Shown here: piece by piece, positions 1 through 62,388 of the stretch | Layout of the letters: the number at the start of each line of letters is the position of its first letter | How positions within the stretch are numbered: position 1 is the first letter of the stretch | NCBI GenBank assembly: GCA_022450155.1 | Contig: JAKUQR010000003.1 | Coordinates: 171,534-233,921 of the forward strand | Direction: 5' to 3' | Length of the DNA stretch: 62,388 nucleotides | From: Gammaproteobacteria bacterium | GTDB taxonomy: Bacteria; Pseudomonadota; Gammaproteobacteria; Arenicellales; UBA868 | Program-made: the position numbers and the translations under genes | The notes under the pieces: generated by a model | Told to the model about the DNA's origin: nothing | What the model saw: the letters and a program-made list of their open reading frames with translations, nothing else | The model's database searches: none

Positions 1-269
1 TTCAAAGATCGAAAGCTGAATTTGTACACATCGACTCACCGGAGTCTTATGCCACTTCTAGGCTTTACGATCCCATCCACACAGATGATCCAAGACTAAA
101 GGGTGGTTACTAGATACTGTTGTATCGTGACCTATTGTCCCGAATGAAACAGGGCATACAGGTGAAACACATCTACACATTCCTCTGTCTGTTCCTGCAG
201 AAAGGTTTACAATCTTAGTGGGGTGTTGGGAATGGAGGAGAATAGACTCACTAATCCTTCTGAGGTTTA

Positions 270-386
270 ATGAAGAAGTCAACACGTTCAAAGATATTAA
301 TAATTCTATTTGACAGCCCGTGGTTGCCATTTCTTTTGACCATTGGTTTTGGATTGTTCGCCTCCGTCGCCGGGACTGGTGGATAA
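270..386 (+). CDS. possible small membrane protein, 38 aa
   Basis: An ATG at 270 follows a GAGG four bases upstream and opens a 38-residue frame. It has a basic N-terminus (MKKSTRSK) and one hydrophobic stretch (about residues 9-34) long enough for a single membrane span. I recognise no family. The rest of 1-407 shows no other coding signal that I trust. The call rests only on the ribosome-binding site and the composition, so it may be chance. Confidence 0.3.
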   Translation: MKKSTRSKILIILFDSPWLPFLLTIGFGLFASVAGTGG

Positions 387-408
387 AGTAGAAATATGAA
401 TGCAGCAC

Positions 409-580
409 TCCCACCACAGTAATGCATCTCTAAACACTGACTCCACAATCAGTGCTTGCCATCTTTAATTTTTCCCAACCCCAAAATTTCCACCCCACCA
501 AAATTCAGATGCTCAAAATCCCCGATGGTGAGTGGAGACGATATAACGTAATACGATAATTTGAAGATGGGGTCGGTAGG
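409..580 (+). repeat. direct repeat copy A (~170 bp)
   Basis: This stretch is matched by 1501-1671 in the same orientation at roughly 75-80% identity by eye, with small indels. Shared blocks include CCCACCAC, GTAATGCATCTCT, CAATCAGTGCTTGCC, TTTAATTTTT, CAGATGCTCAAA and ATAACGTAATACG. Both copies hold an inverted repeat CACTGA-8 nt-TCAGTG (here 435-454). The pair brackets the Lys-rich ORF and the cold-shock gene. No ORF is conserved between the copies. It could be a non-coding mobile repeat, a duplicated regulatory region or an RNA. Confidence 0.7.
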
Positions 581-807
581 GGTCTGCCCTGTTGACGTTG
601 TTACATCAACCCAAAACATGGGTATGAATTTCTGCGCTGGCACAATAGTGGCACAACTTGGCACAACAATCGTTTATGATGTTCGCCAGATGCTAGTGGT
701 GGAATTGGGCTGAACCAAGCAGAAAAGGCAGTAAATGATGGTTTAGGATCTATCTGGTCCAATACAGCATGGTCACCACCTGTTTTAAATCAATATGAGG
801 CTACCCT
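581..807. other. non-coding stretch with three phased TGGCACAA repeats
   Basis: No gene is evident here. The octamer TGGCACAA occurs at 638, 649 and 659, i.e. spaced 11 and 10 bases, about one DNA turn. This arrangement is typical of protein-binding sites on one helix face, but no matching regulator can be named. It lies 140 bases upstream of the Lys-rich small ORF at 808. Confidence 0.4.
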
Positions 808-972
808 ATGGTAAAATCCAACTACACGTTTGAAAAGCGACAAAAAGAGCTCGCTAAAAAGAAGAAGAAAGAAGAAAAACGTCTAAAGAAACTGGCTGCG
901 ACTGCCGGGAATGATCAATCTGATCGATCCCAATCAGACAACGAGACACCTAATATCGATGGTCACGTCTGA
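808..972 (+). CDS. small Lys/Glu-rich hypothetical protein, 54 aa
   Basis: ATG at 808 follows GAGG at 797-800. The product begins MVKSNYTFEKRQKELAKKKK, continues as a charged helix (KKEEKRLKKL) and ends in an acidic, polar tail (residues 33-54) that is probably disordered. Similar short proteins with a TFEKRQKE-like start and a Lys-rich helix occur in proteobacteria, as far as I recall, without known function. It lies 95 bases before the cold-shock gene on the same strand, so the two may be cotranscribed. A nucleic-acid-associated role is a guess from charge alone. Confidence 0.6.
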   Translation: MVKSNYTFEKRQKELAKKKKKEEKRLKKLAATAGNDQSDRSQSDNETPNIDGHV

Positions 973-1067
973 TCTAGTCGTCTGAGAATTTCTCTATCCC
1001 CATTTAGAAGCGGTGACTTCAATATGGGATTCCAATTATTTCACCGAAACAAAGTAGGGTAAGTAAC

Positions 1068-1274
1068 ATGGCTAAAGGTACAGTAAAGTGGTTTAACGCA
1101 GAAAAGGGCTTCGGATTTATTGCTCCGGAAGATAGTGGTAAGGATCTGTTTGTTCATCATTCCGACATTCAGGCGGGTGGCGGATACGCAACATTGAGCG
1201 ATGGTCAGGCCGTTGAATTCGAAGTCGGTCAAACCGAAAAAGGCCCATGTGCAAAGCAAGTTATTGGCGTTTAA
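1068..1274 (+). CDS. cspA: cold-shock-domain protein (CspA family)
   Basis: This 68-residue protein is a single cold-shock domain that binds single-stranded RNA or DNA and acts as an RNA chaperone. It opens [21 protein letters not shown]1 (KGFGFI, residues 13-18) and RNP2 (DLFVHH) are both intact, and the length matches CspA/CspD-type proteins. A GGGTAAG precedes the ATG by a short spacer. A strong terminator follows at 1338. Several Csp paralogs exist in most gammaproteobacteria, so whether this one is cold-inducible cannot be told. It sits between two copies of a direct repeat. Confidence 0.95.
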
Positions 1275-1337
1275 GCTACAACGAATAATACATTGGCATA
1301 GTAGTGAAGTTTCTAGACTTACTACTCACACATCAAA

Positions 1338-1372
1338 GGGGTCATGTCTTCCGCAGTGACTCCTTTTTTTTG
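1338..1372 (+). terminator. Rho-independent terminator after the csp gene
   Basis: An 8-bp stem, AGGGGTCA (1338-1345) with TGACTCCT (1358-1365) and one G-U pair, encloses a 12-nt loop. It runs into a T tract at 1365-1372. It lies 63 bases after the csp stop codon. Confidence 0.8.
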
Positions 1373-1500
1373 ACTACACGACTACGGTAGACAAGTAGTC
1401 AGTGCGCGCTGGTCGATGGGCTGCATATAAGTGATGTGACAAGAGATGCAAAAGACCCTTTACGATTCTCTCAAGGTCATCGAGTCATAAGCTAACTCGA

Positions 1501-1671
1501 TCCCACCACGGTAATGCATCTCTCAACACTGACTTCACAATCAGTGCTTGCCGCCTTTAATTTTTCAACCCCAAAAATTTCCCCCACCAAATTTCAGATG
1601 CTCAAATTTCCATGGTGAGTGCATACAACATAACGTAATACGAAAGATGAAAAGAGGGGTGGGTTGGTAGG
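1501..1671 (+). repeat. direct repeat copy B (~170 bp)
   Basis: This is the second copy of the repeat at 409-580, same orientation, 1.09 kb downstream. The CACTGA/TCAGTG inverted repeat is at 1527-1546. The remainder of the gap between the csp terminator and moeB (1373-1500 and 1672-1837) shows nothing I can name. Confidence 0.7.
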
Positions 1672-1837
1672 TCGAGCCAGATGAGGTTTACCACACTCAC
1701 GCCACAAATACCTCACCAATATTGTTGCGGTGCAGTGGAACGCAATTTTATTCTGCGCTACTCTATGTCATGAGGACTGAGAAGACAGAAGTGGGAAAAA
1801 CACTGGAAAGTCGATTTTCTGACAGCCCAGTACCTTG

Positions 1838-2593
1838 TCAGTAAGCGGGTCGATCCTGACAGGCGGGACACTTTTCATTCCTTGGCAGCGTAATGGTCTG
1901 CCATTCCATGGCAATGCCATCCAGGATCAGCAGGCGCCCGCACAGTCCGTCGCCGGTTTCAAGGAGTACGTTAAGGGTCTCAAGCGCTTGTGTTGTTCCA
2001 ACGATACCCACGATAGGGGCGATGACGCCTTCCATGGCACACGTAGCGGCTTCCATGCCGGTGTCGGGGTATAGACACTGATAGCAGGGGCTATCCGAGT
2101 TCTTGGGGATAAAGGTTGATACCTGACCTTCCCAGCGGATTGCTGCACCTGAGACGATAGGCGTTCCAGTCGCGAGGCTGACCCGATTGAGCTCGAATCG
2201 GGATGGAAAGTTGTCGGTACAGTCTACTACCACGTTGGCCTGCTTGACCTGTTTAGTCAGTTCTTCATCGTCGAGTTCATAATTCAGTGCATCGATCGAG
2301 ACTGCCGGGTTAAGACGTAACAGGGTGTCACGAGCAGAAGCCGCTTTGAGTTCATTGATCGATGCCTGGGTATGGACGATCTGTCGCTGCAGGTTCGACT
2401 CATCGACCCGGTCATAATCACTGATAACCAGGTGTCCAACGCCGGCTGCTGCCAGATACATGGCAACCGGGGAGCCCAGTCCACCCATGCCAATAATCAG
2501 AACCCGCGCATCCAGCAACTGCTGCTGCCCGGTTTCTCCCACTTGTGGGAGCTTGATCTGCCTGCTGTATCGTTCGATCTGGTCAGATAGCAT
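1838..2593 (-). CDS. moeB: ThiF/MoeB-family sulfur-carrier adenylyltransferase
   Basis: The E1-like enzyme uses ATP to adenylate the C-terminal glycine of a small sulfur carrier (MoaD for molybdopterin, or ThiS for thiamine). The 251-residue length is that of MoeB. The nucleotide-binding loop GMGGLGSP lies at residues 35-42, and the adenylation Arg/Asp segment follows (DYDRVDESNLQRQ). Two CxxC pairs (CYQC and, near the C-terminus, CPAC) form the structural zinc site. No other molybdopterin or thiamine gene is adjacent, so MoeB versus ThiF cannot be settled here; length and zinc site favour MoeB. Confidence 0.88.
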   Translation of the reverse strand: MLSDQIERYSRQIKLPQVGETGQQQLLDARVLIIGMGGLGSPVAMYLAAAGVGHLVISDYDRVDESNLQRQIVHTQASINELKAASARDTLLRLNPAVSIDALNYELDDEELTKQVKQANVVVDCTDNFPSRFELNRVSLATGTPIVSGAAIRWEGQVSTFIPKNSDSPCYQCLYPDTGMEAATCAMEGVIAPIVGIVGTTQALETLNVLLETGDGLCGRLLILDGIAMEWQTITLPRNEKCPACQDRPAY

Positions 2594-2856
2594 GAGAGAT
2601 GCTTAAAAGCCACTCCAGTTGTTCTTGCTGGTTCAATTGTGCCTTGGCGGGGCCTTCCCGGGAAAGCCCTAAATTGTAAGCATCTGCTGTAGAAATCGAA
2701 GTCTATGAGTCAAGAGCTGAAAGATCTGACTGAATTCTGGGGCTATCATGAACGGCGTATTGAGATCGAATAACATCGTGGTTGGTTTAGCGGCAGCCGA
2801 AATGGGCGAAGAAACGGGTATGATTCCAGAACAATACCTATAACGAGGGCAGATTA

Positions 2857-3786
2857 ATGCGGTTTGCGGTCTTTGGAGCCGGTGGGCTTGGCGCCTATTA
2901 CGGTGCGCGTCTGGTAGACGCGGGCTACGAGGTGTCATTCATTGCCCGGGGCCCGCACCTTGAAGCTATGCAGAAAAACGGGCTCAAGGTGATCAGCCCA
3001 GTCGGTGATGTGCACCTGGAAAAACCACAGGTCACAGATCAGCCTGCTGAAATTGGTGAAGTCGATGTGGTGATCATTGCCGTCAAGAGCTGGCACATCG
3101 CCGAAATCATTCCTGTTCTGGGGTCCCTGCTGGGCGACGCGACAGTGATGCTGCCTTTTCTGAATGGTGTTGATGCGCCTGATCAATTAGCGGGTGCTTT
3201 TGGTGAGGGCTGCGTACTGGGCGGTCTGTCTCGAATATTCAGTGAGATCGAATCGCCGGGGGTCGTTCGGCATCTGAACCCGGGAGCCTACATTGAGTGC
3301 GGTGAGCTCAATGGTGAAAGGTCTACCCGGGTAGAGGCATTGACCGATGTATTCCGGGCAGCCGGGATCGAGACCGAAATCAGCGACAACATCCGCTCTG
3401 CGCTCTGGCAGAAACTGCTGTTAGTCAGTTCCTGGGCCGGGCTGGGAGCACTGTCGCAGAGCAGTCTGGGTAGGGTGTGCGATCAGCCTGAACTCAGATC
3501 GTTGGTTGACCGTGCCATGGACGAGGGTATTAATGTCGGACGGGCGCTGGGATATCCGCTGCCAGAGGATCTCAAACAGCGGATGTGGGACTTTTATCAC
3601 AGCGTACCGCACGACACCACGGCATCGATGATGCGCGATCTGTTGGCGGGAAGACCCTCTGAACTGGATGCCTGGAACGGTGCAATCGTTCGTTTCGGCC
3701 AGCAGCTGGACGTGCCGACACCCGTACACCAGTTTACCTACCATGTGCTGCTGCCGATGGAGCGTCGCGCGCGTGAACAGCTTTAG
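2857..3786 (+). CDS. ketopantoate reductase (ApbA/PanE) family protein
   Basis: PanE reduces 2-dehydropantoate with NADPH in pantothenate synthesis; the family also has many other 2-keto-acid reductases. The 309-residue protein has the N-terminal Rossmann start MRFAVFGAGGLGAYYGARL, a VKSW segment near residue 78 and the family Lys in LWQKLLLVSSW. In E. coli PanE that Lys is followed four residues later by an essential Asn. Here the position is Val, so true PanE activity is doubtful and a paralogous reductase is likelier. It is monocistronic. A 31-codon frame at 2748-2843 just upstream looks like chance. Confidence 0.8.
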   Translation: MRFAVFGAGGLGAYYGARLVDAGYEVSFIARGPHLEAMQKNGLKVISPVGDVHLEKPQVTDQPAEIGEVDVVIIAVKSWHIAEIIPVLGSLLGDATVMLPFLNGVDAPDQLAGAFGEGCVLGGLSRIFSEIESPGVVRHLNPGAYIECGELNGERSTRVEALTDVFRAAGIETEISDNIRSALWQKLLLVSSWAGLGALSQSSLGRVCDQPELRSLVDRAMDEGINVGRALGYPLPEDLKQRMWDFYHSVPHDTTASMMRDLLAGRPSELDAWNGAIVRFGQQLDVPTPVHQFTYHVLLPMERRAREQL

Positions 3787-3921
3787 AGATAACGTCAGGT
3801 CTGATCTTAGGTAGGATCCGCCCGGTTTATGCGGAATGAGTCCGACCAAATCGGTTTGGCGAATGCCTCGTGTGCTGTTGTCCCTGACTTTTTAGTGCCC
3901 GTGTTCTAAGGCACCTTTTAA

Positions 3922-4068
3922 CAAGACTTAAAGGGAGCCGAGGCTGTCATTAAGCAGGTCAAATTACCGGTGCCGCACGACCGCTTTTCACCGGCAGATC
4001 GTGACCGTCTCTACCTGGACGCAATGATGCGCGTGCTGGACCGAGAACTCCCAGGTTACGCCAGTTAA
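3922..4068 (+). pseudogene. possible C-terminal remnant of a DapA/NAL-family aldolase
   Basis: An open stretch of 48 codons without a start codon ends in TAA at 4066. It reads as a protein tail: KLPVPHDRFSPADRDRLYLD followed by a Leu/Met-rich helix. This resembles the C-terminal 'RpPl-xLs-xedrxxL' end of dihydrodipicolinate-synthase-like proteins. No upstream part of such a gene is present. It is probably a fragment left by a deletion between the reductase and the epimerase genes. The similarity is from memory and weak. Confidence 0.3.
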
Positions 4069-4076
4069 TCTGTTGT

Positions 4077-5078
4077 TTACCGGACCCAGAAATCCGGGTT
4101 TGCGGTCAGCCACTGTTCAAAATCAGCAAACATGATGTCGATGTTGTGCGGCAGAGTGTAGGCCAGGTCATCGCGTAGCCTCCCCGGGTCCAGAGGGGGT
4201 CGGTCAGTCGTTGAGTAAAGATCGATAGTCGGTGTGTCGTCTGCCTCTGCCAACCGGTAACTGAAGTTGGGAAAATACCGGGCGAGTCTTTTACACCAGT
4301 CAACCGTCCCCCAGGTTCGGCCCGCGGTAATGTTATACAAATCATATTTAGGATTCTGATGCGACATGAGCGCGAGGAGGGCATCGGCCACGTCGCGGCT
4401 GTAGGTCCAGTCCCGAGATTCATGCCGCCCAAGAATTGCTGATTCACCGCGCTGGGCCGCGACCGAGGCCTGCATGGGGGCACTGAGTGTGTCGCGAAAC
4501 CCGGTGTCCCGTTCCCAGGGTCCGAATATCGAACTCAAGCGTACACTCAACGCATCAAGGCCCGTCAGTGCCGCGATTCGACGGGTCGTAATTTCAGTCG
4601 CAAACTTGCTCAGAGCGTAAAGCGAGACGGGTCGTTCGCGGGTGTGTTCTTCGCGGAGTGTGGGAGGCCAGTCAGGTTCATCCTCGTCCGGTAGTCCGTA
4701 GGCTGAACCGGAACTGAGGTTGATCAGACGTCGGATGCCGGTTTTTGCGGCCAGCCTTGCCACGGTTGCGAGGCCCACCAGGTTTACCGACAAAACGCTC
4801 TCGGGTGTGTCACGCTCGCGGTCAGGACCTGAAGTCACAGCAGCACCGTAGAAAACCTGGTCTATACGCTGTTCTGTCAATGTACTGGCCAGTGCCGCAC
4901 TGTCGATCACGCTTTCCTGGATATGACGCCAGGAACCGGGGAGTTCATCGAAGGTACGTTGTGCAGCACCAGGCACTGCCCCTGGATCATAAATGACCAC
5001 GTGCTCACCACTGCGCAAAACAGCCTCGGCCAGGTTCAAGCCAATAAAACCGGCGCCACCTGCGATAAGTGTATTCAT
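4077..5078 (-). CDS. NAD-dependent epimerase/dehydratase family protein
   Basis: This extended short-chain dehydrogenase (333 aa) acts on nucleotide-sugar-like or related substrates. It has the N-terminal GGAGFIG dinucleotide loop, the SSGSAYG serine segment near residue 123 and the catalytic YALSK tyrosine-lysine pair near residue 155. The substrate cannot be deduced. It is the third gene of a minus-strand run GNAT - M20 hydrolase - epimerase, 67 bases after the hydrolase, suggesting a shared transcript and perhaps a catabolic pathway for a conjugated sugar or amino compound. Confidence 0.85.
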   Translation of the reverse strand: MNTLIAGGAGFIGLNLAEAVLRSGEHVVIYDPGAVPGAAQRTFDELPGSWRHIQESVIDSAALASTLTEQRIDQVFYGAAVTSGPDRERDTPESVLSVNLVGLATVARLAAKTGIRRLINLSSGSAYGLPDEDEPDWPPTLREEHTRERPVSLYALSKFATEITTRRIAALTGLDALSVRLSSIFGPWERDTGFRDTLSAPMQASVAAQRGESAILGRHESRDWTYSRDVADALLALMSHQNPKYDLYNITAGRTWGTVDWCKRLARYFPNFSYRLAEADDTPTIDLYSTTDRPPLDPGRLRDDLAYTLPHNIDIMFADFEQWLTANPDFWVR

Positions 5079-5145
5079 TGGGGTCGGAGTAACACGCCCG
5101 CTTCAGCGGGTTTCGGTCAGGTCTTTTCCTGATGTCGTTGGCTGG

Positions 5146-6486
5146 TTATTCATGTATCAGGCCGTCTGGTGTGTAACGCGTTGTTTTCATGAGGTTGCGA
5201 TTGAATTCCAGATACTCCGATTTGGACAACTTGGGCCGCTGTCCGGCCAGAATTTCCTGTGCCTGCCGCCCTTCGTTACAGAGAAGGTCGATCGTGGTCA
5301 TTGCCAGCAGTTTGGCCATGTTGATGTAGACCGCCTCTTTGTCTGTCATCAGATAATCGTTGCCGTGACCGTTGCCTGTGGCGCCGAATATATAGGGGTG
5401 AGTCACGGGCATGATATGACCGAGATCGCCCATGTCAGTAGACCCGGTGCGATGATCTTCGATATAGAATTGATCTTCGCCGTAGAGAGATTTCACATTC
5501 TCCCCCCACAGTTCACTCATGGTGCGATTATTGGTTTGGGGCAGGTAGCCCGCTGTGGTCTCGATTTCAACGGTAGTGCCAATGGCAAGCGACGCGCCAC
5601 GGACTGCACGATCGACTTTATTGTTCGCGTCGACAATACCTTCTAGTGTTCTGCCTCGAACAAATGTCTCGATAACCACTTCCGCCGGTACAGCACTGAC
5701 TGCATCCCCGCCATGGGTGATGATGGGGTGGATGCGAATTGTGTCTTCGTCATAAAACGTCTCGCGCAGTAACGCGATCGCCGTCATTGCCAGATTGGCC
5801 GCATTAAGGGCGTTGATGCCGGCTTGCGGTCGCGCACCGGCGTGGCTCGCTTTGCCCAGGAAGCGGATTTTCTTGACCACAGCGCCGTTGGAAGAGTTTG
5901 CCACGTGAGAGGCGATGTGATCGTTTTTGGTATGACACATCAGAGCCATGTCCACATCATCGAAATGACCCCTGCGGATAAACTCGGCCTTGCCGGTCAG
6001 GAACTCGATGTGGTTCTGCTCTCGAAGGTCCATACGGTAGCCTACCTCGATTAACTCTTCGGCGGGAACAGCCATAAATGCGACGGCGCCACTGAGCTGG
6101 CTGCAGATGTTTGAGTTGACAAGGCCCATCGCCGCCCCCAGCATGCCAGCAATCTGAGCATTGTGTCCACAAGCGTGGGCGGCACCTGTGTTGGCATCAG
6201 CAAATGGGTGATCGGGAATCCTGAGACTGTCCAGTTCGCCGATCAGTGCAAGCGTCGGTCCCGCCGTGCCGCCTGCGATCTGTGCCTTGACCCCGGTAAT
6301 GGCGAGTTCGGTCTGGGTTTCAAGACCGAGGCCTTTCAGCGCATCGGCGACCAGTTGTTCGGTTTTGATTTCCCGGAAACCGGTTTCCGGATTTCGAAGG
6401 ATAGTTTCGCCAATCGCGATGATGTCATCCCGTCGGGCATCGATTTGCGCACAGGCCTGGGTCTTGAGTTCCGCAGCTTTAGTCAT
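5146..6486 (-). CDS. M20-family metal-dependent amidohydrolase (AbgB-like)
   Basis: M20 dipeptidase/aminoacylase-type enzymes hydrolyse amide bonds with a di-metal centre. The 446-residue protein shows the ligand segments HACGHN (near 107), PAEE (near 140) and CHTKNDH (near 186), the dimerisation-domain segment SHAGARPQAGINAL and a C-terminal GNGHGND. This pattern is close to the p-aminobenzoyl-glutamate hydrolase subunit B group. It lies 19 bases downstream of the GNAT gene on the same strand. No signal peptide is present, so it is cytosolic. The substrate is unknown. Confidence 0.85.
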   Translation of the reverse strand: MTKAAELKTQACAQIDARRDDIIAIGETILRNPETGFREIKTEQLVADALKGLGLETQTELAITGVKAQIAGGTAGPTLALIGELDSLRIPDHPFADANTGAAHACGHNAQIAGMLGAAMGLVNSNICSQLSGAVAFMAVPAEELIEVGYRMDLREQNHIEFLTGKAEFIRRGHFDDVDMALMCHTKNDHIASHVANSSNGAVVKKIRFLGKASHAGARPQAGINALNAANLAMTAIALLRETFYDEDTIRIHPIITHGGDAVSAVPAEVVIETFVRGRTLEGIVDANNKVDRAVRGASLAIGTTVEIETTAGYLPQTNNRTMSELWGENVKSLYGEDQFYIEDHRTGSTDMGDLGHIMPVTHPYIFGATGNGHGNDYLMTDKEAVYINMAKLLAMTTIDLLCNEGRQAQEILAGQRPKLSKSEYLEFNRNLMKTTRYTPDGLIHE

Positions 6487-6505
6487 GAGTCTGAGTATTC
6501 GTTAT

Positions 6506-6967
6506 TCATAAGGGTGCTTCAAATAACCGGTAGCGTGTTTCTGACATGCCCATTTCGCGATATACTGACTGTGCGCCTGAGTTGTCTTTTTCCACATAAA
6601 GGCGAATGCCGCAAACGTTGTCCTCACTTTGCGCAAGGCCACAAACATGCTCATAAAGTGTGCGGAATACACCGCGACGACGTTGTGGTTTGATGACATA
6701 GACACTTTGTATCCACCACCACAGACCGTCTCGCCAGTCACTCCACTCCGTTGTGATCATCAGCGAACCGACGACTGCATCGTCGCATTCCGCGACAAGA
6801 TAAAATCCATGTTCGCCTTGGTGGAAAATCCGTGAAACACCCGCGAGTACTGTGGGCCGATCCAGCGGGTGATCCTCGGTTTCCAGCGCCATAGCAATGT
6901 TAAACTCGACCAGCGTCGGTGCGTCGGCCGTCGTGGCTGGACGTACGGTAATCCTGGGTGACTTCAC
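6506..6967 (-). CDS. GNAT-family N-acetyltransferase
   Basis: The GNAT fold transfers an acetyl group from acetyl-CoA to an amine. In this 153-residue protein the CoA-binding motif A is QRRRGVFRTLYEHV (near residue 94), preceded by a beta strand SVYV and followed by the C-terminal Tyr-containing segment AQSVYREMGM. The start is a GTG with AAAGGA about 12 bases upstream. It is first in an operon with the M20 amidohydrolase; an acetylation/deacetylation pairing with that enzyme is possible but unproven. Confidence 0.85.
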   Translation of the reverse strand: MKSPRITVRPATTADAPTLVEFNIAMALETEDHPLDRPTVLAGVSRIFHQGEHGFYLVAECDDAVVGSLMITTEWSDWRDGLWWWIQSVYVIKPQRRRGVFRTLYEHVCGLAQSEDNVCGIRLYVEKDNSGAQSVYREMGMSETRYRLFEAPL

Positions 6968-7064
6968 CGTTGTGAGATTCCTTTTAGTGTTGGGTTACTG
7001 GAGTGATTAACACTAGATATATCATAATTGACAGTCGAGACAGGTAATCTTTGGGGCAAATGGA

Positions 7065-7946
7065 ATGAATGAATCGGTCAAAAACGTGTCGTTTATCGGA
7101 CTTGGTGTGATGGGCTATCCGATGGCAGGGCACCTCTCAAAGGGGGGTTACAGTGTTCGGGTTTACAACCGCAGCAAAGATAAGGCAAACAAATGGGTTG
7201 AGGAACACGGTGGTGCCCAGGCGGATACGCCAGCCGAAGTTGCCAACGGAGCGGACATCGTTTTTGCCTGCGTTGGTAATGACGATGACATTCGTTCGGT
7301 GACCATCGGGTCGGACGGCGCTTATTCGGGCATGGCAGCCGGTGCTTGCTTCGTTGATCACACAACAGCTTCGGCTGAGGTGGCGCGGGCACTGTCAGCC
7401 CAGGCTGATGATCTTGGATTCAGTTTCCTCGACGCGCCGGTGTCCGGTGGTCAGGCCGGTGCAGAGAACGGTATCCTGACTGTCATGGTTGGCGGTGAGC
7501 CCGGTCCATTCGAACGCGTAAAACCGGTGATTGACAGTTATGCCCGTGCCTGTCAGCTGATGGGCCCGGTCGGAAATGGACAGCTCACAAAGATGGTCAA
7601 CCAGATTGCGATTGCCGGGCTCGTACAGGGCCTGTCTGAAGCAGTAAACTTTGCCGACAAGGCCGGGTTGGATGTTAAACAGGTGCTCGATGTGATCTCA
7701 AAAGGCGCGGCCCAGTCGTGGCAGATGGAAAACCGGGGCGTGACGATGTACGAGGATAAGTTCGAGTTTGGGTTTGCAGTGGATTGGATGCGAAAAGATC
7801 TTGGCCTGTGTTTGGCCGAGTCAGATCGCAATGGTGCGCTGTTACCGGCCACTGCATTGGTCAACCAGTTTTATGCCTCAGTCAAGGCGCGTGGGGGCGG
7901 CCGCTGGGATACCTCGAGTCTGATACGCCTGCTCCGCCAAACCTGA
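7065..7946 (+). CDS. beta-hydroxyacid dehydrogenase (3-hydroxyisobutyrate dehydrogenase family)
   Basis: Enzymes of this family oxidise 3-hydroxyisobutyrate, tartronate semialdehyde-type or related beta-hydroxyacids with NAD(P). The 293-residue protein has the Rossmann start FIGLGVMGYPMAGHL, the substrate-binding DAPVSGGQAGAENG (near 123) and the catalytic Lys in GNGQLTKMVNQ (near 172). It is followed after 61 bases by a threonine aldolase, so a role in small hydroxy/amino acid breakdown is plausible. A second family member is at 55507; the two are clearly divergent. GarR, MmsB and GlxR cannot be distinguished by eye. Confidence 0.9.
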   Translation: MNESVKNVSFIGLGVMGYPMAGHLSKGGYSVRVYNRSKDKANKWVEEHGGAQADTPAEVANGADIVFACVGNDDDIRSVTIGSDGAYSGMAAGACFVDHTTASAEVARALSAQADDLGFSFLDAPVSGGQAGAENGILTVMVGGEPGPFERVKPVIDSYARACQLMGPVGNGQLTKMVNQIAIAGLVQGLSEAVNFADKAGLDVKQVLDVISKGAAQSWQMENRGVTMYEDKFEFGFAVDWMRKDLGLCLAESDRNGALLPATALVNQFYASVKARGGGRWDTSSLIRLLRQT

Positions 7947-8007
7947 TACCATGTATTGCCCTTCAATTTTCTGCAGGTTCGCGCCGGATCGGTTGCTGGA
8001 GTAAGCC

Positions 8008-9048
8008 ATGAAAGCCGTCAGAATTAACCTTTTTAGCGATACACAGTCCCAACCCACCCCGGCGATGCGCGAGGCCATGGCATCAGCAGAGGTCGGTGAT
8101 GAGCAGCACCGACTGGATCCGAGTGTCAACAAGCTTTGCCGGGAAGTCACAGAACTTCTGGGCAAGGAAGATGCCCTGTTCCTGCCATCCGGCACGATGT
8201 GTAACCAGATTTCATTGGCGGTTCACTGTGGGGCGGGGGATGAAATCATTGCAGATCGGTCTGCACACATCATCAATTATGAAGCCGGTGGTCCGGCTGT
8301 ACTTTCACGGTCCCTCGTTCGTACGCTCGATGGTGATAGCGGTGTCTTTAATGCGGAAGACGTTCAGAAAGCGATTCGTAACGGTTCCTATCATGAGCCC
8401 AGGTCCCGTCTGGTCGTTGTGGAACAGACATCGAACCGAGGTGGCGGCGCCATCTGGCCATTGGCGACGCTTCAGGAGGTTGCGGCTGTCGCGCGCGAAC
8501 AAGGTCTGAACCTGCACATGGACGGTGCGCGGCTGATGAATGCTGTCGTCGCCTCCGGCGTCCCGGCAGCGGATTTTGCAGCCACTGTTGATTCGCTGTG
8601 GCTCGATCTGAGTAAAGGTCTCGGCTGCCCGGTCGGGGCGGTGTTGGCGGGTACTCATGAATTTATCGATGAGGCATGGCGCTGGAAACATCGCGTGGGT
8701 GGCGCGATGCGGCAGGCCGGGATTATCGCGGCTGCCGGCAGCTGGGCACTGGCAAATCATGTTGAACGCCTGGCCGAAGATCATGACAATGCCCGGCAAT
8801 TTGCCCAGCGCATATCAGCTATTCCCGGTGTTCAGCTGGTCAACGAGGACGTGCAGACCAATCTCGTCTTCTTCGATGTTTCAGGGTCACGGTTGTCTGC
8901 CCAGGACATCTCTGTCCGCTTGCGCGAACAGGGGGTATGGATCGGTGCAATCGACAGCAAAAGAATGAGGGGAGTCACGCACCTCGATGTCAACCGGGAT
9001 GATGTGGATGAGGCTGCTGACAGACTGGCCGAGGTGATCAACGGATAG
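8008..9048 (+). CDS. ltaE: low-specificity L-threonine aldolase family protein
   Basis: This PLP enzyme cleaves L-threonine or allo-threonine to glycine and acetaldehyde. The 346-residue protein shows the fold-type I landmarks: PTPAMREAM near the N-terminus, the LPSGTMCNQ glycine loop, HMDGARL with the PLP-binding Asp, and the Schiff-base Lys in LWLDLSKGLG. A GGAG precedes ATG by nine bases. One oddity is FSDTQSQPT where the family usually has RSDTVTxPT, so the substrate may differ from threonine (other beta-hydroxy-amino acids). It probably shares a transcript with the upstream dehydrogenase. Confidence 0.88.
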   Translation: MKAVRINLFSDTQSQPTPAMREAMASAEVGDEQHRLDPSVNKLCREVTELLGKEDALFLPSGTMCNQISLAVHCGAGDEIIADRSAHIINYEAGGPAVLSRSLVRTLDGDSGVFNAEDVQKAIRNGSYHEPRSRLVVVEQTSNRGGGAIWPLATLQEVAAVAREQGLNLHMDGARLMNAVVASGVPAADFAATVDSLWLDLSKGLGCPVGAVLAGTHEFIDEAWRWKHRVGGAMRQAGIIAAAGSWALANHVERLAEDHDNARQFAQRISAIPGVQLVNEDVQTNLVFFDVSGSRLSAQDISVRLREQGVWIGAIDSKRMRGVTHLDVNRDDVDEAADRLAEVING

Positions 9049-9142
9049 CGGTTTTTGCTGAGTACTGCAGCCTGACCCAGGGCAGCTCCGACAATATCGT
9101 GACGTGTACCGGCCGACTCAAGTTGGCGGGTAGTGGGAGCGG

Positions 9143-9769
9143 TTAGCTGCTCCAGTTTTCGCGCAGTCTTTCGTGGTTCAGGGCCAGCCACTGCAGTGCG
9201 ACCAGGGTCTTGGCGTTACAGATGCTGCCGTCTTCCAGCAGGGCAAGCGCGTCTGCCAAAGGCCAACACTCGGCTTTGATGTTTTCACCTTCTTCAGCAA
9301 GGCCGTGATAGCCGCCGACTGTGGACGCGTCAGTACGCCCACAGAACAGGTTGATCAATTCTGAACTGCCGCCGGGTGTACTGAAGAAACGCCCGATCAA
9401 CTCCAGTTCTGTGATAACGCATCCTGCCTCCTCCTGGGCCTCACGGATGGCCACGTCACCGGCTGTCTCACCGGTCTCCATGACACCGGCAACGCATTCG
9501 AGCAGCCAGGGGTGAGGCCATGATCCAGCCCAGGCGCCGACTCGAAACTGTTCGACCAGGACGATTTCTTGGCGATTCGGGTCATATGGCAGCACAGCAG
9601 AAATTTCTTTCCGGTGCATGACTTCACGATCCAGCACTTTACTCCAGCCACCCTGGTAGTGTTCGTGTGAGAGTTTGTAGCGGTCCACCTTGAGGTAACC
9701 ACTGTAGACCGTGCTATGGTCCTGCACTCGAATCCCCAGCGGCGGCCTTTTCCGATCTTCTTCAGACAT
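9143..9769 (-). CDS. nudF: Nudix hydrolase, ADP-ribose pyrophosphatase type
   Basis: The Nudix box GVMETGETAGDVAIREAQEE (GX5EX7REUXEE pattern, near residue 94) marks a pyrophosphohydrolase. The length (208 aa from the chosen start) and upstream YRLxH-type residues fit ADP-ribose pyrophosphatase. I chose the ATG at 9769 (MSEEDRKRPPLG), seven bases after the amidase stop; a frame open further upstream would overlap the amidase gene. It is the last gene of a minus-strand run deacylase - amidase - Nudix. Confidence 0.82.
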   Translation of the reverse strand: MSEEDRKRPPLGIRVQDHSTVYSGYLKVDRYKLSHEHYQGGWSKVLDREVMHRKEISAVLPYDPNRQEIVLVEQFRVGAWAGSWPHPWLLECVAGVMETGETAGDVAIREAQEEAGCVITELELIGRFFSTPGGSSELINLFCGRTDASTVGGYHGLAEEGENIKAECWPLADALALLEDGSICNAKTLVALQWLALNHERLRENWSS

Positions 9770-9776
9770 GGATGTT

Positions 9777-11183
9777 TTACAGTGGGGGGATCGCAGGCGT
9801 GCCCAGCCTGTCTTTCGAGGTCCCAATCACTTTTTCGATACAAAGTGCGATGGCAAGCAGTTTTTCTTCTGCACCGTGGCGTGCCATGATCTGCAACCCA
9901 ACAGGCAGGCCTGCTGTATCCAGTCCGACAGGTAATGTCAGAGAACACAAGCCCAGTGTGTTGCCGGAACAGGTATTGCGCAGCGACATCAGGTTAAGCG
10001 GGCGGTAACGATCGACCTGTTGAACATCATCGAGCTTTGGCGGGGTGATAGGTACCGTCGGGCTCACGATAACGTCGTTGGATTCAAATCTGGCATTTGC
10101 ACTGAGCTGCAGCTGGTTGATATGCCGACGGCGCTTCAGGTATTCCGTTGCCGACATGGAAGCACCACCAAGGATTCGCTGAGACACGAGGGGGTCCAGC
10201 ATCTCGAGCCACTCAGGCATTTCGGAGGAAAGGAACTCGTGGATTTCGGCCGCAGTCACGTTGCCGGCCTTGAGCAGTTCAATGGCATCGCCGACTTCAG
10301 GTAAGCGGGCATCGGTAACACGAACCCCTTTCTGACTGAGTTCGTCCAGAGCGGTCTCTACTGATTCAACAATCCCGGAATCGCATTCCTCCCACAGTAC
10401 GGATTCCCCCCGACCAATTACAAAATCGCCGGTTGTGCAGTGACTCGCCTGATCGACAAATTTCAGTGCTCGTCCTTGGTGTTCAGGGTCCATCGCTGCA
10501 AAGCTAAATACCGCATCTGCAACTGTCCGTGTCAGAATGCCGGCGGTATCAAGGGTCGGACTCAGCGGGAAAATACCCTCCAGTGACCATCGTCCAAAGC
10601 TGGTTTTGAGCCCGACGTTGCCAGTCATGCTGGCCGGTATCCGAACCGATCCTGCAGTGTCTGATCCCAGTGCAAGCAGCGCGGTGCCTTCCTGCAGGCT
10701 GACACCCGCGCCGCTGCTTGAGCCGCCCGGTACGCGGTATGCTGTTGAATCCCACGGATTTCTTGGCGTTCCCCAGTGGTTGTTAACCCCTAAGCCACCA
10801 AAAGCGAATTCAACCGTATGGGTTTTCCCGATAAAGACAGCTTGTTGCTCGTCAAGACCTGTGATAACCGGTCCTTGTGCCATCAAGGTGTCCGGAATGG
10901 AAACCGGCGAGCCGGCAAAGGTCTGCAGACCGTCGACGTTGTAGAGATCCTTGACGGACACGGGTATGCCCTGGAGAAGCCCGTGGTCTTCGCCGGCGGA
11001 AAATGAGGCATCTGCCCTGGCAGCTGCGCTGCGGGCATCCTGCGGCTGCCAGTATTTATAGGCACCAAGCGTGCTGTTGTGTTTTGCGATGGCCTGTTCA
11101 GTAAGGTCTCCTGCCGTCAGGTTTCCGTTGCGAAAAGCGGTGTAGAGCTCAAACAAAGACAGGTGCAATGGGTTGTTGACCAC
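9777..11183 (-). CDS. amidase (amidase signature family)
   Basis: Amidase-signature enzymes hydrolyse amides with a Ser-cisSer-Lys triad. All parts are visible: Lys in PVSVKDLYN, the glycine-rich GGSSSGAGVSL, and the nucleophile in GSDTAGSVRIPAS. I place the start at the GTG at 11183 (VVNNPLHLSLFELY), behind an AAGGA and a GAGGAG. This gives 468 residues and leaves 25 bases after the upstream gene; the longer ATG start at 11300 would overlap that gene. The enzyme is soluble and its substrate unknown. A second, more AT-rich amidase lies in the island at 54291. Confidence 0.85.
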   Translation of the reverse strand: MVNNPLHLSLFELYTAFRNGNLTAGDLTEQAIAKHNSTLGAYKYWQPQDARSAAARADASFSAGEDHGLLQGIPVSVKDLYNVDGLQTFAGSPVSIPDTLMAQGPVITGLDEQQAVFIGKTHTVEFAFGGLGVNNHWGTPRNPWDSTAYRVPGGSSSGAGVSLQEGTALLALGSDTAGSVRIPASMTGNVGLKTSFGRWSLEGIFPLSPTLDTAGILTRTVADAVFSFAAMDPEHQGRALKFVDQASHCTTGDFVIGRGESVLWEECDSGIVESVETALDELSQKGVRVTDARLPEVGDAIELLKAGNVTAAEIHEFLSSEMPEWLEMLDPLVSQRILGGASMSATEYLKRRRHINQLQLSANARFESNDVIVSPTVPITPPKLDDVQQVDRYRPLNLMSLRNTCSGNTLGLCSLTLPVGLDTAGLPVGLQIMARHGAEEKLLAIALCIEKVIGTSKDRLGTPAIPPL

Positions 11184-11208
11184 GTTTCCTTGCTCCTCAG
11201 CGATGCGT

Positions 11209-11802
11209 TTATGTGGACTGTTCTGCGGTGCTGAAACAGCGGACACCACCAAATGAGTCAAACTCAAGCCGGGTCGGTTTGTGCCCAGTATATTCTGCAA
11301 ACTGTATCAGATCTTTCACAGATATCGTGATGGTATGGTGATTGTCCAGTGGATGCAGATGGATCACTTCGTGATCAAGCAACGAGCTATCTATAGCGAA
11401 CTGGACCGCATTTCCAGGGTCATTGATCAGTGCCAGCGGTGAGACAGCACCTGGCGATACACCGAGATACCGGCCCAGTCTGTCTTCGGATGCGAAAGAA
11501 AATCGACCGTTTGAACCCGTGTAGCCCATCGCTGCGGCGAGGGCCTTGAGGTCAATTTGGCGGTCTTCATTGCAGGTGATGAGCCACATGGCGCCTTTCT
11601 TGTTGCGCATAAACAGATTCTTGGTATAACTGCCGTGAGGGTCGGTTTCACGCAGGCTTTTGCTCTGGGCCACCGTAAACATGGCGTCATGACTGACCGT
11701 CTTGTGCTCGATTTTCAGCTCTGAAAGAAATTCAAGCAGAGCGGTATGGGAGTATGGTCTGGAGCCATCATCAAGCATCATCGATCTGTGATTGATATTC
11801 AT
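11209..11802 (-). CDS. prolyl-tRNA editing / YbaK-type aminoacyl-tRNA deacylase
   Basis: YbaK/ProX-domain proteins hydrolyse mischarged tRNAs, for example Ala- or Cys-tRNAPro, in trans. The 197-residue product has TVSHDAMFTVAQSK, the conserved KNLFMRNKKGAMWLI strand pair with the editing-site Lys, and a LGVSPGAVSPLALIND segment typical of the family. The start at 11802 (MNINHRSMMLDDG) is preferred because a longer frame runs into the divergent parC start region. It is the first gene of a run with the amidase and the Nudix hydrolase. Confidence 0.85.
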   Translation of the reverse strand: MNINHRSMMLDDGSRPYSHTALLEFLSELKIEHKTVSHDAMFTVAQSKSLRETDPHGSYTKNLFMRNKKGAMWLITCNEDRQIDLKALAAAMGYTGSNGRFSFASEDRLGRYLGVSPGAVSPLALINDPGNAVQFAIDSSLLDHEVIHLHPLDNHHTITISVKDLIQFAEYTGHKPTRLEFDSFGGVRCFSTAEQST

Positions 11803-11907
11803 TGCCGTGAGATCTGAACCAAAAAGTAGGGCGCTATAATGGCCAGGTGATGGTTGACTGTATGCGTAGCCTCGATTCTGCCACAGACACTGGAGTTTTC
11901 TTGCACG

Positions 11908-14202
11908 ATGCCTCAACGAACCACCCGCAGTTCATCAAAGCACAAGCCGCGTAAACCGGTTCCGACCGCGCGAGATCTCGAACAAGTCTTGCTGTCGGAC
12001 TTCACGGAACGCTCATACCTCAACTATTCGATGTATGTGATCCTGGATAGGGCCTTACCGCGTTTGTCCGATGGCTTAAAACCCGTTCAACGCAGAATCA
12101 TTTATGCGATGTCTGAATTGGGCCTTAATGCCAGCAATAAATACAAGAAGTCCGCAAGAACCGTGGGCGATGTACTCGGTAAATTTCACCCGCACGGCGA
12201 TGCCGCATGTTATGAGGCGATGGTGCTGATGGCTCAGTCGTTCAGTTTCCGCTATCCCCTGATTGATGGGCAGGGAAACTGGGGTTCACAGGATGATCCA
12301 AAGTCCTTTGCTGCAATGCGCTATACCGAGGCCAGGTTGTCACGGTTTGCCGATGTGCTGCTGTCTGAACTTGGCCAGGGCACGGTCGACTGGGGGCCAA
12401 ACTTTGATGGCACGCTGTCAGAACCGAGAAACCTGCCATCGAGGTTGCCGACCATTCTGATCAATGGTGCTTCCGGAATTGCAGTGGGTATGGCAACCGA
12501 TATCCTGCCACACAATATTCGCGAGGTTGTGTCCGCGTGCGTACGTTTGCTCGAAAACAGCCAGGTCAGTATCGAAGGGCTGACAGAGCATATTCGAGGA
12601 CCGGACTTTCCGACCGAAGCAGAGATCATCACACCCGCCGAGGAAGTGCTTGAGATCTATAAAACTGGCACAGGATCTATTCGCCAACGAGCCGTGTGGG
12701 TGGGGGAAGAAGGTAATATCATTGTGACTGCGCTTCCTTATCAGGTGTCGGGAGAACGAATAGTCGAACAGGTTGCCGCTCAGATGTCGGCTAAAAAACT
12801 CCCTATGGTAGACGACATTCGTGATGAATCAGATCATAAAAATCCGACCCGTCTGGTGATTGAGCCGCGGTCGAACAGAGTCGATCATTCAACGTTGATG
12901 GCACATCTGTTTGCGACGACTTCGCTGGAACAGAGTCACCGTGTCAACATGAATATTATCGGCCTTGATGGGAGACCTAGGGTCTACGATCTTAAGAAGT
13001 TGTTGCGTGAGTGGCTGGATTTTCGGTTGGCCACTGTCAAACGCCGACTTCAGTTTCGTTTAGACCGGGTTGTCAAACGATTGCATATTCTTGAAGGGCT
13101 GCTCATAGCGTTTCTGAATCTGGACACGGTCATAAAGATCATACGCAAAGAAGACAAACCAAAGCCTGTGCTGATGCGGCGCTTCAAACTATCCGACGAT
13201 CAGGCAGATGCCATTCTCGATCTTCGCCTGCGCCAGCTCGCTCGGCTAGAAGAGATCAAGATCAAAGGAGAAGAAGAAGAACTCGGGCGTGAAAATGCTG
13301 ACTTACAGAAGATTCTTAAGTCCCGGGACAAGCTGAAACGGGTTGTCCGGGATGAACTGCTGGCAGATGCAGAAGAATTCGGAGATGAGCGCCGCTCACC
13401 TTTGGTGCAGCGAGAAGCTGCCCGGGCGCTGAGTGAAACAGATCTGATCCCATCAGAACCAATCACGGTCGTTCTTTCCGAAAAAGGATGGATTCGTGCT
13501 GCCAAGGGTGTGGATATCAATCCGCGAGAGTTGAATTATCGTGGTGATGATGGATACCTTCATTTTGCTGTAGGGCGCAGCAATCAGATTCTTCTCTCGA
13601 TAGACTCGACAGGCAGAACCTATACCATGCCGGCACACACGCTGCCATCGGCCCGCGGGATGGGCGAACCGGTCAGCAAGCAGTTGAAGCCTCCACAGGG
13701 TGCGACGTTCAAAGGCGTCATGATCGGCTCTCCTGAGACACAGTATTTGCTGGCGACTGATTCTGGCTATGGATTCGTGGCGTCGCTTGGAGAAATGGTA
13801 AGCCGCAATAAATCAGGCAAAGCTGTACTGCGCGCCCGCGATGCGGGTGTCCTGTCTCCTCAACTGGTATATGATTATGAGGATGACTGGCTCGCAGCCG
13901 TGACCAGTGCGGGCAGGCTGCTGGTATTTGCGTTGGCTGATCTGCCAGTGATGGCCAAGGGTAAGGGTGTCAAGATCATCAATGTCCCAATTGCCCGTTA
14001 CAAATCGGGTGAAGAGCGGCTGGTTGCTGTAGCCGTATTCCGTGAAGGCGACAGGTTACGGTTGTACAGTGGCAAGCAGCATATGAAGCTAAAACCGGCC
14101 GACATTGACCTTTACCTGGGAACCAGGGCACAGCGTGGCGGAAATCTGCCGCGAGGTTATCGCCAACCTACCGCGCTGGAAATCGATCGAGGAGACGTCT
14201 GA
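11908..14202 (+). CDS. parC: DNA topoisomerase IV subunit A
   Basis: ParC with ParE decatenates daughter chromosomes. The product from the ATG at 11908 is 764 residues, close to E. coli ParC (752). It contains the breakage-reunion domain with the catalytic Tyr in [11 protein letters not shown], the [12 protein letters not shown] segment and a C-terminal beta-propeller domain. The quinolone-determining stretch reads [12 protein letters not shown]: the residue equivalent to E. coli Ser80 is Ala, while the Glu84 equivalent is kept. parE is not in the window. The gene is divergent from the deacylase. Confidence 0.95.
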
Positions 14203-14207
14203 GACGG

Positions 14208-15092
14208 TCAGTTCTGTTTGCCGTGTTCTGACACGAGAACAACCAGACCGCTGCCGACCACCAGCAAAGCACCTGCGATTACTGCGGTTGTCGGCAGGTC
14301 GTGAAAAATAACCCAGCCGTAAAAAGCAGCCCAGCCCAGTGTGCTGTATTCCAGAGCACCGACGAGGTAAACCGGTGCATACTTGAAACCGTTGGTCAGA
14401 GAGTACTGACCGCCGAGGCCGATCAGACCCAGCAGGAGCATTAATGCAAAATCGTTGGCCGATGGTGGAATCCACAGGAAGGGTGCCGCCAAGGCTGAAA
14501 CAACCAGTATCAGTGCTGAGCCTGTCAGTAGCATTAATTCGGTAGATTCTGAGACCGACATGCGGCGGGTTTGTACACCGAGCGCCGCAAACATCAAGCA
14601 ACCGAACAGTGCTGCGCTAGCGCCTAACCAGTCGACCTCACTGCCGCTGGGCTGCACGATAAATATGACACCGATAAATCCGGTAATGACAGCCAGTATT
14701 TGCCGTCCGTTGGGGTGTTCTGCAAGTACGAGACCCGACAGCAGTGTCAGAAAAATCGGGTAGGCGGCAACGATCGATACCGCGTCGACCAATGGCATTC
14801 TTGAGAGGGCAAAGTAGTAGCTCAAGAACGCGACCAGATTAAAGAACGCGCGCAGTATGTGCGCCGCCGGCTTCGTGGTAGTCAATCCTTGCCAGCCATA
14901 TCGAGCGCGAACGGCGAGAAACATTAGGGGCACGCTGAGGGCGCTGCGGATCAACAGCAGCTGTAACAGCGTATAGTTGTCAGACAGCCATTTGATCAGC
15001 GCATCCTGGGTCGAAAAGAGCAGGCTGGCCAGCAGCGCAAACAGTGCACCACGCCAGTGGCGATGGTCGGGTCTTGAGTGAAGTCCAGCCAC
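14208..15092 (-). CDS. EamA/DMT-family transporter
   Basis: The 294-residue integral membrane protein shows ten predicted hydrophobic spans arranged as two repeated EamA halves (for example LFALLASLLFSTQDALIKWL and ALFGCLMFAALG). Drug/metabolite-transporter family members export amino acids, nucleosides or other metabolites, but the substrate cannot be read from sequence. It ends six bases from the parC stop in convergent orientation. Another two unrelated EamA proteins are encoded at 37775 and 38725. Confidence 0.85.
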   Translation of the reverse strand: MAGLHSRPDHRHWRGALFALLASLLFSTQDALIKWLSDNYTLLQLLLIRSALSVPLMFLAVRARYGWQGLTTTKPAAHILRAFFNLVAFLSYYFALSRMPLVDAVSIVAAYPIFLTLLSGLVLAEHPNGRQILAVITGFIGVIFIVQPSGSEVDWLGASAALFGCLMFAALGVQTRRMSVSESTELMLLTGSALILVVSALAAPFLWIPPSANDFALMLLLGLIGLGGQYSLTNGFKYAPVYLVGALEYSTLGWAAFYGWVIFHDLPTTAVIAGALLVVGSGLVVLVSEHGKQN

Positions 15093-15160
15093 TGTTTACT
15101 GGCACCTGTTGTGGTGACTGCACTGCAGGCAGCGGTCGCCAGCGAGTCGGCTGTACACCG

Positions 15161-16537
15161 CTAAAAGGGCAGTTTTAGTTCAGGCCGAAGTGCCAGAAGT
15201 TGGGTGCGGAATTGTTCCTGGATCTCGGTCAGCTGTTGTCGGTTGTCAGCTTCAAATCGCAGAATCACTGTGGGCGTGGTGTTAGAGGCTCTGACGAGGC
15301 CGAAACCGGTCTCAAAGTCCACACGTATGCCGTCAATGGTGCAGATCTCTCCGGTTGGAAACCGCGCGTTCCTGACAAATTGCTCGACCAGTGCGTGGTG
15401 TTCTCCTTCTTCCATTTCAAGGCGTAATTCGGGCGTACTGACGAGCTCCGGGATGCTGTTGAATACCGCTGTGGGGGTTTGATTCTGTGCAGACAGTAGC
15501 TCACACAGTCGGGCTGCGACATAGACGCCGTCATCGAATCCATACCAGCGTTCCTTGAAAAAGATATGTCCGCTCATTTCACCCGCAAGTGCTGCACCAG
15601 ATTCTTTGAGCTTTGCTTTGATAAATGAATGTCCGGTTTTCCACATGGTAGGCAGTCCACCGGCTTGTCGGATCGCATCAGGCAGAACCCTGGAACATTT
15701 CACATCGTAGATGATTTCAGCACCGGGATTTCGGGACAGAACATCACGGGCAAACAGCAGCAGTTGGCGATCGGCAAAAATAATATCACCGGTGGCTGAC
15801 ACGACGCCCAGCCGGTCGCCATCTCCGTCCAGAGCCATACCGAAATCTGCCTTTGTTGTGATAACTGTCTCAATCAGGTCATTGAGGTTTTCGAGTTGGC
15901 TGGGATCCGGGTGGTGATTGGGAAACGTACCGTCTACTTCAGAGAAAAGTTCGGTGACATCGCACCCGATTTCGCGTAACAACCGGGGTGCGATAATGCC
16001 CGCGACACCATTACCACAATCAAGGACTACCTTGAGCGGGCGTTTGAGTGTGATATCACCGGTGATTCGTGCAGCGTAAGCTTCAATGACTGATTCCCGA
16101 TGATGGGTGCCGTTTCCACTGAGCAGGTTTTGCCCCTCTATACGTTTACGCAACATTTGAATCCGGTCGCCGGCCAAGGTTTCGCCGGCGATCATGACTT
16201 TCAGGCCGTTGTATTCGGGCGGGTTATGACTTCCGGTGATGGAAACAGCGGAACCTGTCTCCAGATGGTGCGTTGCGAAGTAAGTTACGGGTGTAGGGAC
16301 CATGCCGATATCAATCACGTCGCAGCCGGTAGAGCGAATACCCGCCGACAGCGCGGTTGCCAGTGACGGACCGGACAGGCGGCCATCACGGCCGATCACA
16401 ACGCTGTGATCACCCGCCAGCATGGCCTCAGTGCCAATGGCCTGGCCGATCCGTTCGGTGACAGTTTCTGTCAGAGATTTGTCGACAATGCCGCGTATAT
16501 CGTAGGCTTTGAAAATCTCTTGGGGCAGTTTCGTCAT
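15161..16537 (-). CDS. algC: phosphomannomutase/phosphoglucomutase
   Basis: AlgC-type enzymes interconvert hexose 1- and 6-phosphates for LPS, capsule or alginate precursors. The 458-residue protein carries the phosphoserine loop SITGSHNPPEYNG (usually TASHNP; here TGSHNP), the metal loop LDGDGDRLG, the sugar-binding GEMSGHIFF and the phosphate-binding RASNTTPT near the C-terminus. I use the ATG at 16537 (MTKLPQEIFKAYDIRG) because family members start there; an upstream ATG adds 11 poorly conserved residues. Confidence 0.93.
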   Translation of the reverse strand: MTKLPQEIFKAYDIRGIVDKSLTETVTERIGQAIGTEAMLAGDHSVVIGRDGRLSGPSLATALSAGIRSTGCDVIDIGMVPTPVTYFATHHLETGSAVSITGSHNPPEYNGLKVMIAGETLAGDRIQMLRKRIEGQNLLSGNGTHHRESVIEAYAARITGDITLKRPLKVVLDCGNGVAGIIAPRLLREIGCDVTELFSEVDGTFPNHHPDPSQLENLNDLIETVITTKADFGMALDGDGDRLGVVSATGDIIFADRQLLLFARDVLSRNPGAEIIYDVKCSRVLPDAIRQAGGLPTMWKTGHSFIKAKLKESGAALAGEMSGHIFFKERWYGFDDGVYVAARLCELLSAQNQTPTAVFNSIPELVSTPELRLEMEEGEHHALVEQFVRNARFPTGEICTIDGIRVDFETGFGLVRASNTTPTVILRFEADNRQQLTEIQEQFRTQLLALRPELKLPF

Positions 16538-16650
16538 AGGCAGAACAACTGTGGCATCAATTGGCGCCACGCAGTCTAAATCACGATGAGGTGAATGGGG
16601 CGTTTATATCACAATGATCTGGTGGAAACCTTGAATCTAGAGTTGTTTGT

Positions 16651-16667
16651 TTGTGCGGTTCGCACAA
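16651..16667. promoter_or_regulatory. perfect 17-bp palindrome between divergent genes
   Basis: TTGTGCG-GTT-CGCACAA is a perfect 7-bp inverted repeat with a 3-base centre. It lies in the 334-base gap between algC (minus) and the Rieske oxygenase (plus), 114 bases before algC's start and 205 before the oxygenase. Five T's follow soon after, but no plus-strand gene ends here, so an operator is likelier than a terminator. The regulator is unknown. The rest of the gap shows nothing I can name. Confidence 0.5.
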
Positions 16668-16871
16668 TCGTTTTTCAGCACAGGAAATTCAGGGTGAGCA
16701 CTACGACCGGTGGATCCTGTTATGGTTGCGATGGGATATGGCAAGTATTCTGTTGCTCTCAAAGTAAGTCTGACCTCAGTTCTGTTGAAAAATGTGTTGA
16801 GCGGATCGACATATTTGCCATAGACTGATTCAATTCAGCGTAAAACGACTGCAGTATGAGAAAAAGATCCA

Positions 16872-18047
16872 ATGCTTGAAACTCGTCGGAATGGTCGGAT
16901 GCTTGCACCCTGGACCTACACCAGCGAGGAGTTGTGTGAACTTGAGATTGATCATATTTTCCGGCATCAGTGGATATTGGCTGGACATATATCTGAGCTG
17001 ACCCAAACGGGGGATTATCTAACTTTCAATCTCGCCAAAGAGCGGGCTGTACTGGTCAGGGATGAAAGTGGTGAGATTCATGCTTTTCACAATGTCTGTC
17101 GCCACAGGGGATCTCGTGTGGCCCCGGATCGACAAGGTAACTGCGGTCATGTGCTTCGTTGCCCTTTTCATGGTTGGACATATCAGCTGAATGGAGCGCT
17201 GAAGAGCGTGCCCAGGCCTCAGGGCTTTCCAGAATTGAAAAAAGATCGTAATGCGCTGGTGCCTATAGATCTGGAAATATGGAATGGCTTCATATTTATC
17301 TGTTTTGAAGGCGCACAAGGCCGGTCTGTAGCCAATCAATTTGGTGTTATCAGCGAAAAAATCAGGCCATACAAATTAGAAGAGATGGTGCCCTGGGGTG
17401 TCGAATATGATGAAGTCATGGATTGCAACTGGAAATTCTTTCACGACGTAGACAACGAGGGTTACCACGTGCCAGTTGCGCATCCAGCACTGCACGAACT
17501 CTATGGACGAGACTACTGTGACATTTATCTGGGGGACGTGCCGATGACCACGGGTATGGTAGATGACTATCCAGCACGTAGCTGGAGTGTTTCGCGCTAT
17601 AAGTCGCTGCTTCCCAGGCAGGCGCATCTGCCTGAGGAATTTCAGCGTTTGTGGCTTTATTTCGGTCTTTTCCCCAATACGGTGATCTACTTCTATCCGG
17701 AAAAAGCGGGCTTTTACATGTCACTGCCGCAGGGGGCGGCGACTACCCGGGTCATCAGCCGTGAGTACCGACTGCCCGGCGAAAACCGCGAGCTCGCGGC
17801 TGCACGATATCTCAGTGGGCGTATCGATCAAATCACTGGGCGCGAGGACCGGGATCTGGTACGCTGGCTGCAGGAAGCAGCCGACACCAGTGTATTCCCG
17901 TTGAATAATCTGTCTGACCTAGAAGACGGTGTCCTTCGGTTTCACCAGCAGTTAAAGGCCTTGGTTCCTGTAATGTCGCTTGAGGTATCACCGGCATTGA
18001 GCACCCTTGCCGACGTTAATGCCAACCTGCTCAAGAGCAGTAACTGA
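16872..18047 (+). CDS. Rieske non-heme iron oxygenase, alpha subunit
   Basis: Ring-hydroxylating/demethylating oxygenases receive electrons at a Rieske [2Fe-2S] centre and activate O2 at mononuclear iron. The 391-residue protein has CRHRGSRV (near 75) and CPFHGW (near 95) as cluster ligands. The iron site DNEGYHVPVAHP is near 200. No beta subunit, ferredoxin or reductase gene is adjacent. That suggests the single-component alpha type that includes betaine, stachydrine and carnitine oxygenases. The aminotransferase 34 bases downstream hints at an amine-containing substrate, but this is inference. Confidence 0.9.
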   Translation: MLETRRNGRMLAPWTYTSEELCELEIDHIFRHQWILAGHISELTQTGDYLTFNLAKERAVLVRDESGEIHAFHNVCRHRGSRVAPDRQGNCGHVLRCPFHGWTYQLNGALKSVPRPQGFPELKKDRNALVPIDLEIWNGFIFICFEGAQGRSVANQFGVISEKIRPYKLEEMVPWGVEYDEVMDCNWKFFHDVDNEGYHVPVAHPALHELYGRDYCDIYLGDVPMTTGMVDDYPARSWSVSRYKSLLPRQAHLPEEFQRLWLYFGLFPNTVIYFYPEKAGFYMSLPQGAATTRVISREYRLPGENRELAAARYLSGRIDQITGREDRDLVRWLQEAADTSVFPLNNLSDLEDGVLRFHQQLKALVPVMSLEVSPALSTLADVNANLLKSSN

Positions 18048-18081
18048 CGACTTTGCAATTGAGTGCAATGCGGAGACTCCA

Positions 18082-19482
18082 ATGACCATTTCAGATTTTG
18101 TCCCTGCTGACCTATCGGCCGTTCGTGAAATGGACGAACATGTCGTTCATCCCTGGGAGTCTTTTGATCGACCAAACACAAACCGTACGATTATTGGTTC
18201 AGGTGCGGGAGTGTATGTTTACGATGATCAGGGAAATCGATTGCTGGACGGACCAGGCGGTATGTGGTGTGTCAATGTGGGTCATGGCCGACAGGAGATC
18301 GCTGATGCGATGGCGGATCAGGCCGCTCAGTTGTCTTATATCAGCCCATGGAGTCATCCAACAGCACCGGCGGCGAGATTGGCTGATCGGTTGTCAAGCG
18401 TTGCACCTGGCGATCTTGATCATGTTTTCTATACCACCGGAGGTTCCACAGCAATCGACTCTGCACTTCGGTTTTGTCTGTTCTACAACAATGTACTGGG
18501 TCGGCCGGAAAAAAAACATATTATCACCCGTCATGATGCCTATCATGGCAGCACTTATCTTTCTGCCGCGGTGTGCGGTAAGCCGCGCGACAAGAACTGG
18601 CTGGATACCCAGCTCGACCAGGTCCACTTCGTTTCTTCTCCAAACAGCTACCGCAGTGCCGGGGGTCTGGATGAGGCGGCTTTCTGCCAGAAACTTATCG
18701 CTGAACTGGAAGGAAAAATTCTTGAAGTAGGGCCGGAACGTGTCGCCGCATTCATTGCAGAGCCGATACTGGCGTCAGGCGGCGTGATCGTACCCCCAAC
18801 GGGCTACCATGCTGCCTGTCTGGAGGTTTGTCGCCGACACGACGTGATCTACATTTCTGACGAGGTTGTGACCGGCTTTGGGCGTCTCGGTGACTGGTTT
18901 GCGTCGGAGTCGGTATTTGATATCACGCCCGATATTATTACTTGTGCCAAAGGGCTAACCTCAGGTTACGTGCCTTTGGGTGCCGTGCTGATCTCAGATC
19001 GCCTCATTTTAAACGTGGGTGGTGATGGTGAGCGAGGTGCAGTGTTTTCTAATGGCTTTACCTACTCCGGTCATCCCGTATCCTGTGCCGCCGCATTGGC
19101 AAACATGGACATTATTGAAGGAGAGGGGCTGCTCGAACATGCTCGCGAAGTCGGGCCTTACCTGCAGCAGCAGCTGTCAACATTGATAGACCTGCCAATC
19201 GTAGGAAATATTCGGGGTCTCGGTCTGATGGGGTGTGTTGAGTGCGTTGTTGACCATGAGTCACGCCAGCCACTTATGCTGGATTATGAAGTTGGTAATC
19301 GAATTGATGTGCACTGCCAGAAGCTTGGTTTGTTGGTCCGGCCGCTGATCAATATGTGTGTGATGTCGCCACCCATCATCATCGATCATGAACAGATCGA
19401 TGAGCTGATCCGAGTCTTACGATTGGGCATTGAACGGACCATTGACGATCTGGAGAAAGAAGGGATCTATCGGGCGTCGTAA
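18082..19482 (+). CDS. class III (omega) aminotransferase
   Basis: PLP-dependent class III aminotransferases move an omega-amino group to pyruvate or 2-oxoglutarate. The 466-residue protein from the ATG at 18082 shows the PLP-phosphate loop TTGGSTAIDSA, the ring-stacking HDAYHGSTYLSA, the cofactor Asp in ISDEVVTGFGRLGDW and the Schiff-base Lys in CAKGLTSGYVPLG. An upstream in-frame start would overlap the oxygenase gene and was not used. Pairing with a Rieske oxygenase suggests stepwise breakdown of an N-containing compound. Confidence 0.9.
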   Translation: MTISDFVPADLSAVREMDEHVVHPWESFDRPNTNRTIIGSGAGVYVYDDQGNRLLDGPGGMWCVNVGHGRQEIADAMADQAAQLSYISPWSHPTAPAARLADRLSSVAPGDLDHVFYTTGGSTAIDSALRFCLFYNNVLGRPEKKHIITRHDAYHGSTYLSAAVCGKPRDKNWLDTQLDQVHFVSSPNSYRSAGGLDEAAFCQKLIAELEGKILEVGPERVAAFIAEPILASGGVIVPPTGYHAACLEVCRRHDVIYISDEVVTGFGRLGDWFASESVFDITPDIITCAKGLTSGYVPLGAVLISDRLILNVGGDGERGAVFSNGFTYSGHPVSCAAALANMDIIEGEGLLEHAREVGPYLQQQLSTLIDLPIVGNIRGLGLMGCVECVVDHESRQPLMLDYEVGNRIDVHCQKLGLLVRPLINMCVMSPPIIIDHEQIDELIRVLRLGIERTIDDLEKEGIYRAS

Positions 19483-19517
19483 CTGTCTTTTTATCGATGG
19501 AGGTCCGGACGAGGTAC

Positions 19518-20360
19518 TTAAGTTTCGGGATTGTTAGCCTCGGCATAGGCACGACAGGTCTGCCAGTCTTTGGAGTACAGCCTGTGAATCTGTTCAAGTA
19601 GTTCTTTGGGGATAAGCGGTTCGTTGTTCGTATAACGAGCAGGTACAAGCCCAGCGATCCCCAGTATGAAGTAACAGGACCACAGTCTGAGTCGTCGTCG
19701 TAAGCGATTAAACCTTCGGTTCGGGTTTTCTGATGGGGCCGGTCGAAAAACATAACGTCCAACGCTGCGCGACAGTTTTAATTGTTTTTCGCTCCAGGAT
19801 AGATGGATTGGTCGGTGGTCTATCTTCTCATCATCGTAGGAAGTGTCAGTGAAGGCGGCAAGCTGTTTCATGAAGCCGGTTCGATCTTGTTGAAGATCTT
19901 CGTGAAACAGAACCAAGGGTTGTGAGCCGAAATGAATTTCTATCATCTCGATCATCCGCTTGAAACAAGGGCCACCTTTCCGCCAGTCGTTTCCCAGCAG
20001 TGTGCTCTGGTCCAGGAATTTCTCAAGCGGGAAAGAGCCGCCATTCTTGACGTAGCGGCGATAGTGGGATGCTATCCAGTCGTCATGACGCCTTAGAACT
20101 AGAATAACTTTCCCTGTGGGTTCATAGCCTGCGAATTCCAGAACTCTGTGTTCGAGCCTTTCGGCGGCTTCTCTGGAGACGAGGAATCTACCGCCCGGAG
20201 ACTGCTCAATAATCTGCTGAAATTTCCAGTAACGGTTCCGATGGATATATTGAATGCCCTTGAGTTCCGGGAAGACGCGTTTCTGGAGATAGGTGGAGGC
20301 GGCTTTCGACAACCCTACATGAAAGAAAATGTCCTGCCGGCCTGGTATTGATTCAGTCAA
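19518..20360 (-). CDS. sulfotransferase-fold protein
   Basis: The 280-residue protein resembles PAPS-dependent sulfotransferases. The 5'-phosphosulfate loop is HVGLSKAASTYLQ near residue 14, and the 3'-phosphate site is VILVLRRHDDWIASHYRRYV near residue 90. The C-terminal third is rich in Arg and aromatic residues. The acceptor (lipid, glycan or small molecule) is unknown. It is convergent with the aminotransferase, 35 bases away, and 26 bases downstream of dsbA on the same strand. PAPS-synthesis genes are not in the window. Confidence 0.75.
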   Translation of the reverse strand: MTESIPGRQDIFFHVGLSKAASTYLQKRVFPELKGIQYIHRNRYWKFQQIIEQSPGGRFLVSREAAERLEHRVLEFAGYEPTGKVILVLRRHDDWIASHYRRYVKNGGSFPLEKFLDQSTLLGNDWRKGGPCFKRMIEMIEIHFGSQPLVLFHEDLQQDRTGFMKQLAAFTDTSYDDEKIDHRPIHLSWSEKQLKLSRSVGRYVFRPAPSENPNRRFNRLRRRLRLWSCYFILGIAGLVPARYTNNEPLIPKELLEQIHRLYSKDWQTCRAYAEANNPET

Positions 20361-20386
20361 CTACTGCAGCTCTCCCCAAATCACTA

Positions 20387-21016
20387 TTACTGCTGTCGTT
20401 CATCGCTGGCAACAGTGGCTAGATGATTGATCAGGTCTATAAGTTCGTTGTGACCACCCGCCTGAGAGACTTTGGTTCTGTACTTGCCGTCGATAATGAT
20501 GGTGGGTACGCCGTCAGTTTCGTAACGTGGTGTCATATCCAGCGCGTGCGAGAGCATTGAGTCAACACCAAAAGAGGTAAAAGTGTCGAGCACAGAATTT
20601 CTATCTACGCCGTGTTCTGCAGCCCAGTTGGCGAACTGTTCAACGTTAACAATTCTTTTCCTTTCTTTATGGATAGCATCAAAATAGGGTTTATGCAGCT
20701 TATCTACAAGATCCAAGGCAACCAGCGTGTAGTACACACGCGCATCAAAGGACCAGGTTTGGTTTAATATGGCTGGCATACGGACAAACTCAACAAATTC
20801 CGGTTTGTTCTTAAGCCATTGTTTGAGGTAGGGCTCTAAACGATAGCAGTGCGGACAGCGGTACCAGAACAGTTCCAGTACCTCGACATTGTTGCCGGTA
20901 TGAACTGGCTGAGCGGTGTTCAAGCGATGGTAGTTGACCCCCAGCGCGACCTCCTGGGCTGCTGCCTGTGCCCCGACCAACAACGACAGGGCCAGAACTA
21001 ACCATTTTGTTCGCAT
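20387..21016 (-). CDS. dsbA: thiol:disulfide interchange protein DsbA
   Basis: DsbA introduces disulfides into exported proteins in the periplasm. The 209-residue product has a Sec signal peptide ending near AQAAAQE (residue 21), the thioredoxin-fold active site FWYRCPHCYRLEP near residue 53, and the cis-Pro loop GVPTIII near residue 168. Length and motif are typical. A GGAGAG ribosome-binding site lies just before the ATG. It stands 39 bases downstream of mpl on the same strand. Confidence 0.95.
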   Translation of the reverse strand: MRTKWLVLALSLLVGAQAAAQEVALGVNYHRLNTAQPVHTGNNVEVLELFWYRCPHCYRLEPYLKQWLKNKPEFVEFVRMPAILNQTWSFDARVYYTLVALDLVDKLHKPYFDAIHKERKRIVNVEQFANWAAEHGVDRNSVLDTFTSFGVDSMLSHALDMTPRYETDGVPTIIIDGKYRTKVSQAGGHNELIDLINHLATVASDERQQ

Positions 21017-21055
21017 CTTTTCTCTCCGTTATTAGAACGACGTTCTGCTTGAGAG

Positions 21056-22435
21056 TTAGGCTTCGGCACGATTGCGGAGTCGGTTCAGCAGTTGTGTTCT
21101 CAAGCCGCCAAAACTGCCGTTACTCATTGTCACAATCGTGTCATTGGGGAGGATCTGATCCATCACCGTTCCGGTAATATCAGAAACCTCGTCGCATATT
21201 TGTAGTGTAGTGTGCTCTGCGTGGGGTGCAAGTGAACCTGGATCCCAGCCAAGTTGTGGTACCCGCAAAATGACAGCGATGTCAGCGGCTTCAATGGCAT
21301 GGCCCAGTGCCGTTAGGGGGTGGCCCTGTTTCATGGTGTTTGACCTGGGTTCAATGATGGCGATCAGCCGATTTCGACCTGCACGAATTCTCAGCGCATC
21401 CAGAGTCGCTCTGATGGCGGTCGGGTGATGTGCGAAGTCGTCATATAGCTGCACACCATCTGGGGTTTGTATCACGAGTTCAAGGCGCCGCTCGGGCAGC
21501 TTGAATGATGCCAGGGCCGCACAGGCCGATGCGCCGGGAATGCCGAGGGCGTGTGCGGCAGCAATTGCAGCCAGTGCATTGGCTTGATTGTGCGCGCCGA
21601 CGAGGTGCCAGTTAACGGTGCCATGTTCTTCACCGCGGTACATGATCTGAAATTGCTCGTGCCCACCATCATGTACAAGGTGCCACTCACAGTTGGATTG
21701 GGCATCACAGCTGAAACGTTCGATCGGCGTCCAGTATCCTGCCGAGAGGGTGTGTTGCAGACCAGGACTGTCACCGTTCGTGATAATAAGACCGTCGGGC
21801 GGTACCATACGAATCAGATGATGAAACTGTCTTTCGATGTCCTCGATTGAATTGAAGATATCGGCGTGGTCGAATTCCAGATTGTTGAGTACTGCAACAT
21901 CGGGGCGGTAGTGGACAAATTTAGAACGCTTATCAAAAAAAGCGGTGTCGTATTCGTCTGCTTCGACTACAAAAATATCTCCACGGCCGAGCCGAGCCGA
22001 TACGTCAAAGTTTCCCGGTACACCACCTATCAAAAATCCTGGCACAAGGCCGCATTGGTCGAGAATATGTGCCAGTATGGCACTGGTTGTCGTTTTACCA
22101 TGCGTGCCGGCGACAGCCACTACCTTTCGTTCTTTTAGAATGTTTGCGTACAGCCATTCTGGTCCGGAAGTGTACGGCAGCCGTTTCTCTAGCATCGCCT
22201 CGACTTCTTTATTTCCACGGGAAAGTGCATTACCCACCACCACCAGGTCGGGTCGTGGTGACAGATGAGTTGCCCGGTAGCCTGGAGAGACTTCAATATT
22301 GTGTTCAGCCAGGAGCGTGCTCATGGGAGGGTAGGGATTGGTGTCAGAACCACTGACCTTATGCCCCATGTTGCGGGCCAATATCGCTAATCCGCCCATG
22401 AATGTGCCACAGATTCCCAGAACGTGGAGGTGCAC
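21056..22435 (-). CDS. mpl: UDP-N-acetylmuramate:tripeptide ligase (murein recycling)
   Basis: Mpl joins recycled L-Ala-gamma-D-Glu-meso-DAP to UDP-MurNAc. The sequence follows E. coli Mpl closely: LHVLGICGTFMGGLAILARN at the N-terminus, the ATP loop VAGTHGKTTTSAILA, VEADEYDTAFFDKRSKF and YDDFAHHPTAIRATL. The start is taken as GTG at 22435, giving 459 residues (E. coli 457). A longer frame exists upstream but overlaps the preceding membrane-protein gene and reads as noise. Only five bases separate that gene's stop from this GTG, so translation is probably coupled. Confidence 0.93.
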   Translation of the reverse strand: MHLHVLGICGTFMGGLAILARNMGHKVSGSDTNPYPPMSTLLAEHNIEVSPGYRATHLSPRPDLVVVGNALSRGNKEVEAMLEKRLPYTSGPEWLYANILKERKVVAVAGTHGKTTTSAILAHILDQCGLVPGFLIGGVPGNFDVSARLGRGDIFVVEADEYDTAFFDKRSKFVHYRPDVAVLNNLEFDHADIFNSIEDIERQFHHLIRMVPPDGLIITNGDSPGLQHTLSAGYWTPIERFSCDAQSNCEWHLVHDGGHEQFQIMYRGEEHGTVNWHLVGAHNQANALAAIAAAHALGIPGASACAALASFKLPERRLELVIQTPDGVQLYDDFAHHPTAIRATLDALRIRAGRNRLIAIIEPRSNTMKQGHPLTALGHAIEAADIAVILRVPQLGWDPGSLAPHAEHTTLQICDEVSDITGTVMDQILPNDTIVTMSNGSFGGLRTQLLNRLRNRAEA

Positions 22436-22440
22436 GGTGT

Positions 22441-22968
22441 TTAAGGTGAAGGAGAGCCTATCAGCATGGATATGATAAAAAGCACCGTCGCCTGACAGGC
22501 GATCACCAGCAGGATTGAACCTCCGATTCCGATTTCCATTGCCTGGCGTAAAATCGATGCCATGACGGTTAGTGACCAGATTGCTATAGCAGCGACAATG
22601 ACCAGTGGTAGGGTCACCACCAGTAGTCCCGTATCCGGGGACACCAGGGATTCTTGCCAGCCAAAAAGCGGTAATGTGAGCAGTTGCAGTACAGTGGTTG
22701 CACCGAAAATTCCAGTGAGAGTCTGTACCCAACGTTCGGGTCGCCCTTTGATTTTGAGCGCCAGCCAAATTATGCCGCTGAAAAGAATGATCTGACAGCC
22801 TGACAGCAGAAGCCCTCTTATAAAACCTTCTTCTGGTGCTGCGTTGGCAGCTGCACTGAGAACAGCCGCCAGGCCGGTGAAAAGGAGCAGCGATTCAGAT
22901 CTCGGAATGTTTTCCGTCTGCTGTCTGAAAAGACAAAGTTCGATGAACAGACGTAGGTAATTAATCAT
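22441..22968 (-). CDS. Yip1-like integral membrane protein
   Basis: The 175-residue protein has about five hydrophobic segments, including LLLFTGLAAVLSAAANA, GCQIILFSGIIWLALKI and a C-terminal ILLVIACQATVLFIISMLI. The overall pattern resembles small Yip1-domain membrane proteins of gammaproteobacteria; this is from memory of composition and length. Its stop lies five bases before the mpl start, so the two are almost certainly cotranscribed. Function is unknown. Confidence 0.6.
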   Translation of the reverse strand: MINYLRLFIELCLFRQQTENIPRSESLLLFTGLAAVLSAAANAAPEEGFIRGLLLSGCQIILFSGIIWLALKIKGRPERWVQTLTGIFGATTVLQLLTLPLFGWQESLVSPDTGLLVVTLPLVIVAAIAIWSLTVMASILRQAMEIGIGGSILLVIACQATVLFIISMLIGSPSP

Positions 22969-23153
22969 ATCTGGATAGAAAACACGGAGGTGTATGTCTC
23001 ATACCGACCACAGTAACGCTAATGATATCATTTCTTCATGGCAGATCAGTTTCTCTACGCATCTCTGATGCGACGCTGTCTCAATCACGGTCCCTAAATT
23101 CATTCACTAGATCAGCATGCAAAGACCTTTTTTGAGCCTGAAGTATTTAACAC

Positions 23154-24260
23154 ATGACAGAACTGATTCAGACACCTGACGCATTGGACCAGGTCTGTGA
23201 GGGCATGTCTCGTTCGCCCTGGGTTGGCGTTGATACCGAGTTCGAGCGAATTCGAACGTACCATCCCAGGCTTTGCCTGATTCAGCTTTCGACGCCGCAT
23301 CAGACCGTCTGTATCGATCCGCTCGCAGGCCTTGATTTCACGCCAGTAGCCCGTCTGCTGGGCCGTGATGGGCCGTTGAAAATTATTCATTCGGCGCGGC
23401 AAGACCTCGAAGTGATCAACCATGAAATCGATGTGGTTCCATCGCCCTTGTTTGATACGCAGATTGCAGCTGCGTTTTGTGGATTCGGTGAACAGGTGGG
23501 TTATGGAACACTTGTAGAAGCAATCTGCGACATTAAATTGGCCAAGGGCTATACGCGGACAACCTGGTGCAAACGCCCGCTCAGTACAAACCAGATCGCA
23601 TATGCACTGGACGATGCCAGGTACCTTGGCAGATTGTATGAATATCTGGATCGAGATCTGCAGAGTTCTCAACGCCTGTCCTGGGCGCAAGAAGAATTCA
23701 ACACCCTGGCAAGCACAGATATGCTGGGTGCATCTGAATCAGCAGCAATCGAGAAAATCTCCAACGCAGCACGGGGTCTGACCCAGGTAGGCCAGAGTAT
23801 CGCCAATGCATTGGCGAAGTGGCGTGAACAGGCTGCAAGGCAGTGCAACCAACCCAGGCAGTGGTTGCTATCGAATGATCAGTTACTGAGCATTGCAGCA
23901 GCGGCCCCGCTTTCTGTTAGCGAGCTTATGCAGGTTGACGGTGTGGCGTCAGAATTCTGCAAACGCTGGGGTGAAGCCGTCATCGCTGTTGTTAAATGTG
24001 GTCGTGTCCAGGCTGCTCAATATCCGGTTCGCGGGCGTGCGCGGAAGTTGCCACCCAGACAGAAAGCGCTGGATAAGTTGCTGTGGAAAGAATTGCAAAA
24101 GATCAGCGAGGCCGCCAGTCTGTCGCCGTCAGTTATTGCCAGACGGGATGATATTCGGGCGCTGGCTGCTGGCAAAAGGGATCTTCTGCTGTTAAGAGGG
24201 TGGCGCGTCGAGATTGCCGGTAAAGCTTTATTGCGCTGTATCAATAGATTTATCAATTAA
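23154..24260 (+). CDS. rnd: ribonuclease D
   Basis: RNase D trims tRNA 3' ends as a DEDDy exonuclease. The 368-residue protein has Exo I (GVDTEFERIRTY, near 24), Exo II (KIIHSARQDLEV with the second Asp), and Exo III (AYALDDARYLGRLY with the catalytic Tyr and Asp). A helical HRDC domain follows from about residue 205. Length matches E. coli Rnd (375). The start is the ATG at 23154 with no strong ribosome-binding site. An antisense frame across the gene is a shadow. Confidence 0.93.
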   Translation: MTELIQTPDALDQVCEGMSRSPWVGVDTEFERIRTYHPRLCLIQLSTPHQTVCIDPLAGLDFTPVARLLGRDGPLKIIHSARQDLEVINHEIDVVPSPLFDTQIAAAFCGFGEQVGYGTLVEAICDIKLAKGYTRTTWCKRPLSTNQIAYALDDARYLGRLYEYLDRDLQSSQRLSWAQEEFNTLASTDMLGASESAAIEKISNAARGLTQVGQSIANALAKWREQAARQCNQPRQWLLSNDQLLSIAAAAPLSVSELMQVDGVASEFCKRWGEAVIAVVKCGRVQAAQYPVRGRARKLPPRQKALDKLLWKELQKISEAASLSPSVIARRDDIRALAAGKRDLLLLRGWRVEIAGKALLRCINRFIN

Positions 24261-24368
24261 ATTTGCGTTGCGTCAACAGATATATCAACTAAGGGTCTAC
24301 ACGTGCCATACCCTTGGGTACAATAATCTCGACAAGTACCGAGGATGGGTTATCCGAGGAGGCTGCAA

Positions 24369-25214
24369 ATGATACGCCACTATACGATTCTTTTACCGTT
24401 CAACAACACTCAACCAACAGCAACAGTCGTGGATGCTGCCCGACAGATGGCTGGATCCCAAGGCTACATTGAAGGTGCGTTTTGCCGCCAAGTGTTGCCT
24501 ATCATCGCTGGGGAAGGTATCACCCTGCCGGGGGACTATCTGGCCGAATTTGAGGAAGAAGGTCGTCAGCAGGCTGAAGCCGCGCGGCTGAAGTTTCTTG
24601 AGCTACTGGATGCGAACGACATTCCACTTGGAGACCTGAATGCTTCGGGTTTACGCGCGGGCTGGACTGAGATGGTTGGGTCTGGTCCCGAGGGAATCGG
24701 AGAATACGGCAGACTGTTTGACCTGGTGATCCTGGGTCGGTCGGTAGAAGACTCAGCTGTCGATTGGAAGACGACCGCCGAAGCTGTGATGTTTGACAGC
24801 GGCCGGCCACTTTTGATTGTAGGCGACGAGATTCCTGCAACTATTGGCCGAAAGATACTGCTGGCCTGGAACGGCAGTACCGAAACTGCCAGGACACTGA
24901 CTGGTGCCATGTCTATTCTGACAGACATCGATGAGGTGCTCGTGGTTACAGTCGAGGGCGCCGTGGTCTCGGGCCCTGCCGGTGAAGACATTTGTCGGCA
25001 CCTAAAAGCCAGCGGAATCTCGTCCACGGCTCGGACAATTGACCGTGGTACAGGCGGCATTGGCCAGGCATTTCTGGAGGCGGCAGATCAGTTTGCAGCC
25101 AACTTAATTATTAAGGGTGCATTTACACATTCGCGCCTGAGACAACTGATATTCGGTGGGGCAACAAGTGAGCTGATCAAGGGCTCTACCGTGCCCATTC
25201 TGCTGTCTCACTGA
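24369..25214 (+). CDS. universal stress protein, two tandem UspA domains
   Basis: The 281-residue protein appears to be two Usp folds in tandem, the second better conserved. RKILLAWNGSTETARTL starts domain two near residue 157, and the nucleotide-loop region is GAFTHSRLRQLIFGGATSEL near the C-terminus. A strong GAGGAGG precedes the ATG at 24369 and decides against a start 24 bases upstream. The second-domain glycine loop is GAxxxSRLxxLIFGGATSE, close to the ATP-binding type. Usp proteins respond to stress or starvation; the exact role is unknown. Confidence 0.85.
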   Translation: MIRHYTILLPFNNTQPTATVVDAARQMAGSQGYIEGAFCRQVLPIIAGEGITLPGDYLAEFEEEGRQQAEAARLKFLELLDANDIPLGDLNASGLRAGWTEMVGSGPEGIGEYGRLFDLVILGRSVEDSAVDWKTTAEAVMFDSGRPLLIVGDEIPATIGRKILLAWNGSTETARTLTGAMSILTDIDEVLVVTVEGAVVSGPAGEDICRHLKASGISSTARTIDRGTGGIGQAFLEAADQFAANLIIKGAFTHSRLRQLIFGGATSELIKGSTVPILLSH

Positions 25215-25397
25215 CTGTCATGGATGTTGATATCGGTTCCGGGCCTAAGTGATTTAGTATCCGGGTCCTACGTGGGTGTCCACTTGTCGGGTTGGGGACT
25301 CAGGAAGTAGGCGTTAGAATCTGGGCCGTACCCACAACCGGCCAATTCCAGCCGGAATTCGTCTTTTGGTTTGCCACCACGTTCTCGGAGTCCCTGT

Positions 25398-26375
25398 ATG
25401 AAACCACCCGTTCGAGTCGCAGTAACCGGTGCAGCCGGCCAGATCAGTTATGCCCTTTTGTTCAGGATCGCGTCGGGTGACATGCTCGGGCACGATCAGC
25501 CGGTCATATTGCAACTGCTGGAAATACCGCCAGCCATGGAGGCTTTGCAGGGAACGGTCATGGAAATAGAAGACGCTGCCTTTCCGTTGGTGCAGGGCAT
25601 TGTTGCCAGTGACGAACCGGAGGTCGCCTTCGGCGATGCCGATTTTGCAATGCTCGTCGGCGCCAGGCCGCGCGGTCCGGGTATGGAAAGGAAGGATCTG
25701 CTGACAGAAAATGCGCGTATTTTTTCTGTTCAGGGTGCTGCAATCAATGCCGTTGCAAGCCGGGATATTCGCGTGCTGGTTGTCGGTAACCCCGCCAATA
25801 CGAATGCACTCATAGCTGCATCCAATGCACCCGGCCTCGACCGGCGTCAGTTTACCGCGATGACACGGTTGGATCACAACCGAGCCATCAGTCAGCTCGC
25901 CGCGCAGACCGGCAAGCCGTCAACCACCATTACCCGAATGTCAATCTGGGGTAATCACTCTGCAACCCAATACCCTGATATTAGTCATGCTTTGATCTCA
26001 GGATCACCCGCGATTGAGTTGGTTGACCAGGCCTGGGTAGTGGATGACTTTATTCCGACAGTTCAACAGCGTGGTGCTGCCATCATCAAGGCAAGGGGTG
26101 CATCCAGTGCAGCATCAGCTGCGTCTGCCGCTGTTGATCATGTGCGGACCTGGGTTCAGGGTACACCGGAGAATGACTGGGTCAGTATGGCCATACCATC
26201 TGACGGAAGCTATGGTATCAGTGACGGGCTGATTTACTCTTACCCGGTAATATGTTCAGGCGGGCACTACGAAATTGTCCAGGCATTGGAGGTCGATGAG
26301 TTCAGCCAGGCGAGAATGTCGGAGACTGAACAGGAACTGCTTGAAGAGCGCGATGGCGTGAGTGATCTTCTTTAA
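25398..26375 (+). CDS. mdh: malate dehydrogenase
   Basis: Mdh interconverts malate and oxaloacetate with NAD in the TCA cycle. The 325-residue protein belongs to the cytosolic-type bacterial group (as in Xanthomonas or Aquaspirillum). It has [14 protein letters not shown], the active-site loop [15 protein letters not shown] with the substrate Args, [16 protein letters not shown] and the catalytic His in [12 protein letters not shown]. The ATG at 25398 follows GGAG by seven bases. dapB begins 49 bases after its stop. Confidence 0.93.
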
Positions 26376-26424
26376 TGGGGCTGTCATCGGCCAGTCTCCC
26401 AGGTTCAGTACGAGGCGCAACGAC

Positions 26425-27222
26425 ATGATCCAGTTGGCTATAGCAGGTGCTGCCGGAAGAATGGGGCGAACCCTGATCGAAGCAGCGCACGAAAACCCAC
26501 AGACGCAGGTTGTACATGGGTTTGAACAGCCCGGCAGCAGCCATATCGGTCGTGATGCCGGGGAACTGACCGGGATTGGCACTAATGGTGTCAGCATAAC
26601 AGACCATATCGGCAGTATAGACTTCGATACCCTGGTGGAATTCACATCGCCAGCTGCCACGGTTGAACACATCGAATATTGCCGAGCGAATCGCCGACAG
26701 ATTGTGATAGGAACTACCGGTTTCAGTGAGCAGGATCAAGAAAAGATCGAACAGGCAGCGCAGGATATCGCGATAGTTCTGGCACCGAACATGAGTGTTG
26801 GCGTTAACCTGTGTCTAAAACTGTTGGAAGTTGCGGCTGAAGTGCTCGGTGATTCGGTGGATATAGAAATCATTGAGGCGCATCACCGTACCAAAGTCGA
26901 TGCCCCGTCAGGTACGGCCTTGCGGATGGGAGAAGTAATCGCTGCAGCGCTCGATCGGACATTGGCGGACAACGGGGTATTTTCGCGTCATGGACGGACC
27001 GGTGTGCGGGGCGACAAGGACATCGGTTTTGCAACGATCCGTGCCGGAGACATCGTCGGGGAGCACAATGTGATGTTTGCCAGCAGCGGGGAACGAATCG
27101 AAATTTCGCATAAAGCAACCAGTCGTATGGTGTTTGCTCATGGGGCGTTGCGGGCTGCAGTCTGGCTGTCACAGCAGGAGCCCGGTCTTTACAGCATGGA
27201 AAACGTGCTGGGCCTTGGATAG
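26425..27222 (+). CDS. dapB: 4-hydroxy-tetrahydrodipicolinate reductase
   Basis: DapB makes tetrahydrodipicolinate for lysine and meso-DAP. The 265-residue protein has the NAD(P) loop IAGAAGRMGRTLIEA, GTTGFSEQD, the APNMSVGVN segment and the catalytic EAHHRTKVDAPSGTAL. It precedes carA as in many gammaproteobacteria. The ATG at 26425 is chosen on family alignment; an upstream in-frame ATG overlaps mdh. Confidence 0.95.
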   Translation: MIQLAIAGAAGRMGRTLIEAAHENPQTQVVHGFEQPGSSHIGRDAGELTGIGTNGVSITDHIGSIDFDTLVEFTSPAATVEHIEYCRANRRQIVIGTTGFSEQDQEKIEQAAQDIAIVLAPNMSVGVNLCLKLLEVAAEVLGDSVDIEIIEAHHRTKVDAPSGTALRMGEVIAAALDRTLADNGVFSRHGRTGVRGDKDIGFATIRAGDIVGEHNVMFASSGERIEISHKATSRMVFAHGALRAAVWLSQQEPGLYSMENVLGLG

Positions 27223-27230
27223 AAGACGAG

Positions 27231-27259
27231 TTGTACCGCGTGAGCGCTTTCACTATAAT
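27231..27259 (+). promoter_or_regulatory. sigma-70 type promoter for carAB-greA
   Basis: TTGTAC (27231-27236) and TATAAT (27254-27259) are separated by exactly 17 bases, a near-consensus housekeeping promoter. It starts eight bases after the dapB stop. Initiation would be near 27263-27269, only a few bases before the ATG of the Arg-rich leader frame. Confidence 0.8.
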
Positions 27260-27271
27260 GTCGATCCCAAT

Positions 27272-27358
27272 ATGAGGTATCGCTTTAAGTTGAGAAAAAG
27301 AGGAAGCAGGCGCTTCCTCTTTTTTTTGTGCCTTCAATCAGGAGGTCATGCTGACTGA
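27272..27358 (+). CDS. Arg-rich leader peptide of the carAB operon (putative), 28 aa
   Basis: The frame starts within about 10 bases of the predicted transcription start, with no Shine-Dalgarno, so it would be read leaderless. Its first 14 codons ([14 protein letters not shown]) include six Arg codons, four of them AGA/AGG, then FLFFLCLQ. It runs through the intrinsic terminator and ends 10 bases inside carA, overlapping carA's ribosome-binding site AGGAGG (27340-27345). Carbamoyl phosphate is an arginine precursor, so Arg-codon stalling at 27293-27302 would cover the terminator's 5' arm and allow read-through. This is inference from layout; the peptide is unproven. Confidence 0.65.
27297..27327 (+). 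terminator. intrinsic terminator in the carA leader (attenuator)
   Basis: An 11-bp perfect stem, AAAGAGGAAGC (27297-27307) with GCTTCCTCTTT (27312-27322), has a 4-base loop and ends in eight T's (27320-27327). It lies 60 bases downstream of the promoter and 20 bases before the carA ATG, so it would stop most carAB transcription unless relieved. It could also serve as the end of dapB, but then the promoter would be upstream of it for no purpose. Confidence 0.85.
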
Positions 27359-28490
27359 TCCAGCGTTACTGGCTCTCGAGGACGGAACGGTCTTCGAGGG
27401 TGTTTCGATTGGGGCTGTGGGTGAGAGATCAGGAGAGGTTGTTTTCAATACCTCCATGACCGGTTATCAGGAAATTGTCTCCGACCCCTCGTATGCCCGG
27501 CAGATCGTCACGCTGACTTATCCCCAAGTCGGTAACACCGGCGTAAATCAGGAGGATTATGAATCCGACCACCCATGGCTGTCCGGGCTGGTCATCCGGT
27601 CATTGCCTCAGGTAATTAGCAACTATAGATCGGAAAGTTCGCTCTCTGAATTGCTTATAAAGCACGGCGTGATCGGTATTTGTGGCATCGATACCCGGAA
27701 ACTGACACGTTTGTTGCGCATGAAAGGCAGTCAGAATGCCTGCTTGCAGGCCGGTGAGGTCGATCAGGCGCAAGCCCTTGCCCGGGCGAGGAAATTTCCG
27801 GGCCTTAAGGGGATGGACCTTGCCCGCGAGGTCAGCACGTCTTCAGCTTATCATTGGTATCAGAGTGTCTGGCGGCCGGTTAACGACTATCGGAAACAGC
27901 CAAATAAGCGCTATCGTGTGACAGCTTATGATTTCGGGATTAAGCGCAATATTCTGCGGCTTTTAGTCGAACGCGGTTGTGAAGTGAGTGTGGTCCCGGC
28001 TGATACCTCGGCAGAAGATGTACTCCGCTCAGGGCCGGAGGGTGTGTTCCTGTCCAATGGCCCGGGGGATCCGGAACCCTGTGTCTATGCTATCGACGCT
28101 ATACGGGAGATACTGCGCTCGGGTACACCCGTGTTTGGCATCTGTCTGGGCCACCAGTTATTGGCCTTGGCGGCCGGTGCCCGCACGTTGAAGATGAAGT
28201 TTGGCCATCATGGTGCCAACCACCCAGTGATCGACCTGGACAGCCAGCGGGTCTTCATTACCAGCCAGAATCACGGTTTTGCGGTGGATCCGGACACCCT
28301 GCCTCAAACAGTCCGGGTAACTCATCGGTCACTGTTTGATCAGTCAATTCAGGGGATCGAGCTGATCGACCACAGGGCCTTCTCGTTTCAGGGGCATCCT
28401 GAAGCGAGTCCAGGACCACAGGATATCTGTGCCCTGTTTGATCGATTTGTCGACATGATGGCTTCCCAGCCGGAACTGGCCTGTGCCTAG
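27348..28490 (+). CDS. carA: carbamoyl-phosphate synthase small (glutaminase) subunit
   Basis: CarA hydrolyses glutamine and channels ammonia to CarB, making carbamoyl phosphate for arginine and pyrimidines. The 380-residue protein has the CPSase N-terminal domain ([22 protein letters not shown]) and a class I amidotransferase domain with SNGPGDP, the nucleophile in GICLGHQ and the [11 protein letters not shown] His/Glu. A consensus AGGAGG precedes the ATG. carB overlaps its last eight bases. Confidence 0.96.
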
Positions 28491-31400
28491 AAGGAACGAT
28501 CTGGACTCGATCCTGATTATAGGAGCGGGTCCGATTGTGATAGGCCAGGGCTGTGAGTTCGACTACTCAGGCGTCCAAGCTTGCAAGGCATTGCGGGAAG
28601 AGGGGTACCGCATTGTACTGGTCAATTCAAATCCAGCCACGATCATGACAGATCCCGAGTTTGCCGACGCGACCTATATCGAGCCGGTTCATTGGCAGTC
28701 GATCGCGGCGGTAATTGAGAAGGAGCGTCCCGATGCCCTGTTGCCGACAATGGGTGGGCAGACCGGGCTGAATTGTTCGCTTGACCTCGCTCGAGAAGGT
28801 GTCTTGGACCGGTACGGTGTCGAGATGATCGGGGCCAACCGTAAGGCAATCGACAAGGCGGAAGACCGGCAGGCTTTCCGGGATGCGATGGCAGCCATTG
28901 GCCTCGAAACTGTTCCCGGACAGCTTGCGCACTCGATGGCTGAGGCGTTATCGGCTCTAGAGCAGACTGGCTTCCCGGCAATTATCAGACCTAGCTTTAC
29001 CCTCGGTGGTAGCGGGGGCGGTATTGCGCACGATGAGGCCGAATTCCAAGCTATTTGTGAGAGAGGCCTGGATGCTTCACCCACGAATGAGCTTTTGGTC
29101 GAAAAGTCGATCGTTGGATGGAAGGAATACGAGATGGAAGTCGTTCGTGATTGTCGCGACAACTGTATCGTAGTTTGTTCGATTGAAAATATTGATGCAA
29201 TGGGTGTACATACCGGCGACTCGATCACTGTTGTCCCGGCGCAGACGCTGACTGATAAAGAATATCAACTGATGAGGAATGCCAGTATCTCGGTGTTACG
29301 CGAAATTGGTGTCGATACTGGGGGTTCGAACGTCCAGTTCGCAGTAAATCCTGAGGATGGGCGCATGGTGGTTGTGGAAATGAATCCCAGGGTTTCCAGG
29401 TCATCAGCTCTGGCTTCAAAGGCCACGGGATTTCCGATCGCTAAGATCGCGGCAAAACTCGCAGTTGGCTACACCCTGGACGAATTGGCCAATGACATTA
29501 CCGGTGGTGCGACACCGGCATCTTTTGAACCCACCATCGACTATGTCGTCACCAAGATTCCACGATTTGATTTTGAGAAGTTTCCCCAGGCTGATACTTC
29601 TCTCACTACACAGATGAAATCCGTCGGTGAGGTGATGGCCATCGGTCGGACGTTTCAGGAATCTTTTCAGAAAGCACTACGCAGCCTTGAAATCGGTCGA
29701 GCCGGGCTCGATCCCGTGGCGCCGCCCGAGTCGGGTAACAGTGCCGACACGGCACGCTTTGAACAGGCGCTCTCTGTGCCGAATTCCGATCGGATCTGGA
29801 GCATAGGTGATGCGTTCCGGTCAGGCATGACCATTGACCAGGTTTACGACCTCACTCGGATTGACCGCTGGTTTCTAGCCGAAATTAAGGACCTGATTGA
29901 AACGGAAAAACTTATCCAGTTCACACCTGTCGGGGATATTAATTCGAAACAGTTGCGGTTGTGGAAGTCCAAAGGATTTTCCGATATTCGCTTGGCTGCA
30001 TTACTGGGTATGACAGAAACCGGGATAAGGCAGATGCGTCATGATCTGAATGTGCATCCGGTCTACAAGCGGGTGGATTCGTGTGGCGGTGAGTTCGCTA
30101 CACCGACGGCTTACATGTACTCCACTTATGAGGTTGAATGTGAGGCCGAACCCATGGATACCGACAAGATCATTATCCTGGGCGGAGGACCCAATCGAAT
30201 CGGTCAGGGTATTGAGTTTGATTACTGCTGCGTCCATGCGGCAATGGCGCTTAGAGAGCGGGGTTACCAGACGATCATGGTCAACTGTAACCCGGAGACG
30301 GTATCTACTGACTACGACACATCGGATCGGCTTTATTTTGAGCCGCTTGCCCTGGAAGACGTACTGGAGATTGTACGCGTCGAAAAACCGACCGGTGTGA
30401 TCGTGCAGTATGGTGGCCAGACACCTCTCAATCTGGCGAAGGATCTGGAGGCTGCGGGTGTGCCTATCATCGGCACTTCACCTGAATCGATCCACCAGGC
30501 TGAAGACCGTGCGTACTTTCAGGCATTGTTAAACGATCTTGATCTTGCCCAGCCCCCCAATCGCACAGCTTCGGATGAAAAAACAGCGCTGGCGAAAGCA
30601 GAAGACCTCGGTTATCCGATTATTGTGCGACCCTCGTATGTTTTGGGTGGGCGGGCGATGGAAATTGTCTATAGCCGCAATGAGCTTCAACGCTACTTCA
30701 GTCATGCGATCAGGGTATCGAATGAGTCTCCTGTTCTGTTAGATCGATTCCTCAGTGATGCTATCGAGGTGGATATCGACGTTGTCTGCGATGGGAGAGA
30801 AGTCATGATTGGCGGTGTGATGGAGCATATAGAGGAGGCCGGTGTCCATTCAGGAGACTCTGCGTGTGCACTGCCGCCATTCAGTCTTTCCAGTGACACT
30901 CAGACCGAGCTTCGCAGGCAATCCCGCGAATTGGCACTGGCACTGGGGGTTGTGGGCTTGATGAATGTCCAGTTTGCAGTGAAAAATGGTGATATTTATG
31001 TTCTGGAGGTTAATCCTCGAGCGTCACGTACGGTACCTTTTGTGTCCAAGGCGACATCCAGACCATTGGCCAAGATAGCGGCTCGGTGCATGGTCGGCGA
31101 GTCGCTTGCCCAGCAGGGCGTAGTGTCTACAGTCACGCCACCGTACTTTTCACTCAAGGAAGCGGTGTTTCCATTCGTCAAGTTTCCGGGGGTAGATCCT
31201 CTGCTGGGTCCGGAAATGAAAAGCACTGGGGAGGTGATGGGTGTCGGCGCAACCTTGGGCGAAGCTTTTGATAAAGCGCAACGGGCAGCTGGTATGTTTA
31301 TTCCGGCAACGGGCACTGTGTTAATCAGTGTAAAAACTACTGATCAGCCGGCTGTGGTGGATGTTGCCCGGTATCTGTCTATCAACGGGTTCAGACTGAT

Positions 31401-31731
31401 GGCGACAGAAGGGACGGCGGAAACCTTGGAGGCTGCAGGTATACCGTCCAGCATGATCAGGAAGGTGAGCGAAGCCCACCCCAATGTTGCAGACAGTATT
31501 CGAGACGATGAATTTGATTTAATCATCAACACCACAGCCAGTCGACACAGTCGCCGGGATTCCCAGACTATTCGCCGGCTTGCGCTGATATACAAGGTCC
31601 CCTATTACACGACGTTGGCCTCGGCTCGCGCGGCATGCGAAGCCCACAGGAGCAGTAGTCAAATGTTGGTAAACAGGCTACAGTCTCTTCACGAGGCATG
31701 TGTATATGACACGGGTACTTTTAACGACTGA
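28483..31731 (+). CDS. carB: carbamoyl-phosphate synthase large subunit
   Basis: CarB uses two ATP to make carbamoyl phosphate from bicarbonate and ammonia. The 1082-residue protein shows the two homologous ATP-grasp halves: [17 protein letters not shown] near residue 14 and [20 protein letters not shown] near residue 567. Each half has the [15 protein letters not shown] / [15 protein letters not shown] segment. A C-terminal MGS-like allosteric domain follows. The start is a GTG overlapping the carA stop, implying translational coupling. Length is normal (E. coli 1073). Confidence 0.96.
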
Positions 31732-32209
31732 CGGCGAGATACGACTGCAGAAGGAATTGCAGCAGCTCAAGCGCGTAGATCGTCCCAATATTATCTCGGC
31801 CATTGCCGAGGCCCGCGCCCATGGTGATTTATCGGAGAATGCCGAGTACCATGCGGCGAAGGAGCAACAAGGGTTTATCGAAGGCAGGATTACAGAACTC
31901 GAGTCTAAACTTGCCAGTGCTGAGGTGGTTGATCCCACCAAACTGAATTTTCAGGGAAAGGTTGTGTTCGGGACATTGGTGGATTTGTGGGAAGAAGCCG
32001 GGGACCGGGAGGTAACCTACCAAATTGTGGGTGAGTTGGAGGCTGATATTGATCAGGGACTGATTTCTCACAATTCGCCCATTGCAAAGGCCATCATCGG
32101 TAAATCTGCCGGCGATGAAATCGAATTCACGGCACCTGGTGGTGCCCGCCGGTACGAGATTCTTGCCGTTCGTACCACACCGGCTGACGCAGGCGGCTCA
32201 GATCACTAA
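31706..32209 (+). CDS. greA: transcript cleavage factor GreA
   Basis: GreA rescues backtracked RNA polymerase by stimulating transcript cleavage. The 167-residue protein has the N-terminal coiled coil with the acidic tip [17 protein letters not shown] and the C-terminal FKBP-like domain ([20 protein letters not shown]). The ATG at 31706, nine bases after GAGG, is preferred over a GTG six bases earlier; both overlap the end of carB. The carA-carB-greA order is known from pseudomonads and other gammaproteobacteria. Confidence 0.95.
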
Positions 32210-32230
32210 ATTCTGTCGATCAAAAAGTGC

Positions 32231-33703
32231 TCAACTGTCTTGAGGTTTCTCACGCGCATCATCTCCGGATATCACTGTCTGATCAGTCTGTGACAGCAGA
32301 CCAGGTGTCTTAATGGTGATCTCCTGTTGCCCGTCCTCCGCGTGATCGGTTGGTTTGGTGGCTTCAGCGGAATCCGAAAAAGGGACTGTGTCCGGCCCTT
32401 CATCATAGTAGTCGCCCACCTCTGCCCGTGGGTCGAGTTCGCTAACAACACCTGGGGCCTGCCCCTCTGGCTGTGGAACGTAGGGTTCTTTCCCGGCTAT
32501 GGGTACCCACGGACGGATGCGAATACGCCAGATGATGAACAGTCCGAATGCGAGGCCCGCTGTAATAATGAATACAAACAAACCTCGAGCACCAGTGACT
32601 CTCATGGCTAATGAACTGATCAGTGGTCCGCTGACCGCGCCGATGGCATAGAAAAGTACAAACCCCCCGCTTGCTGAAACAACATCGGTGGAGTCAAGAT
32701 AGTCGTTTGCATAAGCCACGCAGAGTGGATACATGGTTGACGACAGGCCAAAGAAGATGCTAACAGCAATCATAATCAGCCAGAAATTCAAAACTGGACC
32801 CAGCAGCAGCACCGTCGCTGGAATGAGAAGTAACAGCGTAATGCAGAAAAGAACCGTACGTCGGTCGAACCGGTCTGACAGTCGACCCACGGGTAGCTGC
32901 AGCAGTAATCCACCCACCAGTGCCGCAGTCATCACGCTGGCGATATGGTTGACGCTCAATCCGATTTCGTGGGCATAGACCGGGCCTAGTCCCCACCAGG
33001 AACTGCCGATCATCCCCGCGACAAGGCAGCCAATGACAGCGGTTGGAGACACGTCAAACAGTTTACGGAGATCGACATTAGGCTTCTCGACCGGGTCAGG
33101 ATGCGTGGCACGGGTCAGAGCAACAGGAACCAGTGCTAGGGCCAGCATTATGCCGACCAGCAGAAAAAGTTCCGACCCGCTGGGATCACCCAGCTGAAGC
33201 GTTTGTTGCCCCAATGCTGAGGCTGCATAACCGATCGTGATGTAGACCGCCATGACGGCACCGCGGCCCTGGTTTGTTGAGCGGTTATTGAGCCAGCTTT
33301 CGACCACAACGAAGAGCCCCGCGATGGCTATACCCATGGCAACCCGCAAGACTACCCAGACCCACGGGATTGGAATGAGTAACACCAGCAGTGTGCAGAT
33401 CGAGGCGATAGCAGCCAGGGCGGAAAAGGCCCGGATGTGGCCGACCCGGTTGATCAGCGAACCCGAACGGAAAGTACCGATTGCAAATCCAAGGAAGTAG
33501 GCGGACATCATCAGGCCAACCAGTTCGTTTGGGTAACCTTCTATTTTTGCTCGCAACGCCAGCAGCGTCGTAAAGATGCTGTTACCGAACATCAGGAAGG
33601 CAACGGACAGCATCAGCGAAGACAGGCTTCGCAATAAAGTGAGGGCGTAGCGCACGGGTGCCGTTCCGTAGGGGTCGGTGAGGTCGCGAAGTGTACGCTT
33701 CAC
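32231..33703 (-). CDS. MFS transporter (YcaD-like)
   Basis: The 490-residue protein has twelve predicted membrane spans in two halves and the MFS loop SLINRVGHIRAFS / GRLSDRFDRRTV between helices 2-3 and 8-9. The group resembles YcaD/UMF-like carriers. A long hydrophilic acidic C-terminal tail (about residues 405-490) is unusual and probably cytosolic. Substrate is unknown. It is convergent with greA, 21 bases away. Confidence 0.85.
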   Translation of the reverse strand: MKRTLRDLTDPYGTAPVRYALTLLRSLSSLMLSVAFLMFGNSIFTTLLALRAKIEGYPNELVGLMMSAYFLGFAIGTFRSGSLINRVGHIRAFSALAAIASICTLLVLLIPIPWVWVVLRVAMGIAIAGLFVVVESWLNNRSTNQGRGAVMAVYITIGYAASALGQQTLQLGDPSGSELFLLVGIMLALALVPVALTRATHPDPVEKPNVDLRKLFDVSPTAVIGCLVAGMIGSSWWGLGPVYAHEIGLSVNHIASVMTAALVGGLLLQLPVGRLSDRFDRRTVLFCITLLLLIPATVLLLGPVLNFWLIMIAVSIFFGLSSTMYPLCVAYANDYLDSTDVVSASGGFVLFYAIGAVSGPLISSLAMRVTGARGLFVFIITAGLAFGLFIIWRIRIRPWVPIAGKEPYVPQPEGQAPGVVSELDPRAEVGDYYDEGPDTVPFSDSAEATKPTDHAEDGQQEITIKTPGLLSQTDQTVISGDDAREKPQDS

Positions 33704-34162
33704 GTATCTGGACTGGAAGTGGTTTTACTGAAAAATTTGTTGCTGTAGCTAGTTTAGGAACTGGTCACGATACAGCCGGTTCCTGGTTGTGTTGTTTGGA
33801 CGGGTGCCTGTGCGGGTCAGCCAGACGAATCGCAGGCAGACTTAGGTGTACCTTACCGGTCGAAACCCAGTCGAGGAGTTAAAGAGATGGGTGGGGATTG
33901 GAAGTAAAACACTTTGTGTTAGGACCGGACGCCCGCGGTGACGAGCCTGGCTGCCGGGCCGGTTCAAGGCAACCGAGGCTATGGGGTCGGAACAGGTGGT
34001 GGGTGAGTCGGTCTGAAGGCTCCCACAGCGGTTGGGACAAAACCCAATTGCATCTCTTGGTTCTCGAAAATCAGGGTGTGAGTCGTTGCTTTCTAGGATT
34101 AAAATTCTATTTATTTTGCTATATACGGCACACTCCATTGGGAAACTACCCAAAATAGGGCC
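33704..34162. other. 459-base intergenic region
   Basis: No gene or repeat is recognised here. Open frames on both strands are short and have no ribosome-binding site or family pattern. The last 80 bases are AT-rich (CTATTTATTTTGCTATATA) and probably hold the promoter of the methyltransferase gene at 34163. Confidence 0.5.
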
Positions 34163-35665
34163 ATGGAAACAATCTGGGCAAAATCAGTGACAGATTTGCC
34201 CAAAAATCAATTATCCTCACAGGTGCTGCTGAATAAACGGAAGCTGAACAAACCGATGGTATCCGAGAAAAGTGCTTTACTTGAGCAGATTGAGCATTAT
34301 TGCCAGACCGCTAGTATTGCGGAATCGACCTTCGGCTTTTTGGTGGTGAACGACGGTAAGCTCTGCAGTCGCTTGCGCGGTGGCAAGGATGTCACCCTGG
34401 CCACGGCCCAGAAAATCCAGTCCTACATCAGCCAGAAAATGCCGGACGACGTGGCTTCTGTCCGCGGCAAATCTATCAATCGGCAAGATGTACCTACTGT
34501 TACCCGACCCACAGTCCAATCAGAGTCCCGCGTGTCGTCAAGGAAACACCGACCTTTTCGTTTTTACGATAACCGACAGAAATACCTCGCTTTTATCAAT
34601 ACCTGTAATGAGAAATGGAAAATCGCTGAGCGTGCTGCCGCGGAACTGGCACACGTTCAACCCACACCACCTGCTTTTCGACTTTTTGATGCCGGTTCGG
34701 GTGATGGCACCCTAATGAGTCATTTGATGCGTGCAATGCATCGCCGGTTCCCGACCATGCCGTTCTTTGTGGTGGGTAAGGAAATCAGCCTGGAGGATGT
34801 TCGGCTGTGCCTTGAAAAACTTCCTGACAGATTTGTAGAACATCCTGCCAGCGTCGTGATTCTGACTAATCTGTACTACTCCGAAGCACCGTGGCTGATG
34901 CCAAGAGATGTGGCTAAGGCCGCGGCTTTGAATTGGCAGGAGATAGAACTGGAGGGCAGTTCGTCTTACGAATATGGCGAGCAACTGAGAGCGCTCGACA
35001 GTCTTCTAGTGGACGGCTGGCAAACAAAAGCCAGTGAAAAAACGGGAAACCCGACTTACGTGCGACCGTCCGTTCTCGTGCTCTACCGGGCCGATAACCG
35101 GTTTCTACTAGACAGTGTCATTCCGCAGCGGGGTCAGGTGCGGGGAGATTACGATCTGTTGTTGGCCTCACAGCCCTGGCGAAACCGAATGAGCCTTGAT
35201 TTTAAGGTCGGCAAAATACTCGCACCATTGGTCCGTAGCCTGGGCCCCGGTGGACGTCTGCTGGCGGTTCAGTCTTATGGTCATGATCCGAGTTCGGAAT
35301 TGATTAACCAGATCTGGCCCGAAGAACAGATAACCGGCCAGAATCGACATGAACTCATTGCGGCCTTGAAAGAAGAATTGGCGCGGGATGCCCGTTTGTT
35401 CAATTTCAATGCGGGTTCCGATGCACGATCGGTATTCAGTTACCGGATGCATACTCTGCCGGATGAGATATCAAGCAGTATTGGCACTTCGACCCTGTTT
35501 GCGGCCTGGAACGCAGCAATTTATGTGGCGCAGATAGAAGATGAGCGTCTGGAGTCCGTGGTTTCAACCGGCAAATATTTGGAGATAACGGCCAAAGCAC
35601 TCCAGGAGCACAACGGCCTTTGGTTTAATGATGAGTCCTTTGTTGTATCACGCCGACGAAAGTAA
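34163..35665 (+). CDS. SAM-dependent methyltransferase-like protein with N-terminal helical domain
   Basis: The 500-residue protein has a Rossmann SAM-binding motif FRLFDAGSGDGTL near residue 172. Before it (about residues 35-95) is a helical segment (SIAESTFGFLVVNDGKLCSR) that looks like a helix-turn-helix DNA-binding region. This combination is uncommon and I do not recognise a named family. The C-terminal half is acidic and soluble. An internal ATG at 34256 could be the true start; neither start has a convincing ribosome-binding site. It lies upstream of uup, 146 bases away. Confidence 0.65.
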   Translation: METIWAKSVTDLPKNQLSSQVLLNKRKLNKPMVSEKSALLEQIEHYCQTASIAESTFGFLVVNDGKLCSRLRGGKDVTLATAQKIQSYISQKMPDDVASVRGKSINRQDVPTVTRPTVQSESRVSSRKHRPFRFYDNRQKYLAFINTCNEKWKIAERAAAELAHVQPTPPAFRLFDAGSGDGTLMSHLMRAMHRRFPTMPFFVVGKEISLEDVRLCLEKLPDRFVEHPASVVILTNLYYSEAPWLMPRDVAKAAALNWQEIELEGSSSYEYGEQLRALDSLLVDGWQTKASEKTGNPTYVRPSVLVLYRADNRFLLDSVIPQRGQVRGDYDLLLASQPWRNRMSLDFKVGKILAPLVRSLGPGGRLLAVQSYGHDPSSELINQIWPEEQITGQNRHELIAALKEELARDARLFNFNAGSDARSVFSYRMHTLPDEISSSIGTSTLFAAWNAAIYVAQIEDERLESVVSTGKYLEITAKALQEHNGLWFNDESFVVSRRRK

Positions 35666-35811
35666 GACTTAAAATCAGTCCGGGGTGTCCTGACAATCCG
35701 CAGTGGTATTTCCCTCCCCGACGGGTACTGGGTCGGTTAAGATCGCCAATCCACAGCCGCCCATAAAATGGGTGTTTGTTCTTCGCAGGTTCACCGGGTC
35801 GGATACCAGTT

Positions 35812-37722
35812 ATGTCTCTCGTACGAATGGATGCGGTCAGTCTTGATTTTGGCGCTCATAAGTTGTTCCGTGAGACGGACTTCTCCATTGATGCGGGGGA
35901 GCGCGTATGTCTAGTCGGACGCAACGGCGCAGGTAAAACATCCATGCTGAAACTCGTGACGGGTGAGCTCGAACCCGATCGCGGTGAAGTGATACGGCAG
36001 GGTGAACTGTGTATCAGTCAGCTGGAACAGGATTTAACCATCGACATGACCGCCACCGTATCTGAGTTTGTTGCTCAGGGCTTGTCAGAGATCGAGCAGC
36101 TGTGCCGCGAATACCGCCAACAATCTCAAATGTCGCTGGATACCCAGGGGCTTAGACAACTCGAAGCACTGCATGACCACATAGAAACACATGGTGGATG
36201 GAGCTCGGGTCAGCGGGTCGCAGCAGTGTGCTCGGAAATGAATTTGCCGGTCGACAAGCCAATGCGGGAGCTTTCGGGTGGCTGGAGCCGACGTGTCGAA
36301 CTGGCGCGTGCACTGGTGAGCAGTCCTGACCTCCTGCTTCTGGATGAACCAACAAACCATCTCGATTTTGCGACCATAGACTGGTTGGAACGGCGTGTGT
36401 TGTCATTTCCCGGGGCGGTACTGTTTATTACACACGACAGAGCGTTGCTTCAGAAAGTCGCCAGCCGAATTATCGAAATAGACCGGGGAAAATTGGTCAG
36501 TTACCCCGGTGACTACCGGCGGTTTCTACAGGCTAAACAACAGGCCATAGCAACTGAGGACCGTACGAACCACGAATTTGACCGAAAACTCGCACAGGAG
36601 GAAGCCTGGATTCGGGAAGGGATCAAGGCCCGGCGGACTCGTAATGAAGGCCGTGTCAGATCGCTGTATGCCATGCGCGAACAACATGCGCAGCGTGTCA
36701 GACGTGAGCATGACCCGCGAATCCATATCGAGGAGGCGGAACTCTCAGGTCGCAAAGTCCTGGAGGCATACAAGATTTCATTCCGCCACGACGATCGACC
36801 TCTGATCGAAGATTTTACATTCAGGTTGATGCGTGGTGATCGGATCGGTCTAATCGGCAACAACGGTGTAGGCAAGAGCACGCTGTTGAATCTGTTTATG
36901 GGCCAACTGTCATCAGACAGCGGCACCATCAAGTGGGGCGCAAATCTTGAGATTGGATATTTTAGTCAGCACCGGCGGGAGGTTGGGCTCGATCTGGACA
37001 AAACTGTGGCACAGGTTGTCGGCGATGGGCAGGATTATGTACTGATAAATGGTCGAGCCCGCCATGTCGTCGGGTACCTGCGGGGTTTTTTGTTTACCGC
37101 GAAAAGAGCGCTTACACCGGTTCGGGCATTGTCAGGTGGCGAGCGTAACCGTGTACTGCTGGCTCGATTATTTACCAGACCCTCTAATCTTCTGGTGCTT
37201 GATGAACCCACAAACGACCTCGATGTAGAGACCCTGGAGGTGCTTGAAACGAAGCTGACTGAATTCAGCGGCACGTTGATCGCCGTCAGTCATGACCGCG
37301 ATTTTTTGGACAATGTGGTGGACAGCGTACTGGTGTTCGAAAAGGACGGGCAGATCAGAAAATATGCCGGTGGTTACAGTGATTGGGTCCGCCGGAATCG
37401 GGAACTGGCCTCCACGGACGACCCGAAGGGGGAGTCCCGGCTCGCAGCGGCGGAGTCTGCCAGAAAGCGGCCCACGGCGCGCAAGTTGACCTACAAATTG
37501 CAACTCGAACTCGATGAACTGCCCGGACGGATTGAGTACCTGGAGCAGCAGGTAGAGGAACTTCAGAACCAAACGAATGACAACGGCTTTTATTTACAGC
37601 CTTATGCGCAGACACAACCCGTCCTCGATGCACTGCAGGCGCTGGAGGTCGAGATAGAAGAAGCGATCATGAGATGGTCTGAGCTTGAAGACATGCGGGA
37701 CACCCTGGAACATCAATCTTGA
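35812..37722 (+). CDS. uup: ABC-F ATPase Uup
   Basis: Uup is a soluble twin-ATPase of the ABC-F group that acts on ribosomes or affects DNA transposon excision; it has no membrane domain. The 636-residue protein has Walker A GRNGAGKTS (near 37) and GNNGVGKST (near 353). The signatures are LSGGWSRRVELARAL and LSGGERNRVLLARL, with Walker B LLLDEPTNHLDF and LVLDEPTNDLDV. The C-terminal coiled coil (ELPGRIEYLEQQVEEL) is typical of Uup. Length equals E. coli Uup (635). Confidence 0.93.
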   Translation: MSLVRMDAVSLDFGAHKLFRETDFSIDAGERVCLVGRNGAGKTSMLKLVTGELEPDRGEVIRQGELCISQLEQDLTIDMTATVSEFVAQGLSEIEQLCREYRQQSQMSLDTQGLRQLEALHDHIETHGGWSSGQRVAAVCSEMNLPVDKPMRELSGGWSRRVELARALVSSPDLLLLDEPTNHLDFATIDWLERRVLSFPGAVLFITHDRALLQKVASRIIEIDRGKLVSYPGDYRRFLQAKQQAIATEDRTNHEFDRKLAQEEAWIREGIKARRTRNEGRVRSLYAMREQHAQRVRREHDPRIHIEEAELSGRKVLEAYKISFRHDDRPLIEDFTFRLMRGDRIGLIGNNGVGKSTLLNLFMGQLSSDSGTIKWGANLEIGYFSQHRREVGLDLDKTVAQVVGDGQDYVLINGRARHVVGYLRGFLFTAKRALTPVRALSGGERNRVLLARLFTRPSNLLVLDEPTNDLDVETLEVLETKLTEFSGTLIAVSHDRDFLDNVVDSVLVFEKDGQIRKYAGGYSDWVRRNRELASTDDPKGESRLAAAESARKRPTARKLTYKLQLELDELPGRIEYLEQQVEELQNQTNDNGFYLQPYAQTQPVLDALQALEVEIEEAIMRWSELEDMRDTLEHQS

Positions 37723-37774
37723 GATTTCGTGTTCTCAGTGTTGTCAGCTGGTCCAACGCGTCTTGAGCAAGATC

Positions 37775-38695
37775 ATGAATCTGCTGCAAAAATTTTGGGA
37801 TCGGCATGTCGTGCTGTTAATGCTGACAGCTTTGTTCTGGGCGGGGAATGCGGTTGCCGGACGTATTGCAATCGATGATGTGTCACCTTTTTTGCTGAGT
37901 TTCCTGCGCTGGTTCATTTTGTTGATTTTTTTGTGGACACTCTACTGGAAGGACATAAAGGCAGCCTGGCCGCAGCTGCGAGATCGTTGGCTCTACCTCA
38001 CTTTGATGGGCGGGGTCGGACTCGCCGGCTTTAACCTGGTTTTCTACAAAGCAGCGCATTACACGACGGCCGTAAATATTGGCATTCTGCAGGGATCGAT
38101 CCCACTGATTGTGCTGTTGGCTGCATACTTGATTTACCACAGCCGTATTACCATCGTGCAACTCGTTGGGGTGTTGGTGGGCCTGGCCGGTGTGATCATG
38201 GTGGCTATAGGCGGTGTACCCGGTACGGTAAAGGATATTCTGTTCAATAGAGGGGATCTTATGATGGCCGCAGCGTGTGTACTGTATGCTGGTTATACTG
38301 TTGGTCTTAAGAGTCGACCAGCGGTTACCGGGCTGGTGGTATTTTCCGTTCTGTGCCTGCCGGCTGCTCTTTTTTCATTGCCTTTCGCGATATTCGAGAT
38401 CTTATCGGCACAGGTATTAATGCCGACCGCGACGGGGTGGTATGTGATCGCTTACGTAGTGTTTCTCCCGTCATTTCTTGCGCAGCTGTTTTACCTGCGC
38501 AGTGTTGATCTCGTGGGTCCGGGCAGGACTGGAATGTTCGTGAACCTGACACCGGTATTCGCGGCATGCCTGGCTGTGTTGTTGCTGAATGAATCATTTC
38601 AGCTCTATCATGGTGCCGCCTTGTTACTGGTTCTCGGAGGCTTATGGCTGTCAAAGGAGCGCGCAAGTCGTAAGGTGGAATCGACTGCGAACTAG
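37775..38695 (+). CDS. EamA/DMT-family transporter
   Basis: The 306-residue protein has ten hydrophobic spans in two EamA repeats (ALFWAGNAVAGRIAI and AAACVLYAGYTVGLKS). I start at ATG 37775 (MNLLQKFWDRHVV) since the longer frame overlaps the uup C-terminus. It is followed after 29 bases by another EamA gene. The two may be exporters with separate substrates; sequence identity between them is low. Confidence 0.85.
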   Translation: MNLLQKFWDRHVVLLMLTALFWAGNAVAGRIAIDDVSPFLLSFLRWFILLIFLWTLYWKDIKAAWPQLRDRWLYLTLMGGVGLAGFNLVFYKAAHYTTAVNIGILQGSIPLIVLLAAYLIYHSRITIVQLVGVLVGLAGVIMVAIGGVPGTVKDILFNRGDLMMAAACVLYAGYTVGLKSRPAVTGLVVFSVLCLPAALFSLPFAIFEILSAQVLMPTATGWYVIAYVVFLPSFLAQLFYLRSVDLVGPGRTGMFVNLTPVFAACLAVLLLNESFQLYHGAALLLVLGGLWLSKERASRKVESTAN

Positions 38696-38724
38696 AGAAC
38701 GACAATACGGCCTGGATTGACCTT

Positions 38725-39621
38725 TTGACTACAGATCGAAAACTCTATCGCCAGGGTATTCTGCTGCTGGTTGGGTCAGCACTTTTCCTGAGCACCTCGG
38801 GGATTGCCCTTCGTTCAATTGAGCAAGCCAACGGGTGGCAGATACTGTTTTACAGATCCATTGCCCTAAGCATCACCGTTTTCCTGTTCTTGACTTACCA
38901 GAAGCGCAGAGCAGTTCTGGATGAGTTTCGAGACCTGGGTTGGAATGACGTTGTGATGGTAGTATTTTTTGGTACGGGAATGGTGGCTTATGTTTTTGCA
39001 CTGCTGTATATCACGGTTGCCAATGCCCTGTTTATTCTCAGTTCTACACCATTTGTCGCGGGAATTCTCGGCTGGATCGTGTTACGCGAGCGGGTGGCAG
39101 CACGGACCTGGTTTGCCATTGCAGCTTCTATTGTCGGACTCGTAATCATGGTTGGCAGCGGCATGGCCAGCGGCCATATCTTGGGCAACCTGATCGCCAT
39201 GTATATTCCGATTGCTTATGCTGTGATGATCGTCGCTGTCCGGCGTTCCAAACGTGAGAGCATGCTGGGTGCTGTGTGTCTTGGGGGCCTTGTCGCCGCT
39301 GGCTTGTCTGCTGTATTTATCACTGATTACGCACTGACACCCAGAGACTTCGGTATATCAATTTATCTTGGAATCTTCCAGGTGGGTGTCGGTTTTACAC
39401 TGATGGTCCTAGGGACACGATTTGTGCCTGCGGCTCAGGTCGGTCTGTTGTCTCTAGTTGAACCGGTGCTGGCACCCCTGTGGGTATGGCTGAGTGTCGG
39501 CGAGGTTCCCGCAGCCACAACACTTCTGGGAGGCGCAATCATATTCTTAGCTATAGCCTCTTACAGCACGCTGAATATACTAAAGCCACAGAATTCGGCC
39601 CACTACGAGGCCAGCGACTAG
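38725..39621 (+). CDS. EamA/DMT-family transporter
   Basis: The 298-residue protein also has ten spans in two EamA halves (LVGSALFLSTSGIALRS; GVGFTLMVLGTRFVPAAQVG). The only plausible start is TTG at 38725, which has a weak upstream GGATTGA; an internal ATG would cut the first span. It is tandem to the preceding DMT gene, probably cotranscribed, and convergent with the serine hydrolase, 18 bases away. Confidence 0.83.
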   Translation: MTTDRKLYRQGILLLVGSALFLSTSGIALRSIEQANGWQILFYRSIALSITVFLFLTYQKRRAVLDEFRDLGWNDVVMVVFFGTGMVAYVFALLYITVANALFILSSTPFVAGILGWIVLRERVAARTWFAIAASIVGLVIMVGSGMASGHILGNLIAMYIPIAYAVMIVAVRRSKRESMLGAVCLGGLVAAGLSAVFITDYALTPRDFGISIYLGIFQVGVGFTLMVLGTRFVPAAQVGLLSLVEPVLAPLWVWLSVGEVPAATTLLGGAIIFLAIASYSTLNILKPQNSAHYEASD

Positions 39622-39639
39622 ACTCTTTAAAGGTCGACT

Positions 39640-40827
39640 TTATTCAATGGCCTGGTAGGCGGCCGACTGCATATCGTTACGCATGGGCGAATTGACACCG
39701 AGGTTTTGGGTCATGACAACTCCAATAAAATCTTCTGTCCGATCGACCCAGTAGTAGGTGCCTGCAGCACCGGCCCAACCGCCCTCACCCATACTGGTTA
39801 GGTGGATCGCATCACCTGGATTGACCATGACTCGGCCCAGAAGGTTCCACCCGTATCCGGGACTCGGGAAAGGTCCTACTGCAATGGGTATCAATTCTGT
39901 TGGCAAGCGGTTGTACCAGGCAAATTCAAGCATCTTACGCGAGATCAGCCTGTGGCCGGATCGGGTCTGACCGTGTCGAGTCATCAGGGCGAACTCAAGA
40001 TAATCCTCGGCGGTGGAGAACAAGCCATGACCCCCGCGCGCTGTTGCGGAAGTCGAGTTTGAAGGATAAGCCGCTTCACAGTCTCTTCTTTTAAGCGGTG
40101 GGTTCGAAAAAGGATCATCCAGGATCTCATCGAGGGATTTTCCATGCATCGGCATCAGCCGGTTCAGGTTGTCATTTGCAACAAAAAAACCAGTCTCGTG
40201 CATGCCCAAGGGCTCAAACAGATAGCGCTGTAGCACCTGGTCGAGTGATTCATTCATGACGATTTCGATTATTCGGGCCAGTACATCAGTTGAACAGCTG
40301 TAATGCCATCGGCTGCCAGGCTCAAAGGCAATGGGCAGTGTGGACAGGATGTCGACATAGTCGGCCAGAGACCGGCTTCCGTCCTCCGCCAGATTGTGTT
40401 CCCGGTAAAGTTCACCCACCGGACAACCGGGCATAAACCCATAGGAAAGCCCTGAACGATGGGTGAATAGATGTTCCACAGTAATCGGGCCGTCAGTGGG
40501 GGCGCGGTTTCCATTTGTGCCCAGAATATCCGGTTGCTTGAATTCAGGTATGAATTTCGCGATGGGATCAAAAAGATGCAGTCGGCCTTGTTCCATCAGT
40601 ATCAGTCCCATGGCCGATACGATCGGTTTCGTCATCGAGTAAATCCGATAGATGGGCTTATCTGGTAAAGGTGTCTTGTCTTCGTAGCTGGCTTGTCCCA
40701 CCTTTCCCGAACTGAGAATTGCGCCACGTAGATAGATCAGCCATTCGATGCTGCTGAATTCAGTCGCGTCGGTGTAGTGTTGTGCGATCTGTTCTATTCT
40801 GTCGATGCGTTGGTGTGTCGTTGTCAT
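39640..40827 (-). CDS. serine hydrolase of the beta-lactamase class C family
   Basis: The 395-residue protein has the SxxK nucleophile in YSMTKPIVSAMG (near 64), the second-box Tyr in WHYSCSTDVLARII (YSC, where beta-lactamases have YxN) and a C-terminal GGWAGAAGTYYW segment. No signal peptide is seen. It is therefore more likely an esterase of the EstB/LpqK type than a periplasmic beta-lactamase. It lies 30 bases downstream of the SDR gene on the same strand, perhaps in one transcript. Confidence 0.85.
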   Translation of the reverse strand: MTTTHQRIDRIEQIAQHYTDATEFSSIEWLIYLRGAILSSGKVGQASYEDKTPLPDKPIYRIYSMTKPIVSAMGLILMEQGRLHLFDPIAKFIPEFKQPDILGTNGNRAPTDGPITVEHLFTHRSGLSYGFMPGCPVGELYREHNLAEDGSRSLADYVDILSTLPIAFEPGSRWHYSCSTDVLARIIEIVMNESLDQVLQRYLFEPLGMHETGFFVANDNLNRLMPMHGKSLDEILDDPFSNPPLKRRDCEAAYPSNSTSATARGGHGLFSTAEDYLEFALMTRHGQTRSGHRLISRKMLEFAWYNRLPTELIPIAVGPFPSPGYGWNLLGRVMVNPGDAIHLTSMGEGGWAGAAGTYYWVDRTEDFIGVVMTQNLGVNSPMRNDMQSAAYQAIE

Positions 40828-40857
40828 GAGCAGGAGCTGGGTGATTTCGGGTAGGGA

Positions 40858-41607
40858 CTATGGTTTGGCCAGGCAGCCACCGTCAACAACGAGTTCCGAC
40901 CCGGTGATAAAAGAAGCCTCGTCAGATAAAAGGAAAAGACAAGCGTTAGCGATATCCTGCGTCTGACCGACACGCCCCAAAGGTACATGTTGCTCGACCG
41001 CGTTGAATGCTATCGGGTCTTTTTTCCAGCGCGCCTGCATGGGCGAGAGTACCGGGCCAGGCAGAATAGTGTTTGACCGTATTCCATTTTTAGCGAACTG
41101 GATTGCAAGCGATTTAGACAGGCGAATCACCCCTGCCTTCGAGACCCCATAGGCATCCTGAGGTTGTGCATCGCCCCGCAGTGCGTCAATGGATGCGATA
41201 TGAACCAGGGCACCACCACCGGATTCACGTATGGCTGGAACTGCATAACGGCTGGTCAGGGCGAACGATTTCAGGTTGATGTCTATCACCCGATCCCAGG
41301 TGTCGATGTCAATATCGACAACAGACTTGTCCTGTCCGAACCACAGAACACCGGTTGCATTGACCAGATAGTCCAGTCGCCCAAACTCAGACACAGTTTG
41401 GCGGGTGAAGTCTTCCACGAATGTCTCATCCGTAACATCACCCTGAAAATACCGTACTCGACCGATACCTTTGCTCAATGAATCCGGCTGTGGTTTAAGA
41501 TCCACCAGGGAGACATTGACTTCTCGGTCCAGCAGGTCGGTTGCAATATTCAGGCCGATGCCCCCGCCTGCGCCACAGACAATTGCGCTTTTCCCTTTAA
41601 ATGGCAT
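40858..41607 (-). CDS. SDR-family oxidoreductase
   Basis: The 249-residue classical short-chain dehydrogenase has the cofactor loop CGAGGGIGLNIA, the NAG-equivalent NATG, the catalytic Ser in VHIASIDALRG and YGVSK (Tyr 154, Lys 158 region). A PG motif follows (NTILPGPVLSPM). NAD preference is suggested by the acidic residue after strand two (SLVDLKPQP). Substrate is unknown. It is upstream of the serine hydrolase. Confidence 0.88.
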   Translation of the reverse strand: MPFKGKSAIVCGAGGGIGLNIATDLLDREVNVSLVDLKPQPDSLSKGIGRVRYFQGDVTDETFVEDFTRQTVSEFGRLDYLVNATGVLWFGQDKSVVDIDIDTWDRVIDINLKSFALTSRYAVPAIRESGGGALVHIASIDALRGDAQPQDAYGVSKAGVIRLSKSLAIQFAKNGIRSNTILPGPVLSPMQARWKKDPIAFNAVEQHVPLGRVGQTQDIANACLFLLSDEASFITGSELVVDGGCLAKP

Positions 41608-41788
41608 GTGTCGTCAAACGGGCCCGGTTCAGCGGCAATGGTTTTACAGACCTGGAGTCAGCCGCACTACATTGGCCATTTATTATATGATGCCTACCTT
41701 CGATAGGTGTTGCGTGGGCATAGTACAGACGGGTTGAAGATGGATTGCCGCAGTCGCTCGATGGAATTCTGTATGAGGAAATAGTCAC

Positions 41789-41974
41789 GTGAAAGAATTT
41801 TTTGGGTCGACGGGGTTTCTTTTTGTTGTGGTGGGTGCCGTTGTTCTCATATTACTCAACGAGTTGCGGAAAACGCGCAGTACCGGTCAGAAGGGCATGA
41901 TGTATGCCTTGCTGATGACATTGGCCGCGGTTGTCGTCGCCACGGCAGTGGTGCTGTATTCATTCGAGATTTGA
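41789..41974 (+). CDS. small two-span membrane protein, 61 aa
   Basis: The GTG start at 41789 follows GAGGA by ten bases. The protein has two hydrophobic segments (FLFVVVGAVVLILL and ALLMTLAAVVVATAVVLY) separated by a basic loop RKTRSTGQKG. One base separates its stop from the methyltransferase ATG, so the two are translationally coupled. No family is recognised. Confidence 0.65.
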   Translation: MKEFFGSTGFLFVVVGAVVLILLNELRKTRSTGQKGMMYALLMTLAAVVVATAVVLYSFEI

Positions 41975-41975
41975 G

Positions 41976-42680
41976 ATGGAAACACTCGCTAAAGTGAGGG
42001 AGGGTTATGATCTCTGGGCGACTGTTTACGATGATGACCAGAACCCGCTTCAGGCGCTGGAAGGTCCGTTGGTGCAGCAGGCCTGCGGCAATGTCCAAGG
42101 ACATCGGGTTCTGGATATGGGATGTGGCACAGGGCGCCATGCGCTATGGCTGGCGCAAGCGGGTGCCGACGTGACCGGGATCGATTTTTCGGAGGCTATG
42201 CTTGCAAAAGCACGTGAGAAAACAGCGAGCTATTCGATTGATCTGATCGTGCATGATCTTCACCAGCGCCTGCCGTTTCAGGCGGGTGAGTTTGATCTGG
42301 TGGTCAGCGGACTGGTGCTAGAGCACATTGCCAATCTTACCTATTTTTTTTCCGAGATTGCCCGCGTGCTGGACAATCCAGGGCGGGCTGTTGTTTCCGC
42401 GATGCACCCGGCTATGTTTCTTCGGGATTCGCAGGCGCAGTTCACGGACCCGAAATCAGGCAAAAAAATTCGACCGGGTAGTCTGCCCCATCAGCTTTCT
42501 GATCTGGTGATGGGTGCAGGTTCGGCATCGCTCGAGCTGGCACATTTTTCAGAGCACTCGGCAGATGCGCAACTAACAGCGGATTTTCCGCGTTCAGAAA
42601 AATATGCTGGCTGGCCGATGCTGGTCTTGTTTCAATTTCGGGCTGTGGCTGCCCTGCAGGCTCAGGCGGGGGATTCTTGA
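41976..42680 (+). CDS. class I SAM-dependent methyltransferase
   Basis: The 234-residue protein opens METLAKVREGYDLWATVYDD and has the SAM motif LDMGCGTGRHALWLA near residue 47. Motif II is GIDFSEAMLAKA, followed by the post-I acidic segment and LVVSGLVLEHIANL. The pattern is like UbiE/BioC-type small-molecule methyltransferases. The substrate is unknown. It directly follows the small membrane protein gene and is convergent with the EthD-like gene two bases away. Confidence 0.87.
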   Translation: METLAKVREGYDLWATVYDDDQNPLQALEGPLVQQACGNVQGHRVLDMGCGTGRHALWLAQAGADVTGIDFSEAMLAKAREKTASYSIDLIVHDLHQRLPFQAGEFDLVVSGLVLEHIANLTYFFSEIARVLDNPGRAVVSAMHPAMFLRDSQAQFTDPKSGKKIRPGSLPHQLSDLVMGAGSASLELAHFSEHSADAQLTADFPRSEKYAGWPMLVLFQFRAVAALQAQAGDS

Positions 42681-42682
42681 AT

Positions 42683-43369
42683 TCAACCAGCCCTTGTCCC
42701 CAACTCCTCGTCCCGTAGTTCACACATAAACCGGTAAGTACCAAGCTCTAGATCTGGAAAGGCGGGCTGCTGCAGTTGCCCTCTGATGTGCTCGGCTGTA
42801 GAACCATTCAATGCATGAGCAACCACGCACCATTCGATACGGGAATCACGACCGCGTATCTGTTCTTCGTGCCTGGGGTTGTCGTCTACAGGGTCTGAGT
42901 CGGGTGACAAGCGAACCCACACTTCGGAGCGCAGACATCCGGAAGTGCCATTCAGATGTTCAGCGATAGTTTTGAGGTTATCTTCATTTGCTGGCGTGTC
43001 TGAACGGGCTGTGATGACGTGACTGCCTTGCATTTCACCCACCCGGTGTATGCAGCTGCAGACCGTGCGGGATACGTTGATAAAAACACCCTGCATCACT
43101 TCGCGGGTCAGTATGGATGGGTTATCCAGCTGGTACAGGTAGGCCGCTGAAAACAACACCTCAGCCGATGTGGTCTCATAGTAGGTGAAGTATTTGGGGG
43201 CTCCGTCGACGGATTCATGACGACGGCCGAGCTTGAAGCCTGGGATACTCACACGATCATGAAGGTGCTCACCCTGATACCACTTTTCATACAAGAATTC
43301 TTCGCCGGTCTTACAGTCGTTCCAGAGTGCAAGAATACCTGTGGGGCTTTCTGTGCTCGTATCTCCCAT
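42683..43369 (-). CDS. EthD/dimeric alpha-beta-barrel-like hypothetical protein
   Basis: The 228-residue protein has two related halves of ferredoxin-like fold. The first opens GILALWNDCKTGEEF and has YEKWYQGEHLHDRVSIPGFK near residue 28, with an HLHDRV histidine pair like EthD-type proteins. I use the internal ATG at 43369 because that is where similarity to this fold begins; a GTG at 43447 adds 26 residues without a ribosome-binding site. It is followed on the same strand by nothing close, and lies 104 bases downstream of the enolase-superfamily gene. A role in the same catabolic pathway is possible. Confidence 0.55.
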   Translation of the reverse strand: MGDTSTESPTGILALWNDCKTGEEFLYEKWYQGEHLHDRVSIPGFKLGRRHESVDGAPKYFTYYETTSAEVLFSAAYLYQLDNPSILTREVMQGVFINVSRTVCSCIHRVGEMQGSHVITARSDTPANEDNLKTIAEHLNGTSGCLRSEVWVRLSPDSDPVDDNPRHEEQIRGRDSRIEWCVVAHALNGSTAEHIRGQLQQPAFPDLELGTYRFMCELRDEELGTRAG

Positions 43370-43473
43370 GATTGGGTTGTCTCTTGATGGTGAAACTGAA
43401 TAAATTGTGAATGGTGTGTAGTCAGGTTTAGCAACCTTGGTCAGCACTTAGGGTTGATCGGTGCGAATCGTAT

Positions 43474-44706
43474 TTAGAGTTCTGTGATTTTTTTCTGGTT
43501 GTTTGAGTCCAGTGGGATATTGCACATTTCCAGATGCAGCCGACCGCCACCGCTATAGGGGTGGTTTAAGATCGTCTCCACATCGAGCTCTATGCCCAGC
43601 CCCGGCTCTGTCGGCGCTAGCATATAGCCCTTGTCCCAGGTTAGTGATCGGGTCAGCAGTTTTTCATGGAATTCAGTTTGAATCGTTTCAAGAATTAGGA
43701 AGCTGGGACTGCTGAATGCCACGTGCGCAGCGGCGGCATGGGCGATCGGACCACAATAAATGTGTGGTGCGACCTGGGCATTGAATAATTCGCTCAGGAC
43801 AAAAATCTTCTTGGTCTCCCAGATACCACCGCTTCGGCCGATATCCGGCTGCAGGATAGACACACCGGCTTTTAAACATTCGTGAAACTCCTGTTTTGTC
43901 GTTAGCCGCTCGCCGGTGGCGACCGGGATGGTGGTGGCACTCGCCACTTTACCGATGGCTTGGATTTGGTCAGGAGGGCAAGGCTCTTCAAACCACAACG
44001 GGTCATAAGGTTCTAAACGCTTGGCCAGGCGGATTGCTGACGAGGTGGTCATCTGTCCGTGTGTGCCGAACAGGATGTCAGCGCGGTCACCAACGGCTTC
44101 TCGAATTCGCTTTACGCTGTATTCCGCCCGGGCAAGTTCGTGCAGCGAGAGTTCTCTGCCGCCTTGAAAGCTGTATGGCCCGGCGGGGTCTTGTTTGATT
44201 GCGGTATAGCCCATCTCGATATAGTCGAGTGCACGTTCCGCTGCGGCATCGCCGTCGTGATAAACATCATCGGTGTTGTTTTTAGAGTCGCCCTCGTCTC
44301 CAGGGTCTTTAGGGTACAGGTAGGTATAGGTTCGAAGGCGATCGTGAAACTGTCCGCCGATGAGGTTGTAGACCGGTTGATTCAGCGCCTTACCCAGAAT
44401 ATCCCACACAGCGATTTCCATGCCGCTGAAAACCCCCATCATGGAAACATCCGGTCGTTGTGTGAAGCCGGCGGAATAGACGCGCCGAAAGAGCATTTCC
44501 ACGTTAAACGGGCTTTCCCCGGCGATATAGCGCTCGAACGTATCTTCCACCATCTGACAGGCAATATCTCCGGATACCGGTATGCCGTAACATTCACCGA
44601 TGCCCTGGATGCCGTTATCGGTGGTGAGTCTGACGATGACCCAGAATGTGCCGCCGATGCCGGTCGGTGGTACCGTGGCCCACGTTTCAATCTGTTGGAG
44701 TTTCAT
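43474..44706 (-). CDS. enolase-superfamily (mandelate racemase type) sugar-acid dehydratase-like enzyme
   Basis: The 410-residue protein has the capping domain and the barrel with WFEEPCPP (metal Glu), VATGERLTTK (metal Glu) and APHIYCGP (catalytic His). The Lys of strand two is in YTAIKQDPAG. The usual first metal Asp of the DxNG segment is replaced by FGTHGQ; I recall that motif from a sugar-acid subgroup but cannot name its substrate. The enzyme probably dehydrates an acid sugar. It is adjacent to PhyH and EthD-like genes. Confidence 0.8.
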   Translation of the reverse strand: MKLQQIETWATVPPTGIGGTFWVIVRLTTDNGIQGIGECYGIPVSGDIACQMVEDTFERYIAGESPFNVEMLFRRVYSAGFTQRPDVSMMGVFSGMEIAVWDILGKALNQPVYNLIGGQFHDRLRTYTYLYPKDPGDEGDSKNNTDDVYHDGDAAAERALDYIEMGYTAIKQDPAGPYSFQGGRELSLHELARAEYSVKRIREAVGDRADILFGTHGQMTTSSAIRLAKRLEPYDPLWFEEPCPPDQIQAIGKVASATTIPVATGERLTTKQEFHECLKAGVSILQPDIGRSGGIWETKKIFVLSELFNAQVAPHIYCGPIAHAAAAHVAFSSPSFLILETIQTEFHEKLLTRSLTWDKGYMLAPTEPGLGIELDVETILNHPYSGGGRLHLEMCNIPLDSNNQKKITEL

Positions 44707-44929
44707 GGATAATTTTGGCCGATTAATCTACGGGTGGTGAATGTTGATGGTTGTTACACAAAAACGCTTGCAAGACGAGAATAGAAGGCCTCCTCGGTTC
44801 TATGAATCTGTAAAGATCTCATCACATTATATTTAATTCACTCAGCTTGGGTTTTGAATTCACCGTAAACCCAAAATAGTCGAGAACAGTTTGGATGACC
44901 TTATCGGGTGATTTAAACAAGGTGCAAAT

Positions 44930-45781
44930 ATGACGATGCTCTCTCCCACGCAGTATGCGCAATATCAGCGTGAAGGTGTGGTCTTTCCCCTTAGGGTCTT
45001 GGACGCAGAGAAAGCTGGAATACTGGCAGGCCACTGTGACGTGTTGCAATCTCGAATGGGTCATTGGGTGGCTAGTCCACAGATATCTAAATCCAATCTG
45101 GTCAGTTGCGCGATGGCGGATGTCATTCGAAATGAGACACTCCTCGATGCAGTGGAGTCAATTATCGGGCCTGATATCCTCTGCTGGGCAGCAACGTTGT
45201 TTGCAAAACCCCCTAATTCCGGTGGCTACGTCGGCTGGCACCAAGACAGGACTTACTGGGGTCTTTCGCCTGAAGAACAGGTTGTCACTGCCTGGCTGGC
45301 GCTGACCGACGCGCACTATGACAACGGCTGTATGAGTGTGCTTAGAGGGAGTCACTTGCAAGGCAATCGTGACCATGAGATTGTTCCAGGCACTGAAAAT
45401 ATCCTCTTTTCAGGCCAGGAAGTAATTATCAAACCACATGAAAAAGGTCAACTCGTGCACGTCGAACTTGACCCCGGAGAGGCTTCGATTCATCACTCAA
45501 AAGCCCTCCATGGTTCAAATCCCAATACTTCAGACCGGCCGCGTATGGGTTTATCAATACAGTACATCAGTGCCAATGTGGTACAGCGCAATAACGGTGG
45601 CGTCGATTCAGCATCTGCGGTTCGGGGCAACACGGCGCACAGCAAACTCGAACTCGAACCTTCGCCGGAGAAGGATTTCGATACCCAAGGCATCAAGAAC
45701 TGGAAGCGGTTTATTGCTAATCCGAGTGGTTTGGGCGCTACCGCTGATGCGATTCAGATTGAAGCATCTGGCCTTGAATGA
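44930..45781 (+). CDS. phytanoyl-CoA dioxygenase (PhyH) family protein
   Basis: PhyH-family Fe(II)/2-oxoglutarate enzymes hydroxylate, and some halogenate, small molecules. The 283-residue protein has the metal HxD in GWHQDRTYWG (so it is a hydroxylase, not a halogenase, which lacks the Asp). The distal His is in HHSKALHGS and the 2-oxoglutarate Arg in RPRMGLS. It is convergent with a second PhyH gene 38 bases away. The two proteins are only distantly similar, so they are not a recent duplicate. Confidence 0.88.
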   Translation: MTMLSPTQYAQYQREGVVFPLRVLDAEKAGILAGHCDVLQSRMGHWVASPQISKSNLVSCAMADVIRNETLLDAVESIIGPDILCWAATLFAKPPNSGGYVGWHQDRTYWGLSPEEQVVTAWLALTDAHYDNGCMSVLRGSHLQGNRDHEIVPGTENILFSGQEVIIKPHEKGQLVHVELDPGEASIHHSKALHGSNPNTSDRPRMGLSIQYISANVVQRNNGGVDSASAVRGNTAHSKLELEPSPEKDFDTQGIKNWKRFIANPSGLGATADAIQIEASGLE

Positions 45782-45819
45782 GCAGAAAACACTATGCTTA
45801 AGCAAAGCGATTGCAAGCT

Positions 45820-46668
45820 CTAGCGTTGCATGGATTCCTGATTGTCGTAGATCGAGTCGGTGCCGGGTTCCTGTGGTAAATGGATCCGGAACGGTAACGC
45901 CGCCATGCGGCCTTCACGCACCGGCGCACCACGCAGTATTCGCGAATCGTATTCCTGCAGATCATAGCTTGAAAAAATGGGGAAGGCGTCGACTGCTGTA
46001 TAGCTGAACAGCAGCAGTGGTCGGAGGGTGTTTGTGCTGCTGTTGCCCGAGGCGTGTAGGGTGCGGACATGATGAATCGTCAGTGAGCCGGCCGGTGCTA
46101 TTAGCGGTACAGCCTTGTCTGCCAGGTCGCCGATGGCATCAGTATTGACACCACCGGTAAAAATACCATTGTGGTGATGATCGAACACCGGGCCTTTGTG
46201 GCTCCCTGGAATCACCATTAGTGGGCCGCACTCGGGTGTACAGTCTTCGATCAGAACACCCACGGCGAGGATATCGTCGTTGGTGTGGGGATAAAACGCC
46301 CAGTCCTGGTGCCAGTTGATCTCAGCATTCGTCCCGGGGTGCTTGAAGTTCAGTTTCGAGTGATCGAACCGAACCGTACCCCCCAGCAGCTCGCATACGG
46401 GATCCACAATCGTGCTGCATTCTGCGATCTGTTTGAATAGCGGATCCCGGATGTGGGGATCTTTGAGTCGTCTGACACGAGGATTGTCTGCTGAGTGCGA
46501 CTGATCGAGGTCATAAATGCGGTTACTGGTTTGTACCGCACGCGATGCCTCGATGAAACGATCCACTGTATCACGCAGACTCGTGAGTACACTGCTGGGA
46601 ATGGCCTGTTCGAGTAGCAGGTAACCGTTGTCTTGGTAAAAACTAATCTGATCGGCGGTTAATGCCAT
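45820..46668 (-). CDS. phytanoyl-CoA dioxygenase (PhyH) family protein
   Basis: The 282-residue protein has the iron HxD in NWHQDWAFYPHT (near 118), a distal His in TIHHVRTLHASG and the Arg in RPLLLFSY. The N-terminal DNGYLLLEQAI is standard for the family. It stands between the first PhyH gene and znuA. Substrate is unknown. Its proximity to the enolase, SDR and hydrolase genes suggests a catabolic cluster for an organic acid or osmolyte. Confidence 0.88.
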   Translation of the reverse strand: MALTADQISFYQDNGYLLLEQAIPSSVLTSLRDTVDRFIEASRAVQTSNRIYDLDQSHSADNPRVRRLKDPHIRDPLFKQIAECSTIVDPVCELLGGTVRFDHSKLNFKHPGTNAEINWHQDWAFYPHTNDDILAVGVLIEDCTPECGPLMVIPGSHKGPVFDHHHNGIFTGGVNTDAIGDLADKAVPLIAPAGSLTIHHVRTLHASGNSSTNTLRPLLLFSYTAVDAFPIFSSYDLQEYDSRILRGAPVREGRMAALPFRIHLPQEPGTDSIYDNQESMQR

Positions 46669-46803
46669 GTTCGACCTGTATGGCGGTTTAAGTGAATGTA
46701 ATTCTACAAACTTTAGATCCGTGGGTCATAGGGAGTTGCTGTTCTGATTTTGTTGGTTGATCAGCCATTGTCAGAATCAGATGTCGAATCCTAGCCTCGG
46801 TTA

Positions 46804-47763
46804 TCACAAGCAGCTCGCCATGGTTTGGGCAATGTCGCGCAAAAGGTTTAGGTATAAATCAGCACCCAGGGTGAGCCGGGCGCCGAGCGGGTCAATCACG
46901 CGGGTTCTGGCTTTGGTCCCATCGACGACGGTCGCGACGAGTTCTGGATTGAACTGGGGTTCAGAAAACACACACGTGATGTCCAGTTCTTCGACTGTTT
47001 GATGAATCTCTGCGATACGTGCTGGACTCGGGTCTGAGACATCCCCCATAGAAATCGAACCGGCTGCCAAGACATCAAATCGCTTCTCAAAATATTGATA
47101 GGCATCATGGTAGACAATGAAATCCGTACCGCGAAATGCCGCCAGTGTTGCTTCTATTTCAGAGATGACAGCGTCGATATCTGTCTTGCCTTGAGTGACA
47201 TTGTCGAAGTAGATTTCGGAATTTTGGGGATCTATCTTCGACAACTCTGTCGCGATGACATCGAGCCAGGTTTTGCCGTTATCGGGATCAAGCCAACCAT
47301 GGGGATCAACGTTCGCAGTGGGGTCGCTGTTTTGAGCTGTTGTATGTCCCTCTTCGTCACGTTTGGGCTCGTGATTGTGTGCTTCGAAGGTTGTACCTTC
47401 ACGGTAGGGTCGTACTGTGGAGCCTTTAGTATCCATCAGTTCGATAACTTTGGCGTCTGCAGACAACGTTTTTAGAGCACCTTCGAGCCAGGGTGTTAGC
47501 CTGCTGTTCATCCAGAAGACGAGATCGGCTGCTTCCAGCGATGCCGCATTGGAAGGACGCAGCGAATAGGCATGTGGTGATGCCCCCCGGTTGACAATCA
47601 GATCGGGCATGCCAATTCCCGCCATCACCCGGGTGACTAGCGAATGTGTTGCTGGAATGTCAGTTGTCACCTGCGGTACATCAGCCGACACCATACCGGA
47701 TAGCCACAATCCACAAATAGCAGTGCCCAGGATGGTTTTGATGATTAGACGCAGGGTGATCAT
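46804..47763 (-). CDS. znuA: zinc ABC transporter substrate-binding protein
   Basis: ZnuA captures periplasmic zinc for ZnuBC. The 319-residue protein has a signal peptide (MITLRLIIKTILGTAICGLW, cleaved near VSADVPQ). The ligand His residues are in TDIPATHSLV, ASPHAYSLRPS, DPHGWLDP and VYHDAYQYF. A short His-rich acidic loop (EAHNHEPKRDEEGHT) is typical of ZnuA. The start at 47763 is chosen because a longer frame would overlap the Zur box. It is divergent from zur-znuCB. Confidence 0.92.
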   Translation of the reverse strand: MITLRLIIKTILGTAICGLWLSGMVSADVPQVTTDIPATHSLVTRVMAGIGMPDLIVNRGASPHAYSLRPSNAASLEAADLVFWMNSRLTPWLEGALKTLSADAKVIELMDTKGSTVRPYREGTTFEAHNHEPKRDEEGHTTAQNSDPTANVDPHGWLDPDNGKTWLDVIATELSKIDPQNSEIYFDNVTQGKTDIDAVISEIEATLAAFRGTDFIVYHDAYQYFEKRFDVLAAGSISMGDVSDPSPARIAEIHQTVEELDITCVFSEPQFNPELVATVVDGTKARTRVIDPLGARLTLGADLYLNLLRDIAQTMASCL

Positions 47764-47773
47764 GATTAAACGT

Positions 47774-47790
47774 ATGTTATGATATAACAT
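47774..47790. promoter_or_regulatory. Zur box in the znuA/zur divergent promoter
   Basis: ATGTTAT-GAT-ATAACAT is a perfect 7-bp inverted repeat in the 84 bases between znuA and zur. It matches the known gammaproteobacterial Zur operator pattern (TGTTATA/TATAACA). An extra ATAACATAAG follows. Zinc-loaded Zur would repress both znuA and its own zur-znuCB operon. Confidence 0.88.
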
Positions 47791-47847
47791 AACATAAGCT
47801 AATATAGATGATCCACCCGGATGTTCCTTGCTGGAAAAGGAGAGCAC

Positions 47848-48330
47848 ATGGATGCAATTGGTTTCGGGCAGCACAACCATGCTGAGTGCATTAGGCAGGG
47901 CTTGGATTCAGTCGATGCTCAGTGCAAAGCGGCGGGATTGCAGTTCACACCGGTACGCCGGCGCGTATTGGAAATGCTTTTGGCAGAACACCGTGCCCAT
48001 GGTGCTTATGAAATTCTGGACAATCTTCGCGCCGAGGGTCTGGGCTCACAGCCACCAGTATCCTATAGGGCGCTGGAATTTTTAGTCAAAAATGGTTTTG
48101 CGCACAAGATCGAGCGGCTCAATGCCTTTATCGCCTGTGCTCACTTGGCGGAAAATCATGCGCCGGTCTTTTTGATTTGTCGTGCCTGCGATTCGGTTGC
48201 AGAAACCCACACCGATCTCACCCGGGGTGTGTTAGGTCGTGCTGCAAAAACAGCTGGCTTTCGGATTGAACGAACCGGGGTCGAGATTGAGGGCATCTGT
48301 ACCGCCTGCCACGACGGGGGTGCGGCATGA
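47848..48330 (+). CDS. zur: zinc uptake regulator Zur (Fur family)
   Basis: The 160-residue protein has a winged-helix N-terminal half (FTPVRRRVLEMLLAEHRAHGAYEIL) and a dimerisation half with two CxxC motifs, ICRAC and ICTAC, for structural zinc. The ATG at 47848 follows AAGGAGAG. Its last codon overlaps the znuC ATG (ATGA). Family, context and the nearby operator all point to zinc, not iron. Confidence 0.92.
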   Translation: MDAIGFGQHNHAECIRQGLDSVDAQCKAAGLQFTPVRRRVLEMLLAEHRAHGAYEILDNLRAEGLGSQPPVSYRALEFLVKNGFAHKIERLNAFIACAHLAENHAPVFLICRACDSVAETHTDLTRGVLGRAAKTAGFRIERTGVEIEGICTACHDGGAA

Positions 48331-49052
48331 GTTTGGTAGAGATTAGCAGCCTCGATATACGCATCGGCGGAAACACAGTTCTGCATGACGTGGCAATGCA
48401 GGTCGATCCCGGCGAGATCATTACCATCGTTGGCCCTAACGGGTCCGGGAAAACCACACTCCTGAGGGCGATCATCGGTGCAGTCAGACCGAGTGCCGGG
48501 AGGGTTAAGAAAAACTCCGGGCTGCGTATCGGCTACGTGCCGCAGCGTCTGCACATAGACGCAACACTTCCTATCACCGTACGGCGCTTCCTCAGCCTGC
48601 CGCGCCGAGTATCCGATACTGTTGCGCAGGAAGCGCTAACCGATGCAGGTGTGGGAAATCTGGCCAAGCGACAGATGTCAGGGCTTTCGGGCGGACAATT
48701 TCAACGGGTGCTGTTGGCCCGAGCCCTGCTTGGTCGGCCTGAACTTTTGCTTCTTGACGAAGCCACTCAGGGTTTAGATCAGCCCGGATCAGCTGCTTTT
48801 TACCGGCAGATTGAAACGGTACGGCAACGCCTTGGCTGCGCTGTGCTAATGGTCAGTCACGAGCTGCATGTGGTGATGGCCGCTTCGGACCGGGTGATCT
48901 GTCTGAATGGCCATATCTGTTGCCACGGCGCGCCTGGACAGGTAGCTACAGCCCCGGAATACCGAGCGCTGTTTGGCTCTGGAACACAGGGTGCGCTGGC
49001 GCTGTACCAGCACGAACATACGCATTCACACGATCACGAGGCCGCCGCATGA
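48327..49052 (+). CDS. znuC: zinc ABC transporter ATP-binding protein
   Basis: ZnuC powers zinc import. The 241-residue ATPase has Walker A VGPNGSGKTTLL (near 36), signature LSGGQFQRVLLARAL, Walker B LLLLDEATQGLD and switch His SHELHVV. The C-terminus is His-rich (HEHTHSHDHE), probably zinc-binding. Overlaps of four bases with zur and with znuB show a tight operon. Confidence 0.94.
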   Translation: MSLVEISSLDIRIGGNTVLHDVAMQVDPGEIITIVGPNGSGKTTLLRAIIGAVRPSAGRVKKNSGLRIGYVPQRLHIDATLPITVRRFLSLPRRVSDTVAQEALTDAGVGNLAKRQMSGLSGGQFQRVLLARALLGRPELLLLDEATQGLDQPGSAAFYRQIETVRQRLGCAVLMVSHELHVVMAASDRVICLNGHICCHGAPGQVATAPEYRALFGSGTQGALALYQHEHTHSHDHEAAA

Positions 49053-49855
49053 ACTGGTTGGACAGTTTCCTCGTCCGCGCCTCACTGGCGGGTGTGGGTG
49101 TCGCGATTGCCGCCGCGCCACTGGGCTGTTTTGTCGTCTGGCGCCGCATGGCTTATTTTGGTGACGCAACAGCCCAGGCTTCGATACTGGGCATCGCCCT
49201 GGCGCTGGCCTTTTCGACTTCAATTTTCCTGGGCGTTCTGGTCGTATCGCTTCTAATGGCCGTAACGGTCTCGGCTCTCAGTGGGCGGGGCTACGCGATG
49301 GACACGCTGCTGGGTGTACTCGCCCATTGTGCGCTGGCTTTTGGTCTTGTGGCAGCTTCTTTCTTGTCTGGGGTGCGGATCGACCTGATGGCCTACCTAT
49401 TCGGCGACATCTTGGCTGTTGGAAAGATTGACCTCGTCGTGATCTGGGGTGGTGCGGGATTGGTTTTGTTTTTGATGTGGTGGCGCTGGTCGGCGCTTTT
49501 GACTTCAACTTTGAATCCCGATTTGGCCCATGCCGCGGGGATCGACCCTCGCCGCGAACAGTTGATTCTGACTGTGGCGCTGGCGGTAGTGGTAGCGGTT
49601 GCCGTAAAGGTTGTAGGGGCACTGCTGATTGTGGCTCTGCTGATTATCCCTGCAGCCACCGCAAGGCCTTATGCGAAAACGCCCGAACAAATGGTACTGA
49701 TTGCCACAATAATCGGCGGCCTGTCGGCGGTTGGCGGATTGCAAATGGCCTACAGTTTCGACACCCCCACCGGCCCCACTATTGTGTGTCTCGCTGCCGT
49801 GCTTTTTTTACTGTCAACTTTGGGTGGCCTGATCCGTGGTCGGGTCATGGGCTGA
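49049..49855 (+). CDS. znuB: zinc ABC transporter permease
   Basis: ZnuB is the membrane channel. The 268-residue protein has eight or more hydrophobic spans, with the conserved NPDLAHAAGIDPRRE loop and the KVVGALLIVALLIIPAATAR segment. The ATG overlaps the znuC stop. Its stop at 49853-49855 lies only four bases before a decayed tRNA-Arg 3' fragment, so the original neighbour was probably a convergent tRNA-Arg gene. Confidence 0.94.
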   Translation: MNWLDSFLVRASLAGVGVAIAAAPLGCFVVWRRMAYFGDATAQASILGIALALAFSTSIFLGVLVVSLLMAVTVSALSGRGYAMDTLLGVLAHCALAFGLVAASFLSGVRIDLMAYLFGDILAVGKIDLVVIWGGAGLVLFLMWWRWSALLTSTLNPDLAHAAGIDPRREQLILTVALAVVVAVAVKVVGALLIVALLIIPAATARPYAKTPEQMVLIATIIGGLSAVGGLQMAYSFDTPTGPTIVCLAAVLFLLSTLGGLIRGRVMG

Positions 49856-49859
49856 GACA

Positions 49860-49896
49860 TGATGCACCCGAAGATATCCGAACTCCCGACCGCTAA
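49860..49896 (-). repeat. decayed tRNA-Arg 3' fragment (att0)
   Basis: Aligned without gaps to 53984-54020 the first 37 bases match at 26 positions, and nearly all differences are transitions. The acceptor stem, T-loop and CCA-side order are still recognisable on the minus strand (TGCACCCG, CCGAAC, CCCGACC on plus). The CCA has become TCA. This is the expected decay of a non-functional tRNA 3' end, and lies four bases after the znuB stop. The following 290 bases to 50188 hold nothing I can name. Confidence 0.6.
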
Positions 49897-50188
49897 TAGA
49901 TGTCTCTGACCATGTTCAGACACGTGATTACGCGCGCCAGCCGTGTAAGGCTATTATTGAGGGCATCAGTACAGCCGGGCTTGGGCTACCCAATTATATG
50001 TTGGCCTGCAGTCAACATGCAGACTACTTATAGTTTTGTACATTTACATCAGATAAATCAAACTCTAAGGAGACCATTCTTTCCACTGTAAAAAATTTAA
50101 GTCGAAGGTGACGTGATACGCCACATCCTCGATTGTTTCATCAAATAGAATAGATTTAGTTTCCTATAGCAAGTAGGCGCCAACTAGG

Positions 50189-50311
50189 ATGGAATATTCA
50201 CTTACTGAGTTTGGAGGAACGCTGAAATTCATGGTTGACTTTGTCAGTGGCTGGGGAGTCGCCAACAGGAGACAGATAAATCAGGCGCTAGGGGCACTCG
50301 GCCGTGTTTAA
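50189..50311 (+). pseudogene. remnant of an HxlR-type transcriptional regulator
   Basis: Forty codons begin MEYSLTEFGGTLKFMVDFV and continue SGWGVANRRQ. The YSLTEFGxTL...W pattern is the C-terminal wing and helix of HxlR/MarR-like winged-helix proteins (usually YxLTxxGxxLxPVLxxLxxWG). The DNA-recognition helix upstream is missing and no ribosome-binding site is visible. I take it as a broken gene. Confidence 0.45.
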
Positions 50312-50443
50312 CTGTCGGAACAACCAACTAGACAGCAGAAAAGGCAATACCGATATGAAAAGTACAATCACTCCTCAGTTTTGTGATACGGGTTTGGTGC
50401 TCCTTTCGTATCTATTATTATTTCCCCGAAGGGGTATCTCCAG

Positions 50444-51166
50444 ATGAGTCTCAATGAGATCAAGGCACTCACCTTTGATACCGGTGGCACTATCCTCGAC
50501 TGGCATACTGGGTTTGCCACGGCTCTTGGCAATGCTGGGAAAATCCACCAGATCGAAAGAGACTGGGGTGGAGTAGCCAATGACTTGCGACGTCGTTCAC
50601 TAGGGAAAATGGTGAATTTGGGTGAGCACGCACCTCCTCAATACAACTTTGATGACGCGCACCGCATGGCCTTGGACGAGGTTTGTGTCGCAAATGGCTT
50701 AGATCCGTTTACTGAGAAAGAGCGCTACAGTATTTGGTGGGACGCAGTACATAACCTCACAACATGGCCGGACTTTCCCGCCGTGCTGCCAAAACTCGGC
50801 CAACGATTCATGTGTGTCTCTTTCACCATTCTAAGTTTCCGGATTGTTATGGACACTGCGAAGAGAAATGGGCTGAGTTGGGATGCGGTGCTATCGTGTG
50901 AGGCAATCGGGAAATACAAAGTACTGCCTGAAGCTTACGAGAGGACAGCACACTACTTACAACTCGAGCCTCACCAATGTTGCATGGTGGCCTGTCACAA
51001 TTGGGACCTGGATGCGGCGAAGGCTGCTGGCTTCAAGACAGCCTTTGTCCGACGTCCCGATGAATGGGGGGAAGAAGGCCCACCTGATTCCGAACCGAAC
51101 CCTAAACATGACTTAATTGTGGATAATTTTCCGGCTTTAGCTCAAGCGCTTGGGGTCGACACCTGA
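50444..51166 (+). CDS. HAD-superfamily hydrolase, haloacid dehalogenase type II-like
   Basis: The 240-residue protein has HAD motif I LTFDTGGTILDW (Asp nucleophile), motif II in SFTILSFRIV, motif III Lys in KYKVLPEAY and motif IV-like ACHNWDLDAAKAAGF. Type II (S)-2-haloacid dehalogenases have DVFGTL and a similar cap. Motif I here (DTGGT) is more like phosphatase-type members, so substrate class is open. It is followed by a hairpin. Confidence 0.8.
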   Translation: MSLNEIKALTFDTGGTILDWHTGFATALGNAGKIHQIERDWGGVANDLRRRSLGKMVNLGEHAPPQYNFDDAHRMALDEVCVANGLDPFTEKERYSIWWDAVHNLTTWPDFPAVLPKLGQRFMCVSFTILSFRIVMDTAKRNGLSWDAVLSCEAIGKYKVLPEAYERTAHYLQLEPHQCCMVACHNWDLDAAKAAGFKTAFVRRPDEWGEEGPPDSEPNPKHDLIVDNFPALAQALGVDT

Positions 51167-51197
51167 CATTTCCCTCGGTAGTAACCGAGTACGTCAG
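51163..51197. terminator. hairpin between convergent genes, part of a repeated 22-nt motif
   Basis: CTCGGT (51174-51179) pairs with ACCGAG (51184-51189), and CTGAC (51163-51167) with GTCAG (51193-51197) can close an outer stem. It lies at the HAD stop, 10 bases from the stop of the minus-strand cytidylyltransferase. No T-run follows, so it may act as a weak bidirectional terminator. The right part (51176-51197) recurs at 60052-60073 with 19 of 22 identical. Confidence 0.45.
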
Positions 51198-51206
51198 AAA
51201 ATTCAT

Positions 51207-51617
51207 CTAATTTGTCGCAGCCTTACATCTGTCAATGATGTCTGTTGTTGAGATAGCTGGTGTGTATGCCACAGTTCGGTATATACCCATCTCAATGGGG
51301 ACCTTGTACATACGGTTTTCGAGTTCTTCAGAAAGATCGTCACTGTGAACCACCAGATCGATCTGATGGCGCTTAATCCAGTTGTGATCAATAGCGAACG
51401 GAGCATCGCCGATGACTTCGTCCACATAACGACAACCCTTGACGACCGCAATCCTTTCAGCCATCGAAAGAATCGGCAATCGCTTATAGGAATTTACGAT
51501 TTTATCAGCGTGAATCCCAACCAGAAGGAAGTTACCGTATTCCCTGGCTTTTTGGAAGAAGTTGACGTGGCCATAATGAAACAGGTCAGCAACGGCGTCT
51601 ACATATACGCGTATGAT
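51207..51617 (-). CDS. cytidylyltransferase (glycerol-3-P / phosphocholine / phosphoethanolamine type) with non-standard start
   Basis: The reading frame gives RVYVDAVADLFHYGHVNFF at its N-terminus, the HxGH nucleotide-binding motif of this family, then DEVIGDAPFAID and LVVHSDD. The standard family start aligns with a codon ATC (51617) or ATA (51614). No ATG, GTG or TTG lies between an in-frame stop and the HYGH region. A GAGGAG (51624-51629) is six to nine bases before those codons. So the gene uses a rare start or has just lost its own. It would supply a CDP-alcohol for the LicD protein upstream on the same strand. Confidence 0.7.
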   Translation of the reverse strand: MIRVYVDAVADLFHYGHVNFFQKAREYGNFLLVGIHADKIVNSYKRLPILSMAERIAVVKGCRYVDEVIGDAPFAIDHNWIKRHQIDLVVHSDDLSEELENRMYKVPIEMGIYRTVAYTPAISTTDIIDRCKAATN

Positions 51618-51644
51618 TGTTCTCTCCTCAAGGTAAAGAAAAAT

Positions 51645-52555
51645 TTAAGCTGAATGTGGTTTGCCGGTCTCTGGTATCAAGGCATTACGCCTGCCCGAGG
51701 GAATCGCAGGATTGGGGGTATAGACATAATTCAAGCCGGGGACCAAGCGTTCGCCATACAAAACTTCCCGGTGATCGTCATAGACGATAGAGACTACATA
51801 ACTACCCTTCACGGGCAGGTTGAAGAAAACCCTGTATCGCTATCTGTGTTGGCATTTTCCAATCCGGTCAACACCGTTGTTGACGCGATGCCAATCTGTG
51901 CCTGATCAACTGGCAAGCCATCAAGATCGAGGACTCTGAGATAGCCGGTATGTGACGACTGTACAAAGCGGTTATTAAGGGACATCGTCCTTCTATGCTC
52001 TGGTGGAATAATGCTCTGATCGGTCAATTCCAGCACAGTCGATTCAAATACGCCGAATTCCTTTGGAACACGCCAGTCCGGACCATACCGGAGCCTGAGA
52101 TAATCCTCGGCCGGATTGGGAATCAGAAACGTTTCGCCAAGAAAATCAATCTCTTTAAGGTCCGTGTGTAAGTTGACAGGAATCTGGATGACTGGATACT
52201 GGTAAATACTTTCCCCAATGATGCGATAACAGTTCCAGTCAATCGGTACACCGTATTGTTTCATCTCGACGCAAATACCGATCTCGCTGACGATCACGTC
52301 TGGGGTAAAGCCTTTCTGGCTGAACAGGTCGACCGCCTCGTATACCTGCTCCTCGGTAAGGCCGTGCAACCCGATTACCGAGCCCACATCCAGATCATCG
52401 TCCCAAGCGATCAGGCAACCCTCTCTGACTGCTCCCAGACAGGTACCATGCCGCAAAAAGAACACAATGCCGAGTTCGTCCAGAATTTGCTTGGCTTCTT
52501 TCAGTACCGTTTCCGCAACGGTCATCCCCATTGGTTTATAAACAGTTGCGTTCAT
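51645..52555 (-). pseudogene. LicD-family phosphotransferase, frameshifted near its C-terminus
   Basis: LicD proteins transfer phosphocholine or similar groups to surface glycans. The first 248 residues (52555 to 51809) carry the nucleotidyltransferase core FLRHGTCLGAVREG and IAWDDDLDVG. At about 51826-51832 the frame breaks. A second frame continues FFNLPVKGSYVVSIVYDDHR through LVPGLNYVYTPNP to a stop at 51645, just before the cytidylyltransferase's ribosome-binding site. The join fits a one-base loss in a T4 run (AAAA on plus). It may be a real mutation, a sequencing error or a slippery site. Confidence 0.7.
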
Positions 52556-52619
52556 GCGCAGTGATCGACTTAGATATAAGCACTAAATTCGCGAAGATAA
52601 CGACTTAATCCGAATCACG

Positions 52620-53279
52620 TTATTGGGGTTGCGGCACAATTCGAATATAGGGTTTTGGCGAGTCCCAGCCGTCAGGATATTTCTCTTTAGCCTCATCGTC
52701 AGAAACGGCCGGTACGATGATGACATCCTCGCCTTGCTTCCAATTGACGGGCGTCGCGACCTTGTGTTTCGCCGTCAGCTGACAAGAATCAAGAATGCGC
52801 AAGATCTCATCGAAGTTGCGACCCGTGCTCATGGGGTACGTCACCATCGCTTTGACCTTCTTGTCGGGTCCAATGAGAAAAACAGACCGCACGGTCTGGT
52901 TATCGGCCGGCGTTCGATCCTTGGCCTCTCCACTGGCATTGGGATGCAGCATATCGTAGAGCTTTGCGATCTTGAGATCCGTGTCGCCAATCAGCGGATA
53001 ATTCACGGCGTGTCCTTGGGTCTCTTCGATGTCTTTGGACCATTCGGCGTGGTCACCCACCGAATCGACACTCAAACCGATAATCTTGCAGTTGCGCTTT
53101 TCAAATTCCGGTTTGAGTCGCGCCGCATAACCCAATTCCGTGGTGCAGACCGGCGTGAAATCTTTTGGGTGTGAGAACAAAATGGCCCAACCTTCACCGA
53201 TCCACTCGTGAAAGCTGATCGATCCTTCGGTGGTCTCGGCTGTAAAGTCTGGGGCGTCATCGCCTATGTGTAATGCCAT
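52620..53279 (-). CDS. 1-Cys peroxiredoxin (Prx6/AhpC-TSA family)
   Basis: The 219-residue protein reduces peroxides through its peroxidatic Cys in HPKDFTPVCTTELGY (near residue 45). The conserved Arg is in TVRSVFLIGPD. The C-terminal Prx6 extension with DVIIVPAVSDDEAKEKYPDG is present, and no resolving Cys position is clear, which fits the 1-Cys group. It is monocistronic. The 228 bases upstream (53280-53507) hold its AT-rich promoter region and no gene. Confidence 0.92.
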   Translation of the reverse strand: MALHIGDDAPDFTAETTEGSISFHEWIGEGWAILFSHPKDFTPVCTTELGYAARLKPEFEKRNCKIIGLSVDSVGDHAEWSKDIEETQGHAVNYPLIGDTDLKIAKLYDMLHPNASGEAKDRTPADNQTVRSVFLIGPDKKVKAMVTYPMSTGRNFDEILRILDSCQLTAKHKVATPVNWKQGEDVIIVPAVSDDEAKEKYPDGWDSPKPYIRIVPQPQ

Positions 53280-53507
53280 GTCAAACCTCTCTTAAACGTG
53301 TCAATATTGTCTATCCCGCATCGCTTGATAGTTGGTCCGATCATTCTAGTCGATAAGATACCCAGTAAAAACAGTACGATAAGGGATATATTTCATAAAA
53401 AGAACAGTTTTCCATACCCGGTAGGCTAACTAGGATGATCATCGAGTGTTTCAAGTCCATCTTTCAAGTATTTAACCTGTCGATCTAGTTCAATCTCTTA
53501 ATCTCGG

Positions 53508-53855
53508 TTGCTATCAGTTGATCACCCTCAAGCGGATATCGGACGAATATTGGCTGCGCTACGGACAGAACCGCCCACTCCAAGGTCGATAAAACAGCGT
53601 CCTCGATCGAAAAGTGACCGGGTGTCCGGTCTCGCCATCACTGATGGTCACAAGGCCTATCTCGATTTCTACGGTAATTGTTTTAGAGCAGACCACGAAG
53701 GGCAGATCGTCGAGTAGGCGGGTAGAGACCAGGAGGAGGTGCTGGTGCACCGATTCGATTTTCAGAAGGTGAAAAAATTCCGAGACTTCTGGGCTGTGTT
53801 CCGGGATCACCGGCCAGACTTGTACGGTGCCTTGACCACGCTGGACGGTGGTTGA
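53508..53855 (+). pseudogene. C-terminal remnant of a nitrilase-family (carbon-nitrogen) hydrolase with in-frame amber stop
   Basis: Reading the plus frame gives DFYGNCFRADHEGQIVE, then TAG at 53715. In the same frame it continues AGRDQEEVLVHRFDFQKVKK, FRDFWAVFRDHRPDLYG and a TGA at 53853. This is the usual tail of N-carbamoyl-putrescine amidase/nitrilase proteins. The N-terminal two thirds with the Cys-Glu-Lys triad are missing. It lies next to the tRNA fragment at 53984, probably cut by an insertion event. Confidence 0.6.
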
Positions 53856-53983
53856 TGTTCCGTATAACTGAATATTGAAGGGTGGGTTTATCCCAAAACT
53901 GGGCGCTGGATCTCTCCCATATTTTATTGTTTTACGAACAGTGTGAAATTCGGATCTCACTTCTGTCGTAAATCAAAAAGAAA

Positions 53984-54037
53984 TGGCGCGCCCGGAGGGA
54001 TTCGAACCCCCGACCACTGGTTCGAAGCCAGGTACTC
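53984..54037 (-). repeat. tRNA-Arg(UCG) 3' fragment, att1
   Basis: On the minus strand this is the 3' part of a tRNA: the anticodon loop CTTCGAA (anticodon TCG), T-loop TTCGAAT, acceptor CGGGCGC-G-CCA. It stops at GAGTACC, so the D-arm and 5' acceptor half are missing. It lacks one base in the 3' side of the anticodon stem relative to the copies at 56728 and 60169, so it is a decayed copy. Confidence 0.9.
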
Positions 54038-54144
54038 AAATATGCACTTCAACCTATAAAACTAGGGATAAGTCTACTACGGCTCTCCCATAAATTTTAG
54101 AGTTTCAGGGAGTTTTACTACTAGTTTTGGGAGTTTCTAAGACT

Positions 54145-54273
54145 TTAGTGGGACAACGGTGTGACTACTGTTGGCTTCAATCTGTAGTACTTAGCAGTAG
54201 TTGAAGTGTCAGCATGATGGAGTTTCTTGGATGCTTGACCTAACTCATCCTCAGACCCAACATAGTCCAAGGC
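54145..54273 (-). pseudogene. integrase C-terminal remnant next to att1
   Basis: About 42 codons translate to VGSEDELGQASKKLHHADTS followed by TTAKYYRLKPTVVTPLSH and a stop. This matches the end of the intact integrase at 60324 (VGSEGDLQEAADRLGHAD, then TTAKYYRLKPTVVTPL). The catalytic Tyr in KYYR is kept. An in-frame stop and then unrelated sequence lie upstream. The amidase start at 54291 follows 17 bases beyond its truncated end. Confidence 0.85.
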
Positions 54274-54290
54274 TTACAATAATTAGAGCA

Positions 54291-55499
54291 ATGCGTGTGG
54301 AAACAAAAACAATTCCCAACGCAACACTAGGTGCGTTCTGCGAAGAAAATCATGTTGCACTCATGCACACAAGCCGAGGCGTACTCGACGGCCTCACATT
54401 CGCTACCAAAGATGTGTTTCATATAGCTGGTTCACGGACAGGTTTCGGGAACCCTGACTGGATTCGAACTCATAGTGCAGAAAAAACGACTGCTCCAGTT
54501 GTCAAAAGCTTACTTGATGCTGGAGCGGATATGCTCGGACGTACTTTGACCGACGAATTGGCATATAGCCTATCTGGAGAAAACTTCCATTATGGGACAC
54601 CTATAAATTCTGCGGCACCGGACCGCATTCCAGGAGGCTCTTCAAACGGGTCTGCAGCTGCCGTGTCTGGCCAAGTAGTTGATTTTGCGCTAGGCACAGA
54701 CTGTGGTGGATCAGTGCGATTACCTGCAATCTACTGTGGAATAATGGGTATAAGACCCACACACAACCGCATTACAACTGATGGTGTGATCCCTTTCGCT
54801 CCTTCCTTCGATGTTATTGGGTGGTTTGCCTCTGACGCGACGATATTTGAAGAGGTTGGTAGCGTTTTACTAGACCAACCAGCGATGTCGCTAGATGTCA
54901 AACGGTTAATAATCGCAAAAGATACTTTTCCCCTAGTAGATTCTTCGGTAAATGAAGTCTTGAAGCCAATAATAAAATCGTTAGTTGATAAATTCGAACT
55001 AACAAAGGAAATAAATGTTAGCCAAGATAGACTAGCCCATTGGTTCGAAATATTTCGGACTATTCAAGGATCTGAAATCTGGGCCAATCGGAAACAATGG
55101 ATTAAAGAGTTTCATCCGGTTTTTGGGCCTGGTATACGCGAACGGCTTGAATGGGCATCGACGATTGACTCACAAACAATTTCCTGGGCGCACTCAGAAT
55201 ATGTTGAGATTAACAATTATCTCACCAATCTTCTCGAGCCAGATGAAATCTTATGTCTCCCGACTTCACCACGAGTTGCTCCACTAAGCGGTACTGAAAC
55301 AAATACACTTGAAATCGTATATCGGACTCAAGCAATGAACTTATTGTGCATCGCAGGACTTGGTGGCTTACCACAGATAAGTCTCCCACGAGTTACCCAA
55401 GGCGGATTACCGCTTGGATTATCATTTATTGGTGCCCCCGGTTCTGACATGAATCTACTCGCCTTGGCAGTTAATCTGGTTTCCCAACCAAGTTTCTGA
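54291..55499 (+). CDS. amidase (amidase signature family), AT-rich cargo
   Basis: The 402-residue enzyme shows the Lys in TFATKDVFHIAG, the GGSSNGSAAAV loop and the Ser in TDCGGSVRLPAIYC. The ATG at 54291 is chosen because the longer frame from 54201 runs antisense through the integrase remnant. It is smaller than most family members (about 450-500) and clearly AT-richer than its neighbours, for example around 54900-55020. The family includes AtzF/IaaH/biuret-pathway amidases; substrate is open. It appears to be acquired cargo. Confidence 0.85.
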   Translation: MRVETKTIPNATLGAFCEENHVALMHTSRGVLDGLTFATKDVFHIAGSRTGFGNPDWIRTHSAEKTTAPVVKSLLDAGADMLGRTLTDELAYSLSGENFHYGTPINSAAPDRIPGGSSNGSAAAVSGQVVDFALGTDCGGSVRLPAIYCGIMGIRPTHNRITTDGVIPFAPSFDVIGWFASDATIFEEVGSVLLDQPAMSLDVKRLIIAKDTFPLVDSSVNEVLKPIIKSLVDKFELTKEINVSQDRLAHWFEIFRTIQGSEIWANRKQWIKEFHPVFGPGIRERLEWASTIDSQTISWAHSEYVEINNYLTNLLEPDEILCLPTSPRVAPLSGTETNTLEIVYRTQAMNLLCIAGLGGLPQISLPRVTQGGLPLGLSFIGAPGSDMNLLALAVNLVSQPSF

Positions 55500-55506
55500 T
55501 CGACTC

Positions 55507-56430
55507 CTACAAACTGTCCTCAGGGTCGTCACTGGGCGGGGCGAGCTGATGTACGCCTGCTGCCTTGGCCATGTGTTTCCAGACCACGGAAAAATCCTTA
55601 CGACCCAGACCCGCCGTTCGTCCGCTCTGGTACACCTGACGCGCCAGTCCCGCGACAGGTACGGGGACACCCACATCGTCGGCGAGAGCCAGTGCCAGGC
55701 CAATGTCCTTGTACATGAGATCGAGCATAAAGCCAGGCTCATGCTGGTTTTTCAGGACCGTATTTGGAAAATGGTTCTGAAGTACCCATGTGTTGCCGCT
55801 GCTGGTCCCAACGACCTCGACAATCGTCTCCATCGAGAGACCCGCTTTCAGTCCTGTCAGAAAAGCTTCCGAGGTGGCGATCATTGAAATCCCGGTGATC
55901 ATGTTGTTGACCAGTTTGACCTTGCCCCCCATGCCGGCTTCACTGCCGGCATGAATCAGCTTATTGCCCATCACCGCCAGCACCTCGCGACAGCGGTCAA
56001 GCACGGCGGCAGGGCCACCAATCATTATCGTCAACGTGCCGTTGATGGCACCTGTCTCGCCACCGCTCACCGGGGCGTCGATCATCTGCCCTCCTGCAGA
56101 ATCAATCTCCAGCGCGAGTCGCTTTGATACCATCGGATCTATCGTGCTCATATCGATGACGAGGTGCTCGTCGCGAACCGCAGACAGCAGTCCCTGTGCG
56201 CCCAACACAACCTGTTCCACGTCTGCCGAACCCGGCAGCATGGTGATTACCGCCTCGCACTGACTCATCACCTCTACGGGATGTTCCGCCCGGACTGCAC
56301 CTTCGCCGACCAGTTCCTCGACAGCTGCTGCATTCACATCGAGCACCGTGAGTTCGTATCCTGCCTTGAGCAGGTTTTTCGCCATCGGCTTACCCATCAT
56401 GCCGACACCTATGAATCCAAGTCTCTTCAT
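55507..56430 (-). CDS. beta-hydroxyacid dehydrogenase (3-hydroxyisobutyrate dehydrogenase family)
   Basis: The 307-residue protein has MKRLGFIGVGMMGKPMAKNL, DAPVSGGETGAINGTL and the catalytic Lys in GMGGKVKLVNN. I start at 56430, behind GGGGGA; another ATG six codons upstream lacks this spacing. The gene is GC-rich, unlike the convergent amidase seven bases away, so the two cargo genes have different origins. It differs from the paralog at 7065. Substrate unknown. Confidence 0.88.
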   Translation of the reverse strand: MKRLGFIGVGMMGKPMAKNLLKAGYELTVLDVNAAAVEELVGEGAVRAEHPVEVMSQCEAVITMLPGSADVEQVVLGAQGLLSAVRDEHLVIDMSTIDPMVSKRLALEIDSAGGQMIDAPVSGGETGAINGTLTIMIGGPAAVLDRCREVLAVMGNKLIHAGSEAGMGGKVKLVNNMITGISMIATSEAFLTGLKAGLSMETIVEVVGTSSGNTWVLQNHFPNTVLKNQHEPGFMLDLMYKDIGLALALADDVGVPVPVAGLARQVYQSGRTAGLGRKDFSVVWKHMAKAAGVHQLAPPSDDPEDSL

Positions 56431-56641
56431 CGTGCTATTCCCCCTCATTCGTAATGGCGGGCAATCCAGAATTCATCAGAGCCCAGATTGCGACCGTGCA
56501 CTGAATCTGAACTGATAGGTCAACGGACAGCTCGCCAGCCTTACGAGTCTACCCGTGTCGCGATCTATGGTGGGTCGTTATAAAAGGGCGTTATTGCCTT
56601 GGCATGCGCCTACATAGGAACCATCAAATTAGCGCTGAGAA

Positions 56642-56690
56642 CCAGCTGAAATACCGAAGTTATTGGAGGATTCGGTAGTTATTGGACACC
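56642..56690 (-). repeat. short scar resembling the integrase 3' end
   Basis: AGTTATTGGAGGAT here is identical to the segment at the integrase stop in the prophage (60328-60345), and CAGCT with a few flanking bases also align. Orientation and spacing match. It lies 40 bases left of the fragment at 56728 with no tRNA copy of its own. It may be the last trace of another integrase copy; a 14-base match plus weak flanks is suggestive only. Confidence 0.35.
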
Positions 56691-56727
56691 CTACCTTTTT
56701 GTAAGGTGACCTAACTCCTTGATTTAA

Positions 56728-56782
56728 TGGCGCGCCCGGAGGGACTCGAACCCCCGACCACCTGGTTCGAAGCCAGGTACTC
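56728..56782 (-). repeat. tRNA-Arg(UCG) 3' fragment, att2
   Basis: This 55-base fragment is identical in the tRNA part to the copy at 60169. The anticodon stem (CCTGG/CCAGG), 5-base variable loop, T-arm and acceptor 3' strand with CCA are intact, but the tRNA 5' half is missing. To its left is CCTTGATTTA, also found left of att3. Confidence 0.92.
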
Positions 56783-56901
56783 AAAAGCGCACTTAAATCT
56801 ATAAATACAGGGATTATTGTAAACGAAGGTTCCCAAATGAATCAGAATTTCTAAGAGTTTTACTACTACTGTTAGAGGTTTCTCTAATTCTTTTGGGAAC
56901 T

Positions 56902-56988
56902 TTATGGGGCTACGACTGTTGGGTTTAATCTGTAGTATTTGGCAGTAGTTGAAGTGTCGGCATGACCGAGCATCTTGGATGCTTCATC
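56902..56988 (-). pseudogene. integrase C-terminal remnant next to att2
   Basis: Translation gives [20 protein letters not shown], then LNPTVVAP and a stop at 56902. It is the same integrase tail as at 54145 and 60324, with LGH and the catalytic Tyr kept. The remnant begins within three codons of the acdS stop (56984), so an illegitimate junction joined acdS to the integrase. Confidence 0.85.
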
Positions 56989-58003
56989 CATTTCTATAGG
57001 TATAACTATATCCATTTAATGCTGGCGCACCACCAAGATGGGCATACAAAACTTTTGAGCCAGAGGGAAAGTAACCTTTGCCGATGAGATCAATCATACC
57101 TTGCATTGACTTCCCCTCATAAACAGGGTCAGTGATCATCGCCTCCATTCTGGCTGCAAGTCGAATTGCATCATTCGTTTTATCACTAGGTACGCCATAA
57201 CCTGGGTAGGCGTAATCTGGATTTATGTGAACATCTTTGTCAGTGATTTCTTGCCCTAACTCAATTAGCTTCGCAGTGTTTTTTGCTATTTTCGTAACCT
57301 GTGTCCTGGTCTGATCAATTGTCCCTGATGCATCAATACCAATGACTTGGCCTGAGCGCCCGTCGGCCTTAAATCCAACAATCATTCCCGCATGAGTTGA
57401 TCCGGTCACTACACAAACGACGACATAATCGAACTGAAAACCGAGTTCTTTCTCTTGTATTCTCACTTCATCAGCAAACGCAACATATCCGAGTCCGCCA
57501 TATTTATGGACCGACGCACCCGCGGGGATACCGTACGGTATTCCACCTTCTGCTCTAACTGACTCAATTGCTTCTTGCCAGCTTTCTCTAATCCCGATAT
57601 CAAACCCATCGTCCACGATGCGAGAATCAGCTCCCATTAGTCGGGTCAGGAGAATATTTCCTACACGATCATAAACCGCGTCATCATGTGGCACCCAGCT
57701 TTCCTGTACCAGCCGACATTTCATACCGATTTTCGCAGCTGTAGCTGCAACCATACGAGTATGATTGGATTGCACACCGCCTATGGATACTAGCGTATCG
57801 GCTCCGGAAGCCAGCGCATCAGGCACAATGAATTCTAATTTCCGCAATTTATTCCCTCCCATTGCGAGGCCCGAATTGCAATCATCCCGCTTTGCGTAAA
57901 TCTTAACGCTGCCGCCACAGGCGTTTGTAAGTCTGGGCAAGTACTCAATGGGTGTGGGGCCAAACGTTAATGGATAACGCTCAAATTTTTCGGTTAAATT
58001 CAT
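56984..58003 (-). CDS. acdS: 1-aminocyclopropane-1-carboxylate (ACC) deaminase
   Basis: AcdS opens ACC, the plant ethylene precursor, to 2-oxobutyrate and ammonia. The 339-residue protein follows known AcdS closely: [14 protein letters not shown], the PLP-Lys in [22 protein letters not shown] and the family end [13 protein letters not shown]. The Glu in DPVYEGKSM and Leu in AHLGG, which separate ACC deaminase from D-cysteine desulfhydrase, are both present. It is AT-rich. An inverted repeat AGTCTT/AAGACT lies just upstream (58023-58043). Its stop abuts an integrase remnant. Confidence 0.88.
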
Positions 58004-58104
58004 AATTGGTTCTCTAATACCAAGTCTTTACAAGATTAAGACTGCAGCAACCGAAATCTCCCTAATTACAAATAGAGCAATCTAAGAAATACGAGAGTCA
58101 CTGG

Positions 58105-58215
58105 CTATAAAAACAAGGATAAGTCTACAACGAACCTCCCATTTAATTCAGATTGTCTGTAAATTTTACTGCTACCTTTTGGATTAGTTTTTGTTTCAAT
58201 GGGATAAAAGAGCTA
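58105..58215. repeat. integrase-side att-arm scar without tRNA fragment
   Basis: This segment aligns with the arm to the right of att1 (54054-54160) over about 105 bases. Shared blocks are CTATAAAA, GGATAAGTCTAC, CTCCCAT, TTTTACT and TTTTGG, with GGGA and CTACGA near the right end. No tRNA fragment precedes it and no integrase codons can be read after it. It marks another, more eroded insertion inside M2. The remaining gap to 58391 holds the isochorismatase ribosome-binding site CGGAGG and nothing else. Confidence 0.65.
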
Positions 58216-58391
58216 CGATGTATGACTGGTAAGTTAAAGCAACCCAACTGGGTATGGGTACCTAGCGTGGCGCTAAGTGAATTAATACGCGAGATAGTTC
58301 GACAGTGAGAACCGTATCGTGATGCCACCGGATATGGAATTAACTGGTCAACTCCCAAGTAATACTGTCTACAACTATTCGGAGGCCAAGC

Positions 58392-59063
58392 ATGATTGAT
58401 ACAATCGATAGAACAATGTTTCCTGAATTTTCATCACAAAATACAGCCTTACTCGTCATAGACATGAGCCTTGATTTTCTGGCAGATGGAGCTCCATTTG
58501 AAACTCAGGAGGGTCGCCAAATGATGCCAAAGCTAATCAAGTTGATTCGCCGTTGTCGCGAAATCGAGCTTCCTATCATTTATATCAACCATGTACACCA
58601 TCCGGGTGCCAAAGACATGGGAACTCTGGGAAAACGTTTTCCGACAATTCGTCAAGGTAAGGCTTTGCGGGCAGGTAGTGAAGGTGTCCAAATCTGGCCA
58701 GAAATCGCTCCACAAGCGGGTGATATTGTGATGGAGAAAATCCGTCAGTCGGGTTTTATGTATACCAGACTGGAAGCCACACTCAAGGAGTTAGAAGTGA
58801 AAAATATTTTGGTGGCCGGAGTCGCAACTGGAGCCTGCGTCGAGTGTACTGCTCGAGATGCCGTCGCTCGAGATTATTCGGTGATTGTGCTAAGTGATGT
58901 TACCTCGGCATCAGGATTGCCCGATCTTGGATGGGGAGAAGTCGACTCCGACACATTGCAGCGTGTGTTTTTGACAAATTTTGCGTATCACTTTGGCAAG
59001 GTAGCGTCAACCAACGAACTTCTCAACGGTCCTCTTGCTATTACTACTTTAAAACAGGCCTAG
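58392..59063 (+). CDS. isochorismatase-family cysteine hydrolase
   Basis: The 223-residue protein has the Asp-Lys-Cys triad: LLVIDMSLDFLADGA, VMEKIRQSGF and VATGACVECTARDA. Family members hydrolyse isochorismate, nicotinamide, N-carbamoylsarcosine, biuret or ureidoacrylate. A separate EntB-type carrier domain is absent. The ATG follows CGGAGG by six bases. It is AT-rich like acdS. With the amidase in M1 a nitrogen-compound catabolic role is possible, but that is inference. Confidence 0.85.
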   Translation: MIDTIDRTMFPEFSSQNTALLVIDMSLDFLADGAPFETQEGRQMMPKLIKLIRRCREIELPIIYINHVHHPGAKDMGTLGKRFPTIRQGKALRAGSEGVQIWPEIAPQAGDIVMEKIRQSGFMYTRLEATLKELEVKNILVAGVATGACVECTARDAVARDYSVIVLSDVTSASGLPDLGWGEVDSDTLQRVFLTNFAYHFGKVASTNELLNGPLAITTLKQA

Positions 59064-59115
59064 AGCAACAAACTAAATTAATACGGTTGAAACTTAACTT
59101 TTAAGGAGGCAAAAA

Positions 59116-59982
59116 ATGGAGCGCCGGCTCGAGCTTTCAAGTGGTCATAAGGTCTGGACAAAAACTGTGGGTGACGGGCCGGGACTTCCTCTATTGCTGC
59201 TCCATGGCGGCCCCGGCGCCGGGCATGATTACCTGGAACCGCTCGAAGCACTTGGCTCCGACCGTCCGGTGATCTTCTATGACCAGCTCGGCTGTGGAAA
59301 ATCGGAAAAACCCGAAAACCGCGCGTTGTGGACCATCGAACGCTTCGCCGACGAGGTGCAAGAGGTTCGTGACGCACTTGGTTTTGAGCGTTGCCATATC
59401 CTTGGCCAGAGCTGGGGCGGATGGCTCGGTATCGAATATATGCTTCGGCAACCGGCCGGGCTGCAGAGTTTTGTGCTGGCCTCGACCTCATCATCGATCC
59501 CGCAATTCTCCGCCGAATGCGACCGGCTGATTTCCGAGCTGCCGGAAGAGCACAGAAAGGCGCTGGAATACCATGGAGCTCGGGGCGAGTTCGAGCATGA
59601 AGCATATGCTGCGGCGGAGGAGGTTTTTTATGGCCGCCATTTGTGCCGGCTGGAAGAATGGCCGGATTGCATGTTGCGTTCGGTCGAAAATCTGCATCAC
59701 AACACGGTCTATGAATCCATCAACGGACCGAATGAATTCACTACTATCGGAAATCTGCGTTACTGGAACCGCACACCAGATCTGGCTCAGATCAAGACCC
59801 CGGTCCTGATCACCTGTGGTCGCTATGATGAGCTGGGCCCCGCCTGCGCCGCCACGATGCAGGCAGGCATCCCCAACGCAGAGGCAGTGATCTTCGAGGA
59901 ATCAGCCCACGTCGCCCATATCGAAGAGCCAGAAGCCTACAGAAAGCGCGTTTCGGAATTCTTAGCGCGAAATGACGAGTAG
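59116..59982 (+). CDS. alpha/beta hydrolase, proline iminopeptidase type
   Basis: The 288-residue enzyme has the HGGPGAGHDYLEPL oxyanion segment, the nucleophile elbow GQSWGGWLGIEY, the acid in CGRYDELGPA and the His in ESAHVAHIEEP. These are the hallmarks of proline iminopeptidase and related S33 peptidases. AAGGAGG precedes the ATG. The gene is GC-rich, unlike the isochorismatase 52 bases upstream, pointing to separate sources. It is the last gene before att3. Confidence 0.88.
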   Translation: MERRLELSSGHKVWTKTVGDGPGLPLLLLHGGPGAGHDYLEPLEALGSDRPVIFYDQLGCGKSEKPENRALWTIERFADEVQEVRDALGFERCHILGQSWGGWLGIEYMLRQPAGLQSFVLASTSSSIPQFSAECDRLISELPEEHRKALEYHGARGEFEHEAYAAAEEVFYGRHLCRLEEWPDCMLRSVENLHHNTVYESINGPNEFTTIGNLRYWNRTPDLAQIKTPVLITCGRYDELGPACAATMQAGIPNAEAVIFEESAHVAHIEEPEAYRKRVSEFLARNDE

Positions 59983-60051
59983 GGTAACGTCGTTTATGCT
60001 GATTCCCAAATGATAGACAGGGCCTTTTTTACACCGGGGTTGCGGTACTGA

Positions 60052-60073
60052 CGGTAATTACCGTGTACGTCAG
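60052..60073. repeat. 22-nt hairpin motif, second copy
   Basis: The motif includes GGTAATTACC and ACCGTGTACGTCAG. It matches 51176-51197 at 19 of 22 positions. ACGGTAATTACCGT (60051-60064) is a perfect palindrome. It lies in the right arm of M2. Further right, TTATTTGGGAACT occurs twice (60101 and 60120). Confidence 0.4.
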
Positions 60074-60168
60074 CGAGTGTTTCTGCGGCTGACATGGAAT
60101 TTATTTGGGAACTTTTGGCTTATTTGGGAACTCCTAGATTTTCAAATCGCTCTAAGTCCTTGATTTAA

Positions 60169-60223
60169 TGGCGCGCCCGGAGGGACTCGAACCCCCGACC
60201 ACCTGGTTCGAAGCCAGGTACTC
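60169..60223 (-). repeat. tRNA-Arg(UCG) 3' fragment, att3 (left end of the prophage)
   Basis: The tRNA part is identical to att2. As at the other sites, sequence to the right (AAATGCGCACTTCAATCTAT) belongs to the integrase-side arm. The 5' half of the tRNA is absent, so the functional tRNA-Arg must be at the far end of the prophage, outside the window. Confidence 0.92.
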
Positions 60224-60323
60224 AAATGCGCACTTCAATCTATGGTTATCGGCATTATTGCACAACGATTCTCCAATTAATTTTGGAGAATTGAAGAGTA
60301 ATCGCCCAGAAACAGCTAGAACG

Positions 60324-61175
60324 TTAAGAGTTATTGGAGGATAAAGGAGTAACTACGGTGGGCTTCAGTCTGTAGTACTTAGCAGTAGTTGACCTGTCAG
60401 CGTGACCGAGCCTGTCGGCAGCTTCCTGTAAATCCCCTTCAGAGCCAACCAAATTTCTGAGCGACCTCTCTGAGAATCTTATCTCTTTAGGAAACCACTT
60501 CATCCACCTTGCCCACGAGGACGAGAATGCTGTGGTGTATCTACCATTGACGAAGTACAACTTACCTTGCTGCGTATTGAAGAGATGAATAGAGGAGGGC
60601 GGTATAGCTTTTAGCTGGCTAATTACTTTTCTCAGTTCAGGTGTCCACTTATACAACGTAGTTTTACCAGAAGAATCTTCGGTCTTATGATGCGTCACCA
60701 ATAATCCTTCTGATGTTATGTTCCTGACTGTAAGCAGTAACAGATCAACCTGCCTCAAGCCCGTCATCAGCTTCAGCTTTACATAGCATTGCAACCATGG
60801 AACTGCCTTTGGAAGCATGTCTTCAACTTGCTCTATAGACTTAGAGAATGAATCTATCTGAGCAGCAACATCTACCTCTGCTGGAGATGGAACTTCAGGA
60901 GCGAACTTCTGCTCATCAACAATATCCTGCACAATGTCTTGATAATCGTATGTTGTAGGTTTCTCAGGCCAAGTAATACCACCAGTTGCTTCTTGGGTAA
61001 GTAGGTCTTTAGGAGTTCCAAAGGTAATCATTGGAGTACCGTCTGAAAGGCCAATACCCCAGCTGGGTTTCGTAACTTGTGCTGTATACGGTTGTAGTAA
61101 TCCTGTAGTTGGTACTGATATAGGTGCTAGGTAGCTATAACCTAACTCGCACAACCTTCTCTCTTCTTCGTTCAT
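60324..61175 (-). CDS. int: tyrosine recombinase / phage integrase
   Basis: The 283-residue protein has a C-terminal catalytic domain. The first Arg is in LMTGLRQVDLL, a Lys is in VTHHKTEDSSGK, box II reads RSLRN, and LGHAD and the Tyr nucleophile in TTAKYYR follow. The box II His of HxLR is replaced by Arg, and the spacing from LR to LGH is short. The N-terminal part is short and unlike the usual SAM-like core-binding domain. Start is the ATG at 61175, seven bases after AGGAG. It ends 101 bases from att3, as integrases do. Confidence 0.88.
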   Translation of the reverse strand: MNEEERRLCELGYSYLAPISVPTTGLLQPYTAQVTKPSWGIGLSDGTPMITFGTPKDLLTQEATGGITWPEKPTTYDYQDIVQDIVDEQKFAPEVPSPAEVDVAAQIDSFSKSIEQVEDMLPKAVPWLQCYVKLKLMTGLRQVDLLLLTVRNITSEGLLVTHHKTEDSSGKTTLYKWTPELRKVISQLKAIPPSSIHLFNTQQGKLYFVNGRYTTAFSSSWARWMKWFPKEIRFSERSLRNLVGSEGDLQEAADRLGHADRSTTAKYYRLKPTVVTPLSSNNS

Positions 61176-61266
61176 AGTCATTCTCCTTTTGATTGACAAT
61201 AGGGATTCGTGCCGATGCCTGAGCAACAGCTGCTAAATGTAGTAATGGGTTAGTACAGCGAGGGAG

Positions 61267-62388
61267 TCAGCCGATCATATCTAAGAAATTAGTGCCTTCG
61301 ACCTCACGGAGGATGGCAATCGTGTTAGCGGAGGTTTCATCCCAGCTTAACTCGCCTTCAGGACGAGGCTCTCCAAGAACATCTGATCTGAAATTCTGTA
61401 GTGGCTTACCCATCATATGGACAGCGACAAGACATTGCGCAAAATCGATCCGCAAGTCCTGAACGTTGTTAGCATGAACTGCAAATGCGTCGTGTACTGC
61501 TATGACTGGATACTCTGCCTTAGCCACAACCATGTGGGCTAAAGATGCGTCAACACTATGGACGAGGTTGGCTTGCAGCCCTAACTTAACTTCATTGTTA
61601 TGCAGCCTAGGAGTTACATGTCTTGCGCTTAACTGAATTCTTCTACGTCGTTCCTCCTTCGACTTCGGTACTCTAAACTGTATCTTGTCTGTATAGACTG
61701 GTCGGAAGTGAACCTCAAAACCACTCATGGTTGCCCATGCCAATTCTCCATCTTGAGGTAAGCCCCATTGCTCGATTACTTCCTTCATCTCCTTACGGAA
61801 GGTTTTAATTGTCGGCACAACTGCCTCTACTCTGCGGATACCTTCCCTAGCTAGTGCAAGCAGTTGCATATGATGAATGATGTCCGCGTAGGACCATTCC
61901 AACTTTTTATCATCTTTGAGTTCTTTGACCTTCTCGATTGCAGTTTTCTTTGAGTAGACCTGTCTAGCTGCGTCAACCGCATCTTCTTCAGATGGGTTGT
62001 CTATGCTTTCCGACTCTCCCGCAGGTACCCAGTCCTTCAGGAACGGTATTTTTGATAACTCTTCCTCAGCTATCCTCTCTGCGCCTGAGCCATAACATCT
62101 GGGTACAACAATCTTCTTCACGACCTTCCGCTTCTGCGTACCTGAAAGACCAGCTACATACTTATCCTCCCAATCTGTAGCGATCTGGTTATAGAAGTCG
62201 GACTCAACAACAAGGTTACATATCTCTGCTACATCTCTATCCCCATAGAACAATGCTAAGTGCTGTATAACACTGTTCGTCTGGTCTACTTCTATGGGTA
62301 AATGACTAATAAATCCTTTCTTACGGATCATCCGTTTCTTAGTCGTCGCGTCGCGTAACTCCATACAGGCTCTAATAAATAGGAACGG
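61267..62388 (-). CDS. T7-type single-subunit RNA polymerase, C-terminal part (runs off window)
   Basis: The frame is open to the right edge; only about 373 C-terminal residues of some 800-900 are visible. Motif A is LPIEVDQTNSVIQHLALFY (catalytic Asp). Motif B is RKVVKKIVVPRCYGSG with the Lys and Tyr at the T7 spacing. Motif C is VIAVHDAFAVHA with the second Asp, preceded by LVHSVDASLAHMV. Such polymerases transcribe the late genes of autographiviruses. The integrase begins 92 bases downstream. Confidence 0.9.
   Translation of the reverse strand, partial: PFLFIRACMELRDATTKKRMIRKKGFISHLPIEVDQTNSVIQHLALFYGDRDVAEICNLVVESDFYNQIATDWEDKYVAGLSGTQKRKVVKKIVVPRCYGSGAERIAEEELSKIPFLKDWVPAGESESIDNPSEEDAVDAARQVYSKKTAIEKVKELKDDKKLEWSYADIIHHMQLLALAREGIRRVEAVVPTIKTFRKEMKEVIEQWGLPQDGELAWATMSGFEVHFRPVYTDKIQFRVPKSKEERRRRIQLSARHVTPRLHNNEVKLGLQANLVHSVDASLAHMVVAKAEYPVIAVHDAFAVHANNVQDLRIDFAQCLVAVHMMGKPLQNFRSDVLGEPRPEGELSWDETSANTIAILREVEGTNFLDMIG

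What the first reader, a model, noticed from the sequence alone, without database searches (positions are those of the whole stretch)
49860..62388. Tandem array of tRNA-Arg 3' fragments: an accretion island next to znuB
Copies of the same tRNA-Arg(UCG) 3' half occur at 49860 (decayed), 53984, 56728 and 60169, all on the minus strand, none with a 5' half. The last copy adjoins a phage integrase and T7-type polymerase. The order decayed-to-intact from left to right is what repeated insertion at the same tRNA would give, with the oldest fragment furthest from the current tRNA. Up to four events plus at least one scar are stacked in 12.5 kb.
Basis: partly seen in the sequence, partly recalled or inferred. 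Interest (0 to 1): 0.9.

Follow-up and report, generated by a model that had tools for sequence, protein, structure and literature searches.

The report
Stacked integrase-less cassettes at tRNA-Arg
Next to one transfer-RNA gene of a marine bacterium, small blocks of metabolic genes were inserted one after another by phage-type recombination, and most blocks kept only the DNA ends that the recombinase needs while losing the recombinase gene itself.

Summary
The array is real and is an accretion island. Three tRNA-Arg(UCG) 3' fragments (53984, 56728, 60169) lie in tandem. The intact tRNA ends contig C14, whose last 77 bases equal window 60147-60223, so it lies to the right as predicted. Same-genus relatives show parts of the same locus.

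The units are not whole prophages. Only the last has an integrase (and a T7-type RNA polymerase). The others hold metabolic genes between two ends that look like attP arms: left, the last 37-40 integrase codons plus about 105 bp with two inverted sites; right, two direct sites 19 bp apart. Site sequence differs between elements, geometry does not. Unit 56728-60168 has the same site at both ends and no integrase.

In 33 family genomes I found 17 such integrase stubs in 11 genomes; 13 of 14 measurable truncations start in the last 30% of the profile.

Accretion is ordinary. An integrase-less, arm-bounded cassette array is a new variant of cis-mobilizable elements. That units still moved after losing the integrase is likelier than not in my view, but unproven: end-matching over seven units was not significant. 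The 49860 copy is statistically real but not a clean boundary.

The parts
49864..49891 (-). Copy A: decayed tRNA-Arg 3'-half-like scar between znuB and a gene remnant
   Evidence: 24 of 28 bases, 0 of 2000 shuffles; position in a spacer that G002 also has
49895..50026 (+). 5' remnant of a DDAH/ADI-like gene that follows znuB in G002
   Evidence: 95 of 132 bases identical; Pfam on the G002 gene
53984..54037 (-). Copy B: displaced tRNA-Arg(UCG) 3' fragment, nt 23-77 with one deletion
54038..54267 (-). Left end (P arm) of unit 1: about 107 bp plus a 40-codon integrase stub
   Evidence: its P1/P2 pair is weak
54201..55499 (+). Unit 1 cargo: amidase (true start uncertain)
   Evidence: Pfam Amidase
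55507..56448 (-). Unit 1 cargo: 3-hydroxyisobutyrate dehydrogenase-like
   Evidence: Pfam NAD_binding_2 and NAD_binding_11
56658..56686 (-). Right-end sites left of copy C: TCCAATAACT twice, 19 bp apart
56728..56782 (-). Copy C: displaced tRNA-Arg(UCG) 3' fragment, 55 of 55
56783..56994 (-). Left end (P arm) of unit 2: about 101 bp plus a 37-codon integrase stub with one stop; sites 56829-56840 (+) and 56891-56900 (-)
56984..58003 (-). Unit 2 cargo: PLP-dependent enzyme
   Evidence: Pfam PALP
58098..58240 (-). Relic P arm without a tRNA fragment inside unit 2
   Evidence: 73% over 79 bp to the P arm of B; site words 58136-58148 and 58198-58205
58392..59063 (+). Unit 2 cargo: isochorismatase family
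   Evidence: Pfam
59116..59982 (+). Unit 2 cargo: alpha/beta hydrolase
   Evidence: Pfam Abhydrolase_1
59972..60168 (-). Right end of unit 2; sites GTTCCCAAATAA at 60101-60112 and 60120-60131
   Evidence: with copy D 80.6% identical to C45 345-600
60169..60223 (-). Copy D: displaced tRNA-Arg(UCG) 3' fragment, 55 of 55; 60147-60223 equals the last 77 bases of contig C14
60224..60339 (-). Core-proximal P arm of the newest element; sites 60271-60281 (+) and 60329-60339 (-), the latter overlapping the last integrase codons
60324..61226 (-). Integrase (tyrosine recombinase), 300 aa
   Evidence: Pfam and PHROG
61267..62388 (-). T7-type RNA polymerase, C-terminal part, cut by the contig end
   Evidence: Pfam RNA_pol, phrog_414

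Best explanation
tRNA-Arg(UCG), lying to the right of the window, is the attachment site of a family of tyrosine integrases that recombine in its anticodon arm. Each insertion leaves a whole tRNA on the right and pushes the host's former 3' half to the left, so the array grows at the tRNA and ages leftwards. Three or four elements of this family entered here (P arms at 54038, 56783, 60224 and a relic at 58098). Only the newest still has an integrase, with a T7-type RNA polymerase, so it is probably a podovirus-like prophage. The others are cassettes: a few metabolic genes between two attP arms, the left arm including the last 37-40 integrase codons. I think it somewhat more likely than not (about 0.55) that cassettes lost the integrase before their last move and were inserted by an integrase of a related element with matching arm sites, as cis-mobilizable elements are. 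Shown: fragments, stubs, site geometry and covariation, and unit-level differences between relatives. Inferred: that the sites bind the integrase, that the cassettes move, that the newest element is a phage.
For: tRNA fragments and intact tRNA. Age order by T-arm state. Same locus in G001 and G002. Stubs: 17 in 11 of 33 family genomes; 13 of 14 truncations at profile positions 159-197 of 224, p 5e-9 under uniform breaks. P1/P2 covariation in 14 arms, 0 of 100,000 permutations. Direct repeats at 19 bp in 8 of 25 right ends against 42 of 5000 control stretches; 3 of the 20 ends not inspected beforehand, p 6e-4. GTTCCCAAA occurs four times in the window, two at each end of unit 2. Fourteen identical bases at P1 of the newest element and the right end left of copy C. 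Nearest ORF in integrase orientation at 13 of 14 stubs against 554 of 1143 random points.
Against: Left and right ends match clearly in unit 2 and the first G029 unit; over seven units matching is not significant (497 of 5040 permutations), and unit 1 has unlike ends. One unrelated pair of arms scores as high as unit 2. Five of 14 P arms, copy B among them, score near the off-diagonal mean, and 17 of 25 right ends lack the repeat at my threshold. Site windows were chosen after looking. An ORF beside a stub is not special: 1143 of 1600 random points have one as near. 4 of 17 stubs have no recognised tRNA near by. No excision, circle or transfer was seen; the polymerase is cut by the contig end and no other phage gene is visible.
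Confidence: 0.78

Rival explanations
1. Decay after arrival: every unit came with its own integrase, which was deleted later, leaving the tail by chance. The cassettes are fossils and do not move.
For: This is the published route to CIMEs (passages of PMC5704250). Five of the 17 stubs have in-frame stops. End-matching over seven units is not significant.
Against: 13 of 14 truncations cluster at positions 159-197 of 224. P1/P2 pairs stay alike within arms although the stubs do not code. The genes nearest the stubs lie in the integrase's orientation at 13 of 14.
Confidence: 0.4
2. Duplication and homologous recombination: the fragments are copies spread by unequal crossing-over and not marks of insertions.
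For: Full-length decayed tRNA copies exist in G029, G024 and G000:C45. The G007/G029 difference has its break inside homologous right-end sequence.
Against: Each fragment in the window starts at tRNA nt 23 next to its own integrase tail, and the cargo between differs.
Confidence: 0.08
3. Assembly or binning artefact: repeats at tRNA fragments joined unrelated pieces.
For: Draft assembly of 77 contigs; C14 ends, and C40 and C45 start, at or near these repeats.
Against: B, C and D lie on one contig with different cargo between them. The design recurs in ten further genomes and at the same locus in G002. Unit 2 has the same site word at both ends.
Confidence: 0.04

Closest known systems
CIME (cis-mobilizable element) accretion at a tRNA or gene end
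   Same: Elements without integrase that keep both att ends, in tandem with a later element that has one (definition seen in passages of PMC5704250)
   Different: Derived from a phage-like element and not from an ICE or IME; several small cargo units; conserved integrase tail and element-specific arm sites; mobilization not shown
Additive flexible genomic islands at tRNA genes (Alteromonas, Methylophilaceae)
   Same: One tRNA as insertion target for variable cassettes, repeated tRNA 3' ends (passages of PMC4119200, and PMC10872708)
   Different: Integrase stubs with paired arm sites are not mentioned in the passages I saw
Islander-type tRNA islands and tandems
   Same: Regenerated tRNA and displaced fragment mark the ends; 3' and, more rarely, 5' fragments (passages of PMC4383910)
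   Different: Islander asks for an integrase in every tandem member; units 1 and 2 have none
Tycheposons
   Same: tRNA border, cargo genes (secondary description in PMC10872708)
   Different: Described there as 4-200 kb with a tyrosine recombinase; units 1 and 2 are 2.7 and 3.4 kb without one. The original paper is not held
T7-like cyanophages with integrase and attP (P-SSP7, S-TIP37)
   Same: Integrase directly followed by an attP identical to part of a host tRNA, in a phage with T7-type polymerase (passages of PMC8776855; that these phages carry the polymerase is recalled)
   Different: The polymerase here has only a distant match in the phage collection (26.6%); the rest of the element is unseen; tRNA-Arg, not tRNA-Leu
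Integron cassette arrays (analogy; knowledge recalled)
   Same: Small units, recombination site just after the gene, newest unit nearest a fixed site, integrase elsewhere
   Different: Phage-type integrase and tRNA target; IntI and attC were not searched for

Membership tests
tRNA-borne accretion island | Displaced fragments of one tRNA in tandem, same strand | tested here: met
tRNA-borne accretion island | Intact target tRNA at the growing end | tested here: met
   C14 end, linked by a 77-base overlap; not on one contig
tRNA-borne accretion island | Relatives that differ by whole units at the same tRNA | tested here: met
   G023, G029, G024, G007 series; the G007 contig may be transferred or misbinned
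CIME | No integrase of its own | tested here: met
   Units 1 and 2 hold only stubs of 40 and 37 codons
CIME | Both att ends kept | tested here: met
   Clear for unit 2; unit 1 has ends of unlike type
CIME | Mobilization by a neighbouring element | not testable with these tools
   Needs reads or experiment
CIME | Descent from an ICE or IME | tested here: inconclusive
   Pfam on the eight island ORFs (five cargo, integrase, polymerase, and the amidase among the cargo) shows no conjugation gene; the only element with an integrase carries a phage-type polymerase
Tycheposon | Tyrosine recombinase in the element | tested here: not met
   Units 1 and 2 lack it; the newest element has one
T7-like prophage (newest element) | Integrase next to T7-type RNA polymerase and attP | tested here: met
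T7-like prophage (newest element) | Structural and DNA-replication genes | not testable with these tools
   Contig ends; nothing in the assembly continues it and no second polymerase match exists
Integron | IntI and attC sites | not tested
   The integrase falls in phage integrase families; attC was not searched

The most novel reading that the evidence does not exclude
A phage-based gene-cassette system. Single chromosomal genes become packed between the attP arms of tRNA-targeting T7-like phages, in the place and orientation of the integrase gene. They then spread without an integrase of their own, inserted in trans or carried in cis by prophages with matching arm sites, and pile up behind tRNA promoters with the newest gene nearest the promoter. 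It would be a functional counterpart of integrons in these marine bacteria.
Probability: 0.35. Interest if true: 0.88.

Novelty: new variant of a known kind. Interest (0 to 1): 0.6.

Why it matters
Single metabolic genes turn up in bacterial genomes with no visible vehicle. Here the vehicle leaves a recognisable trace: an integrase tail with two inverted sites on one side, two repeats 19 bp apart on the other, and a tRNA fragment. The site sequence could tell which integrase moved which unit. Island finders that ask for an integrase in every island (as Islander does for tandems) would pass over such units, so they may be more common than known. The displaced fragments also keep earlier states of the tRNA gene and so help to date the insertions.

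Tried and rejected
Rejected: copy A as the clean oldest boundary (it lies in a spacer that G002 also has). Rejected: whole prophages between the fragments (Pfam shows cargo enzymes and integrase tails only). Rejected as the sole reason for P1/P2 covariation: an RNA hairpin, because the same words recur as direct repeats at the far end of unit 2.

Results against my reading: matching of left and right ends failed over seven units (497 of 5040). In 144 comparisons of 12 left with 12 right arms, three scored 12 or more: the newest element with the right end left of C (14), unit 2 with itself (12), and one unrelated pair, G001C146a with the left flank of B (12); the highest of 150 shuffled pairs was 11. 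ORFs close to stubs are no more than gene density gives (14 of 16 against 1143 of 1600 random points). Rows dropped: I left out the arms of C47, M58k, G018, G024 (same by descent as G029), G004C95 (too short) and G002 (found later). In the truncation count I left out C40 and G001C146 (cut by contig ends) and G007C156 and G002 (not listed). The five right ends with the clearest 19-bp repeats had been seen before the test.

Led nowhere: viral-contig scans with the integrase (none, one weak relative, not followed) and the polymerase (none). The phage collection gave two distant integrases and one distant polymerase in two records. A second integrase on C40 gave one stub and one contig-cut copy. 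Paper searches for integrase-less tRNA cassettes listed nothing that I recognised from titles and abstract starts as this design; most listed papers were not opened and most subscription journals are not held.
Full report
1. What is in the sequence. The window is the right end of contig C3 of a 77-contig draft genome. Copies B (53984-54037), C (56728-56782) and D (60169-60223) are 3' parts (nt 23-77) of tRNA-Arg(UCG) on the minus strand. C and D equal the intact tRNA on contig C14; B lacks one base. Copy A is 49864-49891: 24 of 28 bases, 0 of 2000 shuffles as good.

2. Where the tRNA is. C14 ends with an intact tRNA-Arg(UCG), downstream of a moaD-like reading frame (recognised by eye). Its last 77 bases are window 60147-60223 exactly; at 60223/60224 the two part, C14 into the tRNA 5' half and C3 into the integrase side. 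That is what a shared k-mer at a fork of an assembly graph looks like (inference). The shared part includes 22 bases after the tRNA that none of the 11 other right ends printed has, so C14 probably shows cells without the newest element (inference). Nothing else in the assembly continues the right end of C3.

3. The same locus in relatives. G001 (same genus) has the C14 flank at 85-87% identity and an intact tRNA; of the 50 bases after it, 46 match the left flank of copy C. G002 (same genus) has znuB, a DDAH/ADI-like gene, a GFA gene, then a decayed tRNA-Arg fragment with P arm and integrase stub, cargo, and another fragment at the contig start. G004 (another genus) has a tRNA-Arg 3' fragment about 6 kb from znuB (ARAGORN calls a tRNA there, but only nt 19-77 match). 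So the island lies between the znu genes and the tRNA in two genera. In the window the DDAH-like gene survives as 132 bp at 49895-50026. A lies between it and znuB, in a spacer that G002 also has, so A is a scar of unclear origin. No tRNA-Arg sequence was found near znuB in the 26 relatives whose znuB was returned.

4. Age order. The T-arm of B has the state of G001 (GAATCCC), C and D that of the present tRNA (GAGTCCC), and A fits the state of some sister genera (GGGAGTTCGAATCTC). Oldest left, newest right is thus supported apart from decay. The states are not unique: G014 of another genus also has GAATCCC, and the fragment on C47 of the same genome has the older state.

5. The units. Right of B and C stands the tail of an integrase gene, 40 and 37 codons, the second with one stop. 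A further relic P arm lies at 58098-58240 without a tRNA fragment. Only D is followed by a whole integrase (300 aa) and part of a T7-type RNA polymerase. Between the ends are an amidase and a hydroxyisobutyrate dehydrogenase-like gene (unit 1), and a PLP enzyme, an isochorismatase-family protein and an alpha/beta hydrolase (unit 2).

6. The ends look like attP arms. In the P arm a site near the integrase stop codon (P1) recurs inverted about 60 bp nearer the tRNA core (P2). Its sequence differs between elements, but P1 and P2 agree within arms: over 14 arms 0 of 100,000 permutations reach the observed sum. Nine arms score 7.5 or more against an off-diagonal mean of 6.1; B, G001a, G013, G007a and G023 do not stand out. 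The windows compared were set after looking. In the window the pairs are 60329-60339/60271-60281 (D) and 56891-56900/56829-56840 (C). Right ends carry two direct copies of a site 19 bp apart, about 40 and 59 bp after the tRNA: 8 of 25 right ends against 42 of 5000 control stretches of the window. Five of the eight had been seen before the test; of the 20 others three show it (p 6e-4). The words differ (GTTCCCAAATAA, TCCAATAACT, GTTCCCATAAAT, CGATATTTT, CCCATTGAA), the spacing does not. GTTCCCAAA occurs four times in 62 kb, twice at each end of unit 2. The 14 bases ATCCTCCAATAACT at P1 of the newest element recur at the right end left of copy C, so an element of that type seems to have entered there before. 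P1 overlaps the last integrase codons, which would explain why the tail is kept. Against a general rule: end-matching over seven units was not significant (497 of 5040), and one unrelated pair of arms scores as high as unit 2.

7. A family-wide pattern. A profile search of 109 genomes of the order, a profile on fetched loci and a find in G002 gave 17 stubs in 11 of the 33 genomes of the family (list). Of 14 truncations listed for the family and not cut by a contig end, 13 start at profile positions 159-197 of 224; the exception is G012 at 119. Under uniform breaks that has p 5e-9, or 2e-8 if G024 and G029, the same by descent, count once. The profile match may stop short of the true break in decayed copies. 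Two integrases span the whole profile (D and G009:C113). Of 16 stubs with upstream sequence 14 have an ORF of at least 100 aa within 109 bp; this alone is not special, since 1143 of 1600 random points do. But 13 of these 14 ORFs point the same way as the integrase (two-sided p 0.002, 12 of 13 without the duplicate p 0.003) against 554 of 1143 random points. Downstream, 13 of 17 stubs have tRNA sequence within 330 bp: nine parallel fragments with the 3' half (that of G007C156 may be longer), two 5' halves in the opposite direction, two tRNAs that ARAGORN calls intact; four have none. Cargo tested by Pfam is enzymes, transporters or proteins without a named function.

8. Units differ singly between relatives. 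At tRNA-Arg(UCG) of another genus, G023 has a nitronate monooxygenase (NMO) gene directly after the tRNA; G029 has a transporter unit, a tRNA fragment and then NMO; G024 has the same order but its contig starts inside the transporter; G007 contig C156 has an ADH+GFA unit between two fragments before NMO. The G007 and G029 segments are 96% identical although the genera differ, while G007 has another NMO match at 68%. Contig C156 may be transferred or misbinned; I could not decide. The NMO and transporter genes match genes elsewhere in the window's own genome at 88% and 76%, so such units may carry single genes between genera.

9. Mechanism. Serial integration at the anticodon arm I hold for close to certain. 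That integrase-less units still moved is my preferred but unproven reading (about 0.55): clustered breaks and kept arms fit selection for the arms after loss of the integrase. Decay after arrival (about 0.4) is the published route to CIMEs (passages of PMC5704250). The newest element resembles T7-like cyanophages in having integrase and attP side by side; those phages integrate but formed no stable lysogens (passages of PMC8776855). A tRNA promoter can drive genes of an inserted element in ICEKp1 (abstract of PMC13023037), so expression of the first cassette from the tRNA promoter is worth testing.

10. What is known. Additive islands at a tRNA are described for Alteromonas (passages of PMC4119200) and Methylophilaceae (passages of PMC10872708). 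Islander lists 3919 islands, 125 tandems of two or more and 4 of three or more, and asks for an integrase in every tandem member (passages of PMC4383910). I therefore file this as a new variant of a known kind.

Noticed in passing
L010 (G000:C40) 530-684; L095 (G007:C186) 6466-6706; L144 (G009:C83) 5779-6060: Integrase side joined to a tRNA 5' half in the opposite direction (tRNA-Arg ACG twice, tRNA-Lys CTT once). For tRNA-Lys an intact gene lies 1.5 kb away. In G000 no other ACG tRNA was found by pattern, so that tRNA is either on missing sequence or broken. Islander lists 5' fragments as a minority; tRNA-dependent lysogeny (abstract of PMC10865867) would be an alternative.
   Followed up: partly
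L009 (G000:C45) 345-622: A second full-length tRNA-Arg(UCG) with a changed T-loop (GTTGGAG) and a mismatch in the acceptor stem, probably a pseudogene, followed by a right end with its own 19-bp repeat.
   Followed up: partly
L011 (G000:C47) 1205-1403: Another tRNA-Arg fragment whose left flank is 79% identical to that of copy B.
   Followed up: no
L012 (G000:C42) 915-2921: An M24 peptidase gene near tRNA-like fragments, with a different integrase at the contig start; about 120-bp repeats shared with C47, C13, G001:C112 and G009:C113.
   Followed up: no
L015 (G000:C2) 6815-6846: A 3' fragment like tRNA-Arg, away from any tRNA called in that stretch.
   Followed up: no
L045 (G018:C25) 6474-6711: An integrase tail directly before the 5' end of an intact tRNA-Arg(UCG) in the same direction, unlike the other junctions.
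   Followed up: no
L046 (G001:C146) 1815-3015 and L041 (G009:C113) 11024-12221: A metallo-hydrolase gene 88.6% identical between two genera, on contigs with tRNA fragments.
   Followed up: no
L010 (G000:C40) 13674-14922: A second, whole integrase of another family convergent with tRNA-Val; a 165-aa stub of it beside a tRNA-Val-like sequence in G009:C113.
   Followed up: partly
window 52155-52584: Part of a LicD-family gene 77.7% identical to another place in the same genome (C2, about 140000).
   Followed up: no
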